Of a stretch of DNA of 50,471 nt, positions 1 to 50,471 are shown in pieces. Every line of letters begins with the position of its first letter. Within the stretch, counting starts at the first letter, position 1. Made by a program: the position numbers and the translations under genes. Below the pieces are notes generated by a model. The model worked only from the letters and a program-made list of their open reading frames with translations, did no database searches and was not told the origin of the DNA. The DNA comes from a virus. Location: positions 1 to 50,471 of IMG/VR virus record IMGVR_UViG_3300006737_000046. One strand, written 5' to 3'.

Positions 1-1148
1 ACTTTGCCTTTTGCTTTTATACCTGAATTTATGGCTTTAATTAGAGTTTCACCAAAATTTGCTGTTGACTGTCCTTTTGAAAGTTTACCTGTTCCCAATC
101 TGTATTTGAATGCTGTTCCATCTTTATTGACTTGTATGGGTTTGTTGTCTCCATGTATTTTAACAGTTTTGATAAATGTTTTAAATGCTTTAATAAAATC
201 TCCTTTTCCGTCAGTTCCATTGCCACGTAAATCATCGGGAGTCAATCTGCCACCTTGCTTTGCAGATTTACTTGCTTTAATTTCAATTTTTTCTCCGTCT
301 ACTACAATGTCACCTTTGTCGCCTTTAAACACAGGACTGCCAACTATTGCCAATCCAAGTTCACCTGGTCCCCAGTTTCCGCCAGTACCTGAAGGCATTT
401 TAGTTAATAGATCATCAATAAGTCCTAATTCAACTAAGTCAGCATATTTTGTTTTTGCAACTTCATCTTTAACATTGCCGCTACCCATAGATACCATTTT
501 ACCTAATGGAACTATGCCTTTGATAGAATCTTGTACAAAATTTCTGATCAGTTTATAAAACTTATTTTTTTGTGCTGATGTTTTTTCTTGTCTCTCATAA
601 GTTTTAATCATTCCATCTAGTATTTCTCGTATATCACTACGCATTTTATTCTCTTCAGGTGCTTGCCTCGATATTGGCTTATCCCCTTTTTTCTTTGCCT
701 CTTCATAATGTGCATCTAATGCCTCGAGCGACCCTGTTACTTTGCCTGCTAGTCTTTCTAATCCTTGTGCAAGTTCTGTATCTTGTCGTACACTTTTAGC
801 AAAATCCTTTTCACGTGTCTGTTTGGTTAATGCACTTTCATATTTTTTGATAAAATCTTCAGCTGAATCAAATTTTTGATCACAAACTTGAGGCATTTTT
901 TGACACATGATTGCCATCAATCCTTCTAATTTATTCTGTTGCTGTACAATAGTCTGCGGTGCAACTTGCTCAGTAGCAGGCTCAGAACCTAAAATTTTAT
1001 TAAAATAATCTATAACTTTCTGTAGTGCAGAACTTACTGTATCACTTTTAGAAGGATCTTGTTGTGCAATTTGAACTAAATTATCTACCCCTTGTTTAAG
1101 TTCAGCCCCGTTTTCCTGTTCAAAAATGTTTACCTCATTAATTCTCAT
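1..1148 (-). CDS. Virion/nuclease-like protein, C-terminus off the window
   Basis: This reading frame is open from an ATG at 1148 down to the left edge, so at least 382 residues are present and the stop lies outside. The N-terminal 250 residues are helical and charged (Lys/Glu/Gln rich). The following part has a Gly-rich stretch (GNWGPGELGLAIVGSP) and then GDIVVDGEKIEIKAS, which looks like the D-(x)n-E-x-K core of a PD-(D/E)XK nuclease. The start overlaps the end of the upstream phosphatase gene by 11 bases, so the two are co-transcribed. Proteins of this kind occur in marine T4-like phages, as far as I recall without a firm function. The nuclease reading is an inference from one motif; a structural virion protein is the alternative. 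Confidence 0.75.
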   Translation of the reverse strand, partial: MRINEVNIFEQENGAELKQGVDNLVQIAQQDPSKSDTVSSALQKVIDYFNKILGSEPATEQVAPQTIVQQQNKLEGLMAIMCQKMPQVCDQKFDSAEDFIKKYESALTKQTREKDFAKSVRQDTELAQGLERLAGKVTGSLEALDAHYEEAKKKGDKPISRQAPEENKMRSDIREILDGMIKTYERQEKTSAQKNKFYKLIRNFVQDSIKGIVPLGKMVSMGSGNVKDEVAKTKYADLVELGLIDDLLTKMPSGTGGNWGPGELGLAIVGSPVFKGDKGDIVVDGEKIEIKASKSAKQGGRLTPDDLRGNGTDGKGDFIKAFKTFIKTVKIHGDNKPIQVNKDGTAFKYRLGTGKLSKGQSTANFGETLIKAINSGIKAKGK

Positions 1149-1668
1149 ATATGTCCTTCAATTGTTCCAACGTGGCATCTGCTCTGCCGTCTTTGTGTTT
1201 GATAGCAGTACCACCGGCTGCCATCCAATTTTTTATATTTACACCAAAATCATCGATGAGCACATTAGGAGTGCCATCTGATTGTTTGGCATATATGCCT
1301 TTGTTTGCTGTGGGGGACATTATAATTGTGTCTACAGGCTGTATGGATAGGTTTGCTTGTACCCATGCTCTCTTCTGTTTTTCTGCTCTGGGGTCTCCTG
1401 ACAGTGCTTTAGACAGTACAACAAATTCTCCTACAATGTTTTGTATACCTGATAACAGTTTGTTGGCATCTGGTAGCACACCCAAGTTGGGCCAAAAGTC
1501 ATCTGTTTGAGCAATCTGTTTTAGTGTTCTTTGCAGTGTGTTTTTGTCTGCTTGATTCCATTTGGCAACACCTGCCATTTTGTTGAATGGAGTAAAGAAG
1601 TCTGCTAGTACACCGTCAAGGTCTACATATAGGATAGGTTTAGTGCTGTCGATTTCAAACAATAACAT
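1138..1668 (-). CDS. HAD-family 5'(3')-nucleotidase-like phosphatase
   Basis: A 176-residue protein with the HAD motif I YVDLDGVLADF near residues 14-24 (nucleophile Asp and the second Asp of DxD) and a motif IV-like segment LIDDFGVNIKNW near residues 136-147. This resembles the NT5C/deoxyribonucleotidase-like phosphatases common in T4-like phages, which act on nucleoside monophosphates or related phosphoesters in the cytoplasm. It would fit salvage of host nucleotides. The ATG overlaps the stop of the nucleotidyltransferase gene (TAATG), so it is translated from the same message. Substrate is not determined by the sequence. Confidence 0.8.
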   Translation of the reverse strand: MLLFEIDSTKPILYVDLDGVLADFFTPFNKMAGVAKWNQADKNTLQRTLKQIAQTDDFWPNLGVLPDANKLLSGIQNIVGEFVVLSKALSGDPRAEKQKRAWVQANLSIQPVDTIIMSPTANKGIYAKQSDGTPNVLIDDFGVNIKNWMAAGGTAIKHKDGRADATLEQLKDIYEN

Positions 1669-2339
1669 TATGCTAGTTTTAATTTCTTCATCATTTTTTT
1701 AAGTGTGCCTGGCTTAACATCTTTGGTAGTGTTTTGTTTTGTAATAATTCCAACACCTGCTGTTTCTTTTATGCCTAGTCCCAGTCTCACAGCATGATAC
1801 ATATCATCAACAAGTCCTGAATCACCTTTAACAATCTGTGCAAATGCTCCAGCATCACCTTTGGCAGCCGCTTCGCGTGCCTTTGATGCCGATGCTCCGG
1901 TGGCGCCATCTGAATCAGGATCTCTGTCACCTGCTGATACAACTTTTATTTCGTCAAATTTATATTCATCGCCATTGTATTTTTGTAATAGGTCATTAAA
2001 TGAACTCACTCTGTCAGAGCCTGCTACCATTGTGACTGCGTTGTGTCCACGTTGTTCTAGATATTGCATCACTTGTATGATTGTTCTTACACCTTCATCC
2101 TGCACAATCTCACTGGTGTGATTGCCAAATCCTCTTTTCATAAAACTTATTTTTGTGTCGTAGTCTAACGGATTCTTTTTCTTATCTGTGGTGTGTGATA
2201 CAAAAATGTAATAGGGTAGTCCTATTGATGCCACCTTGTCTAGCAGTTTGCCGTGACCTATTGTGGGCGGATTAAACCGACCAAATGTGAATACAGCAGG
2301 ATTATTGTCCTTTTCTAGGATTTCTAGTAATCTCATCAC
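1668..2339 (-). CDS. Cytidylyltransferase-like nucleotidyltransferase
   Basis: A 223-residue protein. Residues 18-34 (FGRFNPPTIGHGKLLDK) match the nucleotide-binding (T/H)xGH signature of the cytidylyltransferase / NMN adenylyltransferase superfamily. A later GASASKAREAA segment matches the C-terminal (S/T)xxxR phosphate-binding motif. Enzymes of this family transfer a nucleotidyl group to phosphorylated small molecules such as NMN or FMN. The same type of protein is frequent in marine T4-like phages and is often labelled as NAD- or FAD-related. The gene starts inside the upstream small gene with a 38-base overlap; a second ATG one codon later is an alternative start. The exact substrate is unknown. 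Confidence 0.8.
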   Translation of the reverse strand: MMRLLEILEKDNNPAVFTFGRFNPPTIGHGKLLDKVASIGLPYYIFVSHTTDKKKNPLDYDTKISFMKRGFGNHTSEIVQDEGVRTIIQVMQYLEQRGHNAVTMVAGSDRVSSFNDLLQKYNGDEYKFDEIKVVSAGDRDPDSDGATGASASKAREAAAKGDAGAFAQIVKGDSGLVDDMYHAVRLGLGIKETAGVGIITKQNTTKDVKPGTLKKMMKKLKLA

Positions 2340-2583
2340 TCATCATTTCTTTGTACATTTCAACAGCAATCATCTTCTTTACGTCTGGACTGATTACTTC
2401 ATATGGAATGTTATTTGTTTCGCTGAATTTCTTGCAGGCATGATCGACCAATTCCATGACTCTGCCATGATCGTTTGGATTTTTACGCATATAATAAAAT
2501 GATGGCACATACATTCTTCTGTACATGTCTTCGTCATCGAAAATAGACTGTGTAATGGCTAAACCTAATGATTCATCGTGCAT
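2302..2583 (-). CDS. Conserved phage protein, 93 residues
   Basis: A small acidic protein with no motif I recognise, apart from clusters of Met and Tyr (MYRRMYVPSFYYM near residues 20-32). Proteins of this look occur in marine T4-like phages as far as I recall. The start is set by a late-type box: TAAATA ends five bases before the ATG at 2583, with no Shine-Dalgarno. Its 3' end overlaps the nucleotidyltransferase gene by 38 bases, making it the first gene of the 2583 to 1 run. Function unknown. Confidence 0.7.
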   Translation of the reverse strand: MHDESLGLAITQSIFDDEDMYRRMYVPSFYYMRKNPNDHGRVMELVDHACKKFSETNNIPYEVISPDVKKMIAVEMYKEMMSDEITRNPRKGQ

Positions 2584-2588
2584 ACAGA

Positions 2589-2594
2589 TATTTA
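2589..2594 (-). promoter_or_regulatory. Late-type promoter box TAAATA, 5 bases before ATG 2583
   Basis: TAAATA in the minus strand, within the longer match AATAAATA, followed by five bases and the ATG. In T4 late promoters transcription starts about six bases after this box, which would be the A of the ATG. Confidence 0.6.
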
Positions 2595-3017
2595 TTAGAA
2601 TAATTTTTCAATCAACCATTCGTATACAGGAGCAGTGAATGTGAATCTATACTCACCGTTGTAGCCTAATTCTTTGATTTTTTCCAGTACAGGTGCTTTT
2701 GGTGAAGGATGATCTGGGTAAAATTTGGCCTCAGGATTCAATATCTGGTCCAAATCAACGTCATCCATCATTATTGAATCGATCAAAATGTAGGAATCCT
2801 TTGTTGTGACATCTTCTTCTTGCACAACATTGGCAAATGTTTTGTTAGAAACTACTAATCTGAATTCATGCTGGCCATCTTCTAGTTCGATATCGCTAGT
2901 AAAATCTATGTCTTTGCCTGAATCGTCTGAAAATATTTGATTGTCACCGATAAAAATAGAAACAGTTAAAGGATGATCGTGCCAAACATGCTTGGCTTTA
3001 ACGCCTATTTTTATCAT
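2595..3017 (-). CDS. Small beta-rich protein, member of a domain family repeated in this window
   Basis: A 140-residue protein. I chose the ATG at 3017 (MIKIGVKAK); the frame extends upstream only to a TTG. It is probably a beta-sandwich, with alternating strands and a core pattern IDSIMMDDVDL ... FYPDH ... ELGYNGEYRF. The same pattern (DD-x-x-L, F-x-P-x-Y, GY-x-G) recurs in the proteins at 38360-38776 and 38766-39377 and, at least as FGYQGS, in the N-terminus of 41064-42404. Carbohydrate-binding modules with a calcium site have comparable architecture, but that is an inference. The start overlaps the upstream gene by 20 bases. Confidence 0.7.
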   Translation of the reverse strand: MIKIGVKAKHVWHDHPLTVSIFIGDNQIFSDDSGKDIDFTSDIELEDGQHEFRLVVSNKTFANVVQEEDVTTKDSYILIDSIMMDDVDLDQILNPEAKFYPDHPSPKAPVLEKIKELGYNGEYRFTFTAPVYEWLIEKLF

Positions 3018-3192
3018 ATACAAATTCCATGCCGTGCAAGTTGCCTACAAACACATCAGGTTTAAGTAATTTTAATTCTATTCTGATGTCTCCAGGCTTT
3101 ACTACTGTAACAATTTTATTTTGTGATTCTGTGACTATACCAGCAGTCACATACTTGTCTTTGTCTGTGCAATATAAAGATATTTCTTCCAT
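2998..3192 (-). CDS. Small conserved protein, 64 residues
   Basis: A short protein of probable beta structure (MEEISLYCTDKDKY ... GDIRIELKLL), no recognised family. It is the first gene after a strong promoter: TTGACA, 16 bases, TATAAT, six bases, ATG, with no Shine-Dalgarno, so the mRNA is probably leaderless. It overlaps the downstream beta-rich gene by 20 bases and may work with it. Confidence 0.6.
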   Translation of the reverse strand: MEEISLYCTDKDKYVTAGIVTESQNKIVTVVKPGDIRIELKLLKPDVFVGNLHGMEFVYDKNRR

Positions 3193-3198
3193 ACCATT

Positions 3199-3226
3199 AT
3201 TATATAGGATTAAAGATAAATGTCAA
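3199..3226 (-). promoter_or_regulatory. Sigma70-type promoter, TATAAT 6 bases before ATG 3192
   Basis: TTGACA at 3221-3226 and TATAAT at 3199-3204 in the minus strand with a 16-base spacer, both perfect consensus. The expected start of transcription falls at the A of the ATG at 3192. Confidence 0.75.
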
Positions 3227-3227
3227 A

Positions 3228-3578
3228 TTATTTGTTGAAACCAACAGTTTCACGTTTTATATCATTGTGATTGAATTCTGCCCAGTACAATTCAAATGCT
3301 ACACCATCTTTTACTCCTTCGAATTGATGATATACTCCTGGTTTGACTTGACAAAAATCGCCTGCTTTAAGCACAGTTTCGTCTACAAGGTCATAATCAT
3401 TTTGCCAAACTCTTATGATCATTTCTCCTGACTCAACAAAGAAACCATTCCATTTAAATTCATGCTTGTGTTTAGAACAAACGCCACCTTTTTTGTATTC
3501 TATTCGATGAAACTCATGCACACCATTGGCATGCACTAATTCTGTGTTTCCCCAAATTTTTCCTGCTTTGTTTCCCAT
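3228..3578 (-). CDS. Cupin-domain protein
   Basis: A 116-residue single-domain cupin. Metal-ligand motifs are visible: KHKHEFKWNGFFVESGE (H-x-H ... E, near residues 36-52) and PGVYHQFEG (the second-motif His). It is closest in look to the small mannose-6-phosphate-isomerase-like or sugar-related cupins. Marine T4-like phages often carry such proteins, possibly for nucleotide-sugar or polysaccharide chemistry. It lies between virion genes and the 3192 promoter; its own start has no obvious Shine-Dalgarno. The substrate cannot be read from the sequence. Confidence 0.75.
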   Translation of the reverse strand: MGNKAGKIWGNTELVHANGVHEFHRIEYKKGGVCSKHKHEFKWNGFFVESGEMIIRVWQNDYDLVDETVLKAGDFCQVKPGVYHQFEGVKDGVAFELYWAEFNHNDIKRETVGFNK

Positions 3579-3598
3579 GCAAGTAATTATGTGGTAAT

Positions 3599-3949
3599 TT
3601 AAAAGTTGAGTAGTATTTTGGTTACTGATCCAGTTTCAACAGTTGTCGATGCTCTTACCCACACAAAGTTACCAGTAAAATTGATATATTGTGTTGCTAC
3701 CACACTAGAACTATCACCAACTGACGTTCCATCTATATCGAACCAGTCTGTAGCATTGTCTGGATCAGTGGCAAGTGATCCTTGCATTTTTATTGTGCCA
3801 ACAAAATCTGAAGAGCAAATGTATGCCACTGTATGTAATCCGTCAGCATTCCCATAATATCCATCTGCTTTGACGGCTTCTGATACTGTGGCCGCAGTTG
3901 AGTCAGCGGCAGCTATTTGTGATTGTACAATGATCGATGTGCTTGGCAT
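3599..3949 (-). CDS. Putative virion structural protein
   Basis: A 116-residue protein rich in Ser, Thr, Ala and Asp with alternating hydrophobic residues (FVGTIKMQGSL, NFVWVRAST), typical of beta-structured phage virion or tail accessory proteins. The start at 3949 follows a late-type box (AATAAATA, five bases, ATG), consistent with a late structural gene. No enzymatic motif. The structural role is inferred from composition and promoter class. Confidence 0.65.
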   Translation of the reverse strand: MPSTSIIVQSQIAAADSTAATVSEAVKADGYYGNADGLHTVAYICSSDFVGTIKMQGSLATDPDNATDWFDIDGTSVGDSSSVVATQYINFTGNFVWVRASTTVETGSVTKILLNF

Positions 3950-3954
3950 ACAGT

Positions 3955-3960
3955 TATTTA
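3955..3960 (-). promoter_or_regulatory. Late-type promoter box TAAATA, 5 bases before ATG 3949
   Basis: TAAATA within AATAAATA on the minus strand, overlapping the stop codon of the upstream gene. The five-base spacing to the ATG puts the expected late start on the A of the ATG. Confidence 0.6.
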
Positions 3961-4239
3961 TTGAGAGATTTCAGGGAACAGTCTTTCGATAGTGATTTCG
4001 TCCATTCCATTGATCTCATGTATTTTTTGTGGAGTAACCAAATATTCACGTAGATTTTCAGGATCACAACCTTTAATAACAATTTTTTGTCCTTTGATTT
4101 CACATGCTTCAAACAATAAATCTTTTGCGAGATCTAATGGTTGTGCTCCTAGTCCATGCACACCTATTGTGGCATTTAGCATAGCATTCTTTTTTAGATA
4201 GTTGTGCTCTATCATGTATTTCACAATGTTTGTTTTCAT
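3958..4239 (-). CDS. Conserved phage protein, last gene of the Clp operon
   Basis: A 93-residue protein with a conserved-looking core (NATIGVHGLGAQPLDLAKDLL, split here as NATIGVHGLG and AQPLDLAKDLL). It is similar in size to the ClpS adaptor but lacks the ClpS signature, so I do not call it ClpS. It follows the ClpA-like gene with a clear Shine-Dalgarno (AGGAG, five bases before ATG 4239), so it belongs to the same operon as DnaJ, deformylase and ClpA. An adaptor role would be a guess based only on position. Confidence 0.65.
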   Translation of the reverse strand: MKTNIVKYMIEHNYLKKNAMLNATIGVHGLGAQPLDLAKDLLFEACEIKGQKIVIKGCDPENLREYLVTPQKIHEINGMDEITIERLFPEISQ

Positions 4240-4246
4240 GTATCTC

Positions 4247-6454
4247 CTAGTTTATTGTAAACTCGTCTGAGTCTTTGTTATAATCAACTGAAAGTTTTTT
4301 GTTTGTGATACTATCAAAAAGTATCTTCTTACTCAAAGGCAGTTTTATTCTTGTGCTTATTACTCTTTGCAGTGGTCTTGCACCCATTTTAGAATCGAAC
4401 CCTTCTTCTTGCAGTTGTTGTTTTGCTTGTTTGGACAGTTTAACAGTAATATTTTTATCTGTCATCTGATGATTTAATTGTGTAATAAATTTATCTACAA
4501 TACTGGCCATTACCTTTTTTTCTAATGGCTTAAATCTTAACACAGCATCTAACCTATTTCTAAATTCTGGTGCAAAATAATTTTTAATATCAATCTCTCC
4601 GTCATGCACATTATTGTCAGTGAATCCTAATGTGTTGGCCTGCATATCCTGGGCACCCAAGTTTGAAGTCATCATGATGATTGAGTTATTGAGTCTCACT
4701 TTCTTACCATTAGATGCTGTAATCACAGCATCATCCATTGCCTGTAGCAATATTGTCATTACATCTTTGTGTGCTTTTTCGACTTCATCAAACAGTATGA
4801 CTGCGTTAGGATGTTTTTCCAATTCATTAACAAGTTGTCCTGCATTGCCATCATCATATCCTACATAACCTGGAGGCGATCCTATTAATTTGGCAACAGA
4901 ATGTTTTTCTTGATATTCACTCATGTCAAATTTTACCAGTGTCATGTGTAGTCCATCAGCAAGTTGCCTTGCAGTTTCTGTTTTTCCACAACCAGTTGGT
5001 CCAACAGCAAGGAAAGATCCTATAGGTTTGTTTTCCTGCTTTAGGCCTGCTTGAGCAACAATCACAGTATCGACCAATTTGTCTATCACAGTGTCTTGTC
5101 CGAACACTTGTGTTTTGACTGTTTCGCCTAAATTTTCTATGCTGGCTGTTTTTGTTTGTTCAATTGACTCAAACTTTACACCTGATATTTGTGCAACTTG
5201 TTTTTGAACATCTGTGATGTCTACATCTTTAAATGCATCAAATATTTTTGCTTTGGAACAAGCACGGTCTAACACATCAATTGATTTGTCAGGTAGTTGC
5301 CTGTCTGTAATATGTTTGACTGATAGATCCACTGTGGCATCTATTGCGTCTGATGTAATTTCCACTTTGTGATAATCTTCGAATTGTTCTTTGAGACCCA
5401 TCATTATTTGTTTTGCATGTTCAACACTCGGCTCTTCAATATTCACTTTGCCAAATCTACGCATCAATGCTCTGTCTTTTTCAAAATGCTTTCTGTATTC
5501 TTCCCAGGTGGTTGAAGCAATCACTTTCAAATCTCCTCTTGCAAGTGCTGGTTTCAACAAGTTTGCAAGATCAACACCTCCTTGCCCGCCTGCTCCCGCA
5601 CCATGCATCATGTGTGCTTCGTCGATGAACATAATTGCTTTGTCATTCTTTTCTAACACTGATAATAATATTTTTAAACGTTCTTCAAAGTCTCCTCTGT
5701 ATTTTGATCCAGCAATTAAAGATCCTACATCAACAGAAAATATAGTATGATCTTTGATCACATCTGGCACTTTGTTTTCAACTATCATGTGTGCTAATCC
5801 TTCTGCAATAGCAGTTTTTCCTACTCCTGGATCTCCTATCATGATAACATTGTTCTTTGTTTTTCTTCCTAACACTAGCACAATTTCATCTACCACGTCT
5901 TGTCGACCAATACAATGAAATGTTTTATTTTGTTTTGCTTGTTCATTCAAATCAACAGTGTAGTTTTTAAGTATCTTGGCCGCTTGTTTCTGATTAACCT
6001 GTGTTTCATCAGGCACCTCAGTACCAACTTCTGTCATGTGGTCGACAACAGCCTTTTTAGTAAGTCCATTTTTTAACATGAAAAACAATGCATGTGAATT
6101 TTTTTCACCAAATAGGCTCAATATAAGTTGAAAGCAATCCACATATTCTTTACCTGAAAATATTGCAGTGGTGAATGCTCTGTTTACTGTACGCTCAGTA
6201 GATTGTGTTCTTTTTGGATATACTTCCTCTTTGCTTTTTATTTCATTCAACCCATTTTCGATATGATCCTGTAGATCATTCATCATTTGATCAACTTTTA
6301 TATCCTTATTACTGTGTAACAATTCATCTAGATCCGGTTGTATCAATAGAACAAAAAGTAAATGTTCTAGTGTAATGTATTCGTGCGAATGAGATCTAGC
6401 AATTTTAACTGCTTCGTCAAAAATGTGTTTCAATTTATCGTCTGCTTGAATCAT
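4247..6454 (-). CDS. clpA: ClpA-like AAA+ unfoldase
   Basis: A 735-residue double AAA+ ATPase of the Clp/Hsp100 family. It has an N-terminal Clp domain (residues 1-145), Walker A GDPGVGKT (207-214) and Walker B FIDEAH in D1, then Walker A GPTGCGKT (485-492) and Walker B LFDEVEKAH in D2. The link between D1 and D2 is short, without the coiled-coil M domain of ClpB, so the architecture is ClpA. In D2 the loop that docks ClpP carries LGF at residues 609-611, matching the (I/L/V)-G-(F/L) tripeptide of ClpP-dependent unfoldases. A ClpP gene lies at 36781-37374. The product would feed substrates to ClpP in the cytoplasm. It is co-transcribed with DnaJ and deformylase, overlapping the latter by 20 bases. 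Confidence 0.93.
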   Translation of the reverse strand: MIQADDKLKHIFDEAVKIARSHSHEYITLEHLLFVLLIQPDLDELLHSNKDIKVDQMMNDLQDHIENGLNEIKSKEEVYPKRTQSTERTVNRAFTTAIFSGKEYVDCFQLILSLFGEKNSHALFFMLKNGLTKKAVVDHMTEVGTEVPDETQVNQKQAAKILKNYTVDLNEQAKQNKTFHCIGRQDVVDEIVLVLGRKTKNNVIMIGDPGVGKTAIAEGLAHMIVENKVPDVIKDHTIFSVDVGSLIAGSKYRGDFEERLKILLSVLEKNDKAIMFIDEAHMMHGAGAGGQGGVDLANLLKPALARGDLKVIASTTWEEYRKHFEKDRALMRRFGKVNIEEPSVEHAKQIMMGLKEQFEDYHKVEITSDAIDATVDLSVKHITDRQLPDKSIDVLDRACSKAKIFDAFKDVDITDVQKQVAQISGVKFESIEQTKTASIENLGETVKTQVFGQDTVIDKLVDTVIVAQAGLKQENKPIGSFLAVGPTGCGKTETARQLADGLHMTLVKFDMSEYQEKHSVAKLIGSPPGYVGYDDGNAGQLVNELEKHPNAVILFDEVEKAHKDVMTILLQAMDDAVITASNGKKVRLNNSIIMMTSNLGAQDMQANTLGFTDNNVHDGEIDIKNYFAPEFRNRLDAVLRFKPLEKKVMASIVDKFITQLNHQMTDKNITVKLSKQAKQQLQEEGFDSKMGARPLQRVISTRIKLPLSKKILFDSITNKKLSVDYNKDSDEFTIN

Positions 6455-6950
6455 TTAACTTCCTTTGCTTTTTCCTATAATAATCTAATTTTAATTTGCT
6501 AACTTTATCAACAAAACAAATACCATCTAGATGTTCTATTTCATGTTGTATACATTGTGCCCATATATGTTCGAATCTGTCAACTTGTTTTTGTAAATTT
6601 TTATCATAATATTCCATCACTGCCCATTCAGGACGTTGTAATTTCATAAACAAATTCGGAAATGACAAACACCCTTCTTCTACCAATTGCATAGTAGTTG
6701 ATGTCTCTATAATTCTTGGATTAATAAATGTAAGATCTCCATACATCACAAACATCCTTATTCCTACACTGACTTGATTTGCCGCTAGACCTAGTCCGTC
6801 GCCTTTTTTCATTGTTCTGTACATAAGGTCAGATATTTTATCATACTCTAAATCTTGTGACAGGTCAGTTTCAGGTATAACTTGTCTGAGTGCTTTGTGC
6901 CCTTCTAGGTTTATCTTAAGAATATTTTCTTGAGATGTCTCTGATGACAT
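6435..6950 (-). CDS. def: Peptide deformylase
   Basis: A 171-residue peptide deformylase with all three signature motifs: GLGLAANQ (52-59), EEGCLSFP (91-98, metal-ligand Cys94) and QHEIEH (135-140, His136 and His140 as metal ligands, Glu137 catalytic). It removes the formyl group from nascent proteins in the cytoplasm. Deformylase is a known auxiliary gene of marine T4-like phages, thought to help make host or phage proteins during infection. The start overlaps the DnaJ gene by 35 bases, and the gene is second in a DnaJ - def - clpA operon. Confidence 0.93.
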   Translation of the reverse strand: MSSETSQENILKINLEGHKALRQVIPETDLSQDLEYDKISDLMYRTMKKGDGLGLAANQVSVGIRMFVMYGDLTFINPRIIETSTTMQLVEEGCLSFPNLFMKLQRPEWAVMEYYDKNLQKQVDRFEHIWAQCIQHEIEHLDGICFVDKVSKLKLDYYRKKQRKLNDSSRR

Positions 6951-7725
6951 TTAAATCCTCCTCTATTAAATTTGATGGTATACTAACATTTATCTTTACA
7001 AAAAAATCTCCCATTCTTGTTGATGGTGACATAAGACCATGTTGAGCAATTTTCATTACAGTTCCTGGTTGTGTACCAGCAGGCACCTTTAGACTAATTT
7101 TTCCTCCATCTATTGTTTGTACTTTGACAGACGTACCCTGTATTGCGTCCCAACAAGTGATTGAATGTTCCGCATAAAGATTAAATCCGTCACGTTGAAA
7201 ATATGGATGATCTTCGATATAAATTTTGCATAATAAATCCCCAGGCTGAGCATTTTTAAATTCGTTCATACCCAACCCTCTGTATCTCACAGTTTGTCCT
7301 GATGATATACTTCTTGGAATATCGATCTTTATAGTTTTGCCCAACTGATCTATATGGATATCTTTTTTAGTGCCAGTGAATACTTCCTCTAATGATACTT
7401 CTAGTGCTATTTGTATGTTGCGGTTCTTTTGCACAGTTCTTCTTCTGAATCCAGGATTGCCGCCAAAAAATTGCTCAAAGATTCCTTCAAACCCACTACC
7501 ACCAAAATCAAATTGCATACCACCTTCACCAAACACTTGTTCTTGTTCATACTGTTGTCTTGCCTCTTGGTTTTTTATTTGACTATATGCTTGATTGATT
7601 TCTTTGAATCTAGATTCATCACCGCCACGATCAGGATGATGTGTCTTCGCTAAATTTTTAAATGCTGTCTTGATGTCTTTGTCAGACGCATTTCTATCTA
7701 CACCTAGAGTGCTGTAAGGATCCAT
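6916..7725 (-). CDS. dnaJ: DnaJ/CbpA-type co-chaperone without zinc finger
   Basis: A 269-residue J-protein. The J domain occupies the first 70 residues (DPYSTLGVDRNASD, HPDRGGDE), followed by a Gly/Phe-rich linker (FGGSGFEGIFEQFFGGNPGF) and the C-terminal substrate-binding domains. The CxxCxGxG zinc repeats are absent, so it is a type II (CbpA-like) J-protein, which would stimulate the host DnaK ATPase. I take the ATG at 7725, not the one at 7731, because the -10 box TATACT ends directly at 7732 and the expected transcription start is the A at 7725. It leads the proteostasis operon with peptide deformylase and the ClpA-like unfoldase. Confidence 0.92.
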   Translation of the reverse strand: MDPYSTLGVDRNASDKDIKTAFKNLAKTHHPDRGGDESRFKEINQAYSQIKNQEARQQYEQEQVFGEGGMQFDFGGSGFEGIFEQFFGGNPGFRRRTVQKNRNIQIALEVSLEEVFTGTKKDIHIDQLGKTIKIDIPRSISSGQTVRYRGLGMNEFKNAQPGDLLCKIYIEDHPYFQRDGFNLYAEHSITCWDAIQGTSVKVQTIDGGKISLKVPAGTQPGTVMKIAQHGLMSPSTRMGDFFVKINVSIPSNLIEEDLNVIRDISRKYS

Positions 7726-7731
7726 GCTCAT

Positions 7732-7759
7732 AGTATACTATATAATGATGATCTGTCAA
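7732..7759 (-). promoter_or_regulatory. Sigma70-type promoter of the dnaJ-def-clpA operon
   Basis: TTGACA (7754-7759), 16-base spacer, TATACT (7732-7737), six bases, then the ATG at 7725. The first ATG at 7731 is directly adjacent to the -10 box and would not be transcribed, which decides the start codon. Confidence 0.75.
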
Positions 7760-7774
7760 TGTTGCAAGTGGGGA

Positions 7775-8122
7775 TTATTTTTTGCTAGTGCCAGTGTACA
7801 ATCCAAACCATGCCGCACCTGCTCCAACCACAACACTGATAAGTCCTGATTGTTCCATACTTGGATCTGGTAGTCCCATATACCATATTACAGTTTTGTA
7901 TAACAGAATAATGTACACAGTCAAAAATAATCTTGGAAAAATACGCCATGCGTCAACAGCCTTGGCCATGTGTATAATCCTTGCATATGGATTAGGGCCT
8001 AGATCTTTAACACTTGTGTCTACTTCTAAATCCAGTTTAACTTTTTTTGTTGTGCCTTGCTCACTAGCTGGTACTACAACTTCTGCGTCTGGTTTAGGTG
8101 CTGTTGGTTCTTCGTATGCCAT
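7775..8122 (-). CDS. Small membrane protein, probable late gene
   Basis: A 115-residue protein with a charged, Pro/Val-rich N-terminal half and two hydrophobic segments (about residues 58-82, LFLTVYIILLYKTVIWYMG, and 92-110, SVVVGAGAAWFGLYTG). It lies next to the lysis region and has a late-type TAAATA box six bases before the ATG. It could be a holin-like or virion-associated membrane protein; nothing decides between these. The ATG overlaps the stop codon of the upstream oxygenase-like gene. Confidence 0.65.
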   Translation of the reverse strand: MAYEEPTAPKPDAEVVVPASEQGTTKKVKLDLEVDTSVKDLGPNPYARIIHMAKAVDAWRIFPRLFLTVYIILLYKTVIWYMGLPDPSMEQSGLISVVVGAGAAWFGLYTGTSKK

Positions 8123-8658
8123 TATAGATATTTAGTTGGGACGATGTTATATGCTACTATATACCTGCGTACACCAAGTGCAGACGGCTCTACATAGTGT
8201 CTCAGGTAACTTGGAACTAGAATCATTTCACCATTCTTAGGCACATGTTTATAATCACAAGTTGGAAACACTAGTGCCCCAGATCCTTCAGGACAATCTA
8301 TAAAAGCAACGCCACTCCATAGGGCAGGATAATGATCGTGTTCTTTTGCATATTCATCGTCTGTGTATCTTGCACCCCATAAGGCGCCTATAGAAAATTG
8401 TCTTTTGTGATCTTTTTTCAACAGGGTGTAACTAGTGGCCAGTTCACATGCTTTGTACCCTATGTTTGCAAATGATGGATGTAAAGTCATATCCCATTTG
8501 GTCATGTGACATTTTAAATTAGTTTTTTTACTGTGAGGATCGACTTCGTTGTTAATAATGTCAATAATTTTTTGTTTTTGTAATTCGTAGTGCGGAATGT
8601 TTGACACAACTACATCAATGTCGTGATTGGTTTTGATGCCAATTGTGTCAAACTTCAT
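8122..8658 (-). CDS. Putative 2OG-Fe(II) oxygenase-like protein
   Basis: A 178-residue protein. The second half looks like a double-stranded beta-helix: EHDHYPALWSGVAFIDCPEG with candidate iron ligands His107/His109, then GALVFPT ... GEMILVPSYLRHYVEP with His154, and RRYIVAYNI with an Arg that could bind 2-oxoglutarate. This resembles the small prolyl-hydroxylase-like proteins common in cyanophages. The HxD motif is not canonical (H-D-H here), so catalytic activity is uncertain. It sits 8 bases after a small membrane gene in the lysis region and lacks a clear Shine-Dalgarno. Confidence 0.65.
   Translation of the reverse strand: MKFDTIGIKTNHDIDVVVSNIPHYELQKQKIIDIINNEVDPHSKKTNLKCHMTKWDMTLHPSFANIGYKACELATSYTLLKKDHKRQFSIGALWGARYTDDEYAKEHDHYPALWSGVAFIDCPEGSGALVFPTCDYKHVPKNGEMILVPSYLRHYVEPSALGVRRYIVAYNIVPTKYL
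8129..8134 (-). promoter_or_regulatory. Late-type promoter box TAAATA, 6 bases before ATG 8122
   Basis: Minus-strand ACTAAATATC followed by the ATG; the box to ATG distance is six bases. It lies in the end of the upstream coding region. Confidence 0.55.
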
Positions 8659-8666
8659 TTTGGGGG

Positions 8667-8828
8667 TTAGTCTTTTTTACAAATTTTCCATACAGAATAA
8701 GCTATACCTGCGTATGCAATTATCTTTGCCAATGGGCCAAATAAAATTATCAGCACACAAGCAATTAAGATACCAGCACCATCTAGTGTGCTTGATTCTT
8801 TCATTCTGTCTTTAATAAAATCCATCAT
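8667..8828 (-). CDS. Small single-span membrane protein (52-53 residues)
   Basis: A short gene missed by simple length cut-offs. It starts at ATG 8828 or, one codon later, ATG 8825 (MDFIKDRMKES) and ends at TAA 8667. Residues 17-45 are hydrophobic (GILIACVLIILFGPLA, then IIAYAGIAYSV), with a charged N-terminus and a KICKKD tail. It starts right after the stop of the 8830-9108 gene and after a GGAG-containing stretch. Size and topology suit a small holin or antiholin in this lysis neighbourhood, but that is an inference. Confidence 0.7.
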   Translation of the reverse strand: MMDFIKDRMKESSTLDGAGILIACVLIILFGPLAKIIAYAGIAYSVWKICKKD

Positions 8829-8829
8829 A

Positions 8830-9108
8830 TTATTTTTTCTCCAGTTTTTTTATTCGCTTTTCTAATTCATCGATTTTCTTTGTCACATAAGGATATTTCT
8901 TACGCCACGCATCAGTTGGTTGTTCTAGCCAAGTCCAACCCCAGCGTTCTACAAAATAATCTAGAATCATGTCGAATTTTGCATACAACCATAGTCCAAT
9001 TCTTGTGCTTTTAAAATAGGTTGAAAATGCAAGTCCAAACAAGGATCCTACTAATGCAGTATAGATCCATAATCTATCTGAAGCCATTCTTTCAATCATT
9101 TCCCACAT
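8830..9108 (-). CDS. Small membrane protein with basic coiled-coil tail
   Basis: A 92-residue protein with one transmembrane segment (about residues 13-32, LWIYTALVGSLFGLAFSTYF) and a Trp-rich middle, ending in a Lys-rich helix (DELEKRIKKLEKK). It has a good Shine-Dalgarno (TAGGAGA) before ATG 9108. The position downstream of lysozyme and spanin-like genes makes it a lysis-cassette or holin candidate. No family recognised. Confidence 0.65.
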   Translation of the reverse strand: MWEMIERMASDRLWIYTALVGSLFGLAFSTYFKSTRIGLWLYAKFDMILDYFVERWGWTWLEQPTDAWRKKYPYVTKKIDELEKRIKKLEKK

Positions 9109-9147
9109 AATTGTCTCCTATCAGTTGTACTGTTACTTATCTAAAAA

Positions 9148-9522
9148 TTATTTGGCTTGTTTAGGCTCGTAATAGTTTTTGTATTGTACTATTATTTGAT
9201 CTTGTGCAAGGATATGTTTTCTCAGATCAGCATAGTTAATTGATAATGCTTGGTAGCCTTTGTCTGTTAGTGCAAACAGCACAGGTTTTTTGCCTTCTGC
9301 TGTAAGTTTGTCAAAAATTTCTTTGTAATTGTTTTCATTAATCACAATCCATTCAACATCCATTGTTTCAATTGGTGCTGGAGATTGTAAATTCAAAGGT
9401 GTTTTGGCAACAGCTACTTTCACACTTTCAATTTGTTTGACTCCACCTGCACATGCTGTTAGAAATAAAAACAAACCTAGCAGTATTGCACACCAAATTA
9501 TTCTATCCCATTCACGTGTCAT
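9148..9522 (-). CDS. Small lipoprotein, candidate outer-membrane spanin
   Basis: A 124-residue protein with an N-terminal hydrophobic stretch ending in the lipobox LTAC (acylated Cys24), so it is probably anchored in the outer membrane. It overlaps the upstream inner-membrane coiled-coil gene by four bases (ATGA) and lies downstream of the lysozyme. An inner-membrane coiled-coil protein followed by a lipoprotein is the usual layout of a two-component spanin that fuses inner and outer membranes at lysis. It is longer than many o-spanins and is not Pro-rich, so the call is tentative. Confidence 0.65.
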   Translation of the reverse strand: MTREWDRIIWCAILLGLFLFLTACAGGVKQIESVKVAVAKTPLNLQSPAPIETMDVEWIVINENNYKEIFDKLTAEGKKPVLFALTDKGYQALSINYADLRKHILAQDQIIVQYKNYYEPKQAK

Positions 9523-10007
9523 TCTGCTGTCTCCTCTTCTTTGGCTGGTGCTTCGTATGTCATGCCTACTTCTGCCATTTTGTCTTTTACTAATTCACGA
9601 CATTGTCTATTGAAGAAGTCGTCTTGCACCACAGCAGAACCACTTGCAAGTTCCATACATCTGTTGACATGTCTTACTGCTCTGTTGATTGTTTTTTGTG
9701 TTGCTGTTGGGTCTTCCATGCCCCACAATGCAATATCATATTTGGCAAATTTACTTGCCAGTTCTTTGTTGTCTTTTTCTGCGTTTGCGAGAGCAGTTTC
9801 TAGTTGTGCTTTGGCCTTGTTGATTGCCTCAAAGTCTTCTTTCATTTGTTTGATCACAGCATCTTGTTCAGACTTAATATTTTCTAGTATGAGATTGTTT
9901 GCTTCTGATGTTGCAAGATCTGCCTGCAAACCTTTAACATATACAAATCCGCCACCAGCGGCAGAAAGTATTACAAGTATTATTGCAATTTTTAATCCGC
10001 CAAACAT
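9519..10007 (-). CDS. Inner-membrane coiled-coil protein, candidate i-spanin
   Basis: I place the start at ATG 10007 (MFGGLKIAIILVIL), which overlaps the lysozyme stop codon as TAATG; an upstream start would add 17 residues inside the lysozyme gene. The 162-residue product has one N-terminal transmembrane helix (residues 5-25) and a long Ala/Lys/Glu coiled coil (about 28-95) followed by a Cys-containing segment. This N-in, C-periplasmic topology fits an inner-membrane spanin subunit, paired with the lipoprotein encoded next. Family assignment rests on topology and position, not on a specific motif. Confidence 0.7.
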   Translation of the reverse strand: MFGGLKIAIILVILSAAGGGFVYVKGLQADLATSEANNLILENIKSEQDAVIKQMKEDFEAINKAKAQLETALANAEKDNKELASKFAKYDIALWGMEDPTATQKTINRAVRHVNRCMELASGSAVVQDDFFNRQCRELVKDKMAEVGMTYEAPAKEEETAE

Positions 10008-10516
10008 TAGATAAGTTTCAACGCCATCTGAGTGGTTTCTTCCACTCTGCGTGTCCATCCTCTACCAAATGTTGCAAATGTTGATAGTTGTTTGTAGTAG
10101 TCTAATCTTGTGTCTTGATATTTTTTGACAGCGTCTTGTATTGATGTTGATTTGAGATACTCATCTAGTTTTGCTAGTGTGTTAGGTCCTATTCCTCCAT
10201 CTGCTATTGTGCCTATTTGCGTCTGTAAATATTTTGCCGCTCTGCCTGGACCAGCATTTACTCCAAAATCAAACACACATAGATCAAGTCCACCTGGTAA
10301 TGAATCACCTTTGATCTTGTGCCAGTAATTTTTTTTATAGATAGGTGCAACATCTTCTACCAACAAATCTTTCATATCTTTTGTGCCGCCCCATTCTTCG
10401 TACACTCTCTTGGTTACTCCAAGATTAGTTTCACCACCTGGATCTTTAGGATGATTTACATATCCTCCTTCGTGGTGAAGTATTGCCTCCAAACATTTTT
10501 CGTAATTGGCTTGCAT
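10007..10516 (-). CDS. GH108-type endolysin (phage lysozyme)
   Basis: A 169-residue lysozyme of the glycoside hydrolase 108 family. The N-terminus carries the family motif HHEGGYVNHPKDPGGETNLG (residues 14-33), with Glu16 as the expected catalytic acid, and further along DGGIGPNTLAKL as in the peptidoglycan-binding C-terminal part. It cleaves peptidoglycan at lysis. No signal peptide is present, so it needs a holin to cross the inner membrane. The ATG overlaps the stop of the upstream gene (TAATG), and spanin-like genes follow. Confidence 0.92.
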   Translation of the reverse strand: MQANYEKCLEAILHHEGGYVNHPKDPGGETNLGVTKRVYEEWGGTKDMKDLLVEDVAPIYKKNYWHKIKGDSLPGGLDLCVFDFGVNAGPGRAAKYLQTQIGTIADGGIGPNTLAKLDEYLKSTSIQDAVKKYQDTRLDYYKQLSTFATFGRGWTRRVEETTQMALKLI

Positions 10517-11226
10517 TACAAGTCCTCCGCTTTGATTATGATGTTCTTGTCTTCTTTTGATATTTTGAAAAGATCATCTACTTTAACAATGTGCCATCCA
10601 CCACCCAACCAATTGTTGAGATATTGTGTTTGTGCTGTAGATGATTCGTCTATTCTGTATACGCCATTTTTTGTAGGTACATTTACTGCTTCTAAAACAA
10701 ATTTATGTTTGTTGTAAATTTTACTCATAGTTAAATTTTTACCTGCTCGTCTCACTGTGACTTTTGATTCTTTAAACAGTGTATTAATATCTTCATCTGT
10801 TGTGTCGTCAGTTAAAAATTTGTATTGCTCTGCACTGGTAGGAACAAGACTCAGTAAGTTTGCTTCGTTCAAACTATAAAATTCTTCATTTTTGTAAAAT
10901 CTAAATTTCCATGGCAATATACCTGTCACGTTTTCCATGTCACGCACTAGTTCCATAATATTATTTGGAAGGCTATCGTCTCTTTCAAGTTCTACAAAAA
11001 TATTGTACATTTTCTGTGTGTTTTTGGCCGCTGAAAAATCTGCATCTAACACATAGTCATGGCCAGACTCAACAAAACTAACAAGGTCAGCCGCTACATC
11101 TTTGTTGTCTGATTGAAACTGTATTACAGATACATCTTCGTCTCTGCCAAGTTTTGCTTGAAAGGCATCAATGACCACTTCTGGACTGACATGGTTGTAC
11201 ATTTCTAAATTCTTGATTGACTTCAT
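10516..11226 (-). CDS. Conserved phage protein, 236 residues
   Basis: A 236-residue protein with no motif I can name. Segments such as VELERDDSLPNNIMEL and GILPWKFRFYKNEEFYSL suggest a mixed alpha/beta fold. It is tightly coupled to both neighbours: its ATG overlaps the upstream stop and its stop overlaps the lysozyme ATG. Transcription most likely starts at the late-type box before 11708, so it is probably a late gene, either virion-associated or related to lysis. Function unknown. Confidence 0.7.
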   Translation of the reverse strand: MKSIKNLEMYNHVSPEVVIDAFQAKLGRDEDVSVIQFQSDNKDVAADLVSFVESGHDYVLDADFSAAKNTQKMYNIFVELERDDSLPNNIMELVRDMENVTGILPWKFRFYKNEEFYSLNEANLLSLVPTSAEQYKFLTDDTTDEDINTLFKESKVTVRRAGKNLTMSKIYNKHKFVLEAVNVPTKNGVYRIDESSTAQTQYLNNWLGGGWHIVKVDDLFKISKEDKNIIIKAEDL

Positions 11227-11708
11227 TACAATTCTACTTGGTCTTGTGGTGATTGAAAGTCATCAACTTGTGAACCTGACACAGTTTGTGTCATCTTAGT
11301 TTCTGCATTGAAGTCTTCTATCACTGTGTTTGGAATAGTGATTTTTACTAACCATACAGGCATTTCGTCTAGTTTACCTTTTCTTGTGCCAGGTCTATAA
11401 TCACTGTAACTTTTAATCTTTCTTGGAATCAATTTAATATCTTTTTTGTATGATACTTGCCCGCCCACATTGGTAATACGTTTGCCTGCATCTGGATCTG
11501 GCATTTCTTTCATGTCCCACATAAAAGTTGCAGTGGTGTCATATTTTGTTACCACAGGTCCTTCAACAAGTTCACCTTTACTCCAGTTTTGGTATGCGTA
11601 TATGTTGACATCATCTAAAACCTTTTCTAAATTAACAAGTGAACTAATCACATTGTCTGAAGCATAAATGTTTTTGATATTGCGTAAGATGTCTAGTGTA
11701 TCTATCAT
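11226..11708 (-). CDS. Conserved phage protein, 160 residues
   Basis: A 160-residue protein with a Trp/Lys-rich beta-structured centre (GKRITNVGGQVSYKKDIK, SDYRPGTRKGKLDEMP). I use ATG 11708 (MIDTLDILRN), which follows the palindromic late-type box GATAAATATC by a few bases; the reading frame upstream only offers a TTG overlapping that box. It heads the minus-strand late run through the lysozyme and spanin genes. I know of similar proteins in marine T4-like phages but no function. Confidence 0.7.
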   Translation of the reverse strand: MIDTLDILRNIKNIYASDNVISSLVNLEKVLDDVNIYAYQNWSKGELVEGPVVTKYDTTATFMWDMKEMPDPDAGKRITNVGGQVSYKKDIKLIPRKIKSYSDYRPGTRKGKLDEMPVWLVKITIPNTVIEDFNAETKMTQTVSGSQVDDFQSPQDQVEL

Positions 11709-11713
11709 AGTGA

Positions 11714-11719
11714 TATTTA
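11714..11719 (-). promoter_or_regulatory. Late-type promoter box TAAATA in palindrome GATAAATATC
   Basis: TAAATA on the minus strand, five bases before ATG 11708. The 10-base palindrome lies in the 15-base gap between two divergent genes (11708 leftward, 11724 rightward). Confidence 0.6.
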
Positions 11720-11723
11720 TCAA

Positions 11724-12824
11724 ATGTATCTTACAGCCGTAAACAAGCGAATAACTACTGAAACAATGGATCTTTACAGCACAGAATTACGTGATACTCC
11801 CTATTGGCAAACTCTAGAACCAGTCATACAGAGCGGAGCAATGGAATCAGCCATACGTGGCGAATATAGATATCCTTACAGAATAAACATATATCCTGGT
11901 ACAAGTTGTATGTTTTCTTGTCTGTTTTGTGGGCGAAATTACGATGCAGTAGTAAAAGGCAGTCAAAATATTTTCAGCCAGATAATACAGCAAGACGATG
12001 GCAAAGATTTAGATCGTATCAATATCAGCGGAGGACTAGAACCATTAACCAGTCCGTACATAAACCAAATCACAAAAGATTTGCACAATAAAGGATACAG
12101 GTCACGAATGATTACAAACGGATTCATGTTGAACGACAAGATTCTAAACAAAAATCCCTATATAAATTCACTGCATCATATCAGAGTATCACTGTATGGC
12201 TTGGATCATAACGAATATGTTGCCACAACAAAACATCAGAAAGGTTGGCAAGTGGTAAAAGATAACTTGACCAACTATAACAAACGATCAGACAGAACAA
12301 AATTATTCTTAAACTATGTATTGATTCCAGAAAACTTTGAAAAATTAGGACGTATAATAGATTATATCAAAGATATAGGTGGCATCGATAATTTGTCTCT
12401 CAGAGAAGATTTTACATTTCAGTATGAAATACAAGAACGCAACAAAGTGAAAGACGCTCTGCTTAAATTTGATGAAAGTGTTAAATCAATGGGTGTGACT
12501 GTTGATTATGGATATGCTTTACAAGATGCTATGAATGGCAAGGATAACAAATTGATGCAAGTAACACACAAAGAATTGACCACAAAACAATCGCCACAAA
12601 TAAAAATATGTGTTGACCCAAATGGACACATTTATTCACACATGGAGGCAGGATTTGTGGATCGTCCTGGGGCCGCAAGACATTCTTTGGGTAATGTCAG
12701 AGGCAGTTCAATAGAACAAGAGTTAAAAAAACAAGTAGAAGTTGAGCCACAAGATGGTGACACACAATACATGGATGCCTACAATCACTTAATGGCAAAA
12801 TTTATACATGACCAAACAACTTAA
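11724..12824 (+). CDS. Radical SAM protein with twitch/SPASM-like C-terminus
   Basis: A 366-residue radical SAM enzyme. The cluster motif is CMFSCLFC (C-x3-C-x2-C, about residues 59-66), followed by ISGGLEPL, a GGxEPL-type SAM-binding motif. The C-terminal KICVDPNGHIYSHMEAG resembles the start of a twitch or SPASM auxiliary domain, though only one Cys is visible there. Such enzymes modify peptides, sugars or tRNA by 5'-deoxyadenosyl radical chemistry. It is the first gene of a plus-strand block with a glycosyltransferase-like gene (17-base overlap) and PhoH. It is not QueE by its Cys motif context. Substrate unknown. Confidence 0.85.
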   Translation: MYLTAVNKRITTETMDLYSTELRDTPYWQTLEPVIQSGAMESAIRGEYRYPYRINIYPGTSCMFSCLFCGRNYDAVVKGSQNIFSQIIQQDDGKDLDRINISGGLEPLTSPYINQITKDLHNKGYRSRMITNGFMLNDKILNKNPYINSLHHIRVSLYGLDHNEYVATTKHQKGWQVVKDNLTNYNKRSDRTKLFLNYVLIPENFEKLGRIIDYIKDIGGIDNLSLREDFTFQYEIQERNKVKDALLKFDESVKSMGVTVDYGYALQDAMNGKDNKLMQVTHKELTTKQSPQIKICVDPNGHIYSHMEAGFVDRPGAARHSLGNVRGSSIEQELKKQVEVEPQDGDTQYMDAYNHLMAKFIHDQTT

Positions 12825-13752
12825 AATTATATGTTGCGGAACCAAAGATTTTCTAGATTACTATTCTGACGGACTTGCTGAAGATTGCAATAGATTTGGT
12901 TACGAGTTCGAAAAAATTGTAACTATCAGTGAACACACATACAGTTCAATAAATCACCAAATACAAAAAGATATGGTAGATTATATGACATGGAATAGTC
13001 ACGACAACGAACGTATATGTTTTTTAGATCCTGAGTGCAGAATAGTCAAACCTATTCCCGAAAGTTGGATTGAGTCCAAGGAGCCACATGTATTTTATAA
13101 AGTTGAACATGGCCAACAAGAAATATCAAGATATGTATATGGAGCCACACTGCCGACAAATATAATAATGCAACCAATATTTGTGTCACGACATGATTTA
13201 GTTTGGATGCAATGGTGGTTGGATGCTTCTATATCTTTAAGCGACTTAAAACACGAACAATATGTTCCACAAGAATTACTAATACAACAATCACTTAATT
13301 TTAATAAGGTAAAGTACACCAGTGGAGTTGTAACTTATAATCGAGGTTACACAGGCAAACATGAAGTTGTCGCTGGCAGTTGGAAGCATCAAGATACAAT
13401 TATACAACACCCAAGAATACATGCTACTTTGGATCAAAGAATATTGCCATGCAATCCGGAAAGAAGAGATAATAAAATTTTGTCCGAAAGAGATTTACAC
13501 AACCATTACGAACATTGTCCGTATGAAACAATACAGCAAATTGATCAGTTAATGGGTAAGGAAAAATTAGATGAATGGCCTGCAGAAACACAACTGAAAG
13601 ATGGTTGGCACTGCATTGATAAATGGGAATTTAAGCCACGTACAGGACAAGTTAAACATAAAGATTACGCCATGATAAAATATCATCACAGCATCATAAG
13701 AAAATTAGATATCGGCGTCAAAACTCCTGCTGTGTATCATTTCACTAATTAA
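12808..13752 (+). CDS. Putative glycosyltransferase-like protein
   Basis: A 314-residue protein without a clear motif match. The N-terminus (LKIICCGTKDFLDYY) and the ICFLDPECRIVKP segment, with an acidic DxE near residues 74-76, are reminiscent of GT-A-type glycosyltransferases in which a DxD-like motif binds the metal and nucleotide sugar. It overlaps the radical SAM gene by 17 bases, so the two are likely to act together, for example on a surface glycan or on DNA or protein. The family call is weak; it may equally be an uncharacterised enzyme. Confidence 0.5.
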   Translation: MTKQLKIICCGTKDFLDYYSDGLAEDCNRFGYEFEKIVTISEHTYSSINHQIQKDMVDYMTWNSHDNERICFLDPECRIVKPIPESWIESKEPHVFYKVEHGQQEISRYVYGATLPTNIIMQPIFVSRHDLVWMQWWLDASISLSDLKHEQYVPQELLIQQSLNFNKVKYTSGVVTYNRGYTGKHEVVAGSWKHQDTIIQHPRIHATLDQRILPCNPERRDNKILSERDLHNHYEHCPYETIQQIDQLMGKEKLDEWPAETQLKDGWHCIDKWEFKPRTGQVKHKDYAMIKYHHSIIRKLDIGVKTPAVYHFTN

Positions 13753-13843
13753 CACTGCACTTTACAAAGTTATTAGGACGTTAAGTATTTTTGTGCGTTC
13801 AGCAAAACTTAAACTCAAACAAAATTTTAAACGGAGAACATCT

Positions 13844-14524
13844 ATGAAACATAAGACTGTCCTATCCTTCAATGAACTAAGAGACGAATACATCAACGAA
13901 ATCAGACCACGCACCGCAAACCAGAAAAAATACTGGGAAATGCTGGCTGATGATTCTAAGTCAATCGTGATTGCTCATGGCCCTGCAGGCTGTGGCAAAA
14001 CCCTGTTGGCTACCCAGAATGGTATTGATCTAATGAAATTACAAAAGATTAACAAGATTGTGATTACACGTCCGGTGGTAGGTGCAGATGAAGATATTGG
14101 TTTTTTGCCAGGTACTTTAAACAAAAAGATGGAACCGTGGACTCGACCGTTGTATGATATCTTCCATAAAAATTACACCGTTAATCGCGTTAAGAGGATG
14201 GTAAATGAAGAACAAATCGAAGTAGCACCCTTGGCATTCATGCGAGGAAGAACCTTTGAAAATTGCTATATTATAGCGGACGAAATGCAGAATACAACTG
14301 TCAATCAATTCAAGATGCTTCTTACTAGAATAGGTGAAGGATCTAAATTGGTTATTACCGGTGACTTGGGCCAAACTGACAGAGGCAAAGAAAATGGCAT
14401 GAAAGACTTTTTAACAAAATTAAAAGCAGTAGAGTCTAGATATATTTTTGATGTGCAACTGTATGGTGAAGATATCCAAAGACATCATGCAGTCACAGAA
14501 GCTTTGTCAATTTATGGAGAGTAA
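13844..14524 (+). CDS. phoH: PhoH-like ATPase
   Basis: A 226-residue PhoH-family P-loop protein. Walker A is GPAGCGKT (residues 46-53), Walker B is CYIIADEMQN (141-150), and the sensor region VITGDLGQTD is typical of PhoH. PhoH-like genes are among the most common auxiliary genes of marine phages; the role is probably RNA-related NTP hydrolysis, though it is often tied to phosphate stress. I start at ATG 13844 because it has a good Shine-Dalgarno (CGGAGA); an upstream in-frame GTG at 13793 has none. The gene ends one base before the converging clamp-loader gene. Confidence 0.92.
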   Translation: MKHKTVLSFNELRDEYINEIRPRTANQKKYWEMLADDSKSIVIAHGPAGCGKTLLATQNGIDLMKLQKINKIVITRPVVGADEDIGFLPGTLNKKMEPWTRPLYDIFHKNYTVNRVKRMVNEEQIEVAPLAFMRGRTFENCYIIADEMQNTTVNQFKMLLTRIGEGSKLVITGDLGQTDRGKENGMKDFLTKLKAVESRYIFDVQLYGEDIQRHHAVTEALSIYGE

Positions 14525-14525
14525 T

Positions 14526-15443
14526 TTATAGTCTTGCAAGTTTGATCAGTGTAGCAGACAAATTAATTTCAGCTTCTGCCACAAATGAATGATCTACTAA
14601 TCCTTGTTTGATTACTAGTATGGCTTCATCTTGCTGATCTTCTGAGTTACCAAATATCTCAACATTGTCATACATCCATTTGTAGATGTCTTCCATTTCT
14701 TCTGGACGTGCTTGTGAACACAACAGTTTCCTTGCTTCTGTGATTTTGCCTGCTTTGAACAAGTCCACCATTTCTATTCTGTAATCTTGTGTGCCAGTGT
14801 CTGCTGTGTTGGGTGCTTGTAGTTGTCCCTCTGAAGAATTCATTTGCACTGTGTTGATACATTTACGCAAATCAGGATATGTTGCTTTCACATAGGTGTC
14901 TAGGATATCCAAGTTAGGTTCTACGCCTTCAGCAATCAATATCTCTGCCACTCTTGCTGTGAATTCTGTTTTGTCTACTTTCTCAATATGAAACCCTTGG
15001 CATCTTGAATGCAGTGCAGGAATGACTCTGTTGGGATAATTGCAAGTCAAAATAAATCTTGCAGACTGATGATACATTTCCATCACACCACGCAAGGCCG
15101 CTTGACCATTGGGTGAAATATAATCTGCTTCATCCAACAACACAACTTTGAATTCACCAAAAGGCATTGTTTGTACAAAGTTTGTGATCTTGTCTCGAAT
15201 TACATCTACGGAGTTTTCACGTGATGCATTTATTTCAAGTATGTCTGTGCCGATAACATCTAAGGTGTTCAGCAGTATTTTGGCCAATGTAGTTTTACCA
15301 ACTCCTGGAGCACCTGAAAATAACAGATGTGGAATAGTCTTAGACTTTATCCATTGTTCAACCTGTGTTTTTTGATTTTGATCGCGGAACACATAACCTT
15401 CTAATGTGTTCGGCCTATACTTTTCTACCCAAAGTGTGTCCAT
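14526..15443 (-). CDS. 44: Sliding-clamp loader large subunit, gp44-like
   Basis: A 305-residue AAA+ clamp loader of the RFC/gp44 type. Walker A is GAPGVGKT (44-51), Walker B is LLDEADYIS (102-110) and the SRC arginine-finger motif is at 146-148. It opens and loads the sliding clamp on primer-template DNA for the T4-type replisome. It is led by a strong promoter (TTGCAA, 17 bases, TATAAT, six bases, ATG) and has no Shine-Dalgarno, so its mRNA is probably leaderless. The clamp (gp45) and small subunit (gp62) are not in this window. Confidence 0.93.
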   Translation of the reverse strand: MDTLWVEKYRPNTLEGYVFRDQNQKTQVEQWIKSKTIPHLLFSGAPGVGKTTLAKILLNTLDVIGTDILEINASRENSVDVIRDKITNFVQTMPFGEFKVVLLDEADYISPNGQAALRGVMEMYHQSARFILTCNYPNRVIPALHSRCQGFHIEKVDKTEFTARVAEILIAEGVEPNLDILDTYVKATYPDLRKCINTVQMNSSEGQLQAPNTADTGTQDYRIEMVDLFKAGKITEARKLLCSQARPEEMEDIYKWMYDNVEIFGNSEDQQDEAILVIKQGLVDHSFVAEAEINLSATLIKLARL

Positions 15444-15449
15444 AAAACT

Positions 15450-15478
15450 ATTATACTTGATTTGTTTTTAATTTGCAA
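15450..15478 (-). promoter_or_regulatory. Sigma70-type promoter of the clamp-loader gene
   Basis: TTGCAA (15473-15478), 17-base spacer, TATAAT (15450-15455), then six bases and ATG 15443 on the minus strand. Confidence 0.7.
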
Positions 15479-15482
15479 ATGA

Positions 15483-15890
15483 TTAATCATTACCTGGCAG
15501 GGCAGTCATTTGTTTTGCTCCACCTTGATTATGATAACCTGCATGTACTCTGTTGTGATCAGGCTCTTTGTCAGACACTAGCAAGATATCATGTTCGTCT
15601 ATCATTCTTACTTCTGTGTCATCTTCCAACTTAATATATCTTGTCCAACGTCCGTGTGCTATCAATACCCATTGTCCTACTTTGACATCTTCTTGATCTT
15701 TTCCGATAGCATAAACTTTGGCCCAACGTGGATGTACACCGTCTGCAGATCCGTCGTCATCTTGCAGTATGATTCCGCCTTTAGTTTTGGTCATACCAAA
15801 GTGCATGTCTGACACCAGCACACGTTTCTTCAATGGTGTGATTGTGCCTTTAATTTTATGAAATACTGATACTGATTCTCCAAATGCCAT
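15483..15890 (-). CDS. GroES-like co-chaperonin
   Basis: A 135-residue protein with the GroES barrel pattern: PLKKRVLVSDM near the start, GGIILQDDDG as the region of the mobile loop, VKVGQWVLIAHGRWTRYI and the closing DEHDILLVSD. It is longer than GroES (about 95 residues) because of a C-terminal tail. In T4 the equivalent gp31 replaces GroES to fold the capsid protein. Together with DnaJ, deformylase and ClpAP it forms a set of protein-quality genes. The start lies six bases after a TAATAT box with TTGACA upstream. Confidence 0.8.
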   Translation of the reverse strand: MAFGESVSVFHKIKGTITPLKKRVLVSDMHFGMTKTKGGIILQDDDGSADGVHPRWAKVYAIGKDQEDVKVGQWVLIAHGRWTRYIKLEDDTEVRMIDEHDILLVSDKEPDHNRVHAGYHNQGGAKQMTALPGND

Positions 15891-15896
15891 ATTATA

Positions 15897-15925
15897 ATAT
15901 TATGAAATTATAGACAGTGTGTCAA
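15897..15925 (-). promoter_or_regulatory. Sigma70-type promoter of the GroES-like gene
   Basis: TTGACA (15920-15925), 17-base spacer, TAATAT (15897-15902), six bases, ATG 15890. A second TATAAT directly abuts the ATG but has no suitable -35. The spacing class matches the other leaderless promoters. Confidence 0.55.
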
Positions 15926-15927
15926 GA

Positions 15928-16107
15928 TTATTTTTCGTCTCTTTTTTTAACTATTTTTCCACCAGCACCTATTTGGTCGCCACGTGCATTTACACCTGCA
16001 TTACCTACTGCGATTGTCTTTTCATTTTTAGCTCTTAGAGCATCAAAATCAATAGGTTTACCTTGCATAGTAAAATGTTGTGTTTTTCCTTGTTGTCTTC
16101 TTGCCAT
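15928..16107 (-). CDS. Small basic conserved phage protein (59 residues)
   Basis: A short gene from ATG 16107 to TAA 15928. The product starts MARRQQGKTQHF and contains DFDALRAKNEKTIAVGN and VNARGDQIG, a pattern I know from small conserved proteins of marine T4-like phages. It has a Shine-Dalgarno (AGGAG) about ten bases upstream, just after the stop of the DnaE-like gene, so it belongs to that operon. Function unknown. Confidence 0.75.
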   Translation of the reverse strand: MARRQQGKTQHFTMQGKPIDFDALRAKNEKTIAVGNAGVNARGDQIGAGGKIVKKRDEK

Positions 16108-16119
16108 GTTGTTTTACTC

Positions 16120-16644
16120 CTAACGTAAAAACTCTTTGTAACTTAAATTGTATTTAATAGGGTCTATATGGTGGGTACCTATCAAATAGAGAACCAAACT
16201 GCTCACACTTGAACCTCTGCCAATGCCAGTAACTATGTTGTTCTGTTTACACACATCCATCATATAAATCAAATATTTGAGTATGTGCATCATGTTCCTT
16301 TGTGTGTATTCATCTAATTCAATTGCCAGTCTATCAATGTATGCATCATCAATCATTTTGCGTTGTGACATTTGTCCTGTCAAATACAGTTCAATATCCA
16401 TAGTTGCATATTGTTCAGGCATTATCCATGTTCCAGACAGCAATTCATGATATTGATCCACAGGCATATCTATCAACATAGGTTGTGCTAATGTGTCTAC
16501 TTCAAAATGTTTTGCATGTGTGCTGTGTAGACTGGCTTCTGTTGAATCATCTAACACCAACTGATCAACAGGGTCACCACTGTACAGTAATTCAATCACT
16601 TCACGTGTAGAGAAAGAACAATTACCAAATGCATCAGTAATCAT
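16120..16644 (-). CDS. Fragment of DNA polymerase III alpha (DnaE palm) as a separate gene
   Basis: A 174-residue protein whose C-terminal third matches the segment of bacterial DnaE just before the active site: VTGIGRGSSVSSLVLYLIG, HIDPIKYNL and SYKEFLR. In full DnaE the catalytic DxD aspartates follow directly; here the gene stops, so polymerase activity is not expected. The frame is intact, with a strong Shine-Dalgarno (AAGGAGG) and tight neighbours, so it looks maintained rather than decayed. It may be a domesticated nucleic-acid-binding domain or decoy. I recall comparable stand-alone proteins in marine T4-like phages. Confidence 0.75.
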   Translation of the reverse strand: MITDAFGNCSFSTREVIELLYSGDPVDQLVLDDSTEASLHSTHAKHFEVDTLAQPMLIDMPVDQYHELLSGTWIMPEQYATMDIELYLTGQMSQRKMIDDAYIDRLAIELDEYTQRNMMHILKYLIYMMDVCKQNNIVTGIGRGSSVSSLVLYLIGTHHIDPIKYNLSYKEFLR

Positions 16645-16646
16645 GT

Positions 16647-17204
16647 CTAACCTCCTTGAATAACTTTGAATCCTTCATGTTGTTTTATTGTAAAGCCTAT
16701 ATCGTCCCATGTCAACGGCTCTTTGGTAAAGTTGGAAAATCTTGGTGTGTCATCGTGCCACCATGGATCTTTAACACCACAAGTTTGTAGCAATTTCCAT
16801 TCTGGTGAATCTGTAGTGATCATAAATCTTAAATTTTCGCCCTGCCATGATTCTATTTCCAATGCATCAACATTCATACTTTTACCACCTATTGCATCTA
16901 GTTTTGCTAACAATGTGACTCCTATCACTTGGTCAACCGGTGTGTCAAAGAAGTCTATCACATCATTTTCAAACACACTAAATGATTTGTAGAGATTATC
17001 ATCATGCTGTACAAACAATGAATTTTGTAATGTTTTACCAAACACATATTTTATTTTTTGGAATGTGACATGCTGTGATTGAGGACCATTTGTGATTGGC
17101 AACATGTGGATATTGATAGACACATCATTAGGCCACAACTTATTTTGCAGATACATGGTATTGGTAAATCTAGTTTTCCAACTTATGCCATCATCATTTA
17201 ACAT
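16647..17204 (-). CDS. Conserved phage protein, 185 residues
   Basis: A 185-residue mixed alpha/beta protein with many Trp and Asp residues (GVKDPWWHDDTPRFSNFT). No family recognised. It is immediately upstream of the DnaE-like fragment (two bases between stop and the start region) and overlaps the small coiled-coil gene by 11 bases, so it could be a partner of the DnaE-derived protein. Proteins of this kind occur in cyanophages and pelagiphages without a known role. Confidence 0.65.
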   Translation of the reverse strand: MLNDDGISWKTRFTNTMYLQNKLWPNDVSINIHMLPITNGPQSQHVTFQKIKYVFGKTLQNSLFVQHDDNLYKSFSVFENDVIDFFDTPVDQVIGVTLLAKLDAIGGKSMNVDALEIESWQGENLRFMITTDSPEWKLLQTCGVKDPWWHDDTPRFSNFTKEPLTWDDIGFTIKQHEGFKVIQGG

Positions 17205-17433
17205 TGATTAATCCATCGAATTGCGAATTATCATCGTCTTTGTCTTGTTTGGCTTTACGCATTTTTCTTTCTTGATCTTCAAGTTGTAGTGTGTTCTGAA
17301 TTGCAACCAATTGTTGATACATGTTTTGATTGTTCATTCTTGCCGCTTGATTCAATTTTATTGTAACATCTTTGAGACGAGTTTCCAACTGTTCATCTGT
17401 GAGAGACTTTGGTTCCATGTGTGGATTAAACAT
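17194..17433 (-). CDS. Small coiled-coil protein
   Basis: A 79-residue helical, charged protein (DEQLETRLKDVTIKLNQAAR, EDQERKMRKAKQDKDDD) likely to form a coiled coil. It starts six bases after a late-type TAAATA box. An alternative start is the Met at residue 6. It heads the operon 17433 to 15928. Function unknown; a scaffold or assembly role would be a guess. Confidence 0.65.
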   Translation of the reverse strand: MFNPHMEPKSLTDEQLETRLKDVTIKLNQAARMNNQNMYQQLVAIQNTLQLEDQERKMRKAKQDKDDDNSQFDGLINVK

Positions 17434-17439
17434 ATTAGA

Positions 17440-17445
17440 TATTTA
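17440..17445 (-). promoter_or_regulatory. Late-type promoter box TAAATA, 6 bases before ATG 17433
   Basis: Minus-strand TTAAATATC then six bases from the box to the ATG; it overlaps the last codons of the upstream fibre-related gene region. Confidence 0.55.
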
Positions 17446-17446
17446 A

Positions 17447-18034
17447 TTACGTGGCTGAAGTGTATTCTAGTATTTTGGAAATGTATTTGGTTGTGCCGCC
17501 ATCAACTGAAAATATATCAAACACATACACGCCTTTTCTTTCTGGAAAATCTGTTGATACAGATGATGAATCGCCAACATCTTGATCTTCATCATTTGGA
17601 AATGTTACGCCAGTTAATGTAATTGTGTGTGTAGAATTTGCTTTAGTTACTAACATCTTCATTGTTGCGTACACATTTGTACCTGAATCATCAGTTGGAA
17701 AGTTTGTAAATGTTAGAGTCAAGTTTCCTGATGTTGTTGCTGTTGTAACATTGCCATCAGCAAATGAACAAGCAACAGAGCCAGATACTGCACCTTTGGC
17801 TACAACTTTTTGACCCCAATCTTTCAATACTAGTTCTGATTGATCGTGTCCGTTGAAGTCAGTGTCTGCATTGGTTACAGCACTGTTTGTTTGTAATGCA
17901 GTAATTTCTGTACCCGCTGTTGTAAGTTGGGTTTTGATTTGAGAAAAATTATCTCTAAAGCCTTGGGAATCATTATCCTGACCTGCTACTGGAAATGCTC
18001 CGTCAATGTTTGCTACTGTGATTGCTGTTGCCAT
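17447..18034 (-). CDS. Virion structural / tail-fibre-associated protein
   Basis: A 195-residue Ser/Thr/Asp-rich beta protein. Its N-terminus (DSQGFRDNFSQIKTQL) matches in style the N-terminal motif of the two fibre proteins at 20716 and 22565 (KINDNFDELY), a head commonly found in marine T4-like fibre proteins. The rest (GNLTLTFTNFP, THTITLTGVTFP) is typical of receptor-binding or decoration beta domains. The start lies five bases after AATAAATA, marking it as a late gene. Confidence 0.75.
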   Translation of the reverse strand: MATAITVANIDGAFPVAGQDNDSQGFRDNFSQIKTQLTTAGTEITALQTNSAVTNADTDFNGHDQSELVLKDWGQKVVAKGAVSGSVACSFADGNVTTATTSGNLTLTFTNFPTDDSGTNVYATMKMLVTKANSTHTITLTGVTFPNDEDQDVGDSSSVSTDFPERKGVYVFDIFSVDGGTTKYISKILEYTSAT

Positions 18035-18039
18035 ACTGT

Positions 18040-18045
18040 TATTTA
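18040..18045 (-). promoter_or_regulatory. Late-type promoter box TAAATA, 5 bases before ATG 18034
   Basis: AATAAATA on the minus strand; five bases follow before the ATG, almost the same sequence as at 3949. Confidence 0.6.
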
Positions 18046-19506
18046 TTACCTTGTTCTCACTAATTCTGGTTGATCTGATACATGAGTAATTCTATCCGTT
18101 ACAGACCTTCTTTGCATCAATAATTGTTTATCTAGAATAGTTCCTCTATCAAATGTTACTCCTAAATTTAAGAATCTAGTGCCATCTCCGTCAAAAGTTG
18201 TCACAGTTGCACTGGCGTCTAATGTGCATTCAGCACCGCCTGTAAATGTTGTAGGTTTTAAGGTAATCACAACAGATGCACCATCAACAGGTGCTGTGTT
18301 TACTTCAACGCTCTGTCCTGTTGCAGTAAATTCAGTGTTTGTTAATCTTTGTCCGTTAACAGTAACAATTAATGCGTTATTGGTTGCTACAGATTTAGGA
18401 CCATCAAATAAAACTGTGCTACCATCGCCGACTGCTGTGACACTGTTATTTGTACCATCGAAGGATGTACCAATGTTATTATCTATAACCCATCTGTCAA
18501 ATTCAATAGGCAACGATCTAATATCATATGTAGATTCATTTTTGATCCTATACAATATTTTTTCAGCTTCTCCAGGTTTGCAATATCTAATAGGCAACAC
18601 ATTTTTATGACCTAGCACTAATCCGTCATCTTGTGCAGATTTCATCCACAAAGGAAGATATTCAAAGTTCTCAACAGTCAACCCCGACTTGAGTTCGTTC
18701 TGCATATTCCTTATTGAGTTTATGAATATTTGATTTTCTTGGGTGCCTGGCACTGGTAGTGGATTGTCAGCAGTCAATAATATTGTTGAAGCATCGAAAC
18801 GTATGGTTATGTTAGGAAGATATTGATTAGTGAATGTAATAGAATTATCAGCACCGGTGTTAGCATCATATAATTCTGCATACACAACTTCGTAGATTGT
18901 ATTACCTCCAGGATCTTTTGCCTTTGCCGCCTTGAATTCGCCGGGTATTAATTTTACGGTATAATTGTTTTTTACCATAAAATCTAGAATTGTTCCTAGT
19001 GATTTAAGATGTACACCAGCAAGAAACAAAACACTAAAGTTATAAGTGTGTGTGTTGAAATTTCTGTCTTGGTCTCTGTAGCGACCATCGTTAGTGAATA
19101 ATTTGTTTGTAGTAATAAAATTCAAGAAATCTGTGCGAGACACATCCGGTACATATAAATTTCCATACATGTTGGCAACTTCGTCTTTGGTTCTTCGTTG
19201 AGCGGATATTGTATAAGTTTGATCTTTTACTAGTTGTCCTGATTGAGCAGATGCTCTTACTACAAAATTAAAATCTTTATCAACAGTTGTATTATTATTA
19301 TCAAAAGTTGTATCAAGATTATCAAAACTAAACAGTTGATTTTTCACTTTGCCTGTGATTTCACCATCAGGTTCAAGTCTTAGGCCTGGAGGCAATCTAC
19401 CTGTTCTATAAGAATAGGTAATAGGCAGATTGTTGGACGTACTAGCACCAACTGAGAATACTGAAACTTTGTAAGGTGAAATAGAACCTAATTTAATATT
19501 CGCCAT
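18046..19506 (-). CDS. Large virion protein with N-terminal Ig-like (He_PIG) domain
   Basis: A 486-residue protein. The N-terminal 110 residues form a putative Ig-like domain with the signature RTGRLPPGLRLEPDGEITG; the middle (about 120-330) is a mixed domain; the C-terminal third contains repeated Thr/Val-rich strands (DGSTVLFDGPKSV, NALIVTVNGQRL). It is typical of tail-fibre or baseplate-associated proteins of marine myophages. The ATG overlaps the stop of the next Ig-like gene (TAATG), so the pair is co-translated. Confidence 0.78.
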   Translation of the reverse strand: MANIKLGSISPYKVSVFSVGASTSNNLPITYSYRTGRLPPGLRLEPDGEITGKVKNQLFSFDNLDTTFDNNNTTVDKDFNFVVRASAQSGQLVKDQTYTISAQRRTKDEVANMYGNLYVPDVSRTDFLNFITTNKLFTNDGRYRDQDRNFNTHTYNFSVLFLAGVHLKSLGTILDFMVKNNYTVKLIPGEFKAAKAKDPGGNTIYEVVYAELYDANTGADNSITFTNQYLPNITIRFDASTILLTADNPLPVPGTQENQIFINSIRNMQNELKSGLTVENFEYLPLWMKSAQDDGLVLGHKNVLPIRYCKPGEAEKILYRIKNESTYDIRSLPIEFDRWVIDNNIGTSFDGTNNSVTAVGDGSTVLFDGPKSVATNNALIVTVNGQRLTNTEFTATGQSVEVNTAPVDGASVVITLKPTTFTGGAECTLDASATVTTFDGDGTRFLNLGVTFDRGTILDKQLLMQRRSVTDRITHVSDQPELVRTR

Positions 19507-20606
19507 TATAGATTTACCTCCATGTCTACCTCATTGAAAGATATTACATCCCATCCTACGCCTCGTACTCGCATAGTAAATTCTCTAGTGAACACTTGTT
19601 CTATAAATGAACTTGAATCTGATCTTTTAGTTGCACCGATTGTGAAAGTGTAAGTTTCTTCTAGGGTAATTTGTCTAGGTATTAATCCAAATATTTCACC
19701 ACTATTATAATCAACTTCTAATCCTGGAGGTAATGTTCCACTAGTCAATGCATAATAGATATTAATATCCCCAGCAGTCCCTAGGTTGCCATCCGGATCA
19801 ACTGTGTCTATTGTAATAATATAATAGTTTTCATGGTAGTAATCACCCAAATCAGGTTCAGTAATAAAGTGCAATGGCCTGATGCCATCAGATGCATCAG
19901 CACTGTGTATAGTAGTGTCTGCCCTTAGCAAATCACTATCAGTTTTTTGTCCTGCTCCAGTGACTGCTATTGAAAATGTTCTATCGGCAAATGCAACACC
20001 GTCGGACACTCTTACTGTAAATTCGTAAAGTTTATTAATAGATGACAAACTTAAAGTAAAATCCCAAAGTTGAGTTTCGTCCCATTCTACTCCGTCCCAA
20101 CCTACCTGCGTAGAATCAAACAATGATGCCGGCACAGGTTGACTGACACCTCTTAAAACTCCTGACTCTTCAAGTAGATCAATTCCTGGCGGTAGTTGTC
20201 CATCGATAACTTTGTAACTCTTAATATCGTTGTCTGTGTCTACAGCTTGTAACTGCAAATTTAAAAAAGTACCATCGAATAAGTTTGCTATTTGTCCTGC
20301 TCCAGTAATCCATGTAGGAGCATCGTCACCATCTACAAACAGAGTAAAAGTTCTATCAGCCACATCATTACCTGCCGTAGCTCTCACCACAAAGGTTGAT
20401 TCTGTTCTTTCAGGAACCTCTGTTGGTATGCCTTCTATGAATCCTGTTGATTTTATTTGTATGCCTGCAGGCAATTTGCCAGAATGAAAAGTATATTTTA
20501 CAGTATCACCATCCGCATCAGTGGCTTCAATAGCCTGCGAATAGAATACGCCTTCACTAATACTGCCCAGAGAACCGGCATCTGTTATCCATGTGGGTTT
20601 TGCCAT
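19506..20606 (-). CDS. Multi-Ig-like (He_PIG) virion protein
   Basis: A 366-residue protein made of three Ig-like domains with the recurring pattern (G-x-LP-x-GI ... G ... G-x-P): SGKLPAGIQIKSTGFIEGIP, DGQLPPGIDLLEESGVLRGV and SGTLPPGLEVDYNSGEIFGL. PTWIT begins each of the first two domains. Such cadherin/Ig-like arrays are used by phages for weak binding to cell-surface glycans. A late-type box (TAAATA, six bases, ATG) lies upstream. It forms a pair with the 18046-19506 protein, which carries one more copy of the same domain. Confidence 0.82.
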   Translation of the reverse strand: MAKPTWITDAGSLGSISEGVFYSQAIEATDADGDTVKYTFHSGKLPAGIQIKSTGFIEGIPTEVPERTESTFVVRATAGNDVADRTFTLFVDGDDAPTWITGAGQIANLFDGTFLNLQLQAVDTDNDIKSYKVIDGQLPPGIDLLEESGVLRGVSQPVPASLFDSTQVGWDGVEWDETQLWDFTLSLSSINKLYEFTVRVSDGVAFADRTFSIAVTGAGQKTDSDLLRADTTIHSADASDGIRPLHFITEPDLGDYYHENYYIITIDTVDPDGNLGTAGDINIYYALTSGTLPPGLEVDYNSGEIFGLIPRQITLEETYTFTIGATKRSDSSSFIEQVFTREFTMRVRGVGWDVISFNEVDMEVNL

Positions 20607-20612
20607 TTGTAG

Positions 20613-20618
20613 TATTTA
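20613..20618 (-). promoter_or_regulatory. Late-type promoter box TAAATA, 6 bases before ATG 20606
   Basis: Minus-strand CTTAAATACTAC followed by the ATG of the Ig-like gene. The remaining gap to 20715 (about 100 bases) shows no gene. Confidence 0.55.
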
Positions 20619-20715
20619 AGTAAATTAATGTAGGGAATTAGACCACATGTACAAAATGACCAATATAAACACTAGGAAGTACAATTTTAGTTCTTGCATG
20701 TATCTTAATGCAAAA

Positions 20716-22221
20716 TTAAGTTATTGTAACACCCTGTGAACCAACAATGTTCCATTTGCCTGTCTGTGCATCAAAAATTAAAGTTGCCGCTTCTCCTACA
20801 GCATCCCATCTAATTTGTGTTGTCCAGTTTCCGTTGGTGTTGCCAAGAATGGCTGGTGTAGCATTACCACCACCTGCAACTGTACCTATTTGGTTACAAA
20901 TAATGTATTTGATTTGACCATCTACACCATCTGCTATTGATAGTGTCATACCACCTGAACTCATATCTAAGAAAGTAACATCAGTGGTCACAGCAATCGC
21001 GTCTGTACCAGCAGAGTCACCTGACACTGTTTCTACACTAAGTTGTGTTATTCCTGTTGTATGCACAATATCGCCAGTGACATTTGCAACACCGACAAGT
21101 TCAAGACCATCATCAATCTTGACTGCTGATGAATCACTGTTTTTGATCAAGTCTACATCTAATGATATTGCAGATACTGAACCTGCAATATTGATACTGT
21201 CTGTGAATTGTATGGCTGTCGAATCAGCTGATTGTATCTCTGTGATATCTAATACGTCTCCACTGATAGTGCCATTTACATTCAAACCATCTGCTATGTT
21301 AACACGGTCTGAACCTTCTGCTTTGATTGTACCGTTGAGAACCAGATTGTCATTTATTGTGACACCAGTTGAGTCAGTTGATTGTAAAGATTCAAAGTCA
21401 CCAATTTTTCCTGTCACAGTTCCTGTTGCTGTAACATCGTTGAATCCAGTAATATCACTTGATGCATCAACAATTACTGCTTTAGAAGCTGTCACTGTTC
21501 CTGCTGTGATTGTGTCTATAGTTTCAAGTTCTGCTTCAGTCAATACAGCATTACCGCAAGTCAATGAAGTACCAGTTAAAGTACCACCTGACGTAACAGC
21601 ACCTGTGAAATTGGCTGTGCTTCCGCCAACCACTGCTCCACTGATTTCAACTGCTTCTTGTATTCTTATGCTTGAAGAGTCAGTTGATTTGATAATGTTT
21701 ACGTCTACAGTGTCACCAGTAAGGTCACCTTCGATGTTGGCTACAATAGTTGCTGTGCTTGAATCTGTTACTGCTGTGGCAGTTGCGGCAGAAGTTGTTA
21801 ATACAGCTTTAAATTTGTCATCACCTTCGTTCCAATACAACGCCGCATTGTTTCCTGCAGATCCACGTTGTATCAATATTCCAGCATCTTCGTCAGCACC
21901 GCCGGAGTTGTCTTTGTTTAATTCAATTAAGTTATCGCCTATTTCTAATGTTGTGGCATTTATTTCTGTAGTTGTGCCTTTTACTTCTAAATTAGAATTG
22001 ATTATCACCATGCCTGTGCCATTTGGTGTGATATTAATATTTTCGTTTGTTACATCTGATATAAGTGCGTTGCCTGAAAGTGACAAACTTGATAGCGATG
22101 AGCCACCTAGTTCTGTGTATATTTCATCAAAGTTGTCATTGATCTTATCAAATGCCGTTCTTAATGGATCACCAGTACCGTCGTTGGCCGCTGATCCTAT
22201 TCCTATTGTTTGTTTTGCCAT
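20716..22221 (-). CDS. Tail-fibre-like protein with internal repeats
   Basis: A 501-residue Asp/Ser/Thr/Gly-rich protein. The N-terminus (NDGTGDPLRTAFDKINDNFD) is a fibre head motif shared with the 22565 gene. The centre contains at least four copies of a roughly 27-residue unit with core (K/Q)-x-x-DS-(S/T)-x-(I/V): IIKSTDSSSIRI, LQSTDSTGVTI, IQSADSTAIQF and LIKNSDSSAVKI, consistent with a repetitive beta shaft. The C-terminus (TAIAVTTDVTFLDMSSGG onward) resembles a conserved tip domain. It has a Shine-Dalgarno (AGGAGA) before ATG 22221 and a TAAATA-type sequence about 30 bases upstream. Long antisense reading frames over it are artefacts of the repeat. Confidence 0.85.
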   Translation of the reverse strand: MAKQTIGIGSAANDGTGDPLRTAFDKINDNFDEIYTELGGSSLSSLSLSGNALISDVTNENINITPNGTGMVIINSNLEVKGTTTEINATTLEIGDNLIELNKDNSGGADEDAGILIQRGSAGNNAALYWNEGDDKFKAVLTTSAATATAVTDSSTATIVANIEGDLTGDTVDVNIIKSTDSSSIRIQEAVEISGAVVGGSTANFTGAVTSGGTLTGTSLTCGNAVLTEAELETIDTITAGTVTASKAVIVDASSDITGFNDVTATGTVTGKIGDFESLQSTDSTGVTINDNLVLNGTIKAEGSDRVNIADGLNVNGTISGDVLDITEIQSADSTAIQFTDSINIAGSVSAISLDVDLIKNSDSSAVKIDDGLELVGVANVTGDIVHTTGITQLSVETVSGDSAGTDAIAVTTDVTFLDMSSGGMTLSIADGVDGQIKYIICNQIGTVAGGGNATPAILGNTNGNWTTQIRWDAVGEAATLIFDAQTGKWNIVGSQGVTIT

Positions 22222-22286
22222 TAGTGTGTTCTCCTTTGGTGTTGACGAAATGTATTTAATAAATATTTTTATAAACCTAATGTAAG

Positions 22287-22568
22287 ATGTTCATCAAACA
22301 AACCACACAGATACACCTACATCAACGAGAAAGCAAACTGGGTAAAGTACACAATTTCAAACGCAGACGTTCTGCATATCATTTCAAATGTGATGCTTGT
22401 GGCACAGAGTTTGTGCGTGACAAGAGTAAAGTCACTCCTGCACGAGCGTCAAACAATTTTCACCATGTGTGTTCCAAGTGTGATGTAAAAAAGTATGCTC
22501 AAAAAGTGGGTGTAGAAATGCGTAAGATTTGGAACATTGATGCAAGTTCCACAGAAATAAAACTTTAA
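22287..22568 (+). CDS. Small zinc-ribbon protein
   Basis: A 93-residue basic protein with two Cys pairs, CDACG and CSKCD about 30 residues apart (C-x2-C ... C-x2-C), i.e. a zinc ribbon or treble-clef finger, flanked by HLHQRES and KRRRSAYHF. It is the only plus-strand gene within the fibre region, diverging from the fibre gene at 22221 and converging with the one ending at 22565. The lone orientation suggests a mobile or morons-like insertion, possibly an HNH-related remnant or a transcription factor, but no catalytic motif is visible. Confidence 0.7.
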   Translation: MFIKQTTQIHLHQRESKLGKVHNFKRRRSAYHFKCDACGTEFVRDKSKVTPARASNNFHHVCSKCDVKKYAQKVGVEMRKIWNIDASSTEIKL

Positions 22569-23656
22569 TTGCTGTAAACGTCCAAGTTCCAAGCACCATT
22601 GCCAAACACACAAGTTGCAAGACTTCTTCTTGGCTCAACAGAATCTCCTGCACCAAAAGGTGTTGTGAACGGTTTCCATGCATAGGTAGATAACACATCT
22701 CCATCATCTGGATTTCTCACTTGAGATATTGTCACAGTTGTGTTTGCAACAGATCCATACACAGAGTCACCACCTGCAATAATAAAATGCATGATCTGTC
22801 CTTCTGTGCCAGCGGCAAGTGTGTAATCTTCTTCACCAGCGGCTAATGAATGTATAGTTTTTGATAATGACAAAGCAGTGGTTGATGTAGCCAAATCATC
22901 TTGTGGTGTGAATACTGTTGCTCCTGATACATCTATATTTCCTGTAACACTTACTCCAGTGTGTATTACTCTGAATCTTTCTGATAAAGAAGCTCCATCA
23001 TGTGTTTTAACAAAAACTGTGTTTGATGTGCCTGATGTTCCATCCATCTGCAGTTCTGCTCTTACATTTCCGTTGGAATTTTGAAAACTTAGACCAGGTG
23101 TGTTTGCGTCAGCAGTTCTCTGAAGTGTTACTATCGACGAGGCGGATTTGATGTGTAGTTGTGTGTCCGGTGAACCAACAGAACCTATACCAACCTGTCC
23201 ACCTGCTTTCAACAAGATGTCACCTGTGCCGCCAGGTTCGATTGTAATATTTGTGTTGCCTGTAGTGACTATATCTCCTGTGAGTGTGATACCCGCGGTT
23301 GTAATAGCAGGAAATGTAAATGCCGCATCTGAACCAAAAGACAGTTGTCCATCTATTCTTACATCATCTACAATGCTCAACCCGGTTGAATCGTCCGAAC
23401 GTATAATATTATTGAATATTGTTGGAGCATTCATTACAATAGTTCCGTCACCTCTGGGATCTAATGTTAGTTCTCCGTCTGTGATAAATGTTGTGATGTT
23501 AGCAGTTTCAAGTGTGGTTGATGTGGATGAATCTCCTGATCCAACCAGTTGATACAACTCATCAAAATTGTCATTGATTTTTGACATGGCCGCACGTAAA
23601 GTATCGCCCGTTCCTGTGTTTATTCCAGTGCCTGTGTTGATTGATTGCTTAGCCAT
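22565..23656 (-). CDS. Second tail-fibre-like protein
   Basis: A 363-residue fibre-like protein, paralogous to 20716-22221 in its head (TGDTLRAAMSKINDNFDELY) and with one copy of the same repeat unit (IIRSDDSTGLSIVDDVRI). It then has a Gly-rich segment (GGTGDILLKAGGQVGIG) typical of fibres and a distinct C-terminal tip. A late-type box lies six bases upstream of ATG 23656. It overlaps the convergent zinc-ribbon gene by four bases. Confidence 0.82.
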   Translation of the reverse strand: MAKQSINTGTGINTGTGDTLRAAMSKINDNFDELYQLVGSGDSSTSTTLETANITTFITDGELTLDPRGDGTIVMNAPTIFNNIIRSDDSTGLSIVDDVRIDGQLSFGSDAAFTFPAITTAGITLTGDIVTTGNTNITIEPGGTGDILLKAGGQVGIGSVGSPDTQLHIKSASSIVTLQRTADANTPGLSFQNSNGNVRAELQMDGTSGTSNTVFVKTHDGASLSERFRVIHTGVSVTGNIDVSGATVFTPQDDLATSTTALSLSKTIHSLAAGEEDYTLAAGTEGQIMHFIIAGGDSVYGSVANTTVTISQVRNPDDGDVLSTYAWKPFTTPFGAGDSVEPRRSLATCVFGNGAWNLDVYSN

Positions 23657-23662
23657 ATATGC

Positions 23663-23668
23663 TATTTA
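23663..23668 (-). promoter_or_regulatory. Late-type promoter box TAAATA, 6 bases before ATG 23656
   Basis: Minus-strand GTTAAATAGC then the ATG six bases after the box. Confidence 0.55.
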
Positions 23669-23676
23669 ACAAATGA

Positions 23677-23991
23677 TTAAGTTTCGATTGTAGGAACTTG
23701 CCCCATCATATACCACTCGCCATCTACTGCTAGATACCATTCTTTACAGGCAAAACTATACTGGCTAATGGTCAAATCTTTTAATTCTTCTTTGTTTATT
23801 TCACTATTCCAATATTCTAGGAAGGATTGTTCGAAAATAGGCTCTGTGCGTTCTAAAGCTAAGTTACAAAAGGATTCTTCCTGAAAACTTATTTCCTTGT
23901 TGTAGGTAGAAAAAGATCTGTCAGTTTCTTCAAACTGAACAGTCACAGTTACTAACCATACGGAAAATATTGATGTAGCAAGATCAAGCAT
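23677..23991 (-). CDS. Unknown protein, 104 residues
   Basis: A 104-residue acidic protein with a hydrophobic N-terminus (LDLATSIFSVWLVTVTV) and a Trp/Tyr-rich C-terminus (FACKEWYLAVDGEWYMMG). The N-terminus might be a membrane anchor or a buried strand. It overlaps the Fe-S carrier gene by eight bases, so it belongs to the Fe-S operon. I do not recognise a family. Confidence 0.55.
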   Translation of the reverse strand: MLDLATSIFSVWLVTVTVQFEETDRSFSTYNKEISFQEESFCNLALERTEPIFEQSFLEYWNSEINKEELKDLTISQYSFACKEWYLAVDGEWYMMGQVPTIET

Positions 23992-24310
23992 TCATGTTCA
24001 CAGAGAATGATTCACCGCAACCACAAGTCATTTTTGATTGAGGATTGTCAAATTTAAATTCTGCTTTGAATGGCGTCACCACCCAATCCAAAGTCATGCC
24101 TAAAATATACATTTCAAACATACGATCAACAAGCAGTACATCTTCTAGTAAAGCATCTGATTTTGTATAACCATCTTCATTTTCGAAGCTCCAGTCATAT
24201 GTAAGTCCTGCACATCCGCCGCCATTTAGAGATAATCTCACATAGGAAGAATTATTTTCTTGTGCTAATGATTTAAGGTGTGCTATTCCCTTGTCTGTGA
24301 TTGTAATCAT
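23984..24310 (-). CDS. A-type iron-sulfur carrier (IscA/ErpA/HesB family)
   Basis: A 108-residue A-type carrier with the three cluster Cys in the usual spacing: Cys33 in GGGCAGLTYDWSF and Cys96/Cys98 in TCGCGESFSV. These proteins hand Fe-S clusters or iron to apo-proteins. IscA-like genes occur in marine T4-like phages; here the gene is coupled to a SufT-like gene upstream. Radical SAM enzymes in this window would be plausible clients (inference). The ATG follows a TAAATA box by five bases. Confidence 0.9.
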   Translation of the reverse strand: MITITDKGIAHLKSLAQENNSSYVRLSLNGGGCAGLTYDWSFENEDGYTKSDALLEDVLLVDRMFEMYILGMTLDWVVTPFKAEFKFDNPQSKMTCGCGESFSVNMNA

Positions 24311-24315
24311 ATGTG

Positions 24316-24321
24316 TATTTA
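24316..24321 (-). promoter_or_regulatory. Late-type promoter box TAAATA, 5 bases before ATG 24310
   Basis: Minus-strand TGTAAATACACAT then ATG. It overlaps the end of the SufT-like gene. Confidence 0.5.
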
Positions 24322-24636
24322 CATGCCCATTAGTAATCTAGCATCATCGCTCATGAATGACATGTCCCATGGTGGATCAAATGTAAGTTGCATTCTTACA
24401 GGAGAGTATCCTGCATTGGCAACTGCTTCTTGTACCCATGATGGCAGTTCTCCTGCAACTGGGCAATTAGGACTAGTCAGTGTCATAACAACATCAGCTG
24501 ACTTGTCTTTATTAATTTGTACATCATAAATTAATCCAAGTTCAAACACGTCAACAGGAATTTCTGGATCGTATACTTTGTGAAGTTGTTCAGTTAATTT
24601 AGGATATTCTTTTTCGTAATGTTCTCTATCTATCAT
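24319..24636 (-). CDS. SufT/MIP18-like Fe-S assembly protein (DUF59)
   Basis: A 105-residue DUF59 protein: VYDPEIPVDVFELGLIYDV (residues 21-39), MTLTSPNCPVAGELP with the conserved Cys, and a LTFDPPWDMSFMSDDAR C-terminus. This is the pattern of SufT/PaaD-like proteins that assist Fe-S cluster maturation. It is next to the A-type carrier, which supports the role. A -10 box TATAAT lies five bases before ATG 24636, without a strong -35. Confidence 0.88.
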   Translation of the reverse strand: MIDREHYEKEYPKLTEQLHKVYDPEIPVDVFELGLIYDVQINKDKSADVVMTLTSPNCPVAGELPSWVQEAVANAGYSPVRMQLTFDPPWDMSFMSDDARLLMGM

Positions 24637-24641
24637 GCCGT

Positions 24642-24670
24642 ATTATAGCATAAAAATTAAGAAAGAACAA
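24642..24670 (-). promoter_or_regulatory. Possible sigma70-type promoter of the Fe-S operon
   Basis: TATAAT (24642-24647) five bases before ATG 24636. The -35 candidate TTGTTC (24665-24670, 17-base spacer) matches only three of six consensus positions. Confidence 0.4.
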
Positions 24671-25202
24671 TCACTCCACAAGCAAGTCTTTCGCCTGCAT
24701 TACCAGTTTTGATTGATTCAGCATCACCACCAAGACCTAGATCGTCTTTATCTGAATGTATTATTATGGATCTACCAACCACACTTCGGTCTCCACTTAG
24801 GTCAACTCTTGGAGCAGATATGTCCAATGTTATCACTCCGTCTTCATTGGCAGTGACATTACCTAAATCACCAACATGACCTTCTTCTAGATCTCCGTGA
24901 TCAACATTGTCCGGATCGTAATGTGCACCAGCAGTGTCACATCCTCCGGACAAGTCTCCGAATTCATGTATGTGGAACCCATGTTCGCCAGGTTCGACAC
25001 CTGTTATTTCTCCAGTGATCACAGTCGGACCTCCTGGTTCTTGTGTAAATTTAATTGTGCCTTTGACAGTGTCTGAGTGTATCAGTTCAGATGTTGCATT
25101 GACAGTTTCATTTGCTTCTGATAAACTGGTAACACTATCACATTCACAGACCTTGGCTTTTGTTCTTGGGCATTCTTTAAACAGCACATGGTCTATCTTC
25201 AT
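24657..25202 (-). CDS. sodC: Cu/Zn superoxide dismutase
   Basis: A 181-residue Cu/Zn superoxide dismutase. Metal ligands are present: GFHIHEFGD (His77, His79), GAHYDP (His94), HGDLEEGHVGDLGN (His102, His109, Asp112) and IIIHSD (His149). The structural disulfide pair is Cys88 and Cys175 (GNAGERLACGVI). No signal peptide is visible; instead a 40-residue N-terminal extension holds three extra Cys (CPRTKAKVCEC), which is unusual for this family. The enzyme removes superoxide, here possibly during late infection. It follows the Lys-rich mini-gene directly (three bases). Confidence 0.92.
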   Translation of the reverse strand: MKIDHVLFKECPRTKAKVCECDSVTSLSEANETVNATSELIHSDTVKGTIKFTQEPGGPTVITGEITGVEPGEHGFHIHEFGDLSGGCDTAGAHYDPDNVDHGDLEEGHVGDLGNVTANEDGVITLDISAPRVDLSGDRSVVGRSIIIHSDKDDLGLGGDAESIKTGNAGERLACGVIVLS

Positions 25203-25205
25203 AAT

Positions 25206-25349
25206 TTACTTTTTCTTTTTCTTTGTGGCTTTTTTCTTTTTCTTAGCGACTTTTTTCTTTTTCTTTTTAGCAGTAACTTTTACTGCTTTTTTCTTTGCAG
25301 GTTTAGTTGCTTCTGCTTTGTCGCCTAATAGCCAAGTCCAAATAGACAT
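25206..25349 (-). CDS. Lysine-rich 47-residue protein, histone-tail-like
   Basis: A short gene from ATG 25349 to TAA 25206 with a Shine-Dalgarno (AAGGAG). The product starts MSIWTWLLGDKAEATK and then becomes a run of Lys blocks separated by Ala, Val and Thr, with 27 Lys in 47 residues. It looks like the C-terminal tail of histone H1 or of bacterial H1-like proteins and should bind DNA or RNA non-specifically. The hydrophobic Trp-containing N-terminus could anchor it to a membrane or partner. It lies directly upstream of sodC and shares its message. Confidence 0.7.
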   Translation of the reverse strand: MSIWTWLLGDKAEATKPAKKKAVKVTAKKKKKKVAKKKKKATKKKKK

Positions 25350-25382
25350 AATCATTCTCCTTGTTTATTTACAAAAATGTAC

Positions 25383-26417
25383 TTATAACGCCAAATACTG
25401 GTTGTATAACTGTTCGGAAGCAAGGTTTTTAGCCTTTGCTTCTACTTGTATATCGAACTCGTCTAGGAAACTTAGTGCCCAGTCATTAACTTTTGCATTG
25501 GGCAAATAGTCAGAATGTGCTCTGAGTTTCTGTTTTTTACAACCGCGTGCCAATAAATCCTGGATGTTGTGCATCTCAGTGTGTGTTCGATCACCTAGTT
25601 CGGCAACTGCTAGGTGCTCGTCACGTGAATAAGAGTAATGCATGGTAGGTCTTACACCACGCCACGAATCTCTCACACGTTTTACTCTATCATCATTTGG
25701 ATCTATGTATTCTTCGTCCCTGATCCAATGATGATGAATGTCCATTACAAGGGCAAGATCTTTTTCAAGTTCTAATGAAGCATCAAGACCCCAACCCATT
25801 TCGTCATTCTCAATGGTAATAAGATTCCGTGCTTCGGGTGAAAGTTTAGGCAAAGCCTTACGAATTCCTTCTGGGCCTTGTCTTCCTGATATATGCACAT
25901 TAATTTTGCAACCATCTTGAAATTGTTTGCCAAACCCCATCATGCGAGCCATTGAAGCATGATATTCAAATTCTTCTATACTGCGTTCTACAATGTCAGG
26001 TGTCACTGATGCTAACACAGTGAATTGACCTGGATGAAAAGATATCTTTACATCTTTCTCTCTTGCAAGATCGCCACACTCAGCAAAATGTTTTTCACAA
26101 TATTCTATTACATCTGGTTTACTCCAATAATATTTCCAAGTGTTCTCTGTTGCCACAGGTAGTATAGGAGATGATATTCTGCACATTCTACGTTCTGCTG
26201 GCAGATTACCAACCTTGCTGATTAAATTTTTAATTGCTTGAATGTTATGATGGAATACAAATTGCAGTTTGTCTTCTGCTTCTTCTTTGTGTTCGTTGAG
26301 CCAACGGACAGTGGTTGCCCTAGTATTGAAAGGTCTTTCAAATTCTTCTAATTGTTTCTTCTTTAATGTCCTATCATGGTGAAACCATTGACAACAGAAT
26401 CCAATACGTTTGCTCAT
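25383..26417 (-). CDS. uvdE: UV damage endonuclease UvdE
   Basis: A 344-residue UV-damage endonuclease (UVDE, TIM-barrel). Typical segments are RIGFCCQWFHHD at the start, KISFHPGQFTVLAS, NLITIENDEMGWG, LALVMDIHHHW and RPTMHYSYSRDE, supplying the His, Glu and Asp metal ligands. It nicks DNA 5' of UV photoproducts and other lesions. UvdE is known in marine T4-like phages, where it would repair phage DNA damaged by sunlight. The promoter (TTGACA, 16 bases, TACAAT, five bases, ATG) gives an almost leaderless message. Confidence 0.93.
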   Translation of the reverse strand: MSKRIGFCCQWFHHDRTLKKKQLEEFERPFNTRATTVRWLNEHKEEAEDKLQFVFHHNIQAIKNLISKVGNLPAERRMCRISSPILPVATENTWKYYWSKPDVIEYCEKHFAECGDLAREKDVKISFHPGQFTVLASVTPDIVERSIEEFEYHASMARMMGFGKQFQDGCKINVHISGRQGPEGIRKALPKLSPEARNLITIENDEMGWGLDASLELEKDLALVMDIHHHWIRDEEYIDPNDDRVKRVRDSWRGVRPTMHYSYSRDEHLAVAELGDRTHTEMHNIQDLLARGCKKQKLRAHSDYLPNAKVNDWALSFLDEFDIQVEAKAKNLASEQLYNQYLAL

Positions 26418-26422
26418 GTCTT

Positions 26423-26450
26423 ATTGTAACACATTTAATAATTGTGTCAA
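26423..26450 (-). promoter_or_regulatory. Sigma70-type promoter of uvdE
   Basis: TTGACA (26445-26450), 16-base spacer, TACAAT (26423-26428), five bases, ATG 26417. Confidence 0.7.
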
Positions 26451-27079
26451 TGTTGTTGTATTCCTAGACACTGTATCAACAGTTTGTCTGTATATCCTGC
26501 ATTTGAAGTGGCATGTCTGGCGTAGAAGGGCATTTCTATCAAATCACCCCTTTGCCAATTAATGTCTGTGTGTCCACACTGAAAAGTATGACCAACATCA
26601 CGATCAGATAAAAACCAAATGTAAAACTTTGTATCGTAAAATGTGTACTGTTCCATTTCTTTTGGATATCTATCACACCATTTATACCAAGTGTCTTCGT
26701 GTGCAGGCACAACAGATCCAGGAGACTGTATATTCATAGTGAAGTTAGGCAACTGCATGTCAAAAGAATTGCACACATCAAGTAGTGCTGTAGGCAAATC
26801 TTGCATTTCTACCATCTCTAACTTGGTATTGCTTTTGTTGTATCCATGACCCATCATGTAATCACGCCAGTCTGCCTTACTGCCCCAATCTCTGTCTCGT
26901 AGTATGGTCCTGTCCTGCACATTAAGAGTATCCAGATCAAAATCAGGTACATCAAAATTTCCTACCAGTCGTACACCATTATGCATCTTGTCTTGTTCAG
27001 TCTTAACCTGTTCGTAATAACTCATAAGGTTGCGATGATAATCGCCAATTGTGTTATCTTTGAGAGTTAGTACTTCCAT
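26447..27079 (-). CDS. 2OG-Fe(II)/cupin-type oxygenase-like protein
   Basis: A 210-residue protein with a likely double-stranded beta-helix in its C-terminal half. PAHEDTWYKW carries an H-x-D pair (His127, Asp129), and GDLIEMPFYARHATSN carries the distal His189, followed by DKLLIQCLG with Lys199 at the usual 2-oxoglutarate-binding position. It overlaps the TctC-like gene by 13 bases, so it is in the transporter operon. The substrate is unknown; hydroxylation of a small molecule imported by the transporter is conceivable but not shown. Confidence 0.7.
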   Translation of the reverse strand: MEVLTLKDNTIGDYHRNLMSYYEQVKTEQDKMHNGVRLVGNFDVPDFDLDTLNVQDRTILRDRDWGSKADWRDYMMGHGYNKSNTKLEMVEMQDLPTALLDVCNSFDMQLPNFTMNIQSPGSVVPAHEDTWYKWCDRYPKEMEQYTFYDTKFYIWFLSDRDVGHTFQCGHTDINWQRGDLIEMPFYARHATSNAGYTDKLLIQCLGIQQH

Positions 27080-27825
27080 TGACTTTCAAGTTCTTTCACA
27101 TAATCTAATTCAGTTTCACGATTGTCGAATGTTGTGTAAGGTCTTTGTAGTTTTCTTGACACATGATAATCAATAAAATCATTAGTTAGAGTAATATGCA
27201 ACAACAGTTCTCTGATTTCTTGTATGTCTACGTTCCTTGCTATCACTGTGGCTTGCATGGTAGGCAGTTTGTCTGATGCTTCGCATTTGCCTTCTCCTGA
27301 TTCCATATAGGTTAAACTTTTGCCTTGATTGTTAATCATCATGTCAACATCACCTCCCAATATTCCTTTCAACATGGCTCCACTATTTTTGTAAGGCACC
27401 AGTACAATGTCTTCACCTAATATAGATCTGATTAAATCAGGATCATATCCCTTGCCATGAGCAACAGTGACTGGGTCACTAAAGGTTTTGTTTGCACTAC
27501 AAATATACAAAGGTTGTTGATATTCTAACAAAACAAAATTTTGATCTGTGTGAAACAGATCTTGTTTGAAAACTTGATTGTTAGCATAAACCATTATGGT
27601 TGGATCGTCGGATTCTTTAAACATTTTGACTGCCTGAGAAATTTTTCCAACATCCAAATAATCAACATGATATCCTTTGTCTTCCAATCCTTGTTTGTAC
27701 AACTGAGTCCGTGCATTAAACGATCCTCCTGGTTTGCCATTATTGATTATAGTGATAGAGTCTATGTGGTCTGCGAATGATGTATTCACAAACAATAAAC
27801 TCAAAATTAATATTATTACTTTCAT
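27067..27825 (-). CDS. TctC-like periplasmic solute-binding protein
   Basis: A 252-residue secreted protein with a signal peptide (cleavage after residue 18, SFA/DHID). The mature part shows the TctC pattern: TIINNGKPGGSFNARTQLYK near the N-terminus (substrate-binding loop) and VPYKNSGAMLKGILGGDVDMMINN, matching the TctC segment around the second lobe. Tripartite tricarboxylate transporters use it to bind carboxylates in the periplasm. It has a clear Shine-Dalgarno (AGGAGA) and follows the TctA gene with a 10-base gap. It is shorter than chromosomal TctC proteins (about 320). Confidence 0.82.
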   Translation of the reverse strand: MKVIILILSLLFVNTSFADHIDSITIINNGKPGGSFNARTQLYKQGLEDKGYHVDYLDVGKISQAVKMFKESDDPTIMVYANNQVFKQDLFHTDQNFVLLEYQQPLYICSANKTFSDPVTVAHGKGYDPDLIRSILGEDIVLVPYKNSGAMLKGILGGDVDMMINNQGKSLTYMESGEGKCEASDKLPTMQATVIARNVDIQEIRELLLHITLTNDFIDYHVSRKLQRPYTTFDNRETELDYVKELESQWKY

Positions 27826-27835
27826 ATTTGTTCTC

Positions 27836-29158
27836 CTAAATTAACATTTGTCTTATAAACACACCTTCTATATCATTACCTAGTATGAATAAGAATAGTA
27901 AAGGCACTGGTTCATGTTTTCTTAATAATAGTCCTACACACCCGAACACAAACAAACAACAAGTGTATAAACCTAATCTGTAATCCTGTATACCCATATA
28001 GGTATTGAGTAAAATCATTCCTAACAACAACAAGAAGATTACATAATTTTTTTTGACCGTCAGTAATTGTACAATCTTTTTTGCAAAAGGCCAAGCAACA
28101 CAAAGTCCACAAACATTCACAAACACAAACCATGGGACTAATTGTTGGAAAATTAAGTCAGCATTCTGTTCTGTATTGTTAAATTGAAAAGGAGACCAAC
28201 CTGCGTCAATGAGTAGACTGTACAGCACAACTTCTGATCCTGTGATTGGAATACCAATAAGCAACAGTGGTAGCATACTTGCAAATTGTCCTGAGTTGTT
28301 TGCTGTTTCACTTGCCACTAATTGTTTGCCTGGATTGTATGGATGCAATTTTTTTTCTACAGAATAACTTACATTGGTGGATAACACTGTGCTGACTCCT
28401 GGTACAAACCCACATAGGTATCCAATCACACTGCCCCTAATTGAACTGGGAATATGTTTGACAAACAAAGCGACTACCTTTGAAAACTTTACTGGCCTAT
28501 TCGGAAACAAAGATGTTGTGTGCGTATTGCTATAAAGATTATATAGAGTTGGCACAACCAGGAATCCAATTAATACACTGATCAAAGGAACTCCGTATTC
28601 AAGATCAGTCACGCCAAATGTATATCTGATATCTGGACTGATATCACTTTCGCCTGGAAGACTTAATGCAAATCCTAACACACACAAGAAAACATTCAGT
28701 AGAATATTGTTTTTGTTATACACAATTACACAAAAAATAATCACAAACACATAAAGATAGAATTTTGTGTTGTTTCCAAAAAATATAGACACATGAGATA
28801 TCAACAACGATATCAAGGCAAAGGTCAGACACACTGACACAATGCTACCTAAAACACTTCCTAATGCTGACACACCTACTGCAAGTTGTGAATATCCGTG
28901 TTTGGTAAATTTAGTACCTTCTATGACAGCCGGTAAACTGTTTGTTTCGCCGGGTACACCTAATAGGACAGCAGGAATAGTGCCTGTAAATTGCACCATG
29001 CTGGCCAATGCCATGTAAAATAATAATAGTTGTAGAACATTGAAATCAAACAACAAAGGAGTGGCAATTACCATGGCCACAGTTACTCCGGCTCCCGGCA
29101 CAACGCCTGTGATGATTCCTGCTATGATACCAGTTGAAACTGCAAACAGTTCTTCCAT
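27836..29158 (-). CDS. TctA-like large membrane subunit of a tripartite tricarboxylate transporter
   Basis: A 440-residue integral membrane protein with about ten to twelve hydrophobic segments. Signatures of TctA are TGVVPGAGVTVAMVIATPL (residues 17-35), GTIPAVLLGVPGETNSLPA and the repeat-half match GFVPGVSTVLSTNVSYS plus LLIGIPITGSE, which form the two pseudo-symmetric substrate hairpins. The C-terminal LFILGNDIEGVFIRQMLI matches the usual end of TctA, so the protein is complete though shorter than normal (about 500). No TctB gene lies beside it. The promoter is TTGCTA, 17 bases, TATAAT, five bases, ATG, placed downstream of a structured intergenic element. Confidence 0.88.
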   Translation of the reverse strand: MEELFAVSTGIIAGIITGVVPGAGVTVAMVIATPLLFDFNVLQLLLFYMALASMVQFTGTIPAVLLGVPGETNSLPAVIEGTKFTKHGYSQLAVGVSALGSVLGSIVSVCLTFALISLLISHVSIFFGNNTKFYLYVFVIIFCVIVYNKNNILLNVFLCVLGFALSLPGESDISPDIRYTFGVTDLEYGVPLISVLIGFLVVPTLYNLYSNTHTTSLFPNRPVKFSKVVALFVKHIPSSIRGSVIGYLCGFVPGVSTVLSTNVSYSVEKKLHPYNPGKQLVASETANNSGQFASMLPLLLIGIPITGSEVVLYSLLIDAGWSPFQFNNTEQNADLIFQQLVPWFVFVNVCGLCVAWPFAKKIVQLLTVKKNYVIFLLLLGMILLNTYMGIQDYRLGLYTCCLFVFGCVGLLLRKHEPVPLLFLFILGNDIEGVFIRQMLI

Positions 29159-29163
29159 ATCTT

Positions 29164-29192
29164 ATTATAAACATTTTTGTTAGAGTTAGCAA
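29164..29192 (-). promoter_or_regulatory. Sigma70-type promoter of the TctA operon
   Basis: TTGCTA (29187-29192), 17-base spacer, TATAAT (29164-29169), five bases, ATG 29158. The same boxes and spacing occur at 40933-40961. Confidence 0.65.
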
Positions 29193-29294
29193 GGAACTTG
29201 CACACGGCCTGGCCCACTTTGTTTCCTTGTAATCGTACTTGAAGGTCAGTTGTTTTGCCGACGTCATCTAAATGGCGTTACTATGGTTATTTAT
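29193..29294 (-). other. Structured intergenic element A, related to element B at 40962
   Basis: On the minus strand this starts with a late-type box (TAAATA at 29288-29293). Then comes GTAACGCCATTTAGATGACG, a 7-bp hairpin ACGCCAT/ATGACGT with loop TTAG, and it ends in a GCAAG-TTC-CTTGC hairpin that runs into the TTGCTA -35 box. Element B upstream of the radical SAM gene has the same order with a compensatory-looking hairpin. It may be a non-coding RNA, a leader or an operator. A 73-codon reading frame from ATG 29267 overlaps tctA out of frame and I do not call it a gene. Confidence 0.45.
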
Positions 29295-30440
29295 CTATGC
29301 TTTTGATGAGTGTATGTAGCCTGGTATCATCTTGTTGATTTGCATCTGCTTGTAACCAGGTTGACTCCATGTATAATCAAATGTGCCTACAACACCATCT
29401 ATTTCTATTTGATAAACATCTTGATAGTTTGATAGAATGCTCCACACCACCTGTGGATCGTCAGACCCAAAAGATCTTTTAAGATTACATTGTGCCAGTT
29501 TTATAAAGCCTAGAGACAATTTCGGATCATCCGGATCAAAGCCATTTCGTCTCAACCATGCATGAAATTCTTTTTGTTCTTCCATGTGCCAAGTTGCATA
29601 CGCATCGCTTTCTTGCACATCTTTGCCCCATTCGATATCGAAACATCCTGAGTAATAACGCAAAGCATTGATTGTCGAACAGGTTGCCTGATCTATATCT
29701 TTACCGTCCTCATCTCTGAATACCTCTATATGTGTCTTTCCTACTTGTGACCAATGAAGATATAGTCCTCCGCACTGTCTATCAAATTTATTTTGTTGAA
29801 ATAATTTATAATCTTCTTCATGAAGATCTACTCGAGGTGCCTGTAACCAAGTGTTGATCTGACTAGGCCGTTGCCATTCCGGATCTACAATTTTTTTCCT
29901 GTGACTGAGAATGTAATTTTCAAGTTCGTGGCAAAGATCGTTCAACTGCCTAATTGCATATTTGGTTTCGTGATCTGCTGTCTTATAGTAAGGACTTAGG
30001 TTCCATGCTTCTCCTTGCAGATCTTCAAAATATCTATGTAATCTATTCATTGCGTCATGTTTAATACGCAGGCCAGGTTTGTTTGATTCATTACCATCTG
30101 GACAGGATCCTGTGGGTAAATCTGCAGAATACATCACAGTATCACAGTCAAAATGATCTTGTATGGCATATGGTTCAAGTCCTGCATTACCCCAAGTATG
30201 AGACCTATTAAAGCGATTAATCACCCCTATAGACTCATTTATTTGTTCACACAAATAATCAATGTTGCGAGGCGAATCAGCAAACCCCATAAAGCAGTAA
30301 TTTTTTTCTAAGTGGTAATCTTCTTTGATCAGTTTGATAAGTTCAGTTTTCCATCTTTCGAAAAACTGATTTCTATAGACAGCAAAGGATACTTCTATTG
30401 TGTCTGTAAGATTTAGTGGATTTCTATAAATTATCTTCAT
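29295..30440 (-). CDS. Conserved phage protein, 381 residues
   Basis: A 381-residue protein rich in His, Trp and Tyr (HDAMNRLHRYFEDLQGEAW, GGLYLHWSQVGKTHIEVFRD). No known catalytic motif can be read. The tight four-base overlap with the QueD-like gene (ATGA) indicates joint translation, so it may act in the same pathway or be a partner of the pterin-synthase-like protein. I believe proteins of this type occur in marine T4-like phages without annotation. Confidence 0.7.
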   Translation of the reverse strand: MKIIYRNPLNLTDTIEVSFAVYRNQFFERWKTELIKLIKEDYHLEKNYCFMGFADSPRNIDYLCEQINESIGVINRFNRSHTWGNAGLEPYAIQDHFDCDTVMYSADLPTGSCPDGNESNKPGLRIKHDAMNRLHRYFEDLQGEAWNLSPYYKTADHETKYAIRQLNDLCHELENYILSHRKKIVDPEWQRPSQINTWLQAPRVDLHEEDYKLFQQNKFDRQCGGLYLHWSQVGKTHIEVFRDEDGKDIDQATCSTINALRYYSGCFDIEWGKDVQESDAYATWHMEEQKEFHAWLRRNGFDPDDPKLSLGFIKLAQCNLKRSFGSDDPQVVWSILSNYQDVYQIEIDGVVGTFDYTWSQPGYKQMQINKMIPGYIHSSKA

Positions 30441-30886
30441 TCACGAGTATATATGGCGGAGTTTGCTCCATGTTCAGCACATTCGACTGATACCACATAA
30501 CATCGATTGTTTGTCTCTTTTCTTATTAATCCATCTGCAAAGTTGAAGGCATGTTCGGCAAATTTTTCTGCACCAACACCATCGAACGTTACAATATCCA
30601 CAAGATCCAATTGTTCTAGTTCTCTAAACTTATCCATGTGTGGATCATTGATGTCTAATGCAGTCTTGTGATCAAAGTGATCTTCTAACCATTTTTTCAA
30701 TGGCTTCAGTCCTCCGAAGTCTACTGCCCAGTTCTTGTTGTCAAGTTCATTGCAACCAAATGTAAATTTAAATTGTAAACTGTAACCATGCAGTAGATGA
30801 CAATGTGAATGATCTGCGTTTGGTTGTCTGAACACACAAGCAAGTCCTATGTTGTGTCCATATGTTTTTGTACTGAGATGTGGCAT
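30437..30886 (-). CDS. queD: QueD / 6-pyruvoyl-tetrahydropterin synthase-like protein
   Basis: A 149-residue T-fold protein of the QueD/PTPS family. The nucleophile Cys29 lies in CHLLHGYSLQFKF, followed by VDFGGLKPLKKWLEDHFDHKTAL, which supplies the catalytic Asp-His. The family motif is C-x3-H-G-H; here it reads H-G-Y, so one expected zinc ligand is replaced by Tyr35, while several extra His (His26, His28, His30) lie nearby. QueD makes 6-carboxy-tetrahydropterin for 7-deazaguanine (queuosine or DNA modification) synthesis. I recall that marine phage QueD-like proteins often have HGY. No QueC, QueE or QueF lies in this window. Confidence 0.82.
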   Translation of the reverse strand: MPHLSTKTYGHNIGLACVFRQPNADHSHCHLLHGYSLQFKFTFGCNELDNKNWAVDFGGLKPLKKWLEDHFDHKTALDINDPHMDKFRELEQLDLVDIVTFDGVGAEKFAEHAFNFADGLIRKETNNRCYVVSVECAEHGANSAIYTRE

Positions 30887-31113
30887 TATTTTTTTGCTTT
30901 CTTTTTCTTTTTGGCTTCTTGCAATATCTGTTTGCCTGTTTTTGCCAATTTGTTTATTCTGCAGGTCAATAATTTTTTACTACCCTTACTTGTTATTATA
31001 ACAGGTTGATTATGCTCGTCAAGTTCTATTCCTTTAATAGTAGTAGAAACATTTCTGAATCTTCCAACTTCTATTTTATCTCCTACTTTGATTGTGAGTT
31101 TGTACTCTTTCAC
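30886..31113 (-). CDS. Small basic conserved phage protein, 75 residues
   Basis: The start is a GTG at 31113 that overlaps the TGA of the DoxX gene (GTGA); the open frame further upstream runs inside DoxX. The product (VGDKIEVGRFRNVSTTIKGI, then a basic part) resembles small SH3-like conserved proteins of T4-like marine phages. It ends in a Lys-rich tail (AKKKKKAKK). Its stop overlaps the QueD ATG (TAATG). Function unknown; nucleic-acid binding is plausible from the tail. Confidence 0.7.
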   Translation of the reverse strand: MKEYKLTIKVGDKIEVGRFRNVSTTIKGIELDEHNQPVIITSKGSKKLLTCRINKLAKTGKQILQEAKKKKKAKK

Positions 31114-31523
31114 TTGACTCTGTTGCCTCTTAGAGCAAAAAATAGTCCACCGCAATATAACATTACATGGAAATTTTCATATAATAAAACATATGCAATA
31201 CTAGGAGGTTCTAAGATTAAAATTACTCCTGTCATTATTCCGCACATTACAACTCCAGAAAATCTTGTAATAGCATCGCCAACGCCAGGCTTTAGAGCAA
31301 TAGTCATGCCGCCGACCAATAAGCCTATACCTGCAAACAGTTCGCCCCATGCTACAAAAAACCACACCGACATTGGAAGTCCAAATGCTTCTGCATCTGC
31401 TGTCTCTGGAGGAAGTTTACCAAGGCCTTGTAAAATAAAAACTATTCCTAAAGGAACTCGAATAAGCCAATTGGCTCCTTTGAATTCAGGAATCTTTTTT
31501 AGATATTGTTCTAATGACATCAT
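31110..31523 (-). CDS. DoxX-family membrane protein
   Basis: A 137-residue four-helix membrane protein of the DoxX/SURF4-like family: LIRVPLGIVFILQGLGKLPP, VWFFVAWGELFAGIGLLVGG, FSGVVMCGIMTGVILIL and the closing FHVMLYCGGLFFALRG. DoxX proteins sit in the inner membrane and have been tied to quinone- or thiosulfate-related redox chemistry and to stress resistance. In the phage context the role is not known. A second ATG one codon in (31520) is an alternative start. It lies between a FlgT/DUF4384-like gene and the small basic gene in one operon. Confidence 0.82.
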   Translation of the reverse strand: MMSLEQYLKKIPEFKGANWLIRVPLGIVFILQGLGKLPPETADAEAFGLPMSVWFFVAWGELFAGIGLLVGGMTIALKPGVGDAITRFSGVVMCGIMTGVILILEPPSIAYVLLYENFHVMLYCGGLFFALRGNRVK

Positions 31524-31526
31524 ATT

Positions 31527-32270
31527 TTATTTTACTACAAAATCATACATTCGTAAACGATAACCTTTACTCTTGAGATACATTAATGTTTCTGTAAAGT
31601 CATCGAAATTGTATGCTTGTCCCATACCAAACGGTTCCTGACTGCTCACAACCACAATCAAACTGTTGGGATTGACTTCTTTTTTTACTCTTAAGGTGTA
31701 TGTAGAATTGGGGATGACTATGTGCGGATCATTGCCTTCATCTTGAAATGCATTTGGATAAATCATTTTGGCATCTTTGTTTACCAAAAAGATTTTGTAG
31801 AACTGTTTGCTTCTGCCATACACACTGATCTCCATGTAGTCATTATCATGATAGATTCCATGTTGTGACATCAAAATACTAAAATCGTGATCAACCGCAT
31901 AATGCTCTTCTAGGTCTTTCACATCTCCATCAACAAATGCTTCACACATCCTTGTTCCATCAAAGTCTGTGATCACTGTGTTGAATTTGAGATTGGTTAC
32001 CAGTGCTGGATGAAATATCCATTTGAAAGAATTAAGTTCACAGTTGTCATTCACACAACTCATTAGATCATTAACACTAATGTAGGTGCCTAATTCTTTT
32101 TCTATCAAATCTTTGGTTGCTTTCAATTTAGCATTTTCACAAGATTGATTCTCTGTAATGTTTTTACCAAAATCATGAACGCCATAGCCTGTACCTGCCC
32201 AAGCGGATAAAGACCATAGCGTCATGACTAACGTGGTGGTTATTTTACTGGATAACTTCACTACCAGCAA
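31527..32270 (-). CDS. Secreted FlgT/DUF4384-like envelope protein
   Basis: A 247-residue secreted protein. The signal peptide ends at about residue 25 (SLSAWA). The N-terminal mature part (GYGVHDFGKN, ENQSCENAKLKATKDLIEKE) is like the first domain of FlgT-type proteins, and the C-terminus (FLVNKDAKMIYPNAF, IVIPNSTYTLRV, SLIVVVSSQEPFG) matches DUF4384, a domain often found in such envelope proteins. In bacteria FlgT and the LPP20 lipoprotein FlgP help assemble outer-membrane structures around the flagellum. The gene overlaps the LPP20-like lipoprotein gene by 26 bases. Confidence 0.7.
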   Translation of the reverse strand: MLVVKLSSKITTTLVMTLWSLSAWAGTGYGVHDFGKNITENQSCENAKLKATKDLIEKELGTYISVNDLMSCVNDNCELNSFKWIFHPALVTNLKFNTVITDFDGTRMCEAFVDGDVKDLEEHYAVDHDFSILMSQHGIYHDNDYMEISVYGRSKQFYKIFLVNKDAKMIYPNAFQDEGNDPHIVIPNSTYTLRVKKEVNPNSLIVVVSSQEPFGMGQAYNFDDFTETLMYLKSKGYRLRMYDFVVK

Positions 32271-32784
32271 ACTCTTGATCTAATGCACCAGTGTCTACCT
32301 GTGTCACTTTTACAGGAGCGACCCAGTCTGATACATCAAAGGTTATCAACACAAATGCTCGATAACCATTACTCTCATTGAGTACAATCTTGTTCTCGAC
32401 TACATAACCACCCATTGGCAGTTCATCGATAATCGACTGTGTTATCTTTGTTGTTTTTTGACTTGTGTTGCCGTTTGTTACGGAACCTGAATCGGTAATA
32501 ATTCTCTTGAAGTCACCGTTTACATAGTTCTGTAGTTTGTCAGCGACTGTGATCTTAGCATCATGCATCGCTTTGTCGATGGCAAATTGCATGTCGTCTG
32601 ACTGACCAGTGGCTACCGCATAGACTAATTCGTCTGTGTCTTTGGGATAGTCAAAGAACCAATTAGGTACTTCACTGCCACCACGCAATAAAACATCGTT
32701 TACTTTAACACCTTTGTTTATGTTGCCTGTTGATGAACAAGCACTAAGCACAAACATAAGGAGTATTGCTATTGTTGTTTTCAT
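32245..32784 (-). CDS. LPP20/FlgP-like outer-membrane lipoprotein
   Basis: A 179-residue lipoprotein with lipobox LSAC (Cys16). The mature part starts with VPNWFFDYPKDTDELVYAVATG, the LPP20-type motif (P-x-W-F ... VG-x-G/A), followed by the helix AIDKAMHDAKITVADKLQNY and an LITFDVSDW end. LPP20/FlgP proteins are anchored in the outer membrane and form rings or scaffolds. It leads the operon 32784-29295 with the promoter TTGACG, 16 bases, TATAAT, six bases, ATG, again leaderless. Confidence 0.82.
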   Translation of the reverse strand: MKTTIAILLMFVLSACSSTGNINKGVKVNDVLLRGGSEVPNWFFDYPKDTDELVYAVATGQSDDMQFAIDKAMHDAKITVADKLQNYVNGDFKRIITDSGSVTNGNTSQKTTKITQSIIDELPMGGYVVENKIVLNESNGYRAFVLITFDVSDWVAPVKVTQVDTGALDQEFAGSEVIQ

Positions 32785-32790
32785 ACTATT

Positions 32791-32818
32791 ATTATACTAC
32801 AGATCGACACAACGTCAA
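32791..32818 (-). promoter_or_regulatory. Sigma70-type promoter of the LPP20-FlgT-DoxX-QueD operon
   Basis: TTGACG (32813-32818), 16-base spacer, TATAAT (32791-32796), six bases, ATG 32784. The bases upstream of the -35 and around the -10 are closely similar to the DNA ligase promoter at 35354-35381. Confidence 0.7.
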
Positions 32819-32828
32819 CCTTAGTAAG

Positions 32829-33122
32829 TTATTGTTTTATAAGGAAAGTTGCCCAACTACCATCTGGTAATTGACATTTTCGAGCAGGTTTGCTCAAAGA
32901 ATTTACATCAATTTGATAGATCGTGTTTTTACATATCAACCCGTCTTTGTTAATGAATGTGACTTTGAACGGAGTTTCTTCGTTAGGATCTATCCAACTG
33001 TCTTGTGGATCATCGTGTACAGGTTCTATGATAATGTCAGCCAGCACATTTCTGTTGGCATTGATGGTCAAGAATAAAACTAATAACATCAGTAACCAAT
33101 ATATCCACATCTGTTTAAACAT
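32829..33122 (-). CDS. Small secreted or membrane-anchored protein
   Basis: The start is probably ATG 33122 (MFKQMWIYWLLMLLVLFL), overlapping the end of the DUF3553-like gene by eight bases; an ATG at 33146 would add eight residues inside that gene. The 97-residue product has a strong N-terminal hydrophobic helix and a periplasmic domain (ADIIIEPVHDDPQDSW, FKVTFINKDGLICKNT) with two Cys that could form a disulfide. No family recognised. Confidence 0.6.
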   Translation of the reverse strand: MFKQMWIYWLLMLLVLFLTINANRNVLADIIIEPVHDDPQDSWIDPNEETPFKVTFINKDGLICKNTIYQIDVNSLSKPARKCQLPDGSWATFLIKQ

Positions 33123-33279
33123 ATAATTCCAGTTTTGTATGTTCACCGTCTATTACTACTTTTCCAGCATTTTCAAAATTGACAGTGACTTTATTTTTTA
33201 TTATAGATTGCACTTGACCAATACCCCAATCTTCTGCTTTAGGATTAATCACTCTGTCACCAGGCTCAAAAATAAACAT
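33115..33279 (-). CDS. DUF3553-like small protein (54 residues)
   Basis: A short gene from ATG 33279 to TAA 33115. The product MFIFEPGDRVINPKAEDWGI and GQVQSIIKNKVTVNFENAGK, ending VVIDGEHTKLELYV, matches DUF3553, a short SH3-like domain known to me from alphaproteobacterial proteins and UvrD-type helicase tails. Its ATG overlaps the upstream stop (TAATG) and it overlaps the next gene by eight bases. The alphaproteobacterial flavour gives a hint about the host range. Confidence 0.75.
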   Translation of the reverse strand: MFIFEPGDRVINPKAEDWGIGQVQSIIKNKVTVNFENAGKVVIDGEHTKLELYV

Positions 33280-33647
33280 TATCTTCTTTTTCCTGTGGCA
33301 GGATCTTTTTGATCTTCTTTGCTCAACACTTGATACCCACCTTTATTATAGGCAGGTCCGATAGAATACTGTGAAGATACTTCATATCTATCCTGTTGTT
33401 CTTGATAGGATCTTTTAAATCCGCCGCCTATCTTGTTGCTCAATTTATAATCTTCTACTCTGACAGCAGGTCTAGACTGCTCTGCTACAGGTTTAGTAAA
33501 TCTCCATGAATGCTTTCGACCAACACCCATTTCCTTCAAAAACTTTTCATGTTCTTTTCTTGCTTCGATATCTTTCTTCTTGAGTTTAGGCTTTTTAATA
33601 TTGTATCTTGTAGTAGACAGATAAGGCTTTACCAAATGCATTGTCAT
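33279..33647 (-). CDS. Conserved phage protein, 122 residues, basic
   Basis: A 122-residue basic protein with a Lys-rich N-terminus (NIKKPKLKKKDIEARK) and a C-terminal SIGPAYNKGGYQVLSKEDQ, which I recognise as a conserved ending of a small protein family in marine T4-like phages and some bacteria. It overlaps the next upstream gene by four bases (ATGA). Function unknown. Confidence 0.75.
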   Translation of the reverse strand: MTMHLVKPYLSTTRYNIKKPKLKKKDIEARKEHEKFLKEMGVGRKHSWRFTKPVAEQSRPAVRVEDYKLSNKIGGGFKRSYQEQQDRYEVSSQYSIGPAYNKGGYQVLSKEDQKDPATGKRR

Positions 33648-33988
33648 TCTTGATCGTCCTCGGGGTTGTATTCTGTGTGCAGTAGACCATTGTCATTATA
33701 CAAATAACTCATGTCTAACTTTCTTTCTTCATCAAGTTCATAACTCTGTACACCATTCAGTAAACCAAACATAATATGAAGTGACTTAATCACTTCTCCT
33801 AATTCTTTAGACTGTACAACTCGTGATATGTTGCCACCGCTTTCAAATGCATATTCAATCAACAGTTCTGTGGCATCTATTGTTTGCCTATCAGTGATTG
33901 TCAATTCATCTTGCGGAATTTGATCTTGCTCAAACAACATTTCCAGTTGTTTTTGTTCTTTACTTTTGAATTGTATTACCTTACCCAT
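33644..33988 (-). CDS. Conserved phage protein, 114 residues
   Basis: The start is ATG 33988 (MGKVIQFKSKEQKQ), six bases after the -10 box; a GTG at 33994 lies upstream of the expected transcription start and is rejected. The product is an acidic, mostly helical protein (DRQTIDATELLIEYAFE). It is the first gene of the run down to 32829, which includes the DUF3553-like protein. Function unknown. Confidence 0.7.
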   Translation of the reverse strand: MGKVIQFKSKEQKQLEMLFEQDQIPQDELTITDRQTIDATELLIEYAFESGGNISRVVQSKELGEVIKSLHIMFGLLNGVQSYELDEERKLDMSYLYNDNGLLHTEYNPEDDQE

Positions 33989-33994
33989 ATGCAC

Positions 33995-34022
33995 ATTATA
34001 TTACAAATATATTAAGTGTCAA
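33995..34022 (-). promoter_or_regulatory. Sigma70-type promoter, TATAAT 6 bases before ATG 33988
   Basis: Perfect TTGACA (34017-34022), 16-base spacer, perfect TATAAT (33995-34000). The -35 box overlaps the final codons of the DNA ligase gene. Confidence 0.75.
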
Positions 34023-35347
34023 ACTTTTTCACCTACTTCGAAGCCTCTGAACCTCAAAAATCTTGGAAAACGTAGACTCCATTCATTATTACTGTCTTGA
34101 TTTTGCGTAATTGCATCTGCTCTTATCTCTACAATTTGTCCTATCAAACTGTTGCGATCTGCCCAAAATGTATCTCTGTTATCATCAGTAAGGCCTGATC
34201 CTACATTCACCCTTATAAACTTGCCATCATCTTCTCCTTCGCAAATTAGTGCACCAAGTTTACCTTCATTCCTGCCTGTACCTTCTTCTGTGTCTTTGAT
34301 CTCTAATGAAACTTCTATGAAAGGTTTTGCTTTCAGCATGTAATGACTTCGCTTACATTCATAAGGTGCATCGACATCTTTAATCATAATACCTTCAAAT
34401 CCTTTGTCTATGGCTTCTTTGTTAAACTTTTTGAATATTGTTTGACCCATTTCTGTATCAAGGTCAACTGGCTGTTTGTCTACCATTACAATATTGCTAT
34501 CATCAGGTAAGTCCATTGTAAGAGTAAACAAGTCTTGATGTCTTTCTTGCAGTAGTTTCTCTGATGCTCCTGCTTGAAATTCAGTCAGTGGAAGTAAATC
34601 AAACAGAGCATACTTGGCGTCTGTTGCTTCTACATTATCTTTCCTATGTACCTGTTTCATTAATGCTTGGAATGAACTGCTTACCATTTCTCCATCCAGC
34701 ACCATTGACTCTGTGAATTTAGATGCCAAATGATCTATTATTTCTTTTTCGATATGTCCGAAGTTTATAAACTGTTTACCGTTTCTCGAATACATTGTTA
34801 CTGTGTGATTGTCCTTGTTGTAAATTGCAAGGACTCTTACACCGTCAAGTTTATAGTCCAATAATTTTTTACCTACAACTTTCTTTTCATGATTGGCAGA
34901 ATCGTGTGCTAACATACAACTGAACACAGGAATCTTATATTGTAAAAATTTATTTTTCTTTGCAACACTATTAACAGTTTTTTCGGATACACCGCAACGC
35001 AAATCTTTTATAAGAATACGTCTATAATAATCATTCCATTGCTCTTGTGTTGCAAGATCCATTATTAGTTTGATAGCATCTCTGGCCGCATGTCCGGTTA
35101 ATTCGCGTGATGCAAGTTTGTCAGCAAGTTCTTTAAACACTTGCCATGAACAACCTTGTCCAGGAGCATCTCCTCTTTCTGGTACTTGTTTGACCCCAAA
35201 TGTGTGTAAAGGATCAAGAGCCATTTTGCATCCTTCGAAGAACTCGTCTAGTCCTTCTTGCATGGCTTCTAAAATAATTGCCTCTTTGGCTAAACGTGAA
35301 TTGTCTGCCTGTAGTTTTTGTATAATGTGTTGTGGTTGTGTTCTCAT
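34019..35347 (-). CDS. ATP-dependent DNA ligase
   Basis: A 442-residue ATP-dependent ligase of the T4 gp30 type. The nucleotidyl-lysine motif is YKLDGVR (Lys166 to form the AMP adduct), followed by SRNGKQFINFG (motif III region), VLDGEM, FEGIMIKD (motif IV) and ALICEGEDDGKF/IRVNVGSG in the OB domain. It seals nicks in phage DNA during replication and repair. It has its own promoter (TTGACA, 16, TATAAT, six bases, ATG) without a Shine-Dalgarno. Confidence 0.93.
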   Translation of the reverse strand: MRTQPQHIIQKLQADNSRLAKEAIILEAMQEGLDEFFEGCKMALDPLHTFGVKQVPERGDAPGQGCSWQVFKELADKLASRELTGHAARDAIKLIMDLATQEQWNDYYRRILIKDLRCGVSEKTVNSVAKKNKFLQYKIPVFSCMLAHDSANHEKKVVGKKLLDYKLDGVRVLAIYNKDNHTVTMYSRNGKQFINFGHIEKEIIDHLASKFTESMVLDGEMVSSSFQALMKQVHRKDNVEATDAKYALFDLLPLTEFQAGASEKLLQERHQDLFTLTMDLPDDSNIVMVDKQPVDLDTEMGQTIFKKFNKEAIDKGFEGIMIKDVDAPYECKRSHYMLKAKPFIEVSLEIKDTEEGTGRNEGKLGALICEGEDDGKFIRVNVGSGLTDDNRDTFWADRNSLIGQIVEIRADAITQNQDSNNEWSLRFPRFLRFRGFEVGEKV

Positions 35348-35353
35348 ACTACT

Positions 35354-35381
35354 ATTATACTACATAATACCATGATGTCAA
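35354..35381 (-). promoter_or_regulatory. Sigma70-type promoter of the DNA ligase gene
   Basis: Perfect TTGACA (35376-35381), 16-base spacer, perfect TATAAT (35354-35359), six bases, ATG 35347. Confidence 0.78.
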
Positions 35382-35419
35382 CCTTGCTAAGTGTTTGTTT
35401 ATGAATGATAATTTAAAGC

Positions 35420-35443
35420 CTTAGGGCACATAAGCACCCTAAG
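35420..35443 (-). terminator. Hairpin after the porin gene, probable terminator
   Basis: Inverted repeat CTTAGGG ... CCCTAAG, extendable with G-T pairs to a 10-bp stem with loop TTAT on the minus strand, 25 bases after the porin stop and upstream of the ligase promoter. Only a weak T-rich tail follows, so efficiency is uncertain. Confidence 0.5.
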
Positions 35444-35467
35444 ACATGACTTTGAAAAACCGATCTA

Positions 35468-36358
35468 TTAGAATACGATTTTAGTACCAATTGCATACGA
35501 GTTTTGATCCTTCTCGTTAGCAGTGGCATTTTGTTCTAACTGGTATTCAGCATAAACTGAAAGGGCACCAGTTACTGGTTGCGAAATTCCAGCAGTGAAA
35601 TAAGTGTCACCATCAACAACTTCACCGTAACCAGCAGTGATATTGCCCATAGTTGCTACTACTTCATAGCCTTTAGTTTCTGTACCATTATCGTCTTTGA
35701 TATTGTACATTCCTGTTACAGATGCACTACCTAAGTCGATTGTGCCAGCAATGGCCATGTAATCAACTTCTGTGTTGTTATTCTTAGAATAACCAGCAGT
35801 GATTGGACCCATACCAACTGCAACTTCATAAATGTCGATGTCTTTGGTATTTGCTGTGCCGTCCATTTGAACTAGTGTAGAAACACTAGCAGGACCTATT
35901 GCATTTGTCCAAACCGCAGTGTTAGATAATCTACTACCTTGGTTGTTGTCTGCATTTGATCCATACATTTCAAACACATCAGTTGCTCCAGTTACGCCTG
36001 TGAAAACAGAATTTTGTCTTCCAATTGAAACTGTGCCAACAGCAGAGTTGAATCCGAAATATGCAAGTCTAGATGAAAATGTATCTGAACCAGCATCGTC
36101 CATGTCTACTCCAACTTCGATTTTTCCGAACGCACCAATGTCACCTTCAGAGATAGATAGTCCTACTCTTGATGCATTGTTGCCAGAAGTCCAAGTTGCG
36201 TTGCCTGAAGTGTCTTCGTTATAGTAAGCCGCATAATTCAACTTACCGTAGATTGATGCATCTACGTCAGGAAGTGTCACAGTCGTTTCTGCTGACACTA
36301 ATGTCGTAAGTGCAAGTACTCCAGCCGTAGCCGAAGCGATCGTTTTGATAGAACTCAT
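35468..36358 (-). CDS. Gram-negative outer-membrane porin
   Basis: A 296-residue porin with signal peptide (cleavage near residue 23, LVSA/ETTV), alternating beta strands throughout (ASIYGKLNYAAYYNE, GNASRVGLSISEGDIG, VGTVSIGRQNSVF) and the C-terminal Phe (SYAIGTKIVF) needed for BAM insertion. It resembles the general porins of alpha- and betaproteobacteria and is at the short end of their size range (about 16 strands would need all residues). It is unusual in a phage: it could change permeability or mask the receptor against superinfection. It has its own promoter with a leader and Shine-Dalgarno and a terminator hairpin, so it is a self-contained cassette. Confidence 0.88.
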   Translation of the reverse strand: MSSIKTIASATAGVLALTTLVSAETTVTLPDVDASIYGKLNYAAYYNEDTSGNATWTSGNNASRVGLSISEGDIGAFGKIEVGVDMDDAGSDTFSSRLAYFGFNSAVGTVSIGRQNSVFTGVTGATDVFEMYGSNADNNQGSRLSNTAVWTNAIGPASVSTLVQMDGTANTKDIDIYEVAVGMGPITAGYSKNNNTEVDYMAIAGTIDLGSASVTGMYNIKDDNGTETKGYEVVATMGNITAGYGEVVDGDTYFTAGISQPVTGALSVYAEYQLEQNATANEKDQNSYAIGTKIVF

Positions 36359-36389
36359 AATTAGTTCTCCTTTTTGTTATTGTATGCCT

Positions 36390-36418
36390 ATTATAGAATC
36401 ATTGTTGCTAAAGAGCAA
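36390..36418 (-). promoter_or_regulatory. Promoter of the porin gene with overlapping inverted repeat
   Basis: TTGCTC (36413-36418), 17-base spacer, TATAAT (36390-36395). Unlike the other promoters here it leaves a leader of about 25 bases with a strong Shine-Dalgarno (AAAGGAGA). The -35 lies in a perfect 6-bp inverted repeat (GTTGCT AAAG AGCAAC, 36404-36419) that may be an operator. Confidence 0.55.
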
Positions 36419-36538
36419 CACCGAAATGATGACATACCACAAATATATAGTACCATGTTGCCCTGCACTTTAATACTCTGATAAGTTTTCAGCGATGTTT
36501 TGTAATCTAATGTAATAGTAAATTACAATATATTGTGG

Positions 36539-36769
36539 TTAGTGTATTGTTACCACTTCACAGTGTTTGTGTTTTCTAAAGCCAGTGTTCACAACTTCTT
36601 CTTCGTTGGAGAACAAACAAAGATATGCTGAGTCTTCGCACATGTCTTCATTGTCGTATGTTAATTTTGATACTATGGCCTTGTTTGTTCTTTTTGGATC
36701 TTTATAAAAAAACTCATAACCTTGGAAATGGTCATCGAAGTACACTAAGATATGATCTTCGTTGTGCAT
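36539..36769 (-). CDS. Unknown protein, 76 residues
   Basis: A 76-residue acidic protein (HILVYFDDHFQGYEFFYKD, DNEDMCEDSAYLCLFSNEEE) without recognised motif. It lies between clpP and the porin. The ATG is preceded at five bases by TAAGTA, a one-base variant of the late-type box. The 180 bases between this gene and the porin gene hold the porin promoter and otherwise nothing I can identify. Confidence 0.55.
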   Translation of the reverse strand: MHNEDHILVYFDDHFQGYEFFYKDPKRTNKAIVSKLTYDNEDMCEDSAYLCLFSNEEEVVNTGFRKHKHCEVVTIH

Positions 36770-36780
36770 AAAAATACTTA

Positions 36781-37374
36781 TTATTCAACGTCTGATCTGT
36801 GAGTGATAATTTTATCCACTAGACCAAAGTCTAATGCTTCTTCAGGTGACATAAATTTATCACGTTCCATTGCATCGTTTATTACTTCAATAGGTTTTCC
36901 TGTGTGTTCAGAATACATCTGATTAAGACGTGCTTTTATTTTTGTAATTTCTTCTGCATGGATAAGAATATCAGTTGCTTGTCCTGAATATCCTCCCGAA
37001 GGTTGATGTATCATTATGCGTGAATTACGCAAGGCATATCTTTTGCCCTTGGTTCCGGCCATTGCAAGTAACGATCCTGCGGAACAGGCTTGTCCAATAA
37101 CAAGTGTTGCAATATCGCATTTGACAAATTGCATTGTGTCATACATGGCCAGACCAGCAGTAACCAATCCACCTGGTGAATTAATATAGATCATAATATC
37201 TTTGTCTGGTGCTTGTGATTCTAAAAATAATAATTGAGCAGACACAATCGCTGACACTGGTTCAGTAATTGGGCCTGTCAAAAATATTATACGTTCTTTG
37301 AGCAAACGTGAGAATATATCGTAACTTCTCTCGCCTTTGGCCGTTTGCTCTATTACTACTGGTACTAAACTCAT
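36781..37374 (-). CDS. clpP: ClpP serine protease subunit
   Basis: A 197-residue ClpP. The catalytic triad is complete: Ser98 in [10 protein letters not shown], His123 in [10 protein letters not shown] and Asp172 in [11 protein letters not shown]. The INSPGG oxyanion segment and the YSGQATDI handle are normal. It assembles into the proteolytic 14-mer that works with a Clp unfoldase; a ClpA-like partner is encoded at 4247-6454. The promoter is TTGACA, 16, TATACT, six bases, ATG. Phage ClpP is known in some T4-like viruses; having a matching ClpA is rarer. Confidence 0.93.
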
Positions 37375-37380
37375 GCTATC

Positions 37381-37408
37381 AGTATAGCAAAGTTTATGAA
37401 TTTGTCAA
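37381..37408 (-). promoter_or_regulatory. Sigma70-type promoter of clpP
   Basis: TTGACA (37403-37408), 16-base spacer, TATACT (37381-37386), six bases, ATG 37374. It overlaps the end of the upstream small gene. Confidence 0.75.
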
Positions 37409-37579
37409 TGCCGCTTTCTCGTCTATAATTTCTTTTCTTCGTGCTTTGACTAATTTTCCCATTTCTTGTAGAGCTTTTCTTGCTCTAGTGGCAGATGCCT
37501 TAACACCTTTCTCAGTAAATTTTTCATTTTCTGCAAGGTAGTTTTCCATCTGTGTTCTTAATTCATCTGTTGTAGACAT
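37394..37579 (-). CDS. Small basic protein, histone H1/Hc1-like
   Basis: A 61-residue basic helical protein with the core [20 protein letters not shown], similar in pattern to the HC1 histone-like family (Lys/Arg/Ala-rich helices with conserved Leu) known from bacteria and phages. It would bind DNA and might help condense the phage or host nucleoid. A Shine-Dalgarno (AAGGA) precedes the ATG. It is followed closely by the clpP promoter. Confidence 0.6.
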
Positions 37580-37641
37580 AAAATATATCCTTTGTTAAAT
37601 GTTAATCGTATTGTATTATATGCTCTGCAGGTGTCTATATG

Positions 37642-38373
37642 CTAGAAAGTGGCTTTGAAAGCTTCTATTATCTTTGTTTTTATGCTTTCACAATGAAGAT
37701 TAGCACTAATATCTATAACAATTCTGTCTTCGGTACTGCCATTGTATACCCAGTGTGGTAATGTGTAATTGTTAATCAAAAACACATCGCCCTCTTTGAT
37801 CGGAATGTTTCCGCAACCATACATTCCAAAAATATTATCTGTTGACCATTTCAGTGCCACATAAATTTTTGCTAACCCCATGTTATCTATAGCATAATCT
37901 CTATGTGGGAATACATATCCACCTGGTGGCAAACTGTATGAATTGACAAGATTGATATCAGCATCCTCCGGTATAATTTTTTTGACTTGTTGTTTGACAT
38001 ATGAGTTATCGTTCACGTACCAATCATAGTCTAATGTGTTCCTGTAATGTCTACATTTACTGTCTTCATCATGTGTATGTTCTTTGCCGTTAGCAGAACT
38101 TAAATCCAAAAAGTTTTCAAAATTAGTAGGACCAAAAAATATATTTCCGTTCCAACCTTTGACCTGATATGCATTGTTATCTGAATTCGATTTCCATTTC
38201 TCTCGCCAATCAGTGTGTGATAATGTTTCTTCAATATCCTGATCAGAAGGTGTATCAAATTTTATATCTAATTTTAACCAAGGCAGTTTAAGATGCTTTG
38301 TGATTACATCGATGTCATATGAATTTTGTGACATAGAATCAGCAAGTAGTTTTGGTATTTTATTTTGTGTCAT
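37642..38373 (-). CDS. Asp/Asn-hydroxylase-like 2OG-Fe(II) oxygenase
   Basis: A 243-residue enzyme with a clear iron site: FPHRDYAIDN (His157, Asp159), LPHWVYNGS (His207) and DRIVIDIS (Arg217 for 2-oxoglutarate), in the order and spacing of aspartyl/asparaginyl beta-hydroxylases. It is the last gene of a B12-type radical SAM operon with two beta-sandwich proteins, overlapping its upstream neighbour by 14 bases. It would hydroxylate an unknown substrate, possibly a peptide or glycan handled by the same operon. Confidence 0.85.
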   Translation of the reverse strand: MTQNKIPKLLADSMSQNSYDIDVITKHLKLPWLKLDIKFDTPSDQDIEETLSHTDWREKWKSNSDNNAYQVKGWNGNIFFGPTNFENFLDLSSANGKEHTHDEDSKCRHYRNTLDYDWYVNDNSYVKQQVKKIIPEDADINLVNSYSLPPGGYVFPHRDYAIDNMGLAKIYVALKWSTDNIFGMYGCGNIPIKEGDVFLINNYTLPHWVYNGSTEDRIVIDISANLHCESIKTKIIEAFKATF

Positions 38374-38776
38374 TTAACCATTCTTTCATGATCATGTTCC
38401 AAATAGGCAAATCAATTTGTATCTTCCAAATACCTTGATGTCTTAATTCTGTACAAGGCGAGTATGATAAAGGTGGCTTTGGATTTTGCTCGTCGTACCA
38501 GTCTTTGTTATATATTGGAACGAACACACCATTGTATATAAAATGCTGTAGATTTATGTCATCAACAAAAACTTTTTTAATCATAATAACATTGTCATCA
38601 ATGTCATCTTTATTAGTAAAATTAATCTGTAGATTATCATGGGGTTGCAAGTCAAAGTTTAAACTTATGATATTAGAATGCTGTAATGTTTTTGTGACTT
38701 CACTGTGCATAGACGAAAATATGCACACCGGTGGTGTTTTATTAAACTGACAATCTATGTGTAATTTAATTTGCAT
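38360..38776 (-). CDS. Beta-sandwich protein, paralogue of 2595-3017
   Basis: A 138-residue beta-rich protein with the conserved core VFVDDINLQHF, GVFVPIYNK and ELRHQGIWKIQIDLPIW. It aligns in pattern with the proteins at 2595-3017 and 38766-39377. It may be a carbohydrate-binding-like module (inference). It overlaps both neighbours by 11-14 bases, so the paired copies are made together with the radical SAM enzyme and the 2OG oxygenase. Confidence 0.7.
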   Translation of the reverse strand: MQIKLHIDCQFNKTPPVCIFSSMHSEVTKTLQHSNIISLNFDLQPHDNLQINFTNKDDIDDNVIMIKKVFVDDINLQHFIYNGVFVPIYNKDWYDEQNPKPPLSYSPCTELRHQGIWKIQIDLPIWNMIMKEWLNDTK

Positions 38777-39377
38777 TTTTTACTAACTCGAACAATTGAC
38801 CAATAGTATAATCATTTGGCTTGTTACTGTCAACAAGATTACCACTAAATTCAAAAACTTCTATGGTATTTCCATCCGGCCCTATCATTTCTTTTTTGTT
38901 ATGAATATTAGCAATTCTTTCCTTTTCTAACAAACACAGATAATATTCTTTGGCACTGTCGTTCCCGAATGTATAACAATATGATCCATTGTATCCAAAA
39001 TATAAATTGTTTGTGATTGTGGCCGGTCTATCTGGATTCTCCTCTAACTGTTCTTTGCTCCATTGTACCACAAAAGGTTTATCATACAATATAAGTTCTG
39101 GTATCTCAAAATCATCCAAACTAATAGATTTTAGTATCACTGCTCTATCAGATACTACTACACCATCTTCGTCAACTATTGTCTCATATCCTTGTTTGCC
39201 ATAGTGTTCTATGTGCAAGTTGTTCTTGTCATGCGGATTTATAGTTGTATTGAATACAAACAGATCATTATTTTTTACTTCACAAGGTCCATCATGTAAA
39301 ATATTATTATTGATAACAATTCTAATGTTAGGCCACTTGATAGAAAATGTTGGTTGTAATTTGATTGTAATTTTCAT
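38766..39377 (-). CDS. Beta-sandwich protein, second paralogue in the operon
   Basis: The start is ATG 39377, which forms an ATGA overlap with the radical SAM stop; the frame upstream offers only a TTG. The 203-residue product has the same core as its neighbour: LKSISLDDFEIPELILYD and LYFGYNGSYCYTFG. About 60 residues at the C-terminus (ANIHNKKEMIGPDGNTIEVF onward) are extra and may be a separate small domain. Function inferred only as binding. Confidence 0.7.
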   Translation of the reverse strand: MKITIKLQPTFSIKWPNIRIVINNNILHDGPCEVKNNDLFVFNTTINPHDKNNLHIEHYGKQGYETIVDEDGVVVSDRAVILKSISLDDFEIPELILYDKPFVVQWSKEQLEENPDRPATITNNLYFGYNGSYCYTFGNDSAKEYYLCLLEKERIANIHNKKEMIGPDGNTIEVFEFSGNLVDSNKPNDYTIGQLFELVKNAN

Positions 39378-40927
39378 CAATATGTTCTCAATGGATCGAA
39401 GTCCTGTTGTTCTTCTAATATGCCTTTTTCTCTGTCAAACTTAATTTTGGAGGCATCTACTTTTCTTGCTTTCTCTATCTGTAAATTTTTAACTTCATTC
39501 CATGCAATAGACAGAGCTCTAACATAGTTTTTAGACTCAAACACTTTGTAACCAAGTTGTTCAACATAATGTTGTGCTTCAATTCTGCGTTCTAATCTCT
39601 CTTTGAAATCTAAACTTGGATTTTGTGTGCATACCCAATCGTTGATGTGATCCTTTGTTGTATTCAAACCGTACTCTTCTGCGTTGTCATAGAGTGGCGT
39701 TTGTGGAAGCAAATTCAAAGTAAGTCCTAGATTGATTTCTTCAACTAATCCATTTCGGCCATATTCTGCATAGCGTTCAAAAAACTTTAGGGTTTGATCA
39801 AAATCTTCGCGTGTCTCGGTCGGGTATCCTATGATCATTAAAAAACGTACTTTGATGTTGTTTTTAAATATTTCACCAAGGCTGTAATGTAAATCTTCGT
39901 CTGTATAGCCTTTTTTCATGTGTTCTCTTACACTAGGACTTCCTGATTCCACACCGATTAACAAAGTACTTGCACCACTGTCTGCCATCTTTTTGAAATC
40001 TTCAGGAGGCATTTGTTTCCTACTTCTAACAATAAAGTGCGAGTCCCAAATAAATCTATCTTGTTGTGGCATTGCCAATCTAAATTCTGCAAGTTCGTGA
40101 GTCATGTTTCTGAATGCTTTCATTGATCCGTTGATAAGACTATCTGTAAATCGAAATGCTTTTGCTCCATACCTTGCTACTTGAGTTTTGATTTCGGTTG
40201 CTATGCTGTGTCCAGATCTAAATTTGTATTTGGGCCACATACTTGCTATATCACAGAAAGTACAAGATCGTACACAACCTCTAGACCCAGTGATTGGTAG
40301 AGCTACCAATCCTTTTTTGTTTGTGTATGATGCTAGTTCATAATCAGAATAATCCGGAAAAGGTAATTCGTCGATGTTATCTATCTGTTGTGGTGACTTA
40401 CCATTTATACCAGGATGATCCAAGTTACCTTTTAGATAAGCCGGCACTGACAGTTCACCTTCACCTCTGATCCATGCATCCATTATTTTTCTATCTAAAC
40501 AGAAAGGTCCAAATGCATTATCTGTGTTCAAGCCTGCTCCGCCCATAAAAATTTTGATAGCAGGATTTTTAGACTTGATCATGGTTGCAAGTAATAGAGT
40601 TGCTCGTTGTGAATTATATGAAAATACAGATATGCCCACTGTGTGTGGATTGTATTTGATGACTTGTTCGGCCCATTCGTCTGCCAAGTTGTAAATCTGA
40701 TTGTATATTTTTTCAGAGTAAAAATTATGATTAAGAAACCAGTTGTCAATAGGCACTAACTGTTCTCGTTTGTGTTCAAATGCTTTTTCAAGTTCTGCAT
40801 TAAAGTCAAAAATTTTGCATTGATATCCTTCTTTGACTATGGATGCTTTAACTAATGAGGCACCTGCAGGTGTATAACCAAAATCATCTTGTATCCTAGG
40901 TGCAATAACAATCGCAATTCTTTCCAT
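39377..40927 (-). CDS. B12-binding-type radical SAM enzyme
   Basis: A 516-residue radical SAM protein. The first 160 residues look like a B12-binding Rossmann domain (MERIAIVIAPRI, HTVGISVFSYNSQRATLLLA, IKIFMGGAGLNTD), though the canonical DxHxxG of cobalamin binding is not evident. The [4Fe-4S] motif is CVRSCTFCD (C-x3-C-x2-C), followed by LLIGVESGSPSVREHMKKG and IGYPTETREDF. Enzymes of this class methylate or rearrange inert carbons in lipids, peptides and antibiotics. Promoter: TTGCTA, 17, TATAAT, five bases, ATG, downstream of element B. It leads an operon with two beta-sandwich proteins and a 2OG oxygenase. Confidence 0.88.
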   Translation of the reverse strand: MERIAIVIAPRIQDDFGYTPAGASLVKASIVKEGYQCKIFDFNAELEKAFEHKREQLVPIDNWFLNHNFYSEKIYNQIYNLADEWAEQVIKYNPHTVGISVFSYNSQRATLLLATMIKSKNPAIKIFMGGAGLNTDNAFGPFCLDRKIMDAWIRGEGELSVPAYLKGNLDHPGINGKSPQQIDNIDELPFPDYSDYELASYTNKKGLVALPITGSRGCVRSCTFCDIASMWPKYKFRSGHSIATEIKTQVARYGAKAFRFTDSLINGSMKAFRNMTHELAEFRLAMPQQDRFIWDSHFIVRSRKQMPPEDFKKMADSGASTLLIGVESGSPSVREHMKKGYTDEDLHYSLGEIFKNNIKVRFLMIIGYPTETREDFDQTLKFFERYAEYGRNGLVEEINLGLTLNLLPQTPLYDNAEEYGLNTTKDHINDWVCTQNPSLDFKERLERRIEAQHYVEQLGYKVFESKNYVRALSIAWNEVKNLQIEKARKVDASKIKFDREKGILEEQQDFDPLRTY

Positions 40928-40932
40928 ACTTT

Positions 40933-40961
40933 ATTATACTCTATTTTTAAAGTGTTAGCAA
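40933..40961 (-). promoter_or_regulatory. Sigma70-type promoter of the B12-radical SAM operon
   Basis: TTGCTA (40956-40961), 17-base spacer, TATAAT (40933-40938), five bases, ATG 40927. The same boxes and spacing as the TctA promoter. Confidence 0.65.
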
Positions 40962-41062
40962 GGAAGTTGCGTACGGAAGGGCGTTCTTGTTAGGTAAAGA
41001 GCAACGGCTCAGGCGTCCTTTTTTATCTCCGGCGTCACGGTGTGGCGCTACAAAAATATTTA
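40962..41062 (-). other. Structured intergenic element B, related to element A at 29193
   Basis: On the minus strand it begins with TAAATA (41057-41062), five T, then GTAGCGCCACACCGTGACGC, a hairpin of 7 bp with loop ACC at the same place as the element A hairpin. A small GAGC-CGTT-GCTC hairpin follows, and it ends with CTTCCTTGCTAAC, shared with A. The order late box, hairpin, -35 is the same in both copies and the hairpin sequences differ in a way that keeps pairing. It may be a short RNA or a leader/operator. Confidence 0.45.
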
Positions 41063-41063
41063 T

Positions 41064-42404
41064 CTACCAAAAATATTTGCCCTTGTATTCTAATAAATTT
41101 ACCAACGAAACAAATTCTTCTAATTCATAGTGTTTGCCTATGTGTTTGGTTGTTGGTAAGTTGTCTTTTCTTCTTGTAAACCAAAGTACACTTGTTTTAT
41201 CTAAAGAGAAAGTTTCGCAAAGTTCATCAGCATCTTCAATATAATAATCATATGTGTAATCAAAGTTAAATTGTTTGCTTAACATAAAAAACACTTGAAA
41301 AGGAATTTTAGGATACGAGCAAATCTCAGTGTTAAAAGTTTGGGCATCATGAATATATTCCTTAGTCCATCTAAAAGCTGGACGCAAGTTCCATACAGGC
41401 CATCCTTTATTCATACTAAAGTATATTTCATCTACATCCAAAAGATTCAGATCAATGTTTTCATTGCTGACGGACAACCATGTGGCATCTACAGCAATTT
41501 TACATTGTAAATCTTTGGCTTTCTTTATAATATCTAACAATTGATTAGTGTCATACCATGGACATGGGATCTCAAGTATTATAGAACTATTTGGTAATAG
41601 TTCATCACTCAACAAATCATATACTTTGGTATCCATACCTTCCAGTATTTCGCCGTTGCCTTCATAATTTTTCTTACACAGAAACAGACGGTCTGCTCTG
41701 TTTATGAAAGATTGTAAAGACTCAATAACTCCTGTAGACAGTGTAAAGTGTTTGAACAGATCAAAATTATGTACACTTATTCTTTTACTACTGTTGATCC
41801 AGTCTTCTAAATGTTTTCTGCTGTCTGACAAATTGATTGGATACATTAATTGTTGTAATGTGTAATTTTGATATGCATCTTTAATTTTGTCTAATTTGCA
41901 ATTACCAACTCCTACAAACATAAATCTTGCATCACAATAGATATTATCAAAGTTTTTATCTCTAAATGTTTCACCAGCCAACGGCCATTTAACATATTCA
42001 AAATTATTCTTTGCAATAGTCCATGCCGCAATCTTAAGTTTGTCTTGGCAATCGTTTATTGTGATTACAGTTGAACCTTGATAACCAAAATAGCAATTAT
42101 TTGCAACAGTGTCAACTTCTGTATTAGGATGTGCATCTTTGTCTATCACATGATCATGAGTCTTAATCCAATCAAAATAATCACCGTCATTAATTCTAAA
42201 ATATTCTATTACTGCAAATGAATCATCAATTGGATTTTTTGCAAAGTCGATCTGCATGATATTATGAGTGCGAATTTTATTACCTACAATTTTAATCGGA
42301 GCACTCACATCGTACACTTCGTCATTGAACTTGCACACAACTTTACACGGACCACTTGTTTTTATTTTTAGTTCTATTTTTTCTACAGGAAAGTCAAATG
42401 TCAT
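41064..42404 (-). CDS. Fusion of beta-sandwich domain and PLP-dependent aminotransferase-like domain
   Basis: A 446-residue protein. The N-terminal 120 residues (FGYQGSTVITIND near 106-118) resemble the beta-sandwich family of this window. The C-terminal 230 residues look like a fold-type I PLP enzyme: CKIAVDATWLSVS (Asp306 for the pyridine nitrogen) and DEIYFSMNKGWPVWNLRPAF, with Lys333 as candidate Schiff-base lysine and Arg341 as candidate carboxylate binder. Active-site placement is an inference. The ATGA overlap with the exonuclease gene shows co-transcription. A role in sugar or amino-acid modification is possible. Confidence 0.65.
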   Translation of the reverse strand: MTFDFPVEKIELKIKTSGPCKVVCKFNDEVYDVSAPIKIVGNKIRTHNIMQIDFAKNPIDDSFAVIEYFRINDGDYFDWIKTHDHVIDKDAHPNTEVDTVANNCYFGYQGSTVITINDCQDKLKIAAWTIAKNNFEYVKWPLAGETFRDKNFDNIYCDARFMFVGVGNCKLDKIKDAYQNYTLQQLMYPINLSDSRKHLEDWINSSKRISVHNFDLFKHFTLSTGVIESLQSFINRADRLFLCKKNYEGNGEILEGMDTKVYDLLSDELLPNSSIILEIPCPWYDTNQLLDIIKKAKDLQCKIAVDATWLSVSNENIDLNLLDVDEIYFSMNKGWPVWNLRPAFRWTKEYIHDAQTFNTEICSYPKIPFQVFFMLSKQFNFDYTYDYYIEDADELCETFSLDKTSVLWFTRRKDNLPTTKHIGKHYELEEFVSLVNLLEYKGKYFW

Positions 42405-42901
42405 AATAGTTTTTTGTATGCTTTTTGCACAACATCAGCCTGAGCCACTGCATCAGCAAGAGCATTGTGCTTACCTTCAATATTTACAGTAAGGTCAGCA
42501 ACATCAAACAATGTTCTGGTATCACGCACTTCCCAGAACTTCCAAGTTACAGCCTGTTGTAACTTTCTACATATATTTTCTATTATAACAATGTCAAAGA
42601 TAGCACCATGACTCCATACCGCTGTGGTGCCAAAACCAAATGTGTACAGTTTCTTCATAGCATCAGCCATCTGTATCCTACCTTCTTCACCAAATGCATC
42701 TTCTTGAATTGCTTTGTCCTGTTTGCTCCACCATTCGATAGTGCTGGGATTTATATCTCTGTCCTGTGAATCTAAATCAATGCGTTCATAAAATGTATCG
42801 GCAATAGTGTCACCGTGTGGATCAAACTTGCAGGCCCCAATAGTAAGCACAGCCGCCTCTGGCGTAGTTGCTAGTGTTTCCAAGTCAATCATTAGATGCA
42901 T
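42401..42901 (-). CDS. DexA-like 3'-5' exonuclease (DEDD family)
   Basis: A 166-residue DnaQ-fold exonuclease. MIDLETLATTPEAAVLTIGA gives Asp5 and Glu7 of ExoI, and NALADAVAQADVV with KH before it gives the ExoIII His/Asp; HGAIFDIVIIENI supplies the ExoII Asp. It resembles T4 DexA and the Rv2179c-type exoribonucleases. It could degrade host nucleic acid or process RNA. Promoter: TAGACA, 16, TACAAT, six bases, ATG. Confidence 0.85.
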   Translation of the reverse strand: MHLMIDLETLATTPEAAVLTIGACKFDPHGDTIADTFYERIDLDSQDRDINPSTIEWWSKQDKAIQEDAFGEEGRIQMADAMKKLYTFGFGTTAVWSHGAIFDIVIIENICRKLQQAVTWKFWEVRDTRTLFDVADLTVNIEGKHNALADAVAQADVVQKAYKKLL

Positions 42902-42907
42902 GACTAT

Positions 42908-42935
42908 ATTGTACAGTAAAAATTAAATCTGTCTA
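42908..42935 (-). promoter_or_regulatory. Sigma70-type promoter of the exonuclease operon
   Basis: TAGACA (42930-42935), 16-base spacer, TACAAT (42908-42913), six bases, ATG 42901. Confidence 0.6.
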
Positions 42936-43187
42936 CTTCTTTTTGGAATTTTCTTTTTCTTTTTGATCAAGTATCATTTGTAGTTTGGTATTCAATCGGA
43001 TCATATCATTATCCAGCATACGAATTCGGTCGATAAGAGCAATCAGTGTGGTACTGGCATCACCCAATACTGGTTTAATTTCTGTGGTAACCCATTTCCA
43101 CACATAGTAAACAAAGTAACCAAGACCCATAGCGGCTATGATCGGAAAGCCGTATTGATTAATTGCGTCTGCTAATTCACTACCCAT
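42933..43187 (-). CDS. Holin-like membrane protein, paralogue of 43612-43890
   Basis: An 84-residue protein with one N-terminal transmembrane helix (FPIIAAMGLGYFVYYVW, residues 14-30), an amphipathic coiled-coil region (LIALIDRIRMLDNDMIRL) and a Lys-rich tail. The order and several positions (GFPI, ALDNR/ALIDR, NND/DND) match the protein at 43612-43890, so the two are paralogues. A Shine-Dalgarno (AGGAG) precedes ATG 43187. Size and topology suit a holin or a small phage membrane protein. Confidence 0.65.
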   Translation of the reverse strand: MGSELADAINQYGFPIIAAMGLGYFVYYVWKWVTTEIKPVLGDASTTLIALIDRIRMLDNDMIRLNTKLQMILDQKEKENSKKK

Positions 43188-43458
43188 TGGTTACTCCTAC
43201 TAGTTCTAGATATTTAATGTTCTTCTCAACATCGTCTGTTGGTAATACTTGTAACTTGTTGAACAAATAACTTAGATGCACTTGTCGAACTGGAGACCTT
43301 AATGGATCCATTATAAAATAATCAATTATCTTGTGATTGTTATGACAGTAATCGATTATTTCTTTTGGGGTTAAATCGTTGGTCAGCACAAATTTTGTGT
43401 GATTATGAAAATGCAAAAGTAGACTAGGTGATCTTACACAAATCCATGCAGTTTTCAT
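43180..43458 (-). CDS. Unknown protein, 92 residues
   Basis: A 92-residue protein with many His (LLLHFHNHTKFVLTND, YCHNNHKIIDYFIMD), possibly metal-binding. It overlaps both neighbours (eight bases with the holin-like gene, four bases with the basic protein), indicating a joint transcript. No family recognised. Confidence 0.55.
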   Translation of the reverse strand: MKTAWICVRSPSLLLHFHNHTKFVLTNDLTPKEIIDYCHNNHKIIDYFIMDPLRSPVRQVHLSYLFNKLQVLPTDDVEKNIKYLELVGVTNG

Positions 43459-43628
43459 TTTGTAATTTTCTTTTTCTTTTTAGGACGCAACACACTCATT
43501 TTTTTTAGAGTAAGCAGAGTATTCATTTTTTCTCTTGCATCATGCACTCGCCCTGTAGACATTAAATGTTCACAATCTTCTAACACCTTGATGTCGTGTT
43601 TTAAATCTTTACTAATCACGGCGGGCAT
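43455..43628 (-). CDS. Small basic protein
   Basis: I take ATG 43628 (MPAVISKDLKHDIKVLEDC), overlapping the end of the upstream holin-like gene by 17 bases, with a purine-rich GGGAAAGA in front; ATG 43664 would add 12 residues. The 57-residue helical product ends in a Lys-rich tail (RPKKKKKITK). Similar Lys tails are seen in three other small proteins in this window. Function unknown. Confidence 0.55.
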   Translation of the reverse strand: MPAVISKDLKHDIKVLEDCEHLMSTGRVHDAREKMNTLLTLKKMSVLRPKKKKKITK

Positions 43629-43890
43629 CTTCTTTCCCTTCATTGGCCGCAAGTCGATCAACATTTGGTTTTACGCCAGTCACATAACTTAATAATGTGT
43701 CTATTTTGACAAGGTCGTTGTTCATGGTCTGCACCCTATTGTCTAGAGCAGTGATGATATTTTTTAGACCCATCACTTGTCCAGTCACAGAGGCCAGTAT
43801 GTATTTGAGTGTAAGGAATATGAAAAAGCCTGATGCTATTGCACCTGCTATGGGGAATCCAACATCTCCTACTAATTGTAAAAAGTCCAT
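43612..43890 (-). CDS. Holin-like membrane protein
   Basis: Start at ATG 43890 (MDFLQLVGDVGFPIAGAIA). The 92-residue protein has one or two hydrophobic segments (residues 11-38), then VMGLKNIITALDNRVQTMNN and DLVKIDTLLSYVTG, and a charged tail. I recognise this type from marine T4-like phages as a conserved small membrane protein. It is divergent to the curli-like operon; both start within the 41 bases between 43890 and 43932. Holin function is possible, not shown. Confidence 0.7.
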   Translation of the reverse strand: MDFLQLVGDVGFPIAGAIASGFFIFLTLKYILASVTGQVMGLKNIITALDNRVQTMNNDLVKIDTLLSYVTGVKPNVDRLAANEGKEDARRD

Positions 43891-43920
43891 ATACACATAC
43901 TTATTGTGGTAATTTTGCGG

Positions 43921-43926
43921 TAAATA
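43921..43926 (+). promoter_or_regulatory. Late-type promoter box TAAATA of the curli-like operon
   Basis: GGTAAATACAGTT then ATG at 43932: five bases between box and ATG, the same geometry as the virion genes. It suggests the curli-like operon is expressed late as an almost leaderless message. Confidence 0.6.
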
Positions 43927-43931
43927 CAGTT

Positions 43932-44402
43932 ATGAAAATCATCAAATATACATTGTTGATCGCCCTATTCGTGTCTACAGCATGGGCAGATTCTATGCAC
44001 TTTGAATTTGGTAATCCTTCCTTTTCAGGATCTGGGTATTCATCACATGTATTGTCCATAGAACAATTACAATATTCAAGAGCAAATGACATCAAGGCAG
44101 ATGCCAAGTCGGCGTTATCTGCCGCTGAACGTGAAGAGAAAAATAAAACAATCAACAAGTTTGTTGCCAATGTTGAATCTAGAATTTATGCAAACTTGTC
44201 CAAGCAGTTGGTAGACAATATGTTTGGTACTAATTGTGATTCAGAAACAACAAACTGTCCTGACTCGGGAACAGCAGTTGTAGAAGGAGCCACTATTGCC
44301 TGGGCCAAAAATGCATCAGGCACAACTATCACTTTGACTGTCACTGACACAGATGGAACTGTGTCTACTTTAACAGTGCCGATCGGAGACTTTGTATTTT
44401 AA
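43932..44402 (+). CDS. csgF: CsgF-like curli assembly factor
   Basis: A 156-residue secreted protein. The signal peptide is residues 1-19 (FVSTAWA/DSMH). The mature N-terminus (SMHFEFGNPSFSGSGYSS) matches the CsgF segment that plugs into the CsgG channel, where E. coli CsgF has a related F-x-F-x-NP-x-F motif. The C-terminus (VTDTDGTVSTLTVPIGDFVF) matches the end of CsgF. A middle Ala/Glu/Lys helix follows the usual order. CsgF couples secretion through CsgG to nucleation at the cell surface. ATG 43932 is chosen over longer upstream frames because of the signal peptide and the TAAATA box. It is directly followed by csgG. Confidence 0.88.
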   Translation: MKIIKYTLLIALFVSTAWADSMHFEFGNPSFSGSGYSSHVLSIEQLQYSRANDIKADAKSALSAAEREEKNKTINKFVANVESRIYANLSKQLVDNMFGTNCDSETTNCPDSGTAVVEGATIAWAKNASGTTITLTVTDTDGTVSTLTVPIGDFVF

Positions 44403-45217
44403 TGCGTAATTTATTCTTTGTTATAGTTTTATCGATACTGGTAGCCTCATGTGCTACTATGCCACAAGATCGTGTAGTTCCTGGACAAATTCCTTATGTG
44501 GTAGGTACACCAACCAAAATGATGTTAGAACAGATTCCTAAACTGGATGGACAACCAAAGATCACAATAGCAGTTTATTCATTTCCTGATCTCACAGGCC
44601 AACGTAAACCAAGCACTAAATTTTCACAACTATCCACAGCAGTCTCACAAGGTACTGATGTTTGGGTAATCCAAGCACTCAAGGCAACAGCACAAGGTAA
44701 CATGTTCCAAGTGGTTGAAAGAGGTGGGTTAGATCATCTTGTTAAGGAAAGACAGTTGATTAGATCAACTAGAGAATTATATGACGGTGATGACAATGTG
44801 AATTCACTCAAACCTATGCTATTTGCCGGATTGATACTTGAAGGAGGCATAATAGGATATGATTCAAATGTCGAGTCAGGCGGACAAGGTGCTAGGTATT
44901 TTGGCATAGGAGCACACGAAGAATACAGAGTTGATCAAGTCACAGTGAGTATGAGGCTGGTCGCTGTGCAAACTGGAGAAATATTACTAACACAAGAAGC
45001 CACAAAGACTATTGCTAGCCATAAAGCAGGTGCTGATGTATTCCGCTTTTTAGATATGAGCACTAAGGCTTTTGAAATAGAATCAGGAGTTGCTACTAAT
45101 GAGCCTGTAAATTATGCTATTAGAGCCGCTATAGAGTACGGATTGTACGAAATGATTAAACAGGGCGAGAATTTAGGCATGTGGAAGTTTAAATACAAAG
45201 TACATAAGGACATGTGA
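44402..45217 (+). CDS. csgG: CsgG outer-membrane curli secretion channel
   Basis: A 271-residue lipoprotein, lipobox VASC (Cys17). It is close to E. coli CsgG: LVKERQLIRSTRE, LILEGGIIGYDSNVESGG, GARYFGIGAHEEYRVDQVTV, VQTGEILLTQEATKTI and TNEPVNYAIRAAIE are all recognisable. CsgG forms the nonameric outer-membrane channel for curlin export. The constriction loop differs: where E. coli has YPASNF the phage has STKFSQL, so the ring of Tyr-Asn-Phe is not conserved. The start overlaps the csgF stop (TAATG), so the pair is translated together. Confidence 0.93.
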   Translation: MRNLFFVIVLSILVASCATMPQDRVVPGQIPYVVGTPTKMMLEQIPKLDGQPKITIAVYSFPDLTGQRKPSTKFSQLSTAVSQGTDVWVIQALKATAQGNMFQVVERGGLDHLVKERQLIRSTRELYDGDDNVNSLKPMLFAGLILEGGIIGYDSNVESGGQGARYFGIGAHEEYRVDQVTVSMRLVAVQTGEILLTQEATKTIASHKAGADVFRFLDMSTKAFEIESGVATNEPVNYAIRAAIEYGLYEMIKQGENLGMWKFKYKVHKDM

Positions 45218-45222
45218 TACAT

Positions 45223-45912
45223 ATGAAGATAAGACATTATATAAGCATTTTTGCGATTTTAGGACTAACCACAGGAGCATTGGCTAACGATATCTATGTG
45301 ACACAGTCAGGTGACACACTTGATTTAGACATCACACAAGACGGTCAAAACAACACTGTGGGTAACTCAACCACTGCATCAGCATCAACAGGTACTGCAT
45401 TCAACATGGACATTGATCAAATAGGTAACAGCAACGTGATCAAGTATCAAGTCAACGGTGCAACCTACGAAGGTATCATTAGTTTGACTGGTGACAGCAA
45501 CGATGTTGATCTAAATTGTGACTCAACTAGTGGTAACTCATCTTGTGGAACTGTAACTGCTTCAATCACAATGGTTGGTTCGAGCAATGATTTAGACATT
45601 GACATTGGACAAACATCAGCGGCAACAGGAACAGAGGTTACTATCACATCAGCGGCTTCGGATGATTCAAACGTAATAGCGGCAACTATTGATGGTACCA
45701 GTGCAATTTTAAGAATCACTGTAGATGGTGACACTAACAACTGGTTGGTAGACATCGATGGTAATGGTGATGTAAATGGACATACTTTAATACACACTCA
45801 CACAGGTGGAATTGCTGACGTTGATATTGTACAAAGTGGCGTGTATGACAACATGATCACTTTAACTACATCAGGTGATAACGCAGACATCGATATTAGT
45901 CAGACAGACTAA
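45223..45912 (+). CDS. Curlin-repeat secreted protein (CsgA/CsgB-like)
   Basis: A 229-residue secreted protein with signal peptide (GLTTGALA/NDIY). The mature part is Asn/Gly/Ser/Asp-rich and shows curlin-like units with the pattern (Q-x-G-x-x-N-x-(hydrophobic)): TQDGQNNTVGN, DQIGNSNVIKY, LTGDSNDVDLN, MVGSSNDLDID, VDGDTNNWLVD and QSGVYDNMITL. These are looser than in E. coli CsgA, with one Cys pair (CDSTSGNSSC). It starts at ATG 45223, six bases after the csgG stop, and is likely the substrate of the CsgG channel. Its DNA also encodes open frames on the other strand that I treat as shadows. Confidence 0.8.
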   Translation: MKIRHYISIFAILGLTTGALANDIYVTQSGDTLDLDITQDGQNNTVGNSTTASASTGTAFNMDIDQIGNSNVIKYQVNGATYEGIISLTGDSNDVDLNCDSTSGNSSCGTVTASITMVGSSNDLDIDIGQTSAATGTEVTITSAASDDSNVIAATIDGTSAILRITVDGDTNNWLVDIDGNGDVNGHTLIHTHTGGIADVDIVQSGVYDNMITLTTSGDNADIDISQTD

Positions 45913-45914
45913 CA

Positions 45915-47054
45915 ATGACCCGCATTTTTCTTAGATTACTAATACTAGTAATAGGCACTGTCGCCATAGGTACATACGCCAAACATGCCTTTGGTGATGT
46001 GATCGGAGATGTCATAATGCTCGAGGGCAATGGCATCATAGACAGAAAGCAGACTGGTGAGTCTACTCAGTTAGAAATCGATCTTGATGTGTTTTCATAT
46101 GACACTGTGAAAACAGGCAATGGTAAAACAGCAATTGAATTTCTCGATGAGACCAGAGTAGATGTTACACAGCATTCAAAATTAATCATAGATGAATTTG
46201 TGTATGATCCTAATGCCAAAACAGGTAAACTATCACTCAAGGCATCACTGGGCACTGTGAGATATGCTTCAGGACAGATAGCAAAAAATTCAATGCAGAA
46301 TGTTGTAATTAAAACTCCAACAGCAACCATAGGAGTCAGAGGAACTGACTTCACAATGACTGTGGACGAAATAGGGTCCTCTACAATTATTTTACTTCCT
46401 TCTTGTAATTCACAAGGTATGTGTTATGTGGGAGAGATAGAAGTTGAATCAGATGCAGGATATGTAATAATGAATCAGGCATTTCAGGCCACTGTGGTTG
46501 ATACTATTTCTACTCCTCCTATGAAGCCGGTGATACTTGATCTAAGTGAAGACTTGATTGGAAACTTGTTGATTATTTCTAAGCCAACCGAGATACAAGA
46601 ACAACAAAAGGCGGCAGAATATAACAAAGTTGCCACTGCACTTGACTTAGACTTTTTACAATTTGATGACTTAGAAATAGATTATTTGGAAGAAGAGGAA
46701 GACAACTGGGCAACAGGACTTGATATTGATTTTCTCGAACAAAATTTCCTAGTTGATGTGTTGGATCAGATCAATAAAGAATTAGCAAAACAGATGGCCA
46801 ATGCAGGACTAGAACGTAGATCAACTGTGGACCACTCGGGCATTCCTTTAGGTAAGGACCCGGATACTGGCATCATAATATTGGACGAAGATCCATCGTG
46901 GGTGTATGCTAGAGAAGGTGCAACCAACTATTTTGAACTGCGATTAGATAAGGAATTTGGTTACATAATTAGTTTTGTACAAGGTGACTTTGAGAGTTAC
47001 GATTATGAATTGGGAGGGCAACAAAATGAAATCCGTTTATTTCAGTCTAATTAG
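45915..47054 (+). CDS. FecR-domain secreted protein
   Basis: A 379-residue protein. An N-terminal signal or anchor (residues 5-26, FLRLLILVIGTVAIGTYA) is followed by a FecR domain (about 28-150): VFSYDTVKTGNGKTAIEFLD, TRVDVTQHSKLIIDEF, GTVRYASGQIAKNS and KTPTATIGVRGTDF, the classical FecR ending. The C-terminal part has an acidic repeat, LDLDFLQFDDLEIDYL and LDIDFLEQNFLVDVL, of unknown role. In bacteria such FecR proteins often accompany CHASE2-cyclase or secretion systems. It starts two bases after the curlin stop. Confidence 0.85.
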   Translation: MTRIFLRLLILVIGTVAIGTYAKHAFGDVIGDVIMLEGNGIIDRKQTGESTQLEIDLDVFSYDTVKTGNGKTAIEFLDETRVDVTQHSKLIIDEFVYDPNAKTGKLSLKASLGTVRYASGQIAKNSMQNVVIKTPTATIGVRGTDFTMTVDEIGSSTIILLPSCNSQGMCYVGEIEVESDAGYVIMNQAFQATVVDTISTPPMKPVILDLSEDLIGNLLIISKPTEIQEQQKAAEYNKVATALDLDFLQFDDLEIDYLEEEEDNWATGLDIDFLEQNFLVDVLDQINKELAKQMANAGLERRSTVDHSGIPLGKDPDTGIIILDEDPSWVYAREGATNYFELRLDKEFGYIISFVQGDFESYDYELGGQQNEIRLFQSN

Positions 47055-47322
47055 TTTTGCTTTTGTTATACTGATGTTTGAAATTTTAATGACAACATAT
47101 ACTCATGCAAATGATTTATTGTATGCATTAAAAACTATAGAACACAGAATAGATGAATGTATTGCTGAACGTGATTGCACAGAATTAGCAAATGAAAATC
47201 CTTTGCTCACATCAGTTTTATTGGATTACGACTTCATGGTTGAAATTGCACCTGGTGTAGACAGACACAGATTGGCGTATCTACATGACAAGACTGTACA
47301 GGCAATGGCATATGTGGACTAG
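47026..47322 (+). CDS. Small secreted protein, 98 residues
   Basis: Start at ATG 47026, with a GGAGG Shine-Dalgarno about 10 bases upstream, overlapping the FecR gene by 29 bases. The N-terminus is a signal peptide (SLISFAFVILMFEILM ... THA). The mature 70 residues (YALKTIEHRIDECIAERDC, ELANENPLLTSVLL) hold two Cys that could form a disulfide. The family is unknown. Its place between fecR and the curlin fusion suggests a chaperone or accessory role in the same system. Confidence 0.7.
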   Translation: MKSVYFSLISFAFVILMFEILMTTYTHANDLLYALKTIEHRIDECIAERDCTELANENPLLTSVLLDYDFMVEIAPGVDRHRLAYLHDKTVQAMAYVD

Positions 47323-48769
47323 ACTTTTCACAATAATACTAATGTTGATCCCTTCTACAGTTTGGGGAGGAAATGCGTTAATTTATCACTCCAATTACAG
47401 TGATGCACACACCAATATGAAAGCACAGTTAGAAGCAGATGGTCATACCGTGACTCTATCAACAGATGGTTCTATTGCTGACAACTTGATCAACAGTTAC
47501 GACATTGTAGTAGACTTAAAATACAACAACAACATAGGCGGAAATGGAAAGACCAGATATCAAAACTTTGTACAAGCAGGTGGTATATTGATTGTAACTG
47601 GTGAAAACAATGCAAATTTCAGTAGCAGAAACAACAACATAGAAGCATTGATAGAAAATAAATTTGGTGGCTCATTGACTATCAGTGGGAACACTTCTGG
47701 TTGCAGTAGTCCTTGTTCTGCAAATCAAATAACAAATTCAAACAATGTCACGCAAACCAACACTGATGCAGGAGTAAGCAGTTATACCAGTGTTGGTCAT
47801 TATCCATATGGTGCATATTTTACAGGTGATGGCACATGGGTAGCAAAAAATGCCAGTGGACAAATTTTATGGATGAAATGGTCAGGAAATCAATTGCCGA
47901 GTGGATACACTGGTGAAGTGTATGTGACCTTTGATCTTAACCAATTTGAATCTGCATTCGATGGCACAGACTTTTACGATTTGATGAGTGATTTGTACAC
48001 AGAAGCGGTTACCAGTGTTACAATATCATCGGGACAAACCACTTTAAAAAACAGTGCCTTCAATGCAACATCCAGTGAGAACAAAGTAAATCTTGTCACA
48101 GACGGAAGCAACAATACAATAAACATACAACAATCAGGCAACAATAATTTTGTGGTAGGCACTGATTGGACCAGTGCAGGAAACATCACTGGCAACAGCA
48201 ACACATTAACAATTGATCAGGGTAATGTCTTAACGAGCGGAAGCAGTGTTGACAATGGACTGGGCATAGATATCACTGGCAACAGCAACACTGTGATATT
48301 GTCGCAAGGTGATGCCGCCAATGATGATGGCGGACACAGGACATGGTTAGACATTGACGGCAGTTCAAATCATTTGACGTTACAACAGAAAGACAGCGAC
48401 ACACAAGGCACTGATGGTGATCATTTTATGTCATTAGATTTGGATTCATCCAGTAACACGTTGGTTTTACAGCAGTTGAACGACAATGACAAAGTGATGT
48501 TTTTAGATATTAATAACAACAGCAACACAATAGACATATCGCAAGAGGGTACAGGTAATCATTATTTAGATCTTACCACAGCAGGATCAGCTCATGACAT
48601 AGATATCATGCAAAAAGACAATGGCAACCATGCCGCAAGAATAGATCTAGGTGGATATTCAATTGACTTTGATCTTTTGCAACAAGGATCCACAAGTCAA
48701 AGTTATAATGTCACCAGCAGTTGTGGAGCTGCCAATGGTTGTACACTGAGTACCACACAAGGAGAATAA
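47312..48769 (+). CDS. Secreted fusion: alpha/beta domain plus curlin-like repeats
   Basis: A 485-residue secreted protein; start ATG 47312 (MWTRLFTIILMLIPSTVWG), overlapping the small secreted gene by 11 bases. The N-terminal 180 residues (ALIYHSNYSDAHTNMKAQLE, VVDLKYNN, AGGILIVTGENNANF) look like a Rossmann-type alpha/beta domain such as those of GATase1/ThuA-like folds. From about residue 245 there are seven to eight curlin-like units: SNNTINIQQSG, GNSNTLTIDQG, GNSNTVILSQG, GSSNHLTLQQK, SSSNTLVLQQL, NNSNTIDISQE and DIDIMQKDNGN. Two of them share an identical 20-base DNA stretch. Curlin repeats fused to such a domain are unusual. Confidence 0.8.
   Translation: MWTRLFTIILMLIPSTVWGGNALIYHSNYSDAHTNMKAQLEADGHTVTLSTDGSIADNLINSYDIVVDLKYNNNIGGNGKTRYQNFVQAGGILIVTGENNANFSSRNNNIEALIENKFGGSLTISGNTSGCSSPCSANQITNSNNVTQTNTDAGVSSYTSVGHYPYGAYFTGDGTWVAKNASGQILWMKWSGNQLPSGYTGEVYVTFDLNQFESAFDGTDFYDLMSDLYTEAVTSVTISSGQTTLKNSAFNATSSENKVNLVTDGSNNTINIQQSGNNNFVVGTDWTSAGNITGNSNTLTIDQGNVLTSGSSVDNGLGIDITGNSNTVILSQGDAANDDGGHRTWLDIDGSSNHLTLQQKDSDTQGTDGDHFMSLDLDSSSNTLVLQQLNDNDKVMFLDINNNSNTIDISQEGTGNHYLDLTTAGSAHDIDIMQKDNGNHAARIDLGGYSIDFDLLQQGSTSQSYNVTSSCGAANGCTLSTTQGE
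48185..48204 (+). repeat. 20-base direct repeat, copy 1, in the curlin fusion gene
   Basis: ATCACTGGCAACAGCAACAC at 48185-48204, identical to 48272-48291. It encodes the ITGNSNT core of adjacent curlin-like units, suggesting recent unit duplication. Confidence 0.8.
48272..48291 (+). repeat. 20-base direct repeat, copy 2, in the curlin fusion gene
   Basis: Identical to 48185-48204, 87 bases apart, a multiple of three, so recombination between copies would keep the frame. Confidence 0.8.
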
Positions 48770-49116
48770 TGTTTAAAAGAATACGAGAACGTTGGAAGAA
48801 GGCATTTACATCAGACAACATTGTAGACTTAAGTGTGGACATATTCCTAATGGTGGTTGATGTGTTATCTTCTCCTATTTTAATAGTAATGAGAATAGTG
48901 CGTTGGCTCATTAATAAATTTTTCATAGATTATATGAAAGCAGGCGTAAGAGGCATTGTGCATTGGTTCCAAAGACATAGTGCTAGACGCAAAGAACTAG
49001 GATATGGATTCATTAGATACTGGTGGTGGTTGCTACTGTTAAGTCCTGCGATAATGGTATTAATTGCATTTGCGATTGCGTTTATAATAGGATGGAAAGA
49101 AGGCATGGCATCATGA
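48769..49116 (+). CDS. Membrane protein of the curli-like operon, 115 residues
   Basis: A basic protein with two or three hydrophobic segments: LSVDIFLMVVDVLSSPILIV (about 21-40), and YWWWLLLLSPAIMVLIAFAI plus AFIIGW at the C-terminus. The loop between is Arg/His-rich (VHWFQRHSARRKE). Its ATG overlaps the upstream stop (TAATG) and its stop overlaps the cyclase ATG (ATGA). The tight coupling suggests an inner-membrane partner of the CHASE2-cyclase. No family recognised. Confidence 0.75.
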   Translation: MFKRIRERWKKAFTSDNIVDLSVDIFLMVVDVLSSPILIVMRIVRWLINKFFIDYMKAGVRGIVHWFQRHSARRKELGYGFIRYWWWLLLLSPAIMVLIAFAIAFIIGWKEGMAS

Positions 49117-50471
49117 GTAAGATATTAACTCATTGGACTGTGGCATTTTTGACTTTGGCGTTATTAGTTTTTTTGCGAGTACAGGACGACGGACTGGTAG
49201 AAACTGCTAGATTAAAATCATTTGATTATCTACAGAGCACAGATCCTGTCACTACGAGTGAAGACATCATAGTTGTAGAGATAGATGAAGCCGCCATCGA
49301 AATGAATGGTCAATGGCCATGGTCGCGTGACAAGATGGCAGACTTAATTTGGAAATTGCGTGAGCAGGGTGCAGGGATAATCATATTGCCCATACTGTTT
49401 GCAGAAGATGACCGAGACGGCCAAGACATGGCATTGGCACAAGCATTGGTTCAGAACGGTGTGATCATTGCACAGGTAGGCACCACACAAACAAACAAGA
49501 ATGCAGTGCCACGTGGCGTTGCTAAAATAGGAGATCCTATTCCATGGTTGTTCCAATGGCCAGGCATGTTAGGACCAATTGAACTGTTAGGACTTAATGC
49601 CGATGGTGTGGGCGTGATCAACATAGCACCTGAGATAGACGGTGTAGTAAGACGTGTTCCTTTGATCATGACAGTGGGTGAAGAAACTTATCCAGCAATG
49701 GCAATTGAAATGATTAGAGTTGCTGTAGGTGATCCATCTTATCAGATCAAAGCAGGAGAGGCAGGAGTTATTGCAGTCAGAGTACCTGGCTATGACACAA
49801 TCTACACAGACCAACATGCTAGAATTTGGTTGCGTTGGAATAAAGATTTTGAAACTGTTAGTATGGCTGATGATTTGAGTGTTGTGGCTGGTAAGACAGT
49901 TGTGATAGGTTTGACAGCAGAAGGGTTAGCAAATACCATTGCCTCACCATCTGGCACACAGTATGCACATACACCGATTGCAGTATCTTTACAAACCATA
50001 ATCAATGGTGAAAACATCAAAAGAACAGACTTGGCAGACACATATGAACTTGGATTTTTATTACTGCTAGGACTTATATTAATAATTGCGTCACGTTTTG
50101 TACATTATTATATTGTAGCAGGAACGATTGTGTTGGCAGGTGTTGGCACAGTGTTTAGTGCCACCTATTTGTATTCTACATATTTGCTATTGTTTGATTT
50201 TTCATGGCCTGTAATCACAATCACACTCGTGGGACTTCATGCAGTATTCAACAGATTTGTTAGGGAGTTCCAACTTAAACAACAGATTAGGAAACAGTTT
50301 GAAAAATATTTAGATCCTAGACAGGTTGCAATACTAGTGAAACACCCAGAGAAATTAAAACTAGGAGGCGACAGAAAAGAAATGAGTTTCTTGTTTATGG
50401 ACATTGTAGGCTTTACACCTATATCAGAATACTACAAGAACAATGATGATCCGGAAGGATTAGTTGAAGTG
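49113..50471 (+). CDS. CHASE2-domain class III adenylate/guanylate cyclase (3' end off window)
   Basis: At least 453 residues, cut by the window edge. Order: N-terminal membrane anchor (residues 8-21), periplasmic CHASE2 sensor (about 30-300: EDIIVVEIDEAAIEMNGQWP, DGVGVINIAPEIDGVVRRVP, AGKTVVIGLTAEG), three membrane helices (about 310-385), a short linker, then the start of a class III cyclase domain (EMSFLFMDIVGFTPIS with the metal-binding Asp near 430). The enzyme would make cAMP or cGMP in the host cytoplasm in response to an envelope signal. Specificity residues lie beyond the window. It is the last visible gene of the curli-like operon. Confidence 0.92.
   Translation, partial: MSKILTHWTVAFLTLALLVFLRVQDDGLVETARLKSFDYLQSTDPVTTSEDIIVVEIDEAAIEMNGQWPWSRDKMADLIWKLREQGAGIIILPILFAEDDRDGQDMALAQALVQNGVIIAQVGTTQTNKNAVPRGVAKIGDPIPWLFQWPGMLGPIELLGLNADGVGVINIAPEIDGVVRRVPLIMTVGEETYPAMAIEMIRVAVGDPSYQIKAGEAGVIAVRVPGYDTIYTDQHARIWLRWNKDFETVSMADDLSVVAGKTVVIGLTAEGLANTIASPSGTQYAHTPIAVSLQTIINGENIKRTDLADTYELGFLLLLGLILIIASRFVHYYIVAGTIVLAGVGTVFSATYLYSTYLLLFDFSWPVITITLVGLHAVFNRFVREFQLKQQIRKQFEKYLDPRQVAILVKHPEKLKLGGDRKEMSFLFMDIVGFTPISEYYKNNDDPEGLVEV

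Follow-up and report, generated by a model that had tools for sequence, protein, structure and literature searches.

A curli-type operon with FecR and a CHASE2-cyclase in a jumbo phage: a candidate surface-adhesin device

Introduction

Curli genes in phages have been a puzzle since 2020, and the proposals for their function range from the timing of lysis to the capture of siblings. An operon combining them with FecR and a cyclase has been published for myo- and podophages of SAR11 (PMC9599517), and the module is annotated in the phages HTVC008M and Melnitz; the novelty that an earlier note had seen in this combination is therefore not borne out. The operon analysed here lies in a viral sequence of 50,471 nt (IMG/VR record IMGVR_UViG_3300006737_000046, positions 1-50,471), the whole of which is called the window below, and it raises the question of what such a gene set does in an infected cell. 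We consider it about an even chance (probability around 0.5) that the module is a jumbo-phage surface-adhesin device, in which FecR would anchor a fibre and CHASE2 would read FecR and set cAMP. The gene set itself is known from smaller marine phages; its presence in a giant phage, the exchange of its signalling enzyme and a sister version that uses another export machine appear to be new. The jumbo backbone, a pair of small membrane proteins, the exchanged catalytic domains and the type I secretion sister module go beyond the earlier note. Among the papers searched, none was relevant to CHASE2 in phages, curli in jumbo phages or phage type I secretion with cadherin.

Results

Gene content of the operon

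Eight ORFs occupy 43932-50471 on one strand, each overlapping or abutting the next, and two small membrane genes lie beside them:

42933..43187, minus strand: small membrane protein 1, N-terminal transmembrane segment and coiled-coil-like helix (phrog_18771, E 2.2e-31)
43612..43896, minus strand: small membrane protein 2, a paralogue of the first (phrog_18771, E 9.4e-30)
43932..44402, plus strand: CsgF (PF10614, 58.2 bits against a cut-off of 25.8; phrog_35372)
44402..45217, plus strand: CsgG, predicted outer-membrane export pore with a lipoprotein signal (PF03783, 172.5 bits against a cut-off of 20.8)
45214..45912, plus strand: first curlin, predicted to be secreted (PF07012, Curlin_rpt, 20.8 bits, barely above the cut-off of 20.7)
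45915..47054, plus strand: FecR-domain protein (PF04773, 37.9 bits against a cut-off of 24; AlphaFold2 model; fold matches)
46962..47054, plus strand: curlin-like C-terminal strand-turn-strand of the FecR protein, ending NEIRLFQSN (tail pattern)
47026..47322, plus strand: small secreted protein, an ORF with a signal-peptide-like start; lineage-specific
47285..48769, plus strand: second curlin (fusion), predicted to be secreted, an N-terminal head followed by curlin-type repeats (Curlin_rpt 15.2 bits, below the cut-off of 20.7)
48769..49116, plus strand: membrane protein, an ORF present in 7 loci
49113..50471, plus strand, cut by the window end: CHASE2 sensor and class III nucleotide cyclase (CHASE2 138.8 bits against a cut-off of 26.3)
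50259..50261, plus strand: approximate breakpoint between sensor and catalytic domain (maximum chi-square 233.8 at residue 384, 0/2000 permutations)

The run of eight consecutive, tightly packed genes proposed for this DNA is thus confirmed, and the overlapping or abutting ORFs support the translational coupling suggested for them. Pfam agrees with the names given to CsgF, CsgG, the curlin, FecR and the CHASE2-cyclase, while the curlin fusion was recognised by its repeats; reading the gene content as a putative export pore, amyloid-type subunits and a membrane cyclase is likewise supported. The late-type promoter found no support, as TATAAATA is absent from the window and no site within one mismatch of it occurs upstream of csgF. 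A search of the whole 50,471 nt detected no tRNA.

CsgG is 64% identical to its HTVC008M counterpart. The secreted curlin-repeat subunits are marginal by Pfam, albeit with clear repeats and homology to the HTVC008M curlin, to which the first curlin is 66% identical; its C-terminal strand ends DIDISQTD. The curlin fusion carries six N-x-[ILV]-x-[ILV]-x-Q repeats despite its sub-threshold score. Its head is weakly ThuA/Rossmann-like (ThuA E 4.7e-4, below the cut-off), and the predicted structure was of low confidence (pLDDT 57.8), too poor for a fold search. PA14 domains occur among the curlin heads of relatives, which counts in favour of an adhesin. The small secreted protein, without a Pfam match, was found by single-sequence search in only four loci, the window included.

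A phage-borne operon in an Arenbergviridae-like backbone

One contig (L004/L041, IMG/VR 3300025102_005135) is 99.8% identical to the window over 41601-50471 and spans the 43.9 kb junction; another (L042, IMG/VR 3300017721_000918) is 99.7% identical over 45227-50471. Both continue rightward past the window end with phage genes, and both complete the cyclase. As these contigs match the window and continue with phage genes, nothing points to a chimeric join; a chimera near 43.9 kb is ruled out by the contig crossing that point. A check set beforehand, for a chimeric join or a bacterial right flank, thus found neither, and the operon is phage-borne, as had been proposed.

Judged by shared collinear core genes, the backbone is that of a putative Arenbergviridae-like jumbo phage and not of an HTVC008M-like one. 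The window together with the L042 flanks is collinear with PA5oct from NrdB to ClpA, and the clamp loader is 56% identical to that of PA5oct versus 36% to that of HTVC008M. An HTVC008M-type pelagimyophage is ruled out by this backbone, and as a carrier phage the window fits neither the HTVC008M nor the HTVC023P type.

Conserved core and small membrane pair

The exact set of eight genes is not conserved, since the small secreted and membrane genes are lineage-specific; the conserved core comprises csgF-csgG-curlin-FecR-(curlin2)-cyclase and the two small membrane genes. Wherever csgF occurs, csgG follows it (46/46 distinct loci), an observation in favour of the adhesin model. The order csgG-curlin-FecR is kept in all 51 distinct loci with FecR, 47 of which also carry the cyclase, and where the cyclase is rearranged (L006, L043, L053), it remains within the same locus.

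Small membrane protein 1 is 49% identical to the HTVC008M protein encoded directly upstream of csgF, and protein 2 shows the same identity (49%) to the HTVC008M gene at 6900. The gene of protein 2 is divergent from csgF in the window but shares the csgF strand in most phages. The phrog_18771 family adjoins csgF in 56 of the 58 loci with room for it. These two predicted membrane proteins belong to the module, an assignment that is new as far as we searched.

The FecR protein

In the AlphaFold2 model, the FecR protein consists of a signal peptide, a FecR beta domain, a helical linker and a C-terminal beta domain. The model matches the periplasmic domain of PupR (Z 15.1), and residues 27-124 resemble the cell-surface anchoring domain of the RTX antifreeze adhesin 5ix9 (Z 11.2; sequence profile E 2.4e-4). 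The N-terminal cytoplasmic anti-sigma domain is absent, the signal helix (residues 2-19) being followed by the FecR domain, and PF04773 is the sole Pfam domain common to 33 FecR homologues. Neither a partner sigma factor nor a TonB-dependent receptor was recognised by Pfam among the scanned operon proteins and neighbours.

The tail pattern phi-x-phi-x-Q, in which E. coli CsgB likewise ends, was present in 55/55 operon FecRs versus 0/20 bacterial FecRs without csg genes and in 7/1468 other ORFs; this motif was defined only after inspecting the sequences, which we count against the adhesin model. We call the tail curlin-like only, because Pfam Curlin_rpt had no match to it in 33 homologues. On its sequence and predicted fold, the FecR protein is not an iron anti-sigma factor but a putative envelope protein with an RTX-adhesin-anchor-like fold and a curlin-like tail, a reading that is new as far as searched. 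The earlier view of FecR as an envelope signalling module stands in part: signalling may be a second role of a protein that more closely resembles a fibre anchor.

Exchange of the cyclase catalytic domain

DNA matches of the window to L006 and L043 end at 50261, and the match to HTVC008M begins at 50277. Compared with the cyclase of L110, the window is 86% identical in the sensor and 37% in the catalytic domain; compared with that of HTVC008M, the values are 53% and 91%, respectively. Across loci, sensor identity tracks that of CsgF, CsgG and FecR (r 0.84-0.85), whereas catalytic-domain identity does not (r 0.24-0.27). The comparison shows that the predicted catalytic domain has been exchanged behind a constant CHASE2 sensor, a finding that is new as far as searched. 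The metal-binding Asp pair, the Lys and the Arg are kept in every readable cyclase variant (L120 has an X in place of the Lys), while the transition-state Asn is replaced by Ser in cyclases of the L003/L006/L043/L110 type. The window copy being cut, its catalytic motif was read from the near-identical, complete L042.

A sister module with type I secretion

Sister phages of this jumbo lineage combine their cyclase and small membrane pair with a type I secretion system in place of the curli genes. TolC, the transmembrane part of an ABC transporter and HlyD lie upstream of the cyclase in these loci, and the small pair lies downstream. The adhesins are of the cadherin/RTX type with 1000-1700 residues, a TolC-type efflux protein serves as the putative pore, and a FecR domain opens 8/8 complete adhesins. 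When the DNA of one type I locus was searched against phage records, there was no match. This version with a different export machine appears to be new, as far as searched.

Discussion

If the module is a surface-adhesin device, CsgG and CsgF would form an export pore in the outer membrane, through which the two secreted curlins, the second bearing a head, would exit to build a fibre of the curli type at the surface of the infected cell. FecR itself would be periplasmic, its FecR domain holding to the envelope and its curlin-like tail capping, nucleating or tethering the fibre. CHASE2 would face the same compartment and sense the condition of FecR, be it export, assembly or a pull on the fibre; the cyclase domain in the cytoplasm would then alter cAMP production in a cell made sticky. 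The two small membrane proteins would be constant companions within the device. In the sister phages, a type I secreted adhesin carrying its own FecR domain would replace both fibre and pore. As this sister module combines a FecR-bearing adhesin with the same cyclase and small pair, it points to adhesion as the common purpose and to a concrete role for FecR, that of an anchor.

Several observations weigh against the adhesin model. Melnitz infection produced no clumping (PMC9004378), and no CsgE was recognised by Pfam among the scanned operon proteins. The cNMP-binding domain PF00027 had no match in 10 phage records, by which a phage-encoded cAMP receptor was rejected, and such domains are rare in our SAR11-family sample (2/60).

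The surface fibre might instead serve chiefly as a protective coat, blocking the receptors of competing phages rather than joining cells, as proposed in PMC9599517. A fibre produced during infection is consistent with such exclusion; the PA14-type heads and cadherin/RTX adhesins point to binding, and we regard a coat as the main function as unlikely. In another reading, the catalytic domain drains ATP or shifts host metabolism via cAMP, and shared expression is all that ties it to the fibre genes. Independent evolution of that domain would fit, as would the scarcity of class III cyclases and cNMP-binding proteins in typical SAR11-family genomes, but the sensor half follows csgF, csgG and fecR in its variation, and FecR adjoins a CHASE2 protein also in bacteria without csg genes, so that we find this improbable.

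The lysis timing proposed for CsgGF in the Melnitz paper (PMC9004378), with CsgG as a gated pore or a pinholin-like channel and the small membrane pair as holins, is a rather poor prospect as well. The two small proteins do resemble the holin family phrog_4898, albeit very weakly (E 0.003 and 0.007), their best family being phrog_18771, whose function is unannotated. Nevertheless, the membrane of CsgG is the outer and not the inner one, the pore of the type I variant is a TolC-type efflux protein exporting an adhesin, and the curlins, FecR and the CHASE2 sensor are left unexplained. Least probable is an uptake system, suggested in PMC9599517 from the name of FecR and the missing CsgE, in which FecR would be an iron-responsive regulator and an open CsgG pore would import siderophores or cofactors. 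The FecR protein begins with a signal peptide and lacks an anti-sigma part, neither a sigma factor nor a TonB receptor was recognised among the scanned neighbours, the FecR domain is a piece of an adhesin in the sister phages, and uptake has no need of curlins or CsgF.

The adhesin device itself invites a broader but tentative speculation: FecR-CHASE2 may sense anchored surface fibres in general, and marine jumbo phages may have captured it and paired it with exchangeable cyclase domains and export systems, either curli or type I; the infected cell would become adhesive, and its cAMP would be raised according to the state of the fibre. That catalytic domains were exchanged behind a conserved sensor while the catalytic residues stayed in place suggests that the cyclic nucleotide output is under selection in infected cells, yet the common SAR11-type hosts show few known receptors. 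Two questions can now be tested, namely whether FecR tethers the fibre and what reads the cAMP.

Comparison with known systems

The closest known system is the type VIII secretion system of HTVC008M- and HTVC023P-type pelagiphages (PMC9599517, PMC7029224), which has the same csgF-csgG-curlin-FecR-(curlin)-cyclase order; HTVC008M is 58-66% identical to the window in CsgF, CsgG, the curlin, FecR and the sensor-containing part of the cyclase. The window differs in its jumbo Arenbergviridae-like backbone, the small pair divergent from csgF, the extra small and membrane genes, another curlin head and exchanged catalytic domains, and the type I sister module is unmentioned in either paper. With E. 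coli curli (type VIII), the phage operon shares the CsgG pore, CsgF and curlin-repeat subunits, whereas CsgE, CsgD and CsgC are missing from the operon and FecR and the CHASE2-cyclase are added. A FecR or CHASE2 gene was near none of the three bacterial curli operons sampled, a further point against the adhesin model. A Caulobacteraceae MAG (L118) carries csgF-csgG-two curlins-FecR-CHASE2 cyclase on a contig that also bears bacterial genes, without the small membrane pair and with a sensor only 37% identical. The G+C content of this operon (0.527) is below that of its flanks (0.658 and 0.558), and transfer into the bacterium is therefore possible.

Outside curli, the BiofilmReg operon of Burkholderia (PMC5192318) encodes a periplasmic FecR-domain protein followed by a CHASE2 sensor protein and has an effect on biofilm; its CHASE2 is fused to a histidine kinase, and the operon lacks curli and adhesin genes. 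In the RTX adhesin 5ix9, the anchoring domain is part of the type I secreted adhesin itself, whereas in the phage the FecR protein stands on its own and bears a curlin-like tail.

Phage-borne curli operon

Eight ORFs, overlapping or abutting on one strand, occupy 43932-50471 of the 50,471-base IMG/VR virus record, next to a pair of small membrane genes:

43932-44402 (+) csgF
44402-45217 (+) csgG
45214-45912 (+) curlin
45915-47054 (+) fecR
47026-47322 (+) small secreted protein
47285-48769 (+) curlin fusion (second curlin)
48769-49116 (+) membrane protein
49113 to window end (+) CHASE2-cyclase
42933-43187 and 43612-43896 (-) small membrane pair

CsgF, CsgG, FecR and CHASE2 all scored well above the Pfam cut-offs; the curlin repeats, although obvious by eye, only just reached the cut-off in the first curlin and fell short of it in the curlin fusion. 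Two contigs, 3300025102_005135 (L004/L041) and 3300017721_000918 (L042), are 99.7-99.8% identical to the window, the former spans the 43.9 kb junction, and the matching contigs continue rightward into ClpS-like, Hsp20-like, ClpX-like and ribonucleotide-reductase-like genes. The operon is thus phage-borne, as the earlier note had proposed, and its cyclase is intact; the late-type promoter also proposed there found no support in the window sequence.

The operon as such is not new, because annotations of Pelagibacter phage HTVC008M and Methylophilales phage Melnitz already show this gene order, and prior reports describe csgF/csgG in pelagimyophages (PMC7029224), a proposed lysis-timing pore in Melnitz (PMC9004378), and csgF-csgG-csgA/B-FecR-(csgA/B)-adenylate cyclase in podo- and myophages, with an alphaproteobacterial origin and expression in metatranscriptomes (PMC9599517).

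Module composition and bacterial counterparts

Across 54 distinct csgG loci, csgF preceded csgG wherever it was present (46/46), and the order csgG-curlin-FecR held in all 51 loci with FecR, 47 of which also carried the cyclase. The window's small secreted and membrane genes are lineage-specific. Next to csgF, 56 of the 58 loci with room for them encode two paralogous small membrane proteins, on the same strand as csgF in 49 and on the opposite strand in seven, including the window. They belong to phrog_18771, a family of unknown function with at most a faint holin likeness, and may be what PMC9599517 calls histidine kinase. A second type of curli cluster (L225:3848-8811 and L288:1154-6117) encodes a FecR protein of 739 residues, a CsgG of 417 and a cyclase of 548.

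FecR adjoins CHASE2-cyclase genes in several alphaproteobacteria without csg genes, e.g., Thalassospira, and is paired with a CHASE2 kinase in a Burkholderia biofilm operon (PMC5192318). An entire csgF-csgG-curlin-curlin-FecR-CHASE2 operon, surrounded by bacterial genes and lower in G+C than its flanks, lies on a single contig of a Caulobacteraceae MAG (L118:5998-12055), contradicting the statement that bacterial curli operons are without FecR and cyclase. Both were absent at three other sampled alphaproteobacterial curli loci.

A sister module with type I secretion genes

Starting from a related CHASE2-cyclase, L121, we reached many viral loci with a different arrangement: genes for an adhesin, a TolC-type protein, an ABC membrane part and HlyD precede the cyclase, and the small membrane pair seen at the curli loci comes after it. 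(The phage-like L121 cyclase occurs at 100% on two contigs, G004:C19 and C12, of one Rickettsiales MAG.) Eight loci extended the full 9 kb 5' of the cyclase; seven of them carried the type I set and one the curli set. A FecR domain starts all eight complete adhesins, three of which are near-identical copies, and cadherin or RTX repeats occur in the adhesins scanned. The clamp loader of these contigs is 72-73% identical to that of the window, which places them in the same broad jumbo lineage. The module adjoins the cyclase and small pair on the jumbo-type marine phage contigs L229, L230, L241, L248, L251, L264, L267 and L269; L225 carries both the curli and the type I kinds.

Exchange of the cyclase output domain

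The complete relative has the catalytic residues of class III enzymes and can be aligned with known adenylate cyclases. Read through L042, the window cyclase shares 86% identity with that of contig L110 over the sensor and 37% over the catalytic part, versus 53% and 91%, respectively, for HTVC008M. These sequences indicate that the catalytic domain has been exchanged behind the sensor, with a breakpoint at residue 384, directly past the last membrane helix (chi-square 233.8; 0/2000 permutations), where DNA matches also end or start. Sensor divergence tracks that of CsgF, CsgG and FecR (r 0.84-0.85), whereas catalytic-domain divergence does not (r 0.24-0.27); the sensor thus keeps to the envelope module, and the output domain behind it can be replaced. 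The FecR-sensor correlation persists after correction for CsgG (partial r 0.36; 0/2000 permutations). Every variant compared retains the metal Asp pair and Arg, as well as Lys wherever readable; the transition-state Asn is Ser in one type (L003, L006, L043 and L110, across two phage lineages), which has Asp at the substrate position.

A possible surface-adhesin device

We favour, at about even odds, a surface-adhesin device in which FecR would serve as the anchor and CHASE2 would read FecR. The FecR protein has a signal peptide and a FecR domain, without an anti-sigma part. Its model resembles the PupR periplasmic domain (Z 15.1) and, at residues 27-124, the cell-surface anchoring domain of the RTX antifreeze adhesin 5ix9 (Z 11.2; profile E 2.4e-4); such modelled likeness is by itself no proof of function. 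A C-terminal strand phi-x-phi-x-Q with at most four residues after it, a pattern picked post hoc after the sequences were inspected, ends 55/55 operon FecRs; the corresponding figures are 0/20 for bacterial FecRs without csg genes, 7/1468 for other ORFs and 4.6% for shuffled tails. The phi-x-phi-x-Q ending is shared by E. coli CsgB and by most of the operons' curlins; Pfam recognised no curlin repeat in the FecR tail. The second-curlin heads (PA14 in HTVC008M and L043, weakly ThuA-like in the window) fit a binding role.

Against the adhesin device, Melnitz cultures showed no clumping (PMC9004378). No cNMP-binding domain was found in ten phage records, and in a SAR11-type family sample, whose members may not be the host of this phage, just 2/60 genomes carried such a domain or a class III cyclase, one of the two cyclase matches being on a phage-like contig (L120). 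The scarcity of cNMP-binding domains, the putative cAMP targets, also counts against the device.

Comparison with known phages

The flanks in the window and L042 are collinear with Pseudomonas phage PA5oct (Arenbergviridae, 287 kb), in the order NrdB, ClpX, Hsp20, ClpS, operon, ligase, ClpP, clamp loader, PhoH and ClpA, and the operon adjoins the same backbone genes in L005, L006, L008, L043 and L110. In the literature we searched, no jumbo phage was described as carrying curli genes. As in PA5oct, there are several Clp-type protease/chaperone genes (ClpA-like, ClpX-like, ClpS-like and Hsp20-like; window 4247-6454, L042 7322-9670). A radical SAM gene and a neighbour without assigned function (window 11724-13752) lie within an otherwise minus-strand part, and a SPASM/radical SAM gene lies right of the operon (L042 6175-7308). 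Large ORFs of 366-516 residues (window 18046-20606, 29295-30440 and 39377-42404) lack a strong family match, with one weak PHROGs match to an unknown-function family. In HTVC008M, the close block match is limited to the operon plus the small membrane pair, with scattered matches to other window and L042 genes; the window clamp loader is 56% identical to that of PA5oct versus 36% to that of HTVC008M.
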